Part shown: positions 1 to 46,944 of the stretch, piece after piece | Layout of the letters: the number at the start of each line of letters is the position of its first letter | Position numbering within the stretch: the stretch's first letter is position 1 | Source of the DNA: Pilatotrama ljubarskyi | Lineage: Eukaryota > Basidiomycota > Agaricomycetes > Polyporales > Polyporaceae | DNA length: 46,944 bases | Direction of reading: 5' to 3' | NCBI GenBank assembly: GCA_022385805.1 | Contig: MU277713.1 | Location: 1-46,944, forward strand | The notes under the pieces: generated by a model | Told to the model about the DNA's origin: nothing | Seen by the model: only the letters and a program-made list of their open reading frames with translations | Database searches by the model: none | Translations under genes and position numbers: made by a program

Positions 1-1028
1 GAGAAGTATCGTACAAAGAAACAAAAGAAACTATATACAGTAAGTAGGAACGTCCATGCTGTGTAACACAGCCACTGTGTGACCTCCGGACCACGTATGG
101 CCAGTACGCAATCCTGGAAGTTCAACACTAAGCAGCTTCGAGATGCCCATACAACACAGGTCAGCAACAGGATTGCAAGTCCAACAGTTATATTTCAGTG
201 ACTTATAGTCAAAAAACACACAACAGTGCACCTGCCTGAAAAGGTAAAAATTGTCGAAAATTTCTGAAATGCCGCCAGATGCCACGTGATGAATTGCTTT
301 GCTGCCAGATGCCTCTGGAGGGGGCGAAGTGGCCTCTTTTGCCCTCGCGATGTCTTCTTGAGGCAAGTTGAGGGCACTTCGAGGGTAGCCGAGGACACTT
401 CGCGGGTGATGCGAGGCTGATTCAAGGCAATCCGGAGGAATCATGCCTCGCGAGGCATCTCAGATTTTTCCGACAATCTGAGAGAGGACTAAACAAGTGA
501 TTCTGTGAGCAGTGTGCATGGGTGCTCTTTTACTCAGAAAAGCAATAGGTTTGCCCGTACAGGCAGATGCACTGTTGGGCAGCGGTGTGCTGTTGCACGC
601 TTCTTGGCTGTGTGTGTGATGTAGATTCAGGTATAACAGAGGCCCAGCCTTAAGCAAAGCCAGACCTTAGTTGGGCTTTCCAGACTGAGCTGGATCCTGC
701 ACATCAGTAAGTAGAATCTACTACCTTCAAACACAAGTAATATTATATTTAGCACCACAGTACTGAGTAATTATGCTTACCTGCTCAGTCCTGGACAGCC
801 AACCACTACTTACTTATATGTAGCTCACTTGATGTACTCAGTAGTATTGTACATAAGATTGTTTATATAGCCATACTTGTCTGCTTCCTTCCCTTGCATA
901 TCTTCTCTACTTCGCTGTTCTCCCCATTTACTCTTATGCATTTGCAATCTTACTACTTTAAACTTACTCTATAGTGTTCTTTTCATTACAATCTGCATTA
1001 TGTGACTTGTGATTGGTCTTGTCACTTG
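1..1028. other. Stretch without a convincing gene
   Basis: Positions 1-660 hold open frames on the minus strand with no recognisable domain, and 660-1028 is AT-richer with no sustained frame. Apart from the palindrome at 443-482 nothing could be supported. Confidence 0.4.
443..482. repeat. Perfect palindrome followed by a hairpin
   Basis: Positions 443-458 are a perfect 16-bp palindrome (ATGCCTCG/CGAGGCAT). It is followed directly by an 8-bp stem, CTCAGATT at 459-466 and AATCTGAG at 475-482, with an 8-nt loop. No transposon ends could be tied to it. It could be an element terminus or a transcription stop structure; neither is shown. Confidence 0.6.
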
Positions 1029-1074
1029 CAATCTTCAATCTTCAATCTTCAATCTTCAATCTTCAATCTTCAAT
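1029..1074. repeat. 7-bp tandem repeat (CAATCTT)n
   Basis: About six and a half uninterrupted copies of the unit CAATCTT. It is a simple minisatellite just upstream of the 493-bp inverted-repeat element. Confidence 0.9.
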
Positions 1075-1190
1075 CAAGCTCATATGCTCAGTCTGAGTGG
1101 CTAATTGTACTTACCATCACACTAGCAGATTTCCCTGCCTCCCTCACAGACTCCTGAGCTGTAAGTACTCCACTCATACTCTTGTTTGTG

Positions 1191-1683
1191 CATCAGTACT
1201 TTCGCAAATCTCTGAGCATCTGGCATGTCTGACCTTTTCTCAGTCAGACCCCTCAGACTTGTCCAACCTGCCAGGTCTGCTGCTACCTAGGGGCCTTTCG
1301 TTGCATATTGCAGCATGGAGCACCTTGCACATGTGTAGTATAAACTCTGTAATTAATTCAGAGCCTTCCTGAAAGAAACTATTGATGCCAATGGCATGAA
1401 ATGGCTTGTCCAGAATGCATCAACTTGGGGTCAATATGAGGCGATAGTAGTCGAGTTAGACTTCACATAGCTGTGGAATATGTAAGAAGGATGCATAGGT
1501 TGGCTTAACAATCTCCACAAGGACGTTTCAGGGGCAAAACATGAAAACTCAAAATGTCTGAACAACCGTCCTGCTACCTCTGAGCTCTGACCATCTGGCC
1601 AGTCTGAATATGTCTGAAACCTGGTCTGAAGGGTCTGAGAGGTCTGCGTCAGACCTCGTCAGACTTTTACACAAATACTGATG
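1191..1683. mobile_element. 493-bp non-autonomous inverted-repeat element, copy A
   Basis: Begins CATCAGTACTT and ends in the imperfect reverse complement AAATACTGATG. Both subterminal zones are packed with GTCTGA/TCAGAC motifs. The middle (about 1420-1510) aligns with the reverse complement of a second copy at 12501-12990, so this is a dispersed family and not a chance hairpin. The dinucleotide TG flanks both ends here, while TA flanks both ends of copy B, suggesting a short 2-bp target duplication. There is no coding capacity. It is MITE-like; the superfamily is not assigned. Confidence 0.8.
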
Positions 1684-1926
1684 TGCCTCCTGTGTCACCG
1701 GCACCTCTGACCCCACCTGCACAGGAGAACAAGTCCTTTGCACCGTTCAGTAACCTCAGCCGTGCAGATTCTCTGACAAAGACAAGGAAGGTCTGCAGTC
1801 CCCTTGCATCCTCTCTTTCCTGCCATTCATTTGTCGTAAACCTTCCTGCAGGTCTGCACTGAGCGACGAAGCTGGATAAGGAAAAGGGCAGGTGTGCGCG
1901 ACACCCCTCTCAATCAATTGTTCTGT
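1684..1926. other. Spacer between repeat elements
   Basis: Short spacer between the 493-bp element and the LTR-like repeat. No gene is supported here. Confidence 0.4.
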
Positions 1927-2333
1927 TGATGGGGAGTTCACGGCACTGAGCGGGTACGATGTGCACTCACGTCAAGTCGTGTTGGCCTGTGCAGTCGCTC
2001 GGACTCCGGTTTGTGTTCCTTCTTGTTCCCGTAGACATTTTCGCTTAGAAGTTCATCGCTTTCTATTTGCTGTTACTCACCTGCTCCACCCTCAATCGTA
2101 GGAACCCATGCACCGCCAATGCTTGGCGGCGTGGATGCAACACTTCAGGCAATCCCGTCTCGTCAAGGATCACGTGACCATGCCCAAATGTGTCCCGGAC
2201 ACGTCACCCCGACCGTCTCACTGCCTCGTTTACTGAACTCCCGACACTTTTGCATTCTAGTTTGCATATTTTCTTTGATCACGACTGGCTCTGTATCCTC
2301 CGGTAGCTAGCGTAAAATGCCTGTACTCGGGAC

Positions 2334-2752
2334 TAGTGATGTGCTGGGCCTGGTCTGAGGCCATTGAAGCCCCCAAGCCGAGCCCTCGAAGCCCGAGCCA
2401 AGCCAGGCCTTTCTGAGCGGCCTGAAGGGCTTGCAGGCCCGGCTTTCGTTTTGTCAGGCCTGAGCCCGGCCGTGAGGCCGTCAACAGTTACGGCCTGCTA
2501 AGCGCTCATTTAGCGCCCGTTCGTCATGAGCCAGTCGACTTTATTCGCTGATTTTTTGCTTTCAAAACACCTAATCTTAGACTTATAGTCAATCACCCAC
2601 ACTCACCCACAGGCCAGGGCTCAGGCTGAGCCGGGCCCGAGCCGGGCTTGAGCCGTCAATGGAGGCCTGGCCTAAGTTTCTCTCGAGCCTGAGCCCTCAA
2701 AGCCGGGCCCGAGCCGGGTCTTTCAGGCTGAGCCGGGCCTGGCACATCACTA
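2334..2752. mobile_element. 419-bp hAT-like non-autonomous element nested in the LTR
   Basis: Ends are inverted repeats: TAGTGATGTGCTGGGCC on the left and the reverse complement of TAGTGATGTGCCAGGCC on the right. The flanks CTCGGGAC (2326-2333) and CTCTGGAC (2753-2760) match at 7 of 8 positions, an 8-bp target duplication typical of hAT transposons. Subterminal regions repeat GAGCCGGGCC-type words. The intact LTR at 33 kb lacks this insertion, confirming the boundaries. There is no transposase. Confidence 0.85.
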
Positions 2753-2777
2753 CTCTGGACTCATGCAATCCAGCTTA

Positions 2778-3168
2778 CACACCGGGGTCTCGCCTTTTCT
2801 TCGTACCCAAGAAGGGGTTAGAGAAACAGAACAGAAATTATATATTATACATCTGATTCTAAGATCACGAGAACGTGTTAGACAATAGGTATTCTCTGGG
2901 ACACAGAATTTCTACTTTTCTTTCTTGTTCTGTAGGCCAGATAATAAGAGTGCCCACTCTTTTCTGGCACGTCACCCGCTGTTTTTCGGTGGGCGCTGCT
3001 ATTTTCTGGACCACAGAATAGGAAAGAAATTTTCAAGTTATGTATCGTGTTCTCCCCTTCCCAGAATGTATAAGATAATAGGTATTATCATGAGAGCAGA
3101 ATATCCAATTTTCAATCCAATTCTCTAACTTGTTCTGAGGTACAAAGAAAAAGCGAAGCCCCGGTGTG
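2778..3168. mobile_element. 391-bp element with 3-bp TTA duplication nested in the LTR
   Basis: The terminal inverted repeats run about 30 bp and start CACACCGGGG on both strands, with about 26 of 30 positions matching. The trinucleotide TTA is repeated at 2775-2777 and 3169-3171. Removing the element plus one TTA restores collinearity with the uninterrupted LTR near 33110. A TTA duplication fits the PIF/Harbinger superfamily; CACTA elements also make 3-bp duplications but start CACT. No transposase is present. Confidence 0.85.
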
Positions 3169-3440
3169 TTATTTGCCCCTTCCAAGTCCACCATTTGCCC
3201 TCGTGTGCAAGACTTGCGCTCAAGCTCACCTTTGTCATCTCCCACCATCACATCTGTCGTCTCCTACATCGTCGCCTGCACTCGTCTCACTCAGCCTCGT
3301 GCACCTCAGGCAAGTTTTGGGTCTTTCCATAGATCTATTATTGGTCTATCTACATTCTGCTATCCCTCCTCCTCTGCACTCTCCAACAACGTTCTCGCCA
3401 CACTGTCTTCTCTCTGACCTGAGAGTGAGGATATTTATCA

Positions 3441-3885
3441 CCGTCGATTGACCTCCCGTCCTGTCATGTTCCTAGGAGCATTGAGGAGCTGCAACTGCCC
3501 GCCTTCAGGTGCAACCACTCCAGTGACCTCTTCCAGCAGCGTGCACTACAGAAGGAGTGCGAATGCGAGGCCAGCCAGAACAGCCTTGTTCGTTCCCACC
3601 AAGAAGCCCAGCACCAAGCCGTCACCGGAGTTTAAGGACAGCAAGCACGGCCACGGGCTGTACTGCTCTCGACGAAACCGTCCCCAAGGACGAATGAGCT
3701 AAGAAGGACCAGCTCCTCGTGCAACACGGTCGCAAGCTCTCTCCTGCCAGCACCTACAAGGAAGACCTATACTGCGCCCCTCCCCCACCCTCTAGGACCC
3801 TTCATACAAATCAGTGTTGATCTAAATATTGGAAAGAAGCATTGGAGCGAGCTTAAGTCATATCTCTACCTAGTGATCCTCTGAC
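3441..3885. other. No confident gene; short helical-coding relic
   Basis: A plus-strand frame at about 3478-3632 reads as Glu/Gln-rich, with words such as LQQ and QKEC, then meets a stop. It could be a decayed coiled-coil or gag fragment next to the LTR. Nothing firmer can be said. Confidence 0.3.
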
Positions 3886-4772
3886 TTGATTGGACCGACA
3901 GCATGGCACTCTAAGTTCAGAGTGGACAGCAAGTTAATTTGTGATCTGCATAGACCATCTTATTACACCTTACTCCGCCCAGAGTGCGACAAGGCCTCAA
4001 TGCCTATGCCCGGCCCCGGGGACCTAAGCACCTATCAGACCGTACCGCTCTGCAGAGTGCACGATGCACGTGAAGCGTCGGGTACATTTCGGAGACACGT
4101 CAGGCTGGGCTTCCGAGGGTGCGTGCAATATGTTTCTAATCATGTTGATTTCGGTCTCGATGATGTCGTATGCCTCAGAGCTCTAGAGGCTCATACAGCC
4201 ATGATCCGTAATTTGCGAGCTGCGCCGAGTGTCGTGGATATCAGCCACAATGTAGAGCTCATAGCTGACCTTATGAAGGCCTCCAGTACGCATCTCGTTC
4301 AAGCTGCGGCGGACGCACTGTTCAAGATTACAGAAGTACGAGATGCACTTCAACTCCGCGGAAAGCCAGCAAGGTCGACAAGGTACAGTCTGTCGCGCAT
4401 GCAGCGGTCGGTCACGAATGTTGTATTTAACCTGGTTCCCCCAGCACGTCCAATAGCGATGACCCAAGCTGCCGTGGTACACCGCCGTCTGTGTTTTCCC
4501 GGGAGCCTCTCCCACACTCCAATGAGTCTACCACGGACGTGCTCATCGATGCAGCCCATCAGTCGCTCACAGAACTTCTCCGCGAGGCTAAGCACGTCCG
4601 GGTCTCTTTGCTCTTAGGGAACTTAGCACAACTGCTGGAAGTGGGGTCCGATGACTCGCCCGCATCTTGTCCTGTGGACGTTGTGATATCAGTGCTGCAG
4701 GGCGGTGAGATGCATCTCAGGCACTTCGAGGGTTTGGTGGAGACCTGGATATCTGCGCTTCGCGCAGTATAG
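3886..4772 (+). CDS. Hypothetical protein, two-exon model, start uncertain
   Basis: I do not recognise this protein. The upstream exon is open from 3886 to the donor at 4383 (AAG/GTACAG), and the downstream exon runs 4445-4772. Joining them with a 62-nt intron keeps phase 2 and gives a continuous frame ending at TAG 4770-4772. The product is mostly predicted helix: residues such as LIADLMKASSTHLVQ lie before the intron and LTELLREAKHVRVSLLLG after it, separated by a Ser/Pro/Asp-rich linker near the splice junction. The start could be ATG 3886, 3997 or an unseen upstream exon. The style resembles the coiled-coil family downstream, but no shared signature could be aligned. It stands alone between the LTR and the 5806 gene. 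Confidence 0.5.
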
Positions 4773-5730
4773 GCGTTACTAGCATGGCTTGCAGCCCTCG
4801 ACCCACAGGCATGCTTGTGATGGTCCTGGTCAAAGTCAAAGGTACACGCTTTTCAGCTATTCAACCATCTCCAGTGTCACAACTCACAGGGGCGGCCCTC
4901 CAGATACACCTGTTAATTGGCCCGGAAAATTGGTGTGCTCTTATTGTTGTCCCGGATGTCCGTAGTGTACCGTATAGTGACATATGCTGCCCCTCGTAGA
5001 CGATTCCCGCCCGCCATCGTCGTTGCTCCTTCAGTCCTCGTTAAATATGTATCATGGCACACTCCCCATCCTTCATATTTGCCTCTAGATTTTCAAACTA
5101 CCTGCGACCTGCCGGAACCAATCAGGGTCACCTCGGGAGTCTGCGGGAGTATATGGGCTGATCAGAAGCATCACGCAGCCGGCAAGTGGTCAAAAAGCGC
5201 GGAGCGGCCAATTGGGCCCAACGAGGTACATGCTAGAGCTTGATGCAGAGTGCGCTCGCAGAACTTGAACACAGATGGCATGTATCAATACGAGTCATAG
5301 AGTTTCCTTGACCCATACACAAACAAGTTGGGAGGTAAAGAATGTACTGTCAGATCGCGAAGGAGGCCCTGGATGGCACTGACATGGTTCCAAGTCCTAG
5401 CCAGAGGCTAGGATGGAGCAAGAGTGTTGGTGGCCATGGCAGTTGCATAGCCGCGCGTCGGGTTTTCCCGGGGTCTTTCGCGTAGCGATGACATAGCATC
5501 TGGAGTATATAGAGGGCGGATGGTTACAGAAAGAGGCCACAACAGCAGCACGAAAGCTCGTATGGCATTAGCACACCGTGTTGACTCTGAAGGTGTACAC
5601 TTATAAGCGGAGAGACTACAGCAGGGAATTCGAACAGGCACAGGAGGAGCAGCTAGTGTTGGAGCATCACCAGGACTCGAGGTTGGTGGGAAGCGGGGGC
5701 GGGAGGGTCTTGTTCTTGTATCGAGCATGA
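4773..5730. other. Intergenic, no supported gene
   Basis: The long minus-strand frame at 5408-6097 overlaps the exon of the next gene out of frame and is Arg/Pro-rich, as expected of a shadow in GC-rich DNA. No other signal was found. Confidence 0.4.
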
Positions 5731-5868
5731 TGCGCCTCGGCTGCAACAATGAACCTAGACAGTCGTAAGTGAAGCGTGGGGAAGACGGAGGGCGCATAGG
5801 AGAATTCACTTGCGAACTGCCTTCTTGGCGGCCGAGGAAGCATGAAGGCCGACCATGTCGCGGACGAG
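5731..5868. repeat. 138-bp block identical to the window end
   Basis: Every base matches 46807-46944, up to the edge of the window. The block contains the last 21 codons and 3' flank of the minus-strand gene at 5806-6310, so the real duplication is longer than can be seen. Confidence 0.95.
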
Positions 5869-6310
5869 GGCGCGCGTTCCGGAGCGCATGACGACGATTT
5901 CGCCCGTCAGGTTGGAGCTGGGAACGAGGTTGCGGAAGGCAGGGCTGGGAGGGAGACCGGGGCGATCCTGGTAGGCGACCAGGAAGCGATATGCGAGGCC
6001 GTGAAAGGCGACGCGGACGGTGCATTCGTGGGTGGGCTCCATGGTGCCGAGGACGGCCTCGAACAAAGGGAACCTTTTGGCGAGAGCGCTCTCGCACGGA
6101 GGAAAGACCGTTACGATCTCAACGGGGAGGGCATCGGCGGAAGAGTTGCCGAAGTAGAGGCCGTTCAATAGCTTTGGATTTCCCTGGAAAGAACAAAGAG
6201 GCGTCAGTGGCACCATCCGCCGAGGGCCGAGGGTCGAGGGGACAGGGACGGACGTCTGTGACCGGACACGGCACGCGAAGAGGCTGGGCGCGCGGCGGCG
6301 AAGGAGGCAT
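5806..6310 (-). CDS. Duplicated hypothetical protein of about 137-141 residues
   Basis: Not recognised. The main exon is 5806-6183 (125 residues). A small first exon starts at ATG 6310 (MPPSPPRAQPLR). The intron ends in TTCCAG before codon GGA at 6183; two in-phase donors are possible (GTGCCG or GTCACA), giving a product 12 or 16 residues longer than exon 2. The mature part has a hydrophobic beta-like core (CTVRVAFHGLAYRFLVAY, GEIVVMRSG) and a basic tail (SAAKKAVRK). A TATAAA box lies about 88 bp upstream of ATG 6310, which supports that start over the internal ATG at 6216. The 3' end recurs at the end of the window, and the region upstream recurs at 30.5 kb, so the locus is part of a multi-copy cassette. 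Confidence 0.65.
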
Positions 6311-6396
6311 GTCTTCGAAACCGACGCCCACGGTCAGGGAGTGCAGGAGAGTGCAGTAGTTAGATAAGTAGGGCACGGATGGGTTAGCTGAGCGAC

Positions 6397-6404
6397 CTTT
6401 ATAC
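6397..6404 (-). promoter_or_regulatory. TATA box of the gene at 5806-6310
   Basis: On the minus strand the sequence reads CGCGTATAAAGG, a good TATA match about 88 bp upstream of ATG 6310. Confidence 0.55.
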
Positions 6405-6439
6405 GCGCTGCTTGCTTGTGTACACGTGCTGGGGCTGGA

Positions 6440-6581
6440 GAGCAGCGGCAGTCGGACCGCGGAGTGAGACTCGGACTTTGGTCGAGTTATGAGCTCCCCG
6501 GGGGCAAGCAACTGGAGGGCCGCTAGGGCATTGCGGGTGGCTTGTGCTGCTCTCAGCCTCGGATGCGCGCAAGAAGATTGT

Positions 6582-6621
<40 letters not shown>

Positions 6622-6992
6622 GTACTGACCTTGGGGATGAGCGTGTGGCCTGAGGAGTGTCGCAGGAAAGGAGCGTCGCCTCGCCCGGGGTCCTGACAGG
6701 ACTCCGGACTCCAGAGTCCAGAGCTGTGAGCGTCTGGTGGGACGCGTGCTTATACTTTCACAGTGGCACTATCTACTTTCGACAATCTGCTTCTCCTGGA
6801 TCGACGTCGATAGTCGACTGGTCCACAGTCGATGCGCACATCCACACAGTCCACGGCACGCTCCCCTTGTTCCGACACCTCCGTCAAAGGTCTTCTGAGC
6901 ATGTCGCAAGCACCTTTGCTTGGGCCAGGTGCTGCCGCGCCTCAGCCAGGCTTTCGCTCACCAAGGGTCGTTGTCGTGCGTCCATCGCCTTT
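6440..6992. repeat. Duplicated promoter block, copy 1
   Basis: Aligned base for base with 30539-31129. The lengths (553 and 591) differ by 38, which is exactly the difference in the G run (39 against 77), so there is no other indel, and only a handful of substitutions were seen. It lies between the minus-strand gene at 5806 and the plus-strand RING gene at 7146, so it probably acts as a divergent promoter or 5' region. Short plus-strand frames inside it, for example from ATG 6901, have no homologue that I recognise. Confidence 0.9.
6582..6620. repeat. Poly-G run of 39
   Basis: Thirty-nine uninterrupted G, followed by TGTACTGACC. The homologous site in the second block has 77 G at 30681-30757. 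Confidence 0.9.
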
Positions 6993-7047
6993 CGACGCGA
7001 GAGCGGGTCTCTTGTATATTGGCAATTGATAGTAGTGCCAACGTCCG

Positions 7048-7434
7048 GTAAGCCCCAACAGTCCACTTTCCGTTTCCGTCTTCCCAGGTAGTTCACTCCC
7101 CCGTCGTCGTCCGAACCGGTACGGCCTGCCGCCACTCCCGTCGTGATGCGCCCAAAGTGCCCCATCTGCGACACCTGCTTCTCGCAAGAGCATCTCGATA
7201 GCCGTGCAGTAATGCTGGGAAACTGCCGTGCATTTCTTCCTCGTTCCTGGCACGACACTCCCCCGCTCACATATCCGAACAGGCCATGTCTTTTGCAGCC
7301 TGTGCTTCCGGCGCACGGTGTCGCTGGTCGCATCAGGGACTGCGGATCACGATGGCTGTAGTACTTGCTGCGGTGTGTGGGAGCAGTTATATTTGGTGGG
7401 GCCGCCGCCATGGGGGCCGCGTTGGTACGTCTAG
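7048..7434 (+). CDS. RING-HC finger protein (C3HC4), N-terminal RING; coding from ATG 7146
   Basis: A probable E3 ubiquitin ligase-type zinc finger. Exon 1 (7146-7227) and exon 2 (7283-7434) join through a 55-nt intron (GTGCAT..AACAG) to give a RING that starts four residues from the N-terminus: C-x2-C, 18 residues, C-x-H-x2-C-x2-C (CRHVFCSLC), 17 residues, C-x2-C. All eight zinc ligands are present, and the RING exists only after splicing, which supports the intron. A likely 5' UTR intron lies at 7048-7087 (GTAAGC..TTCCCAG). As modelled the protein is about 77 residues and ends shortly after the last ligand; further exons (possible donor after TGCG near 7367) cannot be excluded. It lies tail-to-tail with another RING gene. 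Confidence 0.65.
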
Positions 7435-7685
7435 GCGTTGTAGTTTCTCGTATACACTGAATTCATTTCGCGCTTCGGAGGTTGTTCTCATTAGGCTTAC
7501 CATGAATGCGAGGATTGCCGCGTTCGCAGCAGCGTGCGGCAGATTCCTACATTCTGCAGCCACTCCAGACCCCATGAGACGTCCTTCGTCACCCGCTCCG
7601 TCGTTGTGCTCTACTCTCCGTCACTCGCCAACTCGCTTGCACTAGTTCTCGTTGACGTTCCTGTCACCTGCAAGTCCGCGCCTAG

Positions 7686-8340
7686 TCAGATGTGACATGC
7701 AGGCGCTCCTGGAAACGATTCCCGGTAAGCGTACAGCGCAATCTGAGTCGCTTTTCACTTACACGGGACTCGGGATCATCACTCTCGCATCGCTTACCAA
7801 GGCTCTCGAGATGTTGTTCAAGGAGTGTCAGGCGCTCCGTGTAATGTTGATTCAACCTCTCGGCTGCTTTGCTTTGCGCGTCGAGTCGCTGTATGTTGCC
7901 CTGATTCCAGATGTGCTGTTCGCGCAAGTATTCCAAGGTCCTCTGCCACACACCGATCGGGTATTCGGTCTCGAGCACCTTCTACTCGGTCGCAGTGGCG
8001 CTGTGTGCAGACGTTAGCCGCGATGGTTAGAGCGCATCCCACCGTACCTTTTCACATTGTCTACCAAACGTTGGTCGGACTCGTCCTCGTGGTACAGCAA
8101 GAACAGCTTTTTGACTCTGTTTTCTTGGTGAAGTGACGACCGGCAGACTTCACAAGATCCGTTTTCTAGCACCGGTCTGCTTTGTACGCAGTCTCGATGG
8201 TATACATGGCCTAACTGGGCGTTAGAATAGGGGTCATATCTGCTGGAGATCTGCCTACCACAGCTCGTGACTACAGCTTCAGACTCCTCCCGTACGTCGC
8301 TGAGGAACGGTGACTTGCATATAAGGCAGAAGTGATGCAT
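7686..8340 (-). CDS. RING-H2 finger plus coiled-coil protein, 144 residues
   Basis: Four exons: 8259-8340, 8065-8210, 7798-7981 and 7686-7708, with all phases matching. The protein starts MHHFCLIC and carries a RING-H2: C-x2-C, 18 residues, C-G-H-x2-H-x2-C (CGHVYHRDC), 11 residues, C-x2-C. The CGH motif is created by the first intron, 48 nt with a CTAAC branch site. A helical region rich in Glu, Gln and Arg follows (residues about 75-135), predicted to form a coiled coil. RING plus coiled coil is the usual layout of small dimeric E3 ligases; the ligase role is inferred. The last exon is tiny and the coil stops abruptly, so the C-terminus may be truncated or continue into the frame near 7500-7600. 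It lies next to and antiparallel to the RING gene at 7146. Confidence 0.7.
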
Positions 8341-8695
8341 GGTAGAGGGCGTTGCTCGCTGACAACTTGCGCTACGCCCTAGTACTCTTATACGACTTTC
8401 GCATGTCTGAAGGGACGATCGTCTTTCTTCAGGTGAGTCCAATACTCCCATTGTCTCAAGCCTCAAAGGGCAGTTCGGAAGGGCCGGTGCGAATGGAAAG
8501 CAACTCAAGGCACGCTTTCGTCCATGCTCCTCCGGCCCATCTTCGGCAAGACGCTATCATGTCTTGATTGTCGCGAGACAAAGCGCTTTGTCTACGAGTC
8601 TGACAATATAACACGACCATGATCTGGGTAGTATTCATTCGTCATTGGCGTTCCTCTGAGTACTCACACTCACACTCACGCTGCTCATCCAGAAC

Positions 8696-9959
8696 ATGGC
8701 GTGCCCATATCTTCAAGCTCTCAAGGAGACGAAGCGCGCAATGGTGTCGCTGCTGGAGAGCTACAGTGAGCAACTTGGTCGGTAAGCTCCCCCTGAATGA
8801 GATGCTGGTGATGGATGAACCGACTGACACGACTTTAGTGACCTCGGCGTACACACCGTGAATGATCTTGAGATCTGGAGAGGGTCTTTGTTGTCGACCC
8901 TGAAGGCTGGCTCTACGACTCTGAGTCTCGACATTCTACAAAAGCTTCACGCAGAAGCCGTCTGGGCCCAACACACCGACGTCTCCACCTTGGCCATCGA
9001 TCTCGCTGGAGTCATCTCACGAACGGACCGGCTGCAACATATACAGGACGAGGTATGGTGTGCTGTGCGTGACATGACCATTATCTGACGCTGTCGTCGA
9101 AGATTAGACCACTGTTCGGACGCGTTGGATCCTCACATGACGTAGTGCGTTCAAACTTGAACAATACGTTAGGTTGGTCCGTGGCACTATTGGGGGCACT
9201 CCGCCGAGACGAAGACGTACTAGGAAGGGACTTACACCTAGTCCAGAAGTGCCACTACTATCTCGGACAGACGGAGGTTTGTGCTAGTTCTCGTCGCCAC
9301 GGTGCTTGACGATGAACAATCTTCAGACTCGCGCCGCTCTCGACCTCCTCGTGAAGAACGCTGGCCGCATCTCGGAGCATACGCTTGAGGCTGTCTACAA
9401 GAAGCTTCTGTGCCTGCTGGAGGATCGCGTGGCCGCCTTCTGGATTCTGTGCACTACTTTGGAAGATGCAACGTCGACATGGCATCCAGGCGAAGTGCTC
9501 GAGGAGGAGAGGCGCGATGTCGTCCAGCGGATGCAGCGGATGTATGGACAACTGGTGGAGCAGTCAGAAAGACAATCCTTGCTGATCGACGAAGCGAAGG
9601 TATGCTTTCGAGGATCGCAACTCGTTCTGTGCTGACTGTGCAAAACAGCTTGTTCGTGAGGAAGTCCGTGCCAGGGCTCTTATTGAAGGGAACGGAGCAG
9701 AATTTACCCTAGACGATCTGCTCGCAGCAAGGTCCAGGTACGCCAAGTACCAAGCATCTATTGCAGAGGTTACACGGGTGAGTCGTCGTCTGTAGCTTGC
9801 GTATGATGTGAATAGCTGAGAGAGACCCTGCAGGACCAGCTCGAGGCTGACATCCTCTTCGAGACACAGATGAGTGCCATACGGCTTTTGGTGCAAGTTT
9901 GTGATATGGTGCGAGCGTCGGATGCACTTGCACAGAGTACGAATACTACTAGTGTGTAG
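8696..9959 (+). CDS. Coiled-coil family protein, member 1, 333 residues, six exons
   Basis: Function unknown. Exons: 8696-8781, 8839-9052, 9103-9276, 9327-9599, 9649-9777, 9834-9959; total 1002 nt, every junction in phase. Intron 1 is phase 2 and introns 2-5 are phase 0, a pattern repeated in the members at 21899-23166 and 24952-26144. The product is almost all helix, with coiled-coil stretches; no enzyme motif, signal peptide or membrane segment was seen. Family marks: DLAGVISRTDRLQHIQDE at the end of exon 2, LLIDEAK at the end of exon 4, and LDDLLAARS in exon 5. The ATG is preceded by a possible splice acceptor (CATCCAG), so a further 5' exon is possible. It follows the two RING genes directly. 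Confidence 0.75.
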
Positions 9960-10499
9960 TCACAAGTGTAACTTGCCCAGCTGTCGTCAGAGTATCCATA
10001 CAATAACCTCATCTCCAGGATATGGGCCCCGTCACGCTCAGGCCTTCAGACCTTCAGATGCCGGACGCGGCTTTGCGACACCAACGCGTCTGCAGTACTG
10101 ATACCCGCCTTGATGTCGTTCCGTGCAAGATCGCTCTCAATACCCCAGCCCTGGAGCTCTCTCCCCACGCTAGCATGCATTCCGTAGGCCTCCGTCCCCG
10201 GGCTATTTTCCGTATGCTAAAGCACCTCTGCGTTCCGCAAACCTGGTATTAAGTCGTCCTGTTGTGACGACAGGGGCAGGGCGCCTACGGGGGATAGTTG
10301 CGCTTGACAAGCGCTTCACAAGACTTGTGATATTTTGCAACTGCGGCCTCCGCTCTAATGTTCGGACGAGGTTGCCTGCCATCCTGATTTAGTGATAATC
10401 ACTACTTCACTAATGGGACTGCAGTCGACCGGAGTTAGTGCGCCACGACTGGGGGTTACACCAGAGCGGTCGTCCGGCAGGCTGAGCACTACTAACGGT

Positions 10500-10503
<4 letters not shown>
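9960..10503. other. Intergenic, no supported gene
   Basis: Short frames only; nothing recognised. Confidence 0.4.

Positions 10504-10564
<61 letters not shown>
10504..10564. repeat. GA dinucleotide microsatellite
   Basis: An uninterrupted (AG)n run of about 30 units. Confidence 0.95.
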
Positions 10565-10568
<4 letters not shown>

Positions 10569-12500
10569 GTTTCAGGCGGCGGAGAGGCCGGGCCAGGCGC
10601 CTAGGAATTATAACTCACTCACTCACTCCGCAGTTTCTTCCTCCATAGTCCAATATCACGCTCAGCTCACCGACTCGTCTACGTTCGACCGGTCAGCATA
10701 TCGGAGCCTCGACTAGTAAGTCACTCGTCCCACCCATCTCTCCCTTTTCGCCTGCTCTGGTTTATAATGAACATAGTACGACGATGGAACCGCGCGCAAC
10801 CCGGCACGACACAACAGAACCCAATTCTAGATATCAGTAGCCTAGTGACAGGAGGCCAAAACCGCGGAGCAAACGATCCTCCCACCCAGCGGCAGCGGCT
10901 CGACCTGCACCGCGTCCCCGCCCGGTGAAGCCGGGCCCCAGCCCAGCTTGCGATCTCCTGTCACGCACAGACGTCTACACTCTGAGAACGACGTCCAGCG
11001 AGCAGACGAGGCTAGATGACCGCGACAACCTGAATGCCTTCGCTTCAGCGCTTCAAAATTATCGCGTGCCTCTGTGTGCTCAGTTGCGTAGGGGGTTGTA
11101 CGGTCCCATGGTGGCACGCCACAACTACAGTGTAAGCGGTAGCAGCAGCGTCTGCGCTCCAACTCGGTGAGTAGCTACTTATACACCATTGGTCAGGTGC
11201 AGGAGGTGTTGTCCGACCTAGGCGACGCCATAGCTCAGCATCCGTAAAGCTCTGCGCCGTGACTCCCTCCCATGTGTTTGCCCATCGTCCCAATATCGCG
11301 TCTGTATTGACGTACAATCGGCCCGGCCCAAACCTGATGGAGTAGACTACGAAAGCGTTATAGCCGTTTAATCGGCCACATTCGCTCCTAGCCACCAATC
11401 TGACCATCCCCACGTATTCATATGCGGTCAGCAATGCTGTAGCGATTCGTCCTTGTCTTCCACCTCGTCAGGCGACACTCGATACCGCGGATGTGCTTCG
11501 CTATCAAATCCATCTAGCGCCTGCGGAATTCCGCAAGTATGGGCCAGTCCCCCGCACCTCGGAACACAATCGGTGTTGGCCAATCTGTCAGTCGAAGGAC
11601 GACGTGGTCTCCGCAGTGGCACGGTCCGCGTGACCACTCGCCAAGTCTGGGCTCTGAGGAGTGAGTTGTTGTCCAACGGTACGGAAGCTCACGCTTCCTA
11701 GTAGCTCTCATGCGCTGTTACTCTGTATAGTAGCATTGTACAGCGCCTCTACTGTATTCTGTAAGTACACATGCCATGCATGGGGGAGCTACTGGGATGC
11801 AACTCAACTTCGCATGAATACAGCACTTCCTAACGAATGTTCACACCAAGTCAAACCGTCTCCTAGCCCTAGCAGATTACCTTGCCCACGACTGCTTGCA
11901 TCCCGGAGGCACAGAGTGCAAGTTAGGTGCAGAATGTGGTTGTGTTCGTGCGGAAGTGCGTCTCCAAGGTTCACGTATCATATACTGCGCGCTTACCCCT
12001 GCTGCCCAGTCCCTCCGACGTGCGAGGAAGGGGTCCAGCACAACATTGGGGAACATAAGCTGATTGGCGTCGAGGGAAAACACTTTGTTTACTGAGCACT
12101 TTCCTCCAACTTCTCTCGCCACCGGGCGCCGACCCTTTCGCGACAAACCTTGCGATGCCTCCTCGAGATCAGCGAAGCAGCGAGCACCATCACCGAGCGC
12201 AGGGCACGAAAGCAGAAAGCAGTTGCCCTGCAGACAACACCGTCTGCTGCCGTGTTCCTAAAACCCGGACTGCTCTCCCCGCACCCGCCAGCTTCGCGGA
12301 GCGACTCGTCGGCTTCGTCCGTCCGTCGGCCCCGGACGCTGGCTCGCCCACCCCACCCCGAGATTTACCTCGAGACCCCGTTTGGCAGCGCGTCGCCTCC
12401 AAATCGTCGGCATTGCGGATCTCTTCGATGCCGCACCTATCCTATTTTACTCCGGGTTATACGACTGTTTTGCATTGTACGGACGGCTCGCACATGCCTA
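10565..12500. other. Long gene-poor stretch
   Basis: The best frame is minus strand 11045-11434 (129 residues, start MLTAYEYVGMVRLV), which has no domain that I recognise and could be a chance frame. Other overlapping frames at 11428-12600 give Ser/Arg/Pro-rich shadows. No element ends were found before 12501. Confidence 0.35.
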
Positions 12501-12990
12501 CATCAGTACTTCTGCAAAAGTCTGAGAGGGTCTGACACAGACCTCTCAGACCACTCAGACCGGGTTTCAGACATATTCAGACACATCAGACGGTCAGAGC
12601 TCAGAGGTGGTCGGATGGCCGTTCAGACATGATGAGCTTCTGTGTTTTGCGACTCAAACTTCTTCGTGTGTATCACTGACTCATCCTATGTACCTTCACT
12701 ATGTATTACACAGCTATGTGATGTGTAACTAAACTGCTATCACTTCGTATTGTCCCCAAGTTGACACCTCCTGGATGAGCCTTTCTATGCTATTGGCAGC
12801 ACAATTCTTGTTCTAAAGAGCTTGTAATTAGTCATGAGGTTTGTCCTACATATTTACAACATACTTGACACCAAAAGACCCGATGAAAGGCTCCTGGGAA
12901 GCAGCAGAAGCAGGGCAGACAGGTCTGAAGGGTCTGAGTGAGATAAGCTCAGACGTGCCAGACGCTCAGAGATTTGCAAAAGTACTGATG
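12501..12990. mobile_element. 490-bp non-autonomous inverted-repeat element, copy B
   Basis: Reverse-orientation relative of the element at 1191-1683. It begins CATCAGTACTTCTGC and ends GCAAAAGTACTGATG, with TA on both flanks. The subterminal regions again repeat GTCTGA/TCAGAC. The internal sequence matches copy A along its length with scattered substitutions. Confidence 0.8.
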
Positions 12991-13950
12991 TATGCCCCAA
13001 GCCCTGCGCAGAAAATGCAGGAAGCACCCGACGACGCGGCTCTACAGCGGCGCCTTCGACCACCGCTCGCAGCCGGTGATAGCTTCTTCGTTCTCGTAGG
13101 TGTTTGTGATACAAGTAACCAATATCACCTCAGTGCAACCCCCGCGAGTCTGTCTTCGTCCTGGCTCTCATGCCAGAGTCCGCTGCAGCCCTCCCTGAGC
13201 CTCAACGTCCTGGGGGCAGCTGCCACAATGGTCGGACCATGCTGCCCTGGACCTTGTCCTCCACCCTCTACCTCCGCTGCTTCGCCTTACATGCCGCTTC
13301 CCCTTCCTTCCGCCCGGGAGGCCGACTTACATTCATCCACGAGAAGCAGCACAGGCGTGGTGCCGGCATGGTCCGGTCCCCAGTGTAGGCCAGCACCCGC
13401 GCGCTGCAAGGGGAAGAGCCGCGCGTGAGGAAGTTCAGACGCAGCGAGGAAGACCTGCAGTGGCACTTCGGCGGCCCAGATAGGACCGAGTGTGCGCAGA
13501 CCATGGCCAATCGGTCTGTGATGGGGCAAAGGAGCTGTTCATCCGGGGGAGAGAGCACCGGACGCGTTGGACGCAAAGAGCGTGGGCGGTGAGGGGCAGT
13601 GCGTGCTGTTGTTATAGCGCTGTTGCATGCCAATCTTCGCCTGCCCCTACACCCGCACGGGCCACACCGACTGCATGTCCGGCCTGCATGTACCTCATTC
13701 GGTCTGCACACCACTGGGCCCCGCGCAACGCTCTTATGGCTGTTCCTGTCCCCGGGGCCATCTCTTGCTGGTGTTCAATGCCCTCCTCTGTGCGCGGCCC
13801 GCGGGCCTGACGTCCTGCATGTATAGGAGGTCAACACCCTCACATAACAAGCCGTGGACAGCCGAGTGTGCGCTTGCCCTTGAGGTAGCTACTACACGCC
13901 CATCCCTCGCGCCCTTAACGCAGCTCCTAGTACCCGCAGCTGGCCCCCCA
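12991..13950. other. Degenerate coding-like sequence upstream of the RT relic
   Basis: Several overlapping Pro/Ser-rich plus-strand frames with no consistent reading. Probably the decayed 5' part of the retroelement that follows, but no endonuclease motif was identified. Confidence 0.3.
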
Positions 13951-13959
13951 AACCTGCGC

Positions 13960-16193
13960 AGCCGCTCGTTCAGGATCCCGCACCCCCCTCAACCTACCGG
14001 GAAGTCGCTACAGCTCTCTATCGGGCAGCCGAACCGTCCATCCGTGGAGACCACGCCGCTGAACTCGAAGAGCTGCGAAGGGCTGGCCTAGGGTCAGGCT
14101 ATGAGTTGGTATCGCTTCTGGGCTCTCGCCGCAACTTGGACTCTCTCATATATCCGCCCACTGACGATTTTCCCCCTGACGGACATCTGACGGCTCATGA
14201 GGTCGAAACCTCGCGCCGCCAAGATATCACGCTCGTTTCGAAGAGGTTCTTCAAACACTGAGTGAACCCAGTGAACCCACCCGCTGAGCGCATTTCAACC
14301 CGCTCGCGCACGTGGTCAACCGCGTCCCGTGTCCTCGCAAGCCTCCTAGTTCTACCTCCCGCCAATATAGATACCACAGCTAGCCAACACTTCTCGCGGC
14401 CCTTCTCTATCGAATGGATTGATGCTGTCAAGGACCGTATTCTACGTGATTGCAGGGGTGCTGTTCGCCATCTCGACGGGGTGGGATATGACGATATCCT
14501 AATAATCCCGTCGCAACAGGTCGCGGATCTATTCCAGTCCTGTCTCTCTGCAGGTGAGGCTCCCTCATCCTGGGGTCACGGCAATCCTGGCAACGAAGAA
14601 GGACGTCAGTGACCTGGAGGCCATGTAGAGTCTTCTGCCTAAGTCAATCACCCATCTCATTGACCGCCGGCTGCGCGAGTGGGTTGCCACGACCGGATGT
14701 CCACCTGATTCGCAAAGCGGCTCCCGCCCCGACCATAGCGACAACTATGCTTTTGTCCTCCCCAATGCAATCAAGACGGCCCGTGCTCCTGGACGCACTC
14801 TCTATGTCCTTCATGGACCTCCCGTCGATCGGCCCATGCCGACGTGACGCCGTGGACGAAGCTCGCATGCTGGAATACCTCGGACCGCTCCGCAACTGGC
14901 CGCGCATGCTCCATGGGCACTTCGATTATGTGGTATGCCACAATGGCGAACTCATGCAGACTATCTGCGCCCTCGCAGGCATCCTCATTGGCGATCCCGG
15001 ATCCCGATATTATGGGACATCTTCTCCGACTTCGACCTGCTCCGACATTCCGGTGAGTTTTGCATCGACGATGTCCACATCTTTCGGCTCGTACTTGCGT
15101 ACGATATGGTGTTCATCTGCCTCTCTGCGGAGGGCATGTGGCATACGCTGGCGCAGATGGAAGCGTACCGTGGCGCCTCCTTCCTTTGCATCAGCATTCC
15201 TATCACCCTGGCGGCGGCCTCCGGCCCTCTCCCTGACTCTCACACATGCGGTGCCCCTCTGCTCTGGGTTTTGCTGAGGCCACATTACCCTCTGCACCGC
15301 TGGCTATCTCTACGCTCCACTGCGAGTGAAAGAGCATGCTGCACCGCAAAACTCCGTACTCCCTAGAGTCCTACGTAGTAGCGATATGATTCGCCCTCGC
15401 ATGCACACTGTACAGCGCGCGTATTGACCCCCCGTGAAAGCCGGCTGTGAAGGAGCACCCATGCCCTCAAGCGCGTCCAGCTCACCTACCTGTGATGCGC
15501 TCCCCGCCTCGGCCTGCACTCACGACTAGCGCCACTCTTCAGCATACTGTCTCCGTTTCCTCTCATACCTGATTTGCGAGAACCCCGCCCTCTCTCTCGC
15601 TACCCTGCGCAGTGTGCACGCGTACCAGCACGCTGCAGCCCACCACCCGAGCTGCCGGGGGGTATACACCTCGCACTGCTCGGTCTCGCCCAGCTTCGAC
15701 CTTGTCACCTCGTTACTCGCAGACCTGACTGCTCCACTCGCGTACCGCGTTCTGCCTGCGTCAGTGCCCCTGGCCCTCATGCACGCGCGCCTCCACCACT
15801 CTGGTATAGACCACTGGATGAAGTCTGTGCTGCCCGGCCATGCCTCTCCCTCCCCTATCGCCGCCACCGTGAAGCTTTGACACGTCTTCCACATCAGAGC
15901 TTTCCTCGCGATGGAGGTCCTCCGCCATATGTGGCGGGCCCTCCCGCGGCATCAGCGCATCTGCCGCTTTACTCCCTTGCTCGATGGTGGAGGAAGAGGT
16001 TCATGTCCTCCTAGAATGCGATGCTCTGGAGCATCCTGCGCTGTGCAAACAGTTCTTCGCCTCCGCGCAACTCCTCATGCCGCCCCGTGACGCGCAAACT
16101 GCTCGCTCTCTTGCTGAGATACCTCACGCCTGCGTAGACTTTCCGCCCCTCTCTGTCCCGTCGAATGTTGCGCTCCAGGCCCTCCCGCGGTGA
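13960..16193 (+). pseudogene. Broken non-LTR-type reverse transcriptase
   Basis: Read across several frames, the sequence follows the order of a basidiomycete RT. An N-terminal helical part at about 13960-14270 is followed by FSIEWIDAVKDRI and HLDGVGYDDILII (about 14400-14520), then DRRLREWVATTG and NAIKTARAPGRTLYVL (about 14660-14810), GILIGDPGS (about 14980), and LAYDMVFICLSAEG (about 15095). A final segment EEEVHVLLECDA (about 15985) resembles the C-terminal Cys/His region of this group. Frameshifts and stops separate the pieces. The catalytic A-D-D of the palm appears as A-Y-D, so even a repaired frame would lack a catalytic aspartate. The assignment comes from recalled family motifs. Confidence 0.7.
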
Positions 16194-16199
16194 CGAGCG

Positions 16200-16821
16200 A
16201 ACTCGCATAGGATATGCCTCAATTGATGTGTCTGCTAGGCAAAGGTACACGATATCAGGTCCACTTGTCGGCAATGTCGGAGAAGTGACACCTGGCGTGT
16301 CTCTGTAGTAGTTCCGGCACGAGTACTGTGCCGCCGCATGAGTATTTTCCTCGTTTGTGTCTCGGTGGGATGTTTTGTACTCTAGCAGCTCATGAGTTAC
16401 GAGGGAGATTCACGACGATGGCTCGAGTCCCCCTTCTCCTCTTCCTCCTCACGGGCTCGCTCCCACCCTTATCCCGCCCTTCTCTGCCTCCGCACCCTCG
16501 TGTTCGCTGCCTGCCGTCGCTCTTCGCGCGCCCCAACTCCAATTGTATCACTGCATACCATCAGCTCTTCTAGCTCTCCCCCTCTGTTCCTCTCCTAGAA
16601 CTATGATGTCCCTCAGGTAATCTCGAACCGAGAACGTACTCATTCCGGTGGCCGCGATCGACTGATATATGAGGTGTCCTCGGTCGGGCAACCGCCCTTG
16701 ACGGTATGTATGAGAGGTCGATAGGCTTGTGCGCATACACAGCAAAGGACTGCACCATTGCGCCACGCACTACACCATTCGGACGAATGAAATGAGTCTA
16801 TGTCGATAGCAAAACAAGAGA
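16200..16821. other. Intergenic, no supported gene
   Basis: Short Ser/Pro-rich frames only. The 3' end of the minus-strand gene at 16822 borders it. Confidence 0.4.
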
Positions 16822-18250
16822 CTAGGCAGACATGGAGCATGTCAAGGAATCGTAAATATCACGAGACAGCTCATCCAGCACAGCCTCCAGCTGAACGTGT
16901 TGCTACCGACGACGATCATGAGTTACCGTATCAGGAGGACTATAGAGTTCTACACACCTGAAGCATGGCAGTGAACGCCTCATGGATCTCACGGGCGACT
17001 ATAGGAATCTCCGTGAAACATGTGGTGTCAAATACGCCAATAGGCGTATTGATGACAAGAGGGATGTGTTCGGCACAGATCACCAAATCCTTCTCACTAA
17101 ATGAGCGAGCTCGGCTGAACAGAGAGGATCGCTTACCCGATAGGCTCCGAAAATGCGATTCTGCTCCTCGATGTTGTGCAGCATATCTTGGTAGAGGGTC
17201 CTGCACTGTGCGAGTATGTTGCTATGATTCTGCGGAGGAACGCCATTGAGGTGGCGGTTCCAGGTCAACAAAGCGACCACCATGTTCGCGGCCACTCCAT
17301 CCTTGATCAGTTCACTGTCACGCATGGCATGACGAACAAGAACGGTCAGCTCTTTCACCACCCTGAGTCTTGCCTCACGTAAGACCGTCGAGGTGACACT
17401 ATCGAACATCTCGCGAAGTCGTTCCTAAGGAATGGAGGCCTCGTCATATGATTCCCTGAAAGAACCAAGTTCACTCACCTCTGGAGAAAGGATGATCTCG
17501 AGCATTGGCCTCATGTCCGCAAGCCGCCAACGAACTATATGCTCCTCTCCGGTGCACAGAGCTATAGTGCAACGAGCCCCGTCCAGTCGGGTCCGTAAGT
17601 GCTCCCGGTCGACCTCCAGAAGCTGGCAGTTCTGCGTTTCCCACAATTCAGCAACCTGCGGTACTTGAATCAGACTGTAGGTCAGGGATATCAGCTCGGA
17701 TACTCACCATAAGGAGTTTGCGGTGCAAGCCAGCACCTGAGCGCTTGATAGCATTGAAGGCGTCGTCGAGTGTCTCCCTCAGTCTGGAGGCTCTTGCCTT
17801 AGCAGCGGCCTGGTGGAGTTTCCACTTGGTGACCCGCGCATACTGTATGTGACTGTCCCTAGCGACCCACTGCAACCGGGGTATCCAGAGGCCGGGATTG
17901 TCAGTTCGCAGGCCGTAAAGCTGCTTGAATCTGCGAATATCGAAGCCTAGTGGGTATTACGGGTGATCGTAGGGATTCAGATGCACCCACCGGTTACGCC
18001 CATGGTCCATTTGCCCGCACAAAGCGAAGATGGCAGCGTGTAGTCCCTCCACTTCACGAAGTTGTGCGGCGAGGTCGTCATTGTCCGCCTGCGCTGTCAG
18101 CATGGCGGGTACCGCAGCGTCATCTGAGGTTCGCCGGACCACATCGATTAAGTCTGCCTCGTTCGCTACAGGAGCGTGGCCAACAGACTGATCGCACTCC
18201 GCGGTGACCTGGTTAGCCTCGCACCATGTGGGCGGAACGTGGGTCGACAT
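16822..18250 (-). CDS. Coiled-coil family protein, member 2, 386 residues, six exons
   Basis: Function unknown. Exons: 17998-18250, 17708-17946, 17479-17655, 17137-17424, 16958-17092, 16822-16890; total 1161 nt with all phases consistent. Exons 3, 4 and 5 (59, 96 and 45 codons) match in size the corresponding exons of members 1 and 4 (58/91/43 and 59/93/45), and introns 2-5 are phase 0. Intron 1 is phase 1 instead of phase 2, and the N-terminal exon is longer (84 codons, acidic, with ALLTAQAD-like helices), so the 5' end was remodelled. The protein is mostly helical with no catalytic motif. It is the most diverged complete member by eye. Confidence 0.75.
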
Positions 18251-19051
18251 TGCGTCTAGTCGAGAAGGTGATGCAGCACTTCCGCACGATTGTGCGAGGA
18301 TGTTAGTAGTAATGCAGTCCGACGTAGACTGATACTCGCTTGTCTTATAGGTATCGCGAAACTATACACTTTTCTTGAATTCCAAACAAGCATCTTTGCA
18401 GCCTTTGTCAACTTTCGTTGTACGCGCGAAACAAAGACAAAGGTGTTTCATGGCGTACCTGAGGTCTTTCTGAAGTGATGAACACTAGGTCCGCAGAAGT
18501 TTGATGGATTGTAAGCGTTGAGGCGCTCAAGACAAGACAGTCGCATTAGTAGTAGGCGATGCGGAAGTTCAGGTTGTACAACGTCGATTCTCATCTACAA
18601 AGGAGAGCGCCGGGGTTTATGCATATGCGCGGTGACTGCTGACATCGCAATTTCGAAATCAGACTACGACGGCCCCGGGCTCCATCAGAAGAAAGAGGGG
18701 TTTGTGCATGAATCAATCACCGATTGTGCATCGCAGACAGGCGGAATTGGGATCAGACGCGGGATGTGCTACGGGCGTGTCGCTCCGTTCCATCTCAGCA
18801 GTCCCGAGAGGATGATTTCAAGCTACGTGCAACCGCACCAGAACGGACAGGAAATAAGTCCATATAGCCTCCCTAGATGTCCCTCGAAAGTTAGCCTGGG
18901 TGGGGCGCTATCCCGCACAACCAGAGAGAGTGCGACTGCTCAATTCAGACATCGGCCAAGCGGAGCGTTCGCCACGCAGATGCACGACATCGGAGTCTTC
19001 TGAGCAATGTGAGAGTGCAACTGCACATTGCTATACCGATGTGCATGGCCA
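18251..19051. other. Intergenic, no supported gene
   Basis: A 161-residue plus-strand frame at 18518-19003 has mixed, low-complexity composition and no recognisable motif, so it was not accepted as a gene. Confidence 0.35.
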
Positions 19052-19270
19052 CTAAGCAATAGATGGCTGGGAACAGAAGAGGGGGGGGGGTTCAGCACTG
19101 CAATCCAGCATACGCCGTATGATCTCCATCGAGCGCGCAAGGACAGACTCGAGCTGGACAACCTCGAGCGACGGACAGTCATAGGAACCCGAGGACTGCT
19201 CGTGAAGGCCGAAGCGTGCACGCCTGAGGAGGATTCTTCTACTTGCTTCCTCAATTAACAAATCGGCGGC
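19052..19270 (-). pseudogene. Tail fragment of a coiled-coil family gene
   Basis: The minus-strand frame reads ADLLIEEASRRILL, then SLEVVQLESVLARSM, then a stop. This matches the exon 4/5 junction of the family (LLIDEAK then LDDLLAARSRYAKY in member 1). No upstream exons in frame were found, and the 3' part ends in a short tail that includes a run of 10 C (10 G at 19081-19090 on the plus strand). It is read as a truncated relic. Confidence 0.55.
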
Positions 19271-21034
19271 AATGACCGTGCGTTGTGACGACCTCGTTGC
19301 GTGATAACATCATGGTTCGAACGCGCGCGGGAGGATGATGAAGCTGCTCACCGTGCGCATGCCTACCCGCCGACGGAATATGGGCGCGAGTGAGTTCACG
19401 CATCCCTCACGCTGATTCCCAGTAAGCACGGAATGGCTACAAGTTTGCCCACCAACATGCCATGCGATACTGAGCTCCTGTCCCCCTGACGACGCCTAAA
19501 CGCGAACGATGCAAGCCTGTTGTGCTCCATGCAAGAGAACAAGGTACGAATGTGACGCTTTGAGGAGCTAAGAGCGTCGCAGCAGAAGGCTCAACGCCGT
19601 GCGAACAGTCACTGGATACACTCACAGCGCGAACGGCTAGAGACCCCGTAGTCATATAGCACCCTCGGTACTCGCAGGGTGGTAGCAAACGCTGATAATG
19701 GTCGGCCGTGTCAACGAAGAGCAACCGGCACATAGCCGATCGACAGATAGCGAGACTATTCAGTCGCCGGGCGTTCAAGAGAAGCGCTCCATGAAGAGGG
19801 GTAGAGCGCGACTCGGGCAGCTTGGCGGACGGAAGACGGCTGCAACATTTCGACGAGATATAATCGCTGCATGTTAATAGTCGTCGTCTGCGGACTGAAG
19901 AGCAACTGAAGCCTGGACGGATCGAGATTGACCCAATTGCTATCAATCTGCTAGACAAAGGCAAGTCATGGATGACAACGACATACCGATCGTTCCGTCG
20001 CAACGGTGTAAGCCTCGACTTCTGCACTCCGGACGGGTCGACGAGCGATGAGACGGCTGAAGGTGCGGGCTTACAGACCATTTACAGTGCTACAAGGCTC
20101 AGCAGGGCGATGCACAAACAGTAAAAGGAAGGCGGTCTACGGTGACAGGCAGAGGGACTAACGGCGGAGCATGAAGCACAGGCAGCACCAAGAGTTCTGT
20201 AGTCAGGGGTGAAGGATTCTGGCCTTAGCACGAGGCATGAGTCATGCAGGACGATGCCTGCGAGCGCAGGGATGAGTGTGCGCTCGACGGGTGATGACCA
20301 GGAGGCCTAGGAGCGTAGCGAAGAGGATGCCAACCAGTTGCGGAATGATAGACCGCGCGGGCCCGCGAGCGGGCATGTCTGTTTTGGCCACCTACCCAAA
20401 GCGGTAGGTTACTGTAACAGTCCCGATCCCAAAGGGAAGGTTGTTAGAATGCACACGAGAGAAGACAGGTTATACTGTAAGTCTGCGTCTCTGCTTTTGT
20501 GAACGCTGAAGACTCCCTACAAGATACAGGCTCTTCTATACCTACGATGATGTTCCTTGCGTAGGTGAAGATGAGCCAGGTACAGGTACAGAGCCGGAGG
20601 AAAGAGAACCAGAGACCTCGGAGTCTGGAAGAATGGACAAACGGAATAGGTAAGTCACGAAGGGTTACGCGTTACGCTCAGGCGTGCCTGCTACAGTCCC
20701 GGCGCCTATGTAGTGGCTCGTGCGTCCAAGCCTGCCCGAGCGAGTCGAAGGTGTCATATATGGCACTTGTGCAAACTGCCCCATTCGTACCAGCTAGCCC
20801 AGTATGCGTAGTGTAATCATAATGGTTTACTCTGCAGTACGGGACAACTCACTGGGCCGGTTTCCCGGTAAGTCTGCCAGCTGCGGACGGAGAACGGCCC
20901 ACAGTTCGAGCGCTTTTCCCAGTCACCGCGAATTCCTTCGCCGTTGGATTAGCAGACATGGTCCCCATGAACTCTATCCTTCTCGGCGCGCAGGGTGACG
21001 AGGGCAGCTCCCAAAGACATGTAAACGATCACGT
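19271..21034. other. Degenerate region without a supported gene
   Basis: A 214-residue minus-strand frame (19437-20081) is open but Ser/Leu/Arg-rich, with no domain that I recognise. At 20440-20465 a purine tract (AAAGGGAAGG) precedes TTGTTAGAATGC, which resembles a polypurine tract followed by an LTR start, but no second LTR or integrase/RNase H motif was found. It could be a decayed retroelement. Confidence 0.3.
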
Positions 21035-21443
21035 TGATAGGTATCCAGATTCTCAGGTCTGAGAGTGAATAGTGTGGCGAGAAGTTGTCTAGGAAAGCGC
21101 GGAGGATAGAGTAGTAGTGCAATAGGCAATAGGACCTATCAAGACCAGAAACCACGCGGAGTGCGAGAAATTGAGCGAGCCTGAAGCCAGCCACGACGTA
21201 GGATACGAGAGGCGCTAGTACGAGCGCGAGACGGGAGACGGGAGACGGTACTCGAGACGACGAGGGTGAGTCTGCGGGACAGACGCGGGCAGACTGTCTT
21301 TCGAGGCGGTCAAGTACAGGGCTATATACACGAGACCTGGGCTTAGAGAGCCGGACGCAAATGAGAGGCAGAACAAGAGAGCGGCGGGCGTCGTGGTGTC
21401 AAAATGCGGCGGCATGCTGTGCGCGACGCGCGAGTAGGCGGTC
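21035..21443 (-). mobile_element. Diverged third LTR-like copy
   Basis: On the minus strand the end reads CTATCAACGT after a stretch (21035-21120) that matches the 3' end of the LTR copies at 1927 and 32699 (TCGCCACACTATTCACTCTCAGACC-type sequence, then the shared ATCTATCA-like end). Further in, a GCGTCCGGCTCTCTAAGCCC block and pyrimidine-rich tracts follow in the same order as in those copies. The 5' boundary is uncertain; TGACCGCC at 21443 is a candidate start. Confidence 0.5.
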
Positions 21444-21898
21444 ACGTGGCTAAGTACTACCGTCGCGCGACTTTCTAAGGTGTTGTATCCGCTCGCGGTC
21501 AGTCAGCGCCACGCGCGCGAGGCCACACGATGGTGCCGCCTAGTACGAGCAGGCCGATTAGCTTTTAGAAAAGTCTATGCTAAGGTGCCGTACATAATCG
21601 CTTAGGAAACACGGTCGGAGCCCGCGCCCTGCAAGACCGACGCATATGCGCCGTACCCGCTCAGCGACGCGGACTCCCCGTGAGCGTCACGAGGCTCACG
21701 CTCTCATGCACTGTTGACTTTCCAAACTTCACTTTCGTGGCAGCAAGAGCCTCGAGCAGCCAAAGATTGAACTCGACTCTCAAACATCACATTGATGCAT
21801 ATACATTCCTAGATAATCGATGACGTGAATCTATCTAGCGTACCACCTGTGTAGCCACCCCCTACGCCCAGCACCGCTCCATTCGGGTACACAGCGGA
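21444..21898. other. Intergenic, no supported gene
   Basis: GC-rich to 21720, then mixed. No gene or element boundary was seen. Confidence 0.4.
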
Positions 21899-23166
21899 CT
21901 ACTCGCTGAGCCTGACGGGAGTTAGAAACTCGAAGAGTTCTGCCATTGGTCTCACTCTCCCGAGGGCACTATCGAAACCTTCCTCGAATTCACGCTGACA
22001 CTGCAACTGCGGCATTAGAACAGAACGGACACCGACGGCTGAATCTTACGCACCTCGTGCAGCTCTAGTACGCGACATTGAAGCCGAGTATGCATCTCCT
22101 TGGCCTGCATCAGATCTTCTATGGAGATACAACCTTCCTCCCCGTCAGGAAGGAAATGGGGAGCCTCCCTGGCTTGGTCCTGAAAGTTCTGTAGGACGTG
22201 GTTGAGCCGAGCTGAGGTGACGTTCCGAATGACATACCTTCACTTCCGTGATCAGAGTTGCTTGGAGTGATTGCTGCCCTAAGAGGTTGTTTCGCAACAT
22301 CTGCATCGACAATAGAGTGCCGAGCTGTACCTGAGGAGTGATCGAGCCCGAGGCCCACTCGGTGGATGCGGCATCAACCGCAGAAGAGATAACTTGGCAT
22401 GCGTGAATGTGTTCCTCGCTCATCAGAGCCAGTCTATCGCAGATCGCGTCGAAAACCTGACGCCTGACGAAGTCCATATCCACGTTCAGAAAAGCGATGG
22501 CACGCTCAAACTGATCCTAGGATTGTCATCAGAGGGAGGTAGTCACCGAGAATTTGGCCGTACCTTGGGTTGTGCCAAGTACCCAATGTACATCTTCAGA
22601 TTGCTGAAGACGGTGCAGAGCAGCTCCTTTCGCTCGTCGTTATCCGCCAGAATGCTGCGTAGATTGTCGAGTTCCGCAGTGAAGGAGGCCTGGCTCTCCT
22701 GTCCCATGTATGGTTGGATGCAGCCATAGTAAGCGATAATCTACGCACATTCTGTGAGGCACTCCCTGGACAAGTAGGCTGATTATGTACCTCATCTCTC
22801 TTCTGAGCGAGTCGACCGGATCGCGACGTGATATGCGCGAGGTCCTCACTTATAATAGAGGTATCCGTTAGTCGTGCCCAAGAGGCCAGGGCGCGCAACC
22901 GCTGTATGGTGTTGCCTCGACGCTTCATGTTCTCCGTCATCAGTTCAGCTAGCAGAGCTTCCTTCCACTCGTGCAAGTTTGGGCCATCTTGTGCGCCAAG
23001 GTCGCTAGTCTCGCGCCATGAGCCTCTATCATGAACCCAGCCGCAGGCTGCTAAGTCACCTTTTGACCTGCAGGTCGAGCATCATAACCAGCGACAGTAT
23101 ATCCTCCTTCACAGCGGAGAGCTGTTCGAACGGCGTGCGATGAAGGGTAGAGTTCTGCTGAGACAT
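21899..23166 (-). CDS. Coiled-coil family protein, member 4, 346 residues, six exons
   Basis: Function unknown. Exons: 23060-23166, 22791-23025, 22564-22740, 22238-22516, 22054-22188, 21899-22006; total 1041 nt. Intron 1 is phase 2 and introns 2-5 are phase 0, as in member 1. It aligns with member 1 across all six exons: DLAHITSRSGRLAQKRDE at the end of exon 2, a 59-codon exon 3, TLITEVK at the end of exon 4, and ISIEDLMQAKEM in exon 5. The start MSQQNSTLHRTPFEQL is short and polar, and the rest is helical. There are no catalytic or membrane motifs. It ends at TAG 21899-21901. Confidence 0.8.
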
Positions 23167-23249
23167 CGTGAGGTCGGCGAAGGTAGGAAGAGACGGATGA
23201 GGTGGTGGAGTCTCAATAGTGACGGTACTGGCCTGCACAGAGCATCCGG

Positions 23250-23960
23250 CGATTTTATGACTTCGTCCGGTAGCAATGCGCTTTACCAAACTCAAGCGCA
23301 TAACAAAAATGGATAGTACTAGCATGCGCCTTGTATGGAAAATGGCCGTTGTAGTTTCAATGACCGTCCACCAGATCGACGCCTCTATCCTGATTCACCT
23401 GGTCAAACAAGGCTTTATCTCTGATGGATTGTCCAGCCTGATCGGCGATGCTCACCACTAGGCGGAGGCCGCGAGCGATGTTCACAAAGCACGCATACTC
23501 CCTTTGTCTTGCCAGCGTGATTGCAAGTCCAATGTCCGAACACGATTTGGCATTCACCTATTAGGCTGCGTGTTTTGCTCCTCTCAGAGTGGTGCGATTA
23601 AGGAGGGTCGATATGAAAACGGAGAAGAACCCACGACGATGAGTTGGCAGCACATGGGCGCGTGAAAGAGGCTGTGGCGAGCGGTCACAAGCCTGCCCGC
23701 ACACCCAGAGGTTGGGGGTGGAATGGATGTCGTGCGCGAAGTCGAACGGTGGCCGTTATGGCCCTGCGCTGCGGCAGTGAATCGCTCTACCGCACTCAGT
23801 AGGCACCAGCGACTGTGATCGTCCAGGGACAGGGACAGCAAGTGTTCGAACCGTATCATGAAGTCCCGTCGGGCCTCTTCCTGTCCTTGTGCGGGGAAAT
23901 TCGATATCTGAGTACTCAAAATCAATAGGAGAACCGAGGGAGCACGCCACAGACCTGCAA
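23250..23960 (-). pseudogene. Helical-coding fragments, possible gene relic
   Basis: The minus strand holds helical segments typical of the cluster: EEARRDFMIRFEHLLSLSL (about 23870) and REYACFVNIARGLRLVVSIA (about 23480). The second is followed by a plausible donor after LFDQ and a short terminal exon. They could not be joined into one phase-consistent gene. It may be a decayed family member or an unrelated small gene. Confidence 0.35.
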
Positions 23961-24951
23961 TGCTAGGCTTTCAAGCAGAGAAGTCTACGGTCGACAAGAC
24001 CACGCAGTACGCGGTCTCTATGATGTTTGAATCGCGGGAGGCCAACGCGTAAAGCAAAGTTTAGCAGCAGCTATGAGTGGAGGTGTCCACGGACTTCAGG
24101 CTAACGGAACGGCCAGTGGAAAGAGTTGAGGCTACCACTTGCTCCGCCCGCACATAGGTCTCATACCTCGCGCCCTCCAACTCTACCCACAAAGCATGCA
24201 GATAGTGAAAATAGGGAGATGGGGCTGGGGATAAGGCTTTCATAAGAAGGGAAGAGCAGATACTCTTGAGCAATGACCTAGGCATCTTCCCCGGAAGCGT
24301 CAAGGTGCGTAGCGACTGGCTAGCACTACGAGCATTTGCTACCGTTGGCGAGCGACTCCTCAGTCGACGTCCGTTCGAAACAGATTGTGCATTGATACAT
24401 AACAGAGAACGCGCAGAGGTGGAGGTACGTGGTACGGGAGATTTGACTTAGTCAAGCTAAGTCAGCTCAACGGCCTGGGCCGAGCTCGGGGCGACATCCA
24501 GAGAGACTGGGATAGCTAGGCGCTCGCTGTTCGATGTCGAGGGCGGGCGTTAATCAACGTGAGAGCTCCGCTTCCACGGTACTGGCTACGGTCGCTGTGC
24601 CACATGTTAGTAAATGATCATCCATACGGTGCTATACTTGGAGCTTCAAGTATGCAGCTTACAGCTGGAAGAGTGACGGTTTGCCGCCACCGCAAGCCTA
24701 TGTCGCAGACGGGGCGGATAATCGACACACCCATGAGTTACCTGCGTCGATCGAGTACGGACTGTACGGCCGTATACGCATGGGGTCACATTTCCATTAC
24801 GAACTGAACGCAAACTCTAAGCACTATGATTCGAAATACAAGCTCCGCGTGAGTACGTCTGGAATCGCCCAGCGGGCTACTACAAGCTGGTACGAAGTGT
24901 TCTAGGACTCAAGTAACACATTGCCGAGGTAGCGAACTGCGAACTACACCG
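23961..24951. other. Mostly non-coding, fragmentary frames
   Basis: A minus-strand exon-like frame at 24061-24303 contains ALWVELEGARYETYV, and a plus-strand frame lies at 24266-24451. Neither could be extended into a gene. Confidence 0.3.
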
Positions 24952-26144
24952 CTAGGCTCCAGAATCTTGCAGACCTTCCAGAGTCTTGTCTGCTTCAGCC
25001 AACATCTGGAGCGAGCCATGAGTATACGTAACGGCGACGCCTTCGATCGAGGCTACTCACCCGCCCCATAAGCCCCAGACTGTCCGTGATTTCCGCGTAA
25101 TACTCCGCCGCCTTGAGGATCTCATCAACCGAGAAACCTCGTCGGCCTCGCTGGCCGAGCAGCACACGAGGTTGCGTTTCGGCCTGTATGATGAGGCCCT
25201 TGAGTCCCTGGTCACTACACTTCCATCTCCGTAGACTCAAGTGACAGCTCACCTCGAGATCAGCCAGAATCTCATCCTGCTTCCACTTGTGCACCTGCGA
25301 TTGACATTGCAATCGGTACATCTCCGCGGTGGTACGTACACATGTATGGGTGCCTGTAGACGATTCCGCCTGATTGTACAGATCGTGTGCTTTGGTCACC
25401 ATGCGTTCACGTCTCTCCTGGAGTACTCGGAGCTGTTCCATAAGTGGAAAGAGCGTTCGCCTATGCGTACGTGCAGGGGCGACCTCCTTCAGAGGATGCA
25501 GTACGCTCTCAAAGCAGTACTAGATATTCGCGCGAGATTGTCAATAGGTGTTCCTCAGCAGGGTGCACCCACCTACCTCTGACATAACCAGCCGCACAAT
25601 GCCCCGCAGGCTATCATATCTCGTCAGAATACGGTGTTCGTGACGACGAATATCAGAGAGGAGGGAATTTGCATGATCGACTCGTCGCATGATGTCCTTC
25701 CTGCCAGAAGCAACTGAAGCCTGTCATCATGGACGTCAGAGCCACCTGAAGGGCAGGAATGCATCGCCGCATACCGAAGGCTTCTTCGCCTCGAGATCAT
25801 GCGCCGCTTGAGCTCTGTCCTGCAGAGTCTCTCTTACAGGCTCACGAGACTCCCCATTGCGAATCCTTGAAGCCGCTAGGCGGACTTCCCGCAATTTCTC
25901 CGTCCTGTAGGTCGCATTTGTTTGCTTCAGGAGCTGTATAAAGTCATCTCGCCAAGTAGACGGGTGGTTCATTACTCCACGCTCCTGGAAATATCTGAGA
26001 GGGAGGTCAGGAGGAAAGCAGTATCGCAAGAGCCCTCACGTACCTGAATATGACCTTCTCTGCTTCTTGATGCGTATGACAGATCTGATCCCGCAAAAGC
26101 ATGAGCAACGCAAGAGCCTCCAAGCGGTCGGTTTGGAGAGTCAT
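24952..26144 (-). CDS. Coiled-coil family protein, member 5, 310 residues, six exons
   Basis: Function unknown. Exons: 26044-26144, 25775-25994, 25577-25720, 25253-25519, 25061-25207, 24952-25005; total 933 nt with intron 1 phase 2 and introns 2-5 phase 0, the same arrangement as members 1 and 4. Exon 5 carries SVDEILKAAEYYAEI, equivalent to LDDLLAARSRYAKY of member 1. Exon 3 is shorter (48 codons against 58-59) and exon 6 is only 18 codons, so the C-terminus is clipped relative to relatives. An upstream exon ending at this ATG is possible: an acceptor (TTTCAG) lies at about 26229 and the frame is open across VQRTFGYEVHKKVAESL. Confidence 0.75.
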
Positions 26145-27416
26145 CTTGGAAGAGGAAGGGGCTGCCGACTGGTGGTCGAGCGACTCCGCCACCTTCTTAT
26201 GCACTTCATAACCGAACGTTCTTTGAACCTGAAAGACGCAATTGTCAATTGAAACTCGATAAGCCATTGAATTTACATATCTACTCGTAGATTGAGGTTC
26301 TATGGCTTTGGTACTCGCCTGCGAAAAGCAATTGGTCTCTCCTGGGAGCATGTGTGACTTGCCTTCGTAACTGGCATGGCTTCTTGCATCGCCAATCTTG
26401 GGAGCATGACGAGCAGACAAGACCGGGTGACCGTGGACCACACCCGAGATGGAATTGAGAGACCGCGAGAGCACTGCCTGTTCTTAAGACAAGAGAAGAT
26501 GACGCATACTTCGAGATCGCGGTTACGGTCGTGGCACGCGGATCCGGACATCCCCGGAGGCGCATTGGAGGCGCTGCGAGTAGCCGCTGGCGTTTCCCGA
26601 CCTCCTTGCTGCCTCCTTGTTCTCCTCACGACGGGCACCCAGGGATTGCACACCGTCCAAAATTGGTCGAAAAGTCGAGACAATAGCGCTACCACTGACA
26701 CTCCAGACTTCACCGGGCTTGTGTTCCTTTGCCTCTCAGGCCTATGAAGGACGTTGCGACTTTAGTACCCGTGACACTCCAGGTGACATTGGACGCCCGA
26801 AGCGTTCAAAGATCTCCAAAGACGTTGCCGCTCCGTGACGTTCACTTGCGTATCGTCTTTATGTCTCGAGTATGGTCGCAGCTACATATGGGCTGTCTCG
26901 CGCCTGTCGCCTTGTTCTACATCTCAATCCTCATCGCCCACTTGATATCTGCTTCTGATGCCCCCGCTTACCTATAGCCAACGTGAGTCATGCCATCGAC
27001 CACCCACGCCCTTTGGCTCATTGGACTTAGGTGTACGAAGAGTTCTACAAACCCTCGTTCATAATGGCACGATCACAGCCAGTCTAGACCAACTCGTGAA
27101 TGGAGGTACGCCTGCTTACGACCTCATGCTAGCCGGTATCCATGCTCAGCCACACCCTCTGTACAGTCATTGCTGACAAGCGTGCTTCGGCGGAGCCCGT
27201 AGCCACAAACCATCGTTTTTTCATCTGGAGAGTCCTGCGGAGCGAGGTCTGTTCCTTTTCTGTGCTTTACCGTAAGTGTACGACGCGTGTTGCGCAGGCG
27301 CAGGCCGAACACATCGAACTTCGGGGAGATCGCGCGGAAGCTACCGTCTCCGTGACTGCGATAGGGACGGAATAGTAAGTGACCGCTCCCTCTATTCCGG
27401 TCATGCACTTATTCAG
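26145..27416. other. Poorly resolved region upstream of a family tail
   Basis: Probably holds the decayed or unresolved 5' exons of the gene whose tail is at 27417-27907. Frames such as AQAEHIELRGDRAEATVSV (about 27297) look coding but could not be joined in phase. No other element was recognised. Confidence 0.35.
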
Positions 27417-27907
27417 GCCGACGTCAGCTATAAACAGCCTCAAGGACCAACTCCAGCCAACGCGAACCCCCTGGCACATGAGGCTTTGCCACTCGGGCGC
27501 AACGCCGTTCAGCAGAGCGAGAGGAACAAGGTGTGTCTTCATCGTCTCTCGATGGCCTCGGCTCTAAGACTCTTCCGATGCAGGAGCGTGCAGAGTATAT
27601 GCGGCTCGCCGGCATCATCGAGCACACCATCAAAGCATTCGAGGGTCACGAGCCTCCCGCATTGTTGCTCGACCCAAAGAATCTGCCCCAACTGGTACGT
27701 GCATGAGTGCCTGTGATTCTCCATTCTTCCGACGGCTGTCTTCAGATCCGCGACAATATCGAGACCATCTCGCATCTTGAGGCCCAGGTGAGTTTGCCAT
27801 CTCCCCTCTCTCCGAGGTGCGCCCTGTCTCACTCCTCCTGCTAGAACCAGGAGGCCATCGAGAACATCCAATGGGTAGCTGACCACATAGACTACTTGCT
27901 TGGATAA
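27417..27907 (+). CDS. Coiled-coil family protein, member 6, C-terminal exons only
   Basis: Exons 27417-27530, 27584-27694, 27746-27787 and 27845-27907 join in phase 0 and end at TAA. The exon order and features fit the family tail: QQSERNK at the end of the first, RLAGIIEHTIKAFEG in the second, then NIETISHLEAQ, and a final helix WVADHIDYLLG. An extra intron splits the unit corresponding to exon 5. Upstream exons were not resolved, so the gene may be partial or damaged. Confidence 0.55.
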
Positions 27908-28470
27908 CTGGAGAGCACGCTATACTAGGAGAGGGCCCGGACCATGTATCATACCTTAGGCTTTATGGATGTCGAGGCGACTCTCCTTTTGCCATTCTTG
28001 GGCATGCGCTTGCGAGGACTGGGACTCTGAGGACTCTCACGCACCACAGTGAGAATGGTGTGCCAACTCCGACGTTCCCACGAGAGTGACCCGCTCCGCC
28101 CGATGGACAGGATGCGCGCGGTTATCTTCTACTGATCACCGGCACCAGCGTACCTCGGGTCGTGCGAGGCAACGACTGCACTTCTTAACATCTCGCTAGA
28201 CCGAATGGCTAGACATCGCCACGGGCGTTACCCGCAAGGTAGTGTGTCGCACTACGAGCTCGTCGTTGAGAGGGTCTCTGCACTCACAATGTTGCGCTTA
28301 GCTCATCGTCCCATGTCCCAGATCAAGATATCCCGGGGGATTATTCGCAGGACGTACATGCCAGCTATCGTCATGAGCAAGGGAGCGGGACTGAGACGCA
28401 AAGTCCACGAATGCACGTAATGTCACGATCCATGCGCAATTGCGATTGGTGTCGCTCATACTCGCATCAG

Positions 28471-28700
28471 ATATTCAATCTCTCGAGGAAGAGTTAGTAC
28501 TATGCAAGTTTGCGATGCGCTCCGACCGCACAATCACGGAAGAGAGCCAACTCGCTGCCTACCGTGCATTGTGGTACACGACCGAGAAGCAGCTCAGCAA
28601 GCTTGCGGCGGTCCTTGTGGAGCATGTGGACGAGGATGTCATCAGGCGTGTTCTACCCTACCACGCCCTCTTCCGCTATCGTAACCTGAGTGATACTTGA
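28471..28700 (+). CDS. Terminal exon of an unresolved helical protein
   Basis: An open frame follows an acceptor (GCATCAG) at 28470 and reads IQSLEEELVLCKFAMRS, then LWYTTEKQLSKLAAVLVEHV, ending at a stop at 28700. It is helical like its neighbours. No phase-matching upstream exon could be fixed; 28205-28410 has an open frame in a different phase. Confidence 0.4.
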
Positions 28701-29297
28701 GAATAGAAGAGGGTAAGTGTGTATGTGCTGGCATCCTGTAGTCTCGGTAGTGAAGATCTTTCCTGAACAGTTGCAGCGGCGACCAAGCCAAGATGCTTCT
28801 CCGAGTCATACCCCCCACCCAAACACACCCCCATGCGCCGCGACATCTCGACTCAGCTCGACCAACGATGTCCTGCTCTCTACTTTGCCGATGTGTATGC
28901 GGCTCGCTATCTGTGCAGTACTGTGATATGTTCTCGTTTGTTTTGGTGCCTAGAGTGAAAGTACCATGCAGAGTGTACTCACACAAATGACTGAAGAACA
29001 CCCCACCCTCTTCCGGCCTCCCACCGAGACAGCCACGGGTGCCACTGCCGCCTTTCTGGTGCGTGTGGTGAGGCTGTTTGCTCCGCACACTATTCTGCAG
29101 TGCACGATCTCGCATATTAGATCACTGCGTCTCGAAGCGAGGCGACCCTTGGCTGGCGGAGCTGCTCATGTATGCATGCAGCGAAGACGCCGCTCCCGCA
29201 CAACGCCATTGAAATATACGGAAGCAGACTCACAGGAACGATACGTTGACAAGCGGTACAGGTATGCGACACTAATACGTACGTCTTAGCAACTTGG
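28701..29297. other. Intergenic, no supported gene
   Basis: Only short frames of biased composition. Sits between a plus-strand gene end and a minus-strand gene end. Confidence 0.4.
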
Positions 29298-30230
29298 CTA
29301 CAATAGCGAACGCCTCGTAGTCGAGTTCTCTGCAAGAATGGCCAATAACTCTGTATGCTAGGTGTGATCTATGAACGGCTGCGCACATAGGGGTGGAGGA
29401 CGTGGACGAACCTGTTCGCCCAGTCTTGTGACCCTCGCGACAATTTGTGCGGCCTGTGAAGACGGTGAGTTCGGGCGAGCGGCATGACACCCGGTACCTA
29501 CCACAGCAGGGATTTCCTCGAATGACTGTAGGGGGGAGAACCGAGCATACTTCGTACTGATCACGTTTTTGAGCTCGTTAAGTACGGCACGCAAGGCTTT
29601 CTGGGCGCGGCGTAGCTGTGCTGATGTCAGTCAGAGGTAGCATGGAATAGAAGAACAGCGGACCTCCTTGAGCGTGAGTCGCTCGAAGCGATTTCGATCT
29701 TTGGTGTGTAGCGTGAGGAGGCCATTGTACCGATAGCTAGGGGTGTTAGCGCCAGCAGGAGCACCGTTCAAGCTGGCAAGGATGGACATACAAGTGGAGA
29801 CCCTCTGCCGTCAACCTGATAGTCATTGCATGACCAGCATTGCCCGGCTCACATTTGAGACGGCGGGCAAGCCTCTGAGATGACATATCACTTATCCTGC
29901 AAAGCCGGAGTCGACGACGGTCATACGAACCTCACGCATCAGAGCCCTCTCGATATGAGTCTTGGACTGCGGGCCGACTTTCCTCAGGTCCAGCCTGATC
30001 ATGTCTTGCACTGTGGTCAACATTGCTGTCAGTGCTGTCAACATCAGTGCAGGAGCCATGATACCTATCGTACCTCGGTCAATGAAGCCATCGTACACGA
30101 TGGATGTCCCGTCGGTCCCCGCGAGAACGCTGAGTACGTCTTGAACACCTAGACATGATGTCCACGGTCATCGGCGCAACTGCCAAAGCACGAAGTATCA
30201 CGCACGTTCACGATAGCTGAGCGGGGCCAT
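29298..30230 (-). CDS. Small helical protein, 185 residues, eight exons
   Basis: Not recognised. Exons: 30206-30230, 30074-30148, 29931-30025, 29792-29874, 29664-29736, 29502-29615, 29412-29453, 29298-29348; total 558 nt, every phase consistent. Intron 4 is a textbook short fungal intron (GTATGT, GCTAAC, CCCTAG). The N-terminus MAPLSYRERVQDVLSVLAG is followed by helical segments DMIRLDLRKVGPQSK and LRRAQKALRAVLNELKNV and a final LLAILAENSTTRRSLL. The exon pattern differs from the six-exon family, so it is either a distinct cluster gene or a heavily remodelled relative. Eight exons for 185 residues is an extreme density, with some exons under 20 codons. Confidence 0.6.
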
Positions 30231-30502
30231 GGAGAGGAGGTACCAGGAGTGCGGATGTCCCTAGGGAGCGAATGGCGAATAGCGGAGAGGCTCACCGCTT
30301 TCATGGTGAGCGGGTGGCACAAAGGCCATTCACTTGAGGACTTTATGCAGCGGCACGTTGTTGCCTTTAGTAGATCACGGTGCCGGACTGGAGTTGACCA
30401 AATACAGATTGGCCTCCCTTTTGCCCTCGTTTCCCGCGACCGGGTTTCCGCACCTTGCCTACTCCTTGCCTGTTATCAAAGGAGCCTCACCCGACGCCTG
30501 GG

Positions 30503-30515
30503 GTCCTGACAGGAC
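30503..30515. repeat. Extra copy of a short palindromic motif
   Basis: GTCCTGACAGGAC, with six-base arms around a central base. It also occurs inside both promoter blocks (6690-6702 and 30827-30839) with similar flanking sequence, and lies 24 bp upstream of the second block. Confidence 0.7.
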
Positions 30516-30538
30516 TCCAGACTCCGGGTAGGACTAAG

Positions 30539-30680
30539 GAGCAGCGGCGGTCGGGCCGCGGAGTGAGACTCGGACTTTGGTCGAGTTATGAGCTCCCCGG
30601 GGGCAAGCAACTGGAGGGCCGCTAGGGCATTGCAGGTGGCTTGTGCTGCTCTCAGCCTCGGATGCGCGCAAGAAGATTGT

Positions 30681-30758
<78 letters not shown>

Positions 30759-31129
30759 GTACTGACCTTGGGGATGAGCGTGTGGCCTGAGGAGTGTCGC
30801 AGGAAAGGAGCGTCGCCTCGCCCGGGGTCCTGACAGGACTCCGGACTCCAGAGTCCAGAGCTGTGAGCGTCTGGTGGGACGCGCGCTTATACTTTCACAG
30901 TGGCACTATCTACTTTCGACAATCTGCTTCTCCTGGATCGACGTCGATAGTCGACTGGTCCACAGTCGATGCGCACATCCACACAGTCCACGGCACGCTC
31001 CCCTTGTTCCGACACCTCCGTCAAAGGTCTTCTGAGCATGTCGCAAGCACCTTTGCTTGGGCCAGGTGCTGCCGCGCCTCAGCCAGGCTTTCGCTCACCA
31101 AGGGTCGTTGTCGTGCGTCCATCGCCTTT
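30539..31129. repeat. Duplicated promoter block, copy 2
   Basis: Near-identical to 6440-6992 apart from the G-run length and a few substitutions. The match ends abruptly at 31129 after the shared ATCGCCTTT. The downstream sequence is unrelated, so the block has been placed in front of a different gene (31675). Confidence 0.9.
30681..30757. repeat. Poly-G run of 77
   Basis: Seventy-seven uninterrupted G at the site where copy 1 has 39. An assembler or sequencing error in the count is possible, but the presence of the run in both copies argues that it is real. Confidence 0.85.
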
Positions 31130-31674
31130 TTGTGTCTTCCACCTGATTGAATGTAGGTACTACCCACCGTACTTTCAGAAAGCCTCCTTCTGCAATCGTG
31201 ATCTCATGCATTCCGAGTTTCAGGTCTCGGGACTCGCGAGAGCCCGGAGTCATCACGGCCCGTCTTCGCAACTAGATGGAGACCCGTATAGAGATTAATG
31301 GATGAACCTGCACGTTTTACTTGTGTTGACTGACAGTCCGTGCTATCGGACCGGTCCCGAGATTGCAGATGTGAAGGTTCTTCAGCTATGTGCTATGGTC
31401 GTGATTTTGGCGACGGTGCTATGCGACTCATAACTCATGTGTCCAGCATCCATTCCGCCGCATGTTCCGCTCTTCTCCTGTTGATTGTCCCGATGTACCG
31501 AATCCTGACTCCTCGCCTTCGCCGCGTGTGTGATATCTCATTCTCGTGGATGAAGAATTTGCTGAATAAGGAGCCCGTCACAGAACGCACTTCCTTTGTC
31601 TGAGACTGCATAAGAGGTTGCTCGAGACGACGCGATATTGGTCAACATCCCCCCGTCTCTTCTACAGCCCCACG
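31130..31674. other. Spacer between promoter block and gene
   Basis: Open frames without recognisable motif; may hold 5' UTR or a first exon of the following gene. Confidence 0.35.
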
Positions 31675-32401
31675 ATGAATCAAGACTTCGGAATCGAGGC
31701 CATCTATTCTGGCGCTTGCGTCGAACTCTCGCACAGCCTTCCGGACGGCGACTTCACCACGTTCGAGAAGACCAAGGACGGTCTGATCGATTCCGAACTC
31801 GTCTTCGTCATCGTCGCTCGCGTCTCGCCCACCGCAGGTACGGCAACTTTCCCCCATGATTGTCCGGTCCTATCCATATCTAACGTACCTGCTAGTCGCC
31901 GTAGTTGCCTGACAGAACTACATGCTCCCTGCCCGGGAGCGTTCTGGTCCCGTCATACAGTTTTGCGAGGAAGTTGTCGAGAACCTTCTCGTCGCGTGTG
32001 ATGAGGTGAGTAGCATGCGAATCCAGGTTTCTCTGTGATCACTGAGTACCGTGCAGCGAGAACTCATTTTATCGCTGAAGCCGGAAGGCTACATCCGATG
32101 GTTTCAGTTCCGCTTCGAGCAGGAGGCGGAATACTGGGACTTTGTCCATCTGGTCTTCCAGGCGAAGAAGAACTGCGTTGTACGCCGCGAAGCCGTGACC
32201 GAACGCATCCATCGGCTCGCGCATGACTTCCCTGAGTATTTCAAGCCGACGACTCATCCATATGACGATCCTGAGACCATCGCCGAACTCCGGTGCATGG
32301 ACGAGGAAAGCGATGATGATGAGGACACGTGCCTCCACCAGTGCTGGTCAGTGATGGCTCCTTCTCGTCACAGGTCACCGCAATCTGATCAAGTCCAATG
32401 A
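31675..32401 (+). CDS. Hypothetical acidic protein, one splice junction unresolved
   Basis: Not recognised. Exon 1 starts at ATG 31675 (MNQDFGIEAIYSGACVELSH) and reaches a donor at 31838 (GCAG/GTACGG). Exon 2 (31916-32005, QFCEEVVENLLVACDE) and exon 3 (32057-32401, containing WFQFRFEQEAEYWDFV and an acidic EESDDDED stretch) join cleanly in phase 0. Exons 1 and 2 do not agree: the donor is phase 1 while the only acceptor avoiding an in-frame TGA is phase 0. Either a junction was missed or the gene is frameshifted. It lies downstream of the second promoter block. Confidence 0.5.
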
Positions 32402-32698
32402 CTACGTAGCGGACTGAAGCAGAGACATGTCGATCTCTAGCAGTTTTCTCGGATTGTGATTTTTCTTTTCGCTTCGGTATCTTCAAGTTCCCGACTCGCC
32501 GATGTACCATACAGCCTTCATATCCATCGTACATGTCCCTCAATTGACCCCGGCATGCGTATCTCTGCGCCTGGTTGCAAGAGAGCTGGCGACCGGTACG
32601 TAGGACGACGGATAGGAGGGGCAGCGAGAGGGGAGAGGGAAGGGCGTGAAAAGGGAAGGACAAAGCAATCACATCGATAACCCTACTTCGGCATACGA

Positions 32699-33353
32699 TG
32701 ATGGGGAGTCCGCGGCGCTGAGCAGGTACGACGCGCACTCACGTCGAGTCGCGTCGGCCTGCGCGGTAGCTCGGACTCCGGTGCGCGTTCCTCCTCCTTC
32801 CCGTAGACATTTTCGCATAGATTTTCATCGCGTCCTATTCGCTGTTACTCACCCGCTCCACCCTCGATCGTAGGAACTTGCGCGCCGCCGACGCTTGGCG
32901 GCGCGGATGCAACGCTTCGGGCAGTCCCTCCTCGTCGAGGATCACATGACCGCGCCCGAACGCGTCCCGGACGCGTCGCACCGACCGTCTCGCCGTCTTG
33001 TCTACCAAACTCCCGCCCTTTTTACATTCTTGTTTCTCTATTTTCTCGATCGCCTCCGGCTCTCTAGCCCCCGGTAGTCACCTTAAAAGCATGTACTTCG
33101 TACTCGGGCAACTCAGCTTGTTTCCCCCTTCCGAGTCCGCCGTCTGCCCTCGCGTGCAAGTCTCGCGCTCAAGCTCACCTTCGTCGTCTCCCTCCGTCGC
33201 ATCCGCCGCCTCCGCCGTCGCGCTCGTAGCGCCTATCGTACCATCTATCTAGGTCTATCTATTCTACTGTACCTAGCCCTCCTCCTCCGTGCACTCCGAC
33301 GACCTCCTCGCCATACCGTCCACTTTCCGACCCGAGAGTCAGGATATCTATCA
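32699..33353 (+). mobile_element. Solo LTR-like repeat, copy 2, uninterrupted
   Basis: 655 bp, TGATGGGGAG to ATCTATCA, flanked by a perfect 4-bp duplication ACGA (32695-32698 and 33354-33357). It retains many CpG sites that are TG or CA in copy 1 and has neither of the two nested insertions, so it serves as an empty-site reference. No internal retroelement sequence adjoins it. Confidence 0.75.
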
Positions 33354-33357
33354 ACGA

Positions 33358-35087
33358 AACATCACCAGTTGGGCCACGCGTTGTGTACCGGTCGCGTAGA
33401 CCCTGTAAGACCTTATGACTCGAGGAACGCGCGCACCTCGTAGAAGTCTCCTACGTTCTGAAGTCCTTTCCAAACGATACCACATGTATGCCTCAGCACA
33501 AGCCTCAGGTCGCGTACGTTGTTATGCCACTGTGCGATCTGACGCGTGGTACTCTGCCGGCCACCACTCGCGTCACTCGCGGGCCAGGTTCAGCTCGAGT
33601 CCCCCCGTTACCTCCGGTTGACGAGACCCATCTTGTGCTACCGTTCCCGCATATTCCTCACAGCGCGTTCGCGCTGTCCTCGTTCGCACGTCAGGATTTT
33701 GCTGCCGGCGTGTATTTTGGTGGCTCAGGATGACGTCCAGGAGAGCCCCTCGCGAATCCCGAACAGCCCTGAATTCCGCCCCCTGTTCATCATCCCGCGA
33801 TTCTTCGGCGGCACCCCAGACTCGTACTGGGGTAGGCAAGTCGTCTCTACCGCTCCACACCGTAACGCTGCCCTCGTCCTCTCTGCTTCTCATTCAGCCC
33901 CTGTCTCCCCAACGGACAAATGCAAATACCCGTACCGAGACCACGTCCAATGCAACAGCTTGAGCTCGCAGCTCAGGCGACGCCTCGAGACGCATACGCG
34001 CTTCACCGATATGAACGACTCCCAACCATGAGGTTGCTGTGAAGGGCCACTAAGCGACGCACAGGGATGCGGCATACCGTGGGCATTGGCGGAGCCGATC
34101 GAGTATGAGCGAATGCTGTTCATGGGCGGGTGAGGCTAGGAGTTCAGCAGGTGAGACGTGCTGGTGAGGCATCTGAGGGTAATTCCGGGGAGGTGTTTAG
34201 GGGATCCGTTTGGGCTGCGGTGAAGCGGGAACAAGGAGAATGCGACGGGACTTACGGCGACATCCTTGTATTATCTCATGGGACAGTCATTTATACCCAA
34301 GCATGGCCGCACTCTTGTCTCTCGGAACCTTGGCCACTTTCATGCTATCCGAAAATGGTTTCAATGCTCGTAAGGGATGTCAGATATCATACCACAGCAG
34401 CTGACGGCCTGTATAGATACGTGTGGCCGAAGTCCGTCCAAAACTGACACTCCCATAGGCAGTATTCCGCAGGATGGCCTGCTGCTGTCCGCTTACCCGA
34501 GACGACGTCCGCGAGCGGATCCGCGTTCCAGCCTTCGCCATCGTGCAACTGATCTGGCATCCGCCACATCTCACTGCATTCACGACGTCCTCTATCCGCC
34601 GGTCAACCTGAAGGTCCTCACAAAGCTCCTCGTCATCCACATGGAGGTAACCGTCTTCAAGCGTTTTGAGACTATACCCGATCAGTCAGGATAGGTCTGA
34701 CTCAAGCCAACGTGGGTGGAGAGCATATCGTGGATACGAGCGCATTATGCGCAACATTAACACGTACATGGCTACTAGCTCGGTACGAGGAAGGTCTCAC
34801 AAAGAGGATGTGAGAGGGACAGCGTGACCGTGGCTCGAGCTCCGAGGGAGAGCACCCCGCCATGCTCGCTGGCGACCGAAGTGCTGGGCGAGCGCCAGTT
34901 TCTTGGTAAGCGCTCGCGTTTGGCGTAGAAATTGCCGCCTGTTTGACGGAGCAGCGGAAAGGGGAAAACCGCGGGAGGCCTCGCTCTTCTTTGACGACCT
35001 TGAATGCGAGCTGGAGCCGCTCGTCTGGGACAAGATAGTGGAATTCCTAAGCAGAGGTGTACTTGGCCAGGTCAGACCCACCTTGAT
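33358..35087. other. Unresolved stretch with exon-like fragments
   Basis: Candidate fragments: plus strand about 33921-34042 (MQIPVPRPRPMQQLELAAQA, ending TGA), plus strand about 34470-34690, and plus strand 34903-35101 (SLFFDDLECELEPLVWDKIV). None could be linked or recognised. Confidence 0.3.
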
Positions 35088-35123
35088 CCAGGTCAGACCC
35101 TGACCCTCTTTGGTCTGACCTGG
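35088..35123. repeat. Perfect 12-bp inverted repeat
   Basis: CCAGGTCAGACC at 35088-35099 and GGTCTGACCTGG at 35112-35123, with a 12-nt loop. A further partial copy (CCAGGTCAGACC) lies at about 35067. The GTCTGA core recalls the subterminal repeats of the 493-bp element, but no complete element was found. Confidence 0.7.
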
Positions 35124-36617
35124 GTTGAGTGGTACAAACATAGTGACTATCCACCATTTTCTGATTGATTTCCGCTGGCGCACATGAAGCAGTGATTCTC
35201 ATTCATTCATCGTGGTATTCACCACATAAGTAGCATGGTACTGTATCAACTCAGATTTATTAGAGATACTGTTACATAGCGCAGACGTAGCTAAGCATGC
35301 CATGGCAGTGGGCGGAGATGAGCAAAGTAGGCAGAAGAGGACAGGTCATCACGAATACAGATAGGGAATGCTGACGTAGGCCAAGAGCATCAGGACTTCG
35401 AGCAACAGCGAAGCGTGAGCAGGCAGGGACCGAAGTAGGGATAGGATCATTTCAAGTCCACGGAGACGTCAATGAGGGAGCGCTGATGAGAGATCGCGGA
35501 GACAAAGTAGGGCGAGAGCCAGGAGAAGAGCTGAAGAGAAGCAGTGTAATCTTGATTGATGAGACAGCTGGCACGCTTGGTCTCACAAGATGTACTCAGG
35601 AGACAAGCCGACTAAGAGGAGCCTAAGGTGCATGTGTAATGGATCAATGGTTTTGACAGCAGGCACAGAAAGAAGCTGCTGCCACCACAAGAGTGTACAG
35701 CACCAACAGGGAGCCAGTGTGAGCACAAAAGAGCATCCAGAACATACCAGGAGCCAGCAAGGACCGTAGTAGATATCCACCAGCACATACCATGGTGCAG
35801 CGGCGAGCACCATCGAACGTCTCAGCACGGAAGCGAGGACCAGAGTTGAGCACAATAATCAAGAAGTCTGAGTCACACCTGGAGCTGTGCCTGCACTAGG
35901 AGCCAAGAAGACGCGAGAGGCATGTGAGACAGAGAACTAGGTGACAATGATGAGAATGGCTGAGTGCAGAGAGATGATGTTGACGAAGAAGAAAACGTTA
36001 AGTCAGGACGGCGGACGCGGTCGCCAGGCAAGCCTCTGTTGCTGTTATTTGGCCATGTTTGGTTTGAAGGCGGAGTTACTCCAGCACTACAGCGTGTCGC
36101 AATCTCAGTGTTTATCACTATTTTATTGCACTCATCTACGATTGATTATGTTCACCATAAAAATCCACATCCCCAGTTAATCCCCACTTTGTGTGGTGAT
36201 TGGCGCTTTCCACCAGATAAGGTCATAGCACCCACCACTTCTGAGGCGCACAGTGTCTCATCCTAAGAAACAGTGGACATCAGCTATCGGTCATTGCAAA
36301 GTAAAGTCAACCATACCTTGACCATGATGGTACACTTTGCACCTGTACAGGAGGGATTTCCACTCGACGAGCTCCATACTGACTTGCGAGAAGTCGTGGA
36401 TGTTCAAAGCTAATGCCGCACAGGGGTGGGCGTTTTGATACTCGTTTGTGGTCGTAAGCCATGTTGGTCAAAAGGATTGGGAGAAAATATGGTCAATGAC
36501 GATCATCAGAATAGGCAACATGGCATACTGCAGTGAGTTTTCTGTGGTAGTAGCGGTGGTTGGAGGGAGAGGCGTATCAGTGTGCCTTCGGAAGCAGCAG
36601 GAAGCTTGTATGAACAA
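35124..36617. other. Intergenic, no supported gene
   Basis: Purine-rich on the plus strand from 35200 to 36000, with no domain-bearing frame. Confidence 0.4.
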
Positions 36618-37930
36618 CACTGTGGGTAGGATGTACAGTGAAAACCACTGTTTTGCACAGTATATGCCGTATTTTGTTGTCCGAAACACTCAATATCCAC
36701 GCAGTGAATTGTATTGTTTATCGGAAACAATGTGTATAACACTCCTGAATCATTGTTTTCTAAGCGAGTGGTCTAGGCAGTGCTCCGAGAACATTGATTT
36801 CCACTGTCCGATTACGCCCCAGTCTTATTCACTGTTTGGAACGTTGCTTGGGTCTGCGCTGTGGAACCTTTCTTTTCGTCGGAGTCAGAAGTGCCCAATG
36901 CCTCCGCTTTTGGAAGGGCTCTCAGCTTTCAAACTCCACCTCACTTCAGACATCATTGGATGTTCCTCACTCTCGAGTCGCTCTCGACGCTCTTGCACCG
37001 CAACCACCACGTCCGCCCTCCGTCTGGCTTTCTCTATCTCCTGTATACGCGACTACTGCGACCCTGGAAGGCTTGTATGTGCTTCAAACACACTATTGAC
37101 CAAATGTCAGTTGTGCCCAAGCCTTGCAAATGCGCCATTGGCAACCCATGGACCCGACCTGGTATGGAATAGAGTACTTAGTGCACGTGCACTGCTGCTG
37201 GCGCCTCATTGATGTTCAGATCTGACAGGATAGTGAGTAAGCATGTGCAGCGGTCTCGCATGCACTGACTGCACACTGTGTGCTGCTACATGCCAAGCGG
37301 GGGCCCTGGCAGTGCCGACCCAACCACGGAAGAGCCACGCATTGAGGAGTGGGAGCAACTCTGCCCGAACTCACAGGTGAGTGTGCTGCATTTGAAGCAG
37401 ACACCCGAGGACAAAGCTGGCTCTGAAGACACTGAGAACATGCCACGCTTGCAGAGTCTAGCAAATTTCTGCCCGCTTGCATGAGAGGTGAAAGCCCGGG
37501 CAGAGGTGTGCAGGCTGGGCATGTTCGAGGTGCGTCGTGACCTGTTGGATGCGAGAGGCGTGGTCGACGGTCACATAGAATTTGTAGTCGCCGCATGGTG
37601 CTGTGCCATGTATGTACTGCTGTGTCTCTTGCTAAATATATATGTTTTGATTGCTCTAAAACTGGTGCATCTGAGCAAGAGAAGCTGATTTCTACGTGGT
37701 GGACCCTTAAAGATAGCCATGGTCTCAACAGTGCTATTCACCGTTTTTTCGTCGAAAACATTAAGAAATACTAGGGGTTTTGGCACCGATCATTGTGTCA
37801 AACAATGAGTTCCATCACCGTTGCACACAGTCCTCACACCCATCAGCAAAACATTTCATTTTATTGTTCATAACAGTTACTTGGGTACTGTACTTAACGG
37901 TAAAACTCATTGTATATCCTACCCACAGTG
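36618..37930. mobile_element. 1.3-kb CACTA-like element, copy 1
   Basis: Left end CACTGTGGGTAGGATGTAC; right end is the reverse complement of CACTGTGGGTAGGATATAC. Inverted ends of about 24 bp beginning CACTG are characteristic of the CACTA (EnSpm) superfamily. Neighbouring trinucleotides (CAA, ACG) do not match, so no target duplication is left. Internal frames (37270-37480 and 37490-37690, the latter with a hydrophobic segment) show no transposase motif. Non-autonomous or decayed. Confidence 0.7.
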
Positions 37931-38131
37931 ACGAGGTGGAGCAAAGGCGACCACAAGAGCAATGTCGCATACTTCGCACTTCGCTTTTCAGTCGAGTTCA
38001 CACATGTTTGCATTCTCGCTCGACATGCTAGTCTTGGTGCTGCCTCAAGTTCCAAAACTTACTCTGACTTGATCTCAGGTACAGTCTGTGGTGAGAGCAC
38101 TCAGTTTGATGGTGGTGAAAGACTCTATTGC

Positions 38132-39168
38132 CACTGTGAGAATGATTAGTGGTGAAAATCACCCCCACATCGGTGGTGGAAAAGCACGGGGAAGATGGTG
38201 ATTTTAACAGTGGGGAGGGCAAAATCACCTCTCAGGCCGGTGATTCCGCGGTGGATATTATATCTGTCTAAATGACTGAATTCACTACTTGCGTGTTACG
38301 GGCTCCGACATGTTCAAAATCACCGGCCTCACCAGTTAATTTGTGGTTCTGATATCACTGCTCCAGGTAGTGATTATCATAGGATACAGAGGTCCTTTCT
38401 CAGTCAATTGCTCACGCACTCAGAGCACTAGATGACTGCAGCAACACATTGATTACAAGATCAGAAAGTACATGTCAGAGACTATACGTGATGCGGTACC
38501 TAGCATACTGGTACATCCTCGGTACTCTGGCGGCTGTGTGGTACCGATGTCGCTGCCTCTCTATGAGAAGAGACCATCAGCTCATGATCACTTTCGTCTT
38601 GGAGGAAGGAATACGTACTTGCAGATCAGCCTGGAAGACTCTCATCGCCGTTCTCCACCGCTCTCCTGGGACTTGTCTGGCTTACTGCGGGAGTAAATAG
38701 TCAGCATGGCGCCGGTCACTGGAGATACAATATACACACCTGCAATCCTCATCCGTGCCACATCCTCCAATGATCCTTGCCGCGAGGGCGAGCAGATTCA
38801 CACACCTGTCTAGGTCTCCATCGTGGAAAGATCTGCCATGTTCACCTTGGGCTGGGAGCGGCCTGTGCGTACATGGTGGGGAGAAACAAGGCGGGGGAGC
38901 AGTGCATTCGCCGTGAAGAGTCTCGCAGGGCCAGCTTCACAGGGGCCTGTAAAACTCCATCCTCGATGCTCCTGGCTTTGATTGTTCTCACGGTCTCCCA
39001 GAGACGTCCTGAATGGCTGCTCGTTTATGTCCACGGTTTAGCGAGTGATTGAGAAGTGGTTATTTTCACCCTACAATCACTAATTGACAGAATTCACCAC
39101 CATCACTGGTGAAAGTCATAATTCACCGGGCAGTCCGGTGTTTTTCACACAGAACCGTTCTCACAGTG
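38132..39168. mobile_element. 1037-bp CACTA-like element, copy 2
   Basis: Begins CACTGTGAGAA and ends TTCTCACAGTG, with a perfect 3-bp duplication TGC at 38129-38131 and 39169-39171. Subterminal regions repeat GGTGAAAATCACC-type words in both orientations, as CACTA elements do. Its ends differ from those of the neighbour at 36618, so it is a separate subfamily. The two flanks of the site carry similar GTGGTGAGAGCACT and GATGGTGGTGAAAGACT words, meaning it landed in another repeat. Confidence 0.85.
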
Positions 39169-39247
39169 TGCTCTCTATCTACCTGTGGTGAGAGCACTAT
39201 GGTACAGATGTCAGGAAAAGAATATGAGAAAAAGGTATGGACAAGCA

Positions 39248-39287
39248 TCTCACCTCAGTCTGATGGTGGTGAAAGACTGAGGTGAGA
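39248..39287. repeat. Perfect 14-bp-stem hairpin
   Basis: TCTCACCTCAGTCT at 39248-39261 and AGACTGAGGTGAGA at 39274-39287, with a 12-nt loop. The loop and right arm resemble the sequence just left of the CACTA element (38108-38124). Confidence 0.85.
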
Positions 39288-40293
39288 CTGCAGACGTGAC
39301 ATGCGGAAGGTGTGTCGCGCGTATGTCACGTGACCGTAGCTGCTACTCTAGCGCCCGCGGTCGCCTGCACAACACGGCGCCAATGTATCCGTTCTCCGTT
39401 CTCAGTCCTTGCTGAGAAATAAGTTATTTTTCCCATTCTGTCTCTGACTTTCCGACTTTTGGTCTCTGTACCGATTCCACTACGGGTGCTTCTGACTTCA
39501 TTTCGCTCGCTTCCAAGTTCCACATCATCTATTGTCCAGCGGGTCCGCCAAAGGACCCTCATACAGACATTCGCAAATGAATTAAAAGGCTACAGTCAAA
39601 CAGCGTAAGACGCGCACCACCACCCAACAGCGCGCCCGACTTTGCGGCCAAATCTACTGTATAACTCCTTTCGAGTAAGTGTCCCTCGAGGGGCGTTGGC
39701 CCGTCCTCCGCTCCTGAAAAGGCCACGAATTTAACCTGAACTGAACTCCTGTCGACAACCTGTTTACAAGCTGGTTCCGGTCCGGAATCTGAGTAAGTAC
39801 CATTACTTACTGGATAACAAACAACATCAATGCGGCGCTTTGTGCACTCTCATCGAAAATCCCAGACTGTCTCCGGGCCAGAACCAGGAGAAAAATTCCG
39901 CCCGTTTCCCCTCCCTGTTCCGGGCCAGAGCTTGGGCCATTGCCCCTCGATCGTGTCCGTGCATACTGGCCGATTTCCTACAAAGGGTGATTTATTCCCA
40001 GAAGCCCCGCACCGCGCAAAGAGACGCCCGTTTGTCCCTTGTGCGCCTCCTCCCCATCGAAGCCCCTTCTCTCTCTCTCTGTCTCTGTCTCCCCCTCCCT
40101 CTCCCTCTCTCAGACTTCGCCTTTTCCGGCAGGCGGCAGGTGCGCCGTTGCATGGCTTTTGACTGTACCATCATCCCCTTCCACTCGCTGCTGATTTGAC
40201 GGGCCTCGCGCAAGGGAAGTCTCACTGCTGACAACAAGCAGAACGACTGCTAACCTAGAACGTCGCAAATTTGACCCTCTGGATCTTCGTCTG
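39288..40293. other. Intergenic with a pyrimidine-rich tract
   Basis: 40069-40113 is a CT-rich tract. Frames on both strands are low-complexity. No gene is supported. Confidence 0.4.
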
Positions 40294-40764
40294 TCACACA
40301 AGCACTTTTGCGAGACTCCTCAAAAGCAGAGGCAAACGGGAAGGATGAGGTGCCGCCGCGAAACTTGCGTCCTCGATTGCGTCGCAACGTGAGGTGGCTA
40401 TATGCGCAGTTATCTCAATGACGTCTGTACTTCTGACTGGTGTGGAGTTTTCACTCGAAGCGTAGCTCACGTCTTCCATCAGGCGGCCAAGTGAAGCTGG
40501 ATCCAATTCAGGGACTTGCCAGCATTCCGAGACGAGGAGAATACCTGTGGCTATCGATAGCTGCGCGAAATCAACGTGTCTTCGAAACCTCCCCCCCTCT
40601 ATCCTACACGTTGCGACAGGAGGCCGTACGAGCCAAGAGTATCGAATGGGGAGTGCGCACGTAGGCTTATCATGGCCGGTAGGTCCTCTTATCCTCGTCG
40701 CTTCGATTCGTGTGATACATCTGTCCCCTCTTCCTGCGAATGTAGCCCATTGCATGTACGGCAT
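40294..40764 (-). CDS. Hypothetical 156-residue protein
   Basis: A single open minus-strand frame. The C-terminal half looks coding (ELDPASLGRLMEDVSYASS, then AEDASFAA-type acidic/helical sequence), while the first third is less convincing and may be non-coding or include an intron. It lies head-to-head with the 17-exon gene at 41088. No domain was recognised. Confidence 0.35.
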   Translation of the reverse strand: MPYMQWATFAGRGDRCITRIEATRIRGPTGHDKPTCALPIRYSWLVRPPVATCRIEGGRFRRHVDFAQLSIATGILLVSECWQVPELDPASLGRLMEDVSYASSENSTPVRSTDVIEITAHIATSRCDAIEDASFAAAPHPSRLPLLLRSLAKVLV

Positions 40765-41087
40765 TGACCTATTGCATAAAGAATCTTATGTCGCAGAGGC
40801 GCTCAACGGACATGTACGTTTACGTTCTCCGAACAGCTTTGTTTCTTTTGTGGGCCGTTGTACGCACGCTTTGAAGTGAGTGTCAATCACATTATCCGCC
40901 TCCGCCTCCCTCCTCCCCCCCCCCCTTGCATGGGCTGTTGTCCGCCGGAAGGAGGTGCCGACAACCATCGTTATCCTCGTCTCCGTTCATACTTTGACTG
41001 CGGCCACCAGTGCTACAAATGCGGCCGTGCGACGTGGAGCATCCTACCTCTTCCGTCCCCCATCATCAACATCTGCCGTCCTGAACC

Positions 41088-44000
41088 ATGACCAGGTTTC
41101 CATCCGATGGCTACGATTCCGGAGGGCCTGCCTCGGGCATGGACTCTTCGATGGGCGAAGGTACGCATCCGATAGCCTCTCAGGTGAAAACAATGTCTCG
41201 ATCTATTCTGTGATTCCTAGATACCTGGAAATTACGCCGCGACTGGATCGCGCCTGATTCCTCTCCTGACGCGAGAGAGCGCTGGGACGGTAAGTGGATC
41301 TACAATCTCTGCCGATGTATTGACACGGACTGCGGCGTTGTTTCAGTTCAAAACCCACCGAGTGAATCATTCCCTCCTCAGAATGGTGAGAACTCGTGGT
41401 TCCTTTTGTTCCTCCACAATCTCGCTGATCTATGGCTGAGCAGCCATAAGATATGCGCTGAATGATGAGCTGATGTTGCAACCCGGTACGTACCTTGAGT
41501 GTTCGCCCCGTCCGATGACACAATCAACATTCACTACAGGGAAAATTTGGGGAGATGCCCCGGGACAGGGTAGTAGTAACTCAGACTCTAAGCCTTCAGC
41601 CCAGTCTCAGTCGCCTGACATTTGCGTCGCTGCGATGCCCCCAGGTATAGATATTCCTGAACGCAACTCTATTGTAAGACAGTCTCCATCTTTTCTATTT
41701 GGCTTACAAATTGCCGTCCTCAGACGTCCTATAGCGGGCATCCATGGGAAGCTCCCGGTTCTACGAGCGCTGCATTCCTCAATGACGCTGGTCGTTCGAC
41801 CGGTCACACGACAAATTGTACCGCAAGTGATGGGTATATGCCCCTTGGTGAGACTTACGACACTTCTGCGAGTCTCTCGGACGCGGAATCCGACGGGGAC
41901 GTCACAGACTACCTCATGGACGGTATCGGTACCGTGCCAAGGGAAATCTTCCGTGCACGGAAGTATCCGGTTGGGGACAACACTGCCAAGGACGAACGAA
42001 TGCAGCTCACCGAAAGTGATGACGGAGACGATGGAGATGATGGGGAGTATGAAGACGACGATGACGGTGGGGGCGGCGGCGAAGATGAAGATGACGACAA
42101 TGAAGACCACGAGCACGATGTTTATGACAACTGCGCCGGAGACGAGTCTGAGGATAGCGAGGACGCGATGGACAATCTGCATGGTGTGGACCCGAGTGTG
42201 AATGCCAGTCAATGGAACGACGTCCATGTCCTCCCATCTTTATTTGCCTCGACGAGCACTGGTATCTCCTTGCCGAGGTCCACCATTCCGGCGCCGGCGC
42301 CGGTCTCTGTGCAAGATCCCAACCAAGGCCATGCGGCCACCAGGTACGTTGTCGGTGTACTCTTGACCTCCCTTACGGACCCTTCGCCCCTAGTGGCCTG
42401 GTGCAGACCGCAACCCGGGTCGAAGCCCATACCACACCAATGTATCCATCGCTTCCGTGGCAAGGATCTCCATGCTTGCATAAGTGAGCTATGCAATCGA
42501 ACACCTGCGCCTGTGTTGAGTTGACGCTGGTGCTCATGCTCGATGTAGTCCACAGTACCCCGTGTTCCAACCCCCCGCTGGAGGTTCCCATTCCCCTCTC
42601 ATGCCCAGCGTCCCTGTTCTATCCTCAACGAGAACAGGAGTGGATTCCCGTCCCAGGTAATTCTCTCCACCTCCAGATTACGGCGCTGCTGATATATGAT
42701 ATCAGAGCTGACCATGACGTTACCTCAGCTCAACGGCCTCCACATCCGATGGCTTTTCAGGAGTATGTCAAATCCCGCCTTACACTCTACCGTGTTCTCA
42801 GCGGAATGAACCTGCACAGGGTGTCACCATCTCTAAGTATGAAGGAATCGATAGGCGCGTACAATACGGGCCTTCCTCCGCCACCATACTTTACTCCTAC
42901 CTCGGTGGTTCGCATGGAGCCTCGGGGCCTAGAGTATGCGCCACCTCACAGGTGATGCGATAGCTTTGAGTACTGCGCTGGCCGTCTGACGTCGTGATTC
43001 TAGGGCTGTGAATCATGATGACCAAACAACGGCAATAGCAACGCAGCTCGGAGGATTTGACACCGTGACAGACGGGGTAATTGTCGTGAGTATGACCAGA
43101 GGATCATTTAGCGTGGACTTTTGAAGGATCTCCACGCCTGCCGACACACGCTGATGAGTGTTCACCAGGAGACGAGTCATTACGGACGAGCGAAGTGGGT
43201 AGCCCTGATACGGTCGTAAGATTCCTCTGATCACATACCTTGCATTCAGCAAAGGGAAGAAGCGTGCCCGATCGGTGTCATCCGTCGCCTCGAGCCAAGC
43301 GTGCTCAACCATGTACGGGCGAGTACGCAAGAAGGTAAGGCGCGACGAACGTGCAACGGAACCTCGCGACACGCCGATCGGCAGCCCAAGCGTGAACCCC
43401 GGCCAGCAGGACGCCAGACAGTCCACTTTGTATACCAGCTCTAGTCCTCCGGTAAGCCTTGAGTGCTCTATAGGATGTTCCCCGCGCATTGTCTGATACA
43501 TCTGTCGGGGACGTGGCTTCTATGCCTTGCTAGCCCGTCGGACTAGACCCATCGAAAAATGCAATGGCGCACGCCGGGCCGTCATCGGTGCCAATGCTCG
43601 GACGACCGGTGCTCTTCCAAGCGGCGGGCGGGAATTTGTCCCAAAGAGCTGCAATGCAGTCTCACGTAAACATCATCCGCAACTCGAAGGCACGGCACGA
43701 CGCTGAGAGGCGCTTCGCCGAGAGGAATAGATTCATGCAGGCGCATCTGCATGCCAGCTCGGCGGAGATCCTGGTGAGCCTCTTCGCCCTGCGGGATCGC
43801 TGACCCTTTCCCATCATGACACATTGTTCATCTTTCCGTAGGACGTCCCCGCGTCTCGCGCAGAGGTATACGAAATACGCCGCGGGCTAGACAATCTCGT
43901 CACGTCTTTCCGGGAGTTTTCCTCTGCTGTACTCGAGATATTGAGGGACGTTCCGCCCAGCCAACAGCGCCGAGCATCGTATCCGCATGGCTCATCGGCA

Positions 44001-45115
44001 CCAGGGAGCGGAGGTCAACCCCGTCCTCACAGGCAACCTTCCCAATCCCGCTCTTCAGGGCCCAGGCGTAAAGGGTCTCCCAAGCGACGGACAGACGCGC
44101 AATGCACGCTCTCAGTGAGATAGCCATTCGCGACTCTTCCTCTACATCCACTCACAGGCCATCAGCGTGATGTGCAAGCCTTTGCGCGAGAACTCATGAA
44201 GCGTGGCGATGCGAAGTCGCCGTTTCCTCCTTCTTGCCTTGCTTCTCCTCAAGAAGTCAAGGCGTTCAATGCGGGGGATAATCATTGCTGTGACAAAGAG
44301 AACTTCAAAATTGACATCAGCAATGGTGCGCTGAACAGGTGGAATACTTCTGCGTCCATGGTCTTCGCCCGTGCTTTCGTCGAGTGCGGCCGGTTCGATT
44401 GCGACGATCAGGAGCTCATCGCGGAAGCTTTCAGGACGCACGTCCGGACATTGCGCAAGAACTTCCTCCGACAGGCCGAGGAGGAACACGTCCGTAAAAC
44501 GGCGGAGAAGAAGGCTAGGCGCGAGCAGCGGAAGTCAACGGTACGTGAATAGCCTACTTGATGCCTTCCACTCCTCATTTCAAACTCAACAGCTATTTTA
44601 TCGGCGCCGGCGCGTTGCGGCGAAATACAGCCAGTTGAAGCCCCACCTCCCTATGCTTGAGCAACTTGGCATTGACGGGATGAGTTCCGACGAGTCGGAC
44701 GAGGACAGCAATGGGTGCAAGTTATTCCGGATCCTCGCGAAGTCGTGGCGACCCGACCGGGTAACAGCGTGGCTTAGGGGCTTCGACGCCGTCGATGCTC
44801 TCACTCGAGATGCGCAGTCGTCTCGGGGTAATCAACCTCGCAGGCGAGCCGTGAGCAGCAAGGTCGATGACAGCCGCGCCGCGGTCAAAGGGTTGCCCAA
44901 GAACGCGTATAACCCTGTTTGGTATGCGAAGCTCGGCGACTTCGTTCGCGAAGCCCTCTGCCGAAGTGAAGACACATATTCATTCGAACACTGCGAGAGC
45001 GTGCTGCGGTAAGTGGCTCTGTCCAAAACATGTATCCTCATTAATGTCGGATCTGGCACGCAGTGCGGTGGAGGCTTATACCGAGGCGCTCAACAGGCCT
45101 GGTCCCTATCGATGA
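41088..45115 (+). CDS. Large 17-exon protein, about 1049 residues, with GMSSDESD C-terminal region
   Basis: Exons: 41088-41160, 41221-41289, 41347-41385, 41444-41485, 41540-41673, 41724-42343, 42394-42483, 42549-42656, 42706-42951, 43004-43085, 43127-43215, 43250-43451, 43534-43773, 43842-44114, 44166-44540, 44593-45008, 45064-45115; 3150 nt with every phase matching. N-terminal half is disordered: Ser/Pro/Gln-rich, then a long Asp/Glu/Gly block (about residues 200-250) and a Pro-rich part. The middle carries basic, NLS-like stretches (KGKKRARS, RVRKKVRRDER). The C-terminal third is ordered: an Arg/Lys/Glu helix (EKKARREQRK), then LGIDGMSSDESDED and KGLPKNAYNPVW. I recall similar GMSSDESD...GLP-N-Y-x-x-W regions from multi-copy hypothetical proteins of Agaricomycetes; function unknown. 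Acidic plus NLS features suggest a nuclear protein (inference). Confidence 0.8.
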
Positions 45116-46806
45116 GAGAGTCTGTGTGTCCACCACGTGGACGTCGTGGGATCGCGCCAGGGATCCCACGTAGAGGGTACAGGTAGATGGTCAACGCTTG
45201 GCTTTCCTGGACAGTGCAGCGTTTGTCGATCGCGCGGACAGTTGGCACCGAAGTCACTACTAGGTCACTGATGTATTGACGAGTGGTCTGAGAACTCGCG
45301 TACTGTACGGCACCGCAGAAGCAGGTCAGGAGCCCCGATGGGCCGATGCATGCTCATCAAGCATGCATACTGGCCCGCCCATCGCCAATCCGCCAGCAAG
45401 TTGGCAACTCGACGGCCCTGCCGGCGTATCTTTCTAAAAGCGCTGTCCTGCGGGCACACTTGATGTAGTACGCCTCCTGTCGCCCTGCCGGCAGCAGGCG
45501 GGACAGAGGGTGGAAGGGAGCTGCAGAGCTCAAAGACATCCGCGATGTAACCCGCGAAGGGTTGGAGCAGTACCTCCGTGCACAAGAGGAAGTCTAGGAA
45601 GGCCGCGCTCGGCAGTGCAAACTGCAGGCGCCGTATGGAGCGGTAAAATCGCTCGGCAGCTGCCAGGACACCCTCACGACGGTGCGCGAGCTCGGGCGCG
45701 CCACACTCAAGTAGGGCCTGAACTTCATCCTCGACTGCTCACGGCTGACGATAGAAATGGCAGAGGCGGAACGGAGCGCAAGCGAGAAGCTGTGGTATGC
45801 GGGGCGCCGTACACCAGTCTCAGTGAACAGCGTGAGCGCGGCGGGCTGACATAGAGGGCACCCTGCAGGTATGTGGTTTGCACATCAACGAGGCCGGCAA
45901 GGCCGGGCGGTCGCATGTCGAGAACGACTTCGCATCCCGATGTGAGGTGTGGTTCCCTCGTGCACGCCAGAGTGTGACAGAGTGGTAGAGCGATGGAGCG
46001 CGGTAGCGGGCCTACGTGTAACGCGAGAGACATGCACGCATCGGCGGCCTTGACAGCAGCGTCCTTATTTGCAGTAGTATGGCACAAATATATCACACTC
46101 TATCGAGGTAAGAGAAATGCCCCCGTACTTCACTTGGCAGTGTATGCGAGCCGTCTGCCTTGGAGAGTGAGAGGCGGGAGCAGGGACCATGGACGCTGCT
46201 CAGGTTCTTTGGGAGATGAGGTGTTTATGACTTGAGTGGTAGTGTACATGCCACGGCGGTCGGCGCAGTACCGAGCCAACTCTGCAACGTACGCGTTACA
46301 TGCGAGATGAAAGGGGTATTGGAGTCCCTTGCTCTTGCGTCAGACAGGAAGGTCATGAATCTCTCTTACACGTTGGCAACGGATGCATTTCTTCGTGCCA
46401 ACCCATACGCTGTGTGTTTGGAGACGTCGTCCTGCTTCGTCCGCAGGTTGTCCAGCGGTGACCCGCCCTTTCAAATCGCAATATGGTGACGACCGCATGG
46501 GGTGCCCGATCGACGATCTGATGATACAAATGTCGGACCGCAGTGGACGCCGCGCTAGTTTTCCCCATGACAGTAGCATAGGTCCCTAAACACGGCGAGG
46601 CGATAGAATACAAGGCAATTATGTTACATTGTGGCTGTCGATAGCGAGGAGAAGGATAGACGACCTATGTGTACTGAAGGGAGGGCATTGCATGAACATC
46701 CAGAGAGTAAACCAAGGGAATGTGGGGCCGACCTGAACGGAAGGGCTACGTTTCAAGGGCAGTAGGAAGGGGCGGCATCACCGCCACGCCACGATAGTAC
46801 AGTCTG
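45116..46806. other. Unresolved region, possibly decayed coding sequence
   Basis: Minus-strand frames 45265-45585 (106 residues) and 45725-46096 (123 residues) look more coding-like than background, but carry no motif that I recognise and could not be joined. They may be relics of a retroelement or host gene. Confidence 0.3.
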
Positions 46807-46944
46807 TGCGCCTCGGCTGCAACAATGAACCTAGACAGTCGTAAGTGAAGCGTGGGGAAGACGGAGGGCGCATAGGAGAATTCACTTGCGAACTGCCTTC
46901 TTGGCGGCCGAGGAAGCATGAAGGCCGACCATGTCGCGGACGAG
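46807..46944 (-). CDS. Second copy of the 5806 gene, C-terminal part only (cut by window end)
   Basis: Identical to 5731-5868 over all 138 bases. The coding part starts at the stop codon equivalent to 5806 (46882) and covers the last 21 codons before the window ends. Whether the rest of the gene and its promoter block follow cannot be seen. Confidence 0.85.

Follow-up and report, generated by a model that had tools for sequence, protein, structure and literature searches.

Results

Four genes at the start of the contig

The window analysed here, a stretch of 46,944 nucleotides, forms the start of the 259,829-base contig MU277713.1 of the polypore Pilatotrama ljubarskyi. It contains four multi-exon genes, A to D, for which hand models were built (Table 1), and in A, B and C the introns are 45-57 nt long, corresponding exons of the six are of near-equal size from gene to gene, and the phases are those that the original prediction had given. 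Gene D, to which a remodelled 5' end had been attributed, follows the same plan of six exons and five intron phases, the supposed remodelling being a modelling slip. The hand model of A has GT-AG introns and no internal stop, and the published model of this gene (P0002) shares most of its junctions, with a later start of exon 3 and a different end. The published P0001 is identical to the hand model of D apart from a slightly earlier start of exon 6. An Rfam scan of the window gave no match at the gathering score. Near-identical repeats adjoin the gene cluster.

Table 1. Features of the window, with positions counted from its first nucleotide.
Feature	Positions	Strand	Exons or parts	Protein (aa)	Intron phases	Remark
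RING-H2/coiled-coil gene	7685..8340	-	RING from 8340; coil in open frame 7981-7685			second intron and 3' end provisional
Gene A	8696..9959	+	8696-8781, 8839-9052, 9103-9276, 9327-9599, 9649-9777, 9834-9959	333	2,0,0,0,0	hand model
Gene D	16822..18250	-	18250-17991, 17930-17708, 17655-17479, 17424-17137, 17089-16958, 16890-16822	382	2,0,0,0,0	hand model
Proposed relic	19052..19270	-				membership unsupported
Gene B	21899..23166	-	23166-23060, 23004-22791, 22740-22564, 22516-22238, 22188-22054, 22006-21899	339	2,0,0,0,0	hand model
Gene C	24952..26144	-	26144-26044, 25994-25775, 25720-25577, 25519-25253, 25207-25061, 25005-24952	310	2,0,0,0,0	hand model
Proposed tail	27417..27907	+				membership unsupported

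A diverged family on five contigs

The four proteins are more alike than chance would allow: their leave-one-out profile scores are 62.3 (A), 97.4 (B), 65.4 (C) and 39.4 bits (D), within a range of 39-155 bits across nine members, whereas the top score of the shuffled controls (500 per sequence) is 8.8 bits and reversed sequences reach at most 0.5 bits for A-D and 4.8 bits overall. A further member, G, scores 75 bits against the profile, and whole-genome searches with A and B each retrieve the other gene (E 9.7e-6 and 1.5e-5). At least 11 loci of P. ljubarskyi, distributed over five contigs, belong to the family, including a fifth member on the contig of A-D (67824-68935) and six further loci on contigs C61, C147, C1 and C18. 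On the strength of these scores, of the shared exon lengths and phases and of the codon-position bias given below, A, B, C, D and the further loci almost certainly constitute one real family. The homology and the gene plan proposed originally are thus retained, while the remodelling of D is withdrawn. Of the six members first put forward, two lack support from the ten-member profile: the tail obtains 1.1 bits, less than the top score of its 500 shuffles (5.9 bits), and the relic yields no score at all.

Even the closest pairs found by BLAST share only 22-34% identity. In the tree, the local pairs A/B, F61a/F61b and F1a/F1b group with support values of 93/93, 100/98 and 86/90, and A, B, F61a and F61b form one branch. 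The description of the family as clustered and locally expanding is therefore right for the window and for these pairs but incomplete, the other loci being spread over five contigs. Protein searches with alignment A1, P0002 and F147, which depend on shared 5-residue words and for two queries scored only about 8,000 candidates sharing most words, returned P0001, P0002 and P0003 and no relative outside P. ljubarskyi; gene A had no match among phage records, and no entry of the literature listings dealt with the helical family.

A RING gene diverging from gene A

Upstream of gene A and divergent from it, with 355 bases between the two start codons, lies a RING-H2/coiled-coil gene whose product may resemble TRAIP. 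It carries a short intron inside a RING of the C-C-C-H-H-C-C-C type, which is followed by a predicted coil. Contig C61 carries two homologues, each of them transcribed divergently from a family member next to it. Every strong RING locus, three in all, is therefore in divergent orientation to a member (gene A and the two members on C61), which accounts for three of the 11 family loci. The three spliced RING proteins all pass the cut-offs of zf-RING_2 and other RING models in Pfam, and none of them, with the coil joined across a putative intron, has a Pfam match to a B-box. The pairing is not general, since no RING gene was found in the stretches scanned around B, C, D, G and F147.

A functional partnership between the helical and the RING proteins is a possibility to which we give somewhat less than an even chance. 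There is nearly an even chance that the RING gene is a passenger, duplicated along with the helical gene and having no functional tie to it: because the members concerned belong to the single branch of A, B, F61a and F61b, one ancestral linkage explains all three pairs, B of the same branch has no RING gene in its scanned stretch, and the coil of RING1 contains a stop codon. Against the passenger reading, the divergent layout has been kept in three of three cases despite the low identity (22-34%) to which the helical partners have fallen, and the search turned up no strong RING copy lacking a helical neighbour; it also gave one weak RING match, on C21.

Likeness to the V domain of ALIX and Bro1

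The consensus of ten members matches PF13949, the Pfam model of the ALIX/Bro1 V domain, with an E-value of 7.3e-13 and 48.9 bits, above the curated cut-off of 30.8 bits, residues 96-310 being aligned to positions 35-267 of the 295 of the model. The consensus of F147, F1a and F1b also passes (E 3.9e-8, 33.4 bits), and that of the seven members remaining without these three falls below the cut-off (E 5.4e-7, 29.6 bits). Four of the ten single members match in roughly one register (F1b, 4.8e-6; F147, 8.5e-4; G, 0.009; F1a, 0.022), the best at 26.5 bits and hence none over the cut-off; no match to PF13949 was given by the other six members, nor by the consensuses of A-D, of A-D with G, and of A, B, F61a and F61b. 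The statement that no named family fits the genes accordingly holds for single members, all of which stay below the Pfam cut-offs, but not for the ten-member consensus. None of 20 controls (10 reversed members, 3 reversed consensuses and 7 column-shuffled consensuses) matched PF13949.

In the PDB, the best matches of the consensuses are the V-domain proteins ALIX (2oex, 4jjy and 2ojq, E 0.026-0.035) and HD-PTP (5lm1, E 0.0042), which are not significant alone and whose residue numbering is nearly equal to that of the family over the C-terminal half. The ten members show helical periodicity in their hydrophobic moments (z 1.4-4.6 at 100 degrees and 1.7-5.5 at the heptad angle, against -1.8 to 1.0 at the strand angle), a test that does not tell a coiled coil from a helical bundle. 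Structure models were likewise helical, with pLDDT values (42 from a three-row alignment, 40 from P0001 alone) too poor for use, and Foldseek gave nothing below E 0.001 with them and no ALIX among the 50 matches listed. The matches of the alignment profiles to the PDB (a membrane protein, PEX14, SPC24, Mce and others; E 0.05-1) were set aside as helical noise.

Taken together, these matches suggest that the family probably descends, by a remote link, from the V domain of ALIX/Bro1/Rim20-type proteins. It is unlikely, though a reading to be weighed, that any long antiparallel helical bundle would show the same likeness and that the family, itself real, is an unrelated lineage-specific scaffold or tether. 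Such a reading would account for the unrelated helical families ATG17_like and CtIP_N that single members reach at E about 0.001 (F61a and F61b, respectively), for the reversed consensus that reaches another at 2.7e-4, for the three partial consensuses devoid of a PF13949 match, for the lack of ALIX in the PDB list of the nine-row alignment profile at E up to 1, and for the missing FYX2L motif described below. It accounts poorly for a consensus E-value about eight orders of magnitude below this control noise, for the silence of all 20 controls towards PF13949, for the common register of the four matching members, and for the fact that the top PDB matches are two different V-domain proteins whose numbering nearly agrees.

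The likeness to the V domains of ALIX, Bro1, Rim20 (PalA) and HD-PTP lies in helicity, similar length, the consensus score and the PDB matches. Unlike ALIX and Bro1, the family proteins stand alone: Pfam scans of the ten members gave no match to a Bro1 domain, and the modelled proteins do not exceed a V domain in length. The FYX2L motif, which serves YPXnL-type ligands (PMC5145805), is absent from all ten sequences, including the seven whose C-terminus, its expected place, is complete. The V domain of ALIX/Bro1 binds ubiquitin (PMC4276913), and further background on the domain appears in PMC9410543. The family consists of many diverged copies, compared with two canonical V-domain loci in the genome, those listed on C55 and C42 by a search with PF13949 (four candidates scored).

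Coding integrity

One six-exon plan is common to the family. All six exons are open in A, B, C, D, F61a and F147, and three of these genes (A, D and F147) have published models; the model of G requires two GC donors, and in F61b the usual junction of intron 1 breaks the frame. Identity at codon position 2 is 45-59%, versus 29-38% at position 3, in five of five pairs, and the coding sequence is under selection. Together with the low pairwise identity, this bias supports the view that the family is old and diverges fast, its gene structure having outlasted its sequence. A rival view, in which a repeat-rich region contains decaying or untranscribed gene copies and the models are over-read, is very improbable: the repeats beside the cluster, the irregular junctions of G and F61b and the RING1 stop codon would fit it, but the six fully open genes, the codon-position bias and the published models oppose it.

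Discussion

The explanation we favour, and hold to be rather better than an even bet, is that of helical adaptors derived from a V domain, with a RING ligase as the partner of one branch. The family would have evolved by birth and death of genes, and its proteins, 310-382 aa long in the window, would be stand-alone helical products in which the V domain has been set free of both the Bro1 domain and the FYX2L ligand-binding motif. The helical protein would act as an adaptor or receptor whose arms hold either ubiquitin or a cytosolic partner that changes. In the branch with the RING gene, the two genes would be expressed from a common promoter region, the RING protein would ubiquitinate whatever its helical partner holds, and the tagged target would be delivered to ESCRT or to the proteasome.

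Like the coiled-coil RING E3 ubiquitin ligases, the neighbour gene encodes a RING and a predicted coil; its ligase activity is putative, and it differs from these ligases in evolving rapidly and in having three strong copies, each divergent from a family member. TRIM (RBCC) proteins combine, in outline, a RING with a recognition part that is helical and evolves fast, and are comparable here; unlike in TRIM, the RING-coil and the helical protein are separate, divergently transcribed genes, and the B-box match is missing. Could polypores have turned the V domain into a free-standing, diversifying recognition protein, one branch of which shares a divergent promoter with a RING ligase as a split TRIM-like ubiquitin-tagging system, the helical half evolving under conflict (self/non-self recognition, mycoviruses or mobile elements)? 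We regard this extended proposal as speculative and rather improbable.

For an unnamed and seemingly orphan fungal family, an origin that can be tested and a candidate biochemical partner are thereby at hand. If the V domain was indeed freed of Bro1 and expanded beside a RING-ligase gene, a fungal recognition system would have arisen from ESCRT parts. More generally, a conserved exon plan can expose homology where pairwise sequence search almost fails; in the present family, exon 3 measures exactly 177 nt in eight of the ten modelled genes.

Gene plan of the family

The window spans C44:1-46944. Its four family genes (A, B, C and D) were modelled by hand from the reading frames and the splice sites. 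All of them consist of six exons separated by introns of 45-67 nt in phases 2, 0, 0, 0 and 0, and none contains an internal stop. Two of the public proteins of Pilatotrama ljubarskyi correspond to these genes, P0001 to D and P0002 to A, and a third, P0003, to the relative found on C147, a contig of 29,792 bases. The junctions of the published D protein agree with our model, the sole exception being a slightly earlier start of exon 6; for A, most junctions are common, the published exon 3 starts later and the end differs. Gene D had been regarded as an exception to the gene plan. Since it shares the six exons and their phases, with junctions also present in the published protein, this view was wrong, and the family pattern proves to be more regular than in the original prediction.

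Coordinates of the family loci and of other features
Feature	Location	Strand	Exon lengths (nt)	Basis or remark
A	C44:8696-9959	+	86/214/174/273/129/126	hand model
B	C44:23166-21899	-	107/214/177/279/135/108	hand model
C	C44:26144-24952	-	101/220/144/267/147/54	hand model
D	C44:18250-16822	-	260/223/177/288/132/69	hand model
G	C44:67824-68935			profile scan; 75 bits, best shuffle 6.3
F61a	C61:187350-188656	+		further genome search rounds
F61b	C61:174920-173625	-		further genome search rounds
F147	C147:26444-25152	-		further genome search rounds
F1a	C1, from about 796.6 kb	-		further genome search rounds
F1b	C1, from about 799.9 kb	-		further genome search rounds
F18	C18:488467-489057	+		search match alone, 54-63% identity to F1b
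RING1	C61:185717-186382	-		RING homologue
Repeat	window 5411-7462, 30479-31147, 46749-46944			partial copies within window
Repeat open frame	window 5809-6333	-		
Inverted repeat	window 1276-1684, 12500-12908			409-nt arms
Acidic open frame	window 41661-42521	+		287 codons
(AG)n run	window 10504-10564			about 60 bases
CAATCTT array	window 1031-1076			short tandem array

Homology and extent of the family

The possibility that the four proteins resemble each other no more than random helical proteins do is contradicted by profile scores that exceed those of shuffled and reversed controls. When each of nine members was compared with the profile of the others, 39-155 bits were obtained, against 8.8 bits for the best of 500 shuffles per member, and reversed sequences, which keep the helical periodicity, reached at most 4.8 bits. 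The profile of five relatives outside the window gave 21.8, 91.8, 57.2 and 29.8 bits with A, B, C and D, respectively (best shuffles 5.7, 5.1, 6.8 and 10.0). The A-D profile gave 65 bits with F61a, 71 with F61b, 28 with F147, 27 with F1a and 9 with F1b (best shuffles 6.8, 10.8, 14.6, 5.0 and 5.3), the last score being hardly above noise. Furthermore, in five pairs the identity at codon position 2 is 45-59% versus 29-38% at position 3, a contrast that matches the expectation for selected coding sequence. Of the additional members proposed, neither the tail (27417-27907) nor the relic (19052-19270) is supported by the profile.

A genome search with C gave weak matches on C147 (E 0.19) and C61 (E 0.71), and both loci, once read, displayed six exons as in A-D. 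These results confirm a real, unnamed polypore family and extend it from four loci to at least 11, on five contigs, in this species (Polyporales, Polyporaceae; 33.1 Mb, 173 contigs). This number is a lower bound, since the profile scan covered 246,736 bases (C44:1-186944 of 259,829 bases, the whole of C147 and 30 kb of C61; 13,747 bases N) and the genome beyond was covered by single-sequence searches alone. Stretches of N occur at C44:46945-49549, 59569-60803 and 155810-156499 and at C147:1-9217. Among 5.8 billion proteins, only P0001-P0003 were found; this search requires shared 5-residue words, so the result reflects fast divergence and not absence from other species.

Exon 3 measures exactly 177 nt in eight of the ten modelled genes, the exceptions being A and C. 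Apart from the GC donors that it requires at introns 3 and 4, the fifth C44 member, G, follows the standard plan; these donors point either to non-canonical splicing or to the beginning of decay. In F61b the usual junction of intron 1 loses the frame, and the models of F1a, F1b and G lack part of the 3' end. The ten-row tree unites F61a and F61b (supports 100/98), A and B (93/93), these four together (83/87), F1a and F1b (86/90), and F147 with the latter pair (99/99); full support is reached on two of the seven inner branches only, and D, G, C and A have long branches. Of the original prediction of an old, locally expanding family, local duplication stands, as attested by the tree pairs, yet the family, with its loci on five contigs, predates the cluster.

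A RING gene as conserved neighbour of one branch

A gene encoding a RING-H2 finger and a coil adjoins A on the opposite strand. This gene and its two C61 homologues, RING1 and RING2, exceed the Pfam RING cut-offs after removal of a short RING-internal intron. In the genome search three RING loci were strong, and a further match on C21 was weak (E 0.026). Each of the three strong loci is divergent from a family member, with 355 bases between the start codons for A, about 1.0 kb for F61a and about 1.3 kb for F61b. Scanned with the profile, the adjacent stretches of B, C, D, G and F147, partly N, contained no RING; these five, with A, F61a and F61b, are the loci whose surroundings were covered. 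The RING gene is the conserved neighbour of one family branch, and the pattern agrees with a pair already present in the ancestor of the A/B/F61 branch, whose RING was later lost beside B. RING1 carries a stop codon within its coil-coding stretch, where the window RING gene and RING2 are open.

Likeness to the ALIX V domain

Pfam scans of single members gave nothing above any cut-off. The ALIX V domain (PF13949) matched four of the ten members read, in a roughly common register, with E-values of 4.8e-6 for F1b (26.5 bits; cut-off 30.8), 8.5e-4 for F147, 0.009 for G and 0.022 for F1a, and did not match the remaining six; other helical Pfam families matched F61a and F61b at E about 0.001, which places the weaker of these single-member matches near noise. 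The ten-member consensus matched PF13949 at E 7.3e-13 (48.9 bits), with residues 96-310 aligned to positions 35-267 of the 295 in the model. Two smaller consensuses also matched: F147 with F1a and F1b at 3.9e-8 (33.4 bits) and, slightly below the cut-off, the seven members A, B, C, D, G, F61a and F61b at 5.4e-7 (29.6 bits). Those of A-D, of A-D with G, and of A, B, F61a and F61b gave no match. In the controls, PF13949 appeared in none of ten reversed members, three reversed consensuses and seven column-shuffled consensuses, the top noise match being Sec10_N (E 2.7e-4).

In the PDB, the top three matches of the ten-member consensus were ALIX entries (E 0.026-0.035; residues 163-319 on 166-331 of 2oex), and the best match of the F147/F1 consensus was HD-PTP 5lm1 (E 0.0042; residues 152-290 on 156-297). 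Both proteins were matched over the C-terminal half and with weak E-values, yet in near-equal numbering. Against the link, ALIX was not listed in the PDB with alignment profile A4 at E up to 1, single members found no V domain there, and structure prediction yielded models too poor for use (pLDDT 42 and 40). The PF13949 search of the genome, with four candidates scored, gave two canonical loci (C55 and C42) and no family member. The link to the ALIX/Bro1 V domain is remote but controlled, and supports a descent of the family from this domain that we consider likely.

In Bro1 proteins, a Bro1 domain precedes the V domain (PMC4276913), and the conserved motif FYX2L serves as the binding site for YPXnL-type ligands (Alix F676, Bro1 F687, Rim20 F623, HD-PTP F678; PMC5145805). 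In contrast, Pfam scans of the ten members read detected no Bro1 domain, and FYX2L is absent from the ten sequences, seven of which are complete at the C-terminus. The family members are thus no Bro1 proteins, and a role as YPXL receptors is improbable.

Proposed model

In the model we propose, the family protein would be a helical adaptor holding either a changing partner, to which its fast divergence in a constant frame points, or ubiquitin, which the Bro1 and ALIX V domains reportedly bind (PMC4276913). Where the RING gene is paired with it, a ligase expressed from the same promoter region as the helical gene would tag the bound target.

Other features of the window

The repeat beside the cluster shares long identical or nearly identical stretches with copies further along C44 (about 70.8-72.4 kb and 75.7-76.5 kb), and appears to have been mobile or duplicated recently. 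Its open frame has no Pfam match, and a 53% identical relative (123 aa) lies at C61:181833-182201, between F61a and F61b. The CAATCTT array is located near the start of the contig, whose first 1,200 bases showed no telomere-like repeat. The acidic open frame encodes a very acidic Asp/Glu/Gly tract, and its weak BKRF4 Pfam match (E 0.0014, below cut-off) is probably a composition effect. The arms of the inverted repeat, 72% complementary and 10.8 kb apart, enclose gene A and its RING neighbour, and the (AG)n run lies downstream of A.
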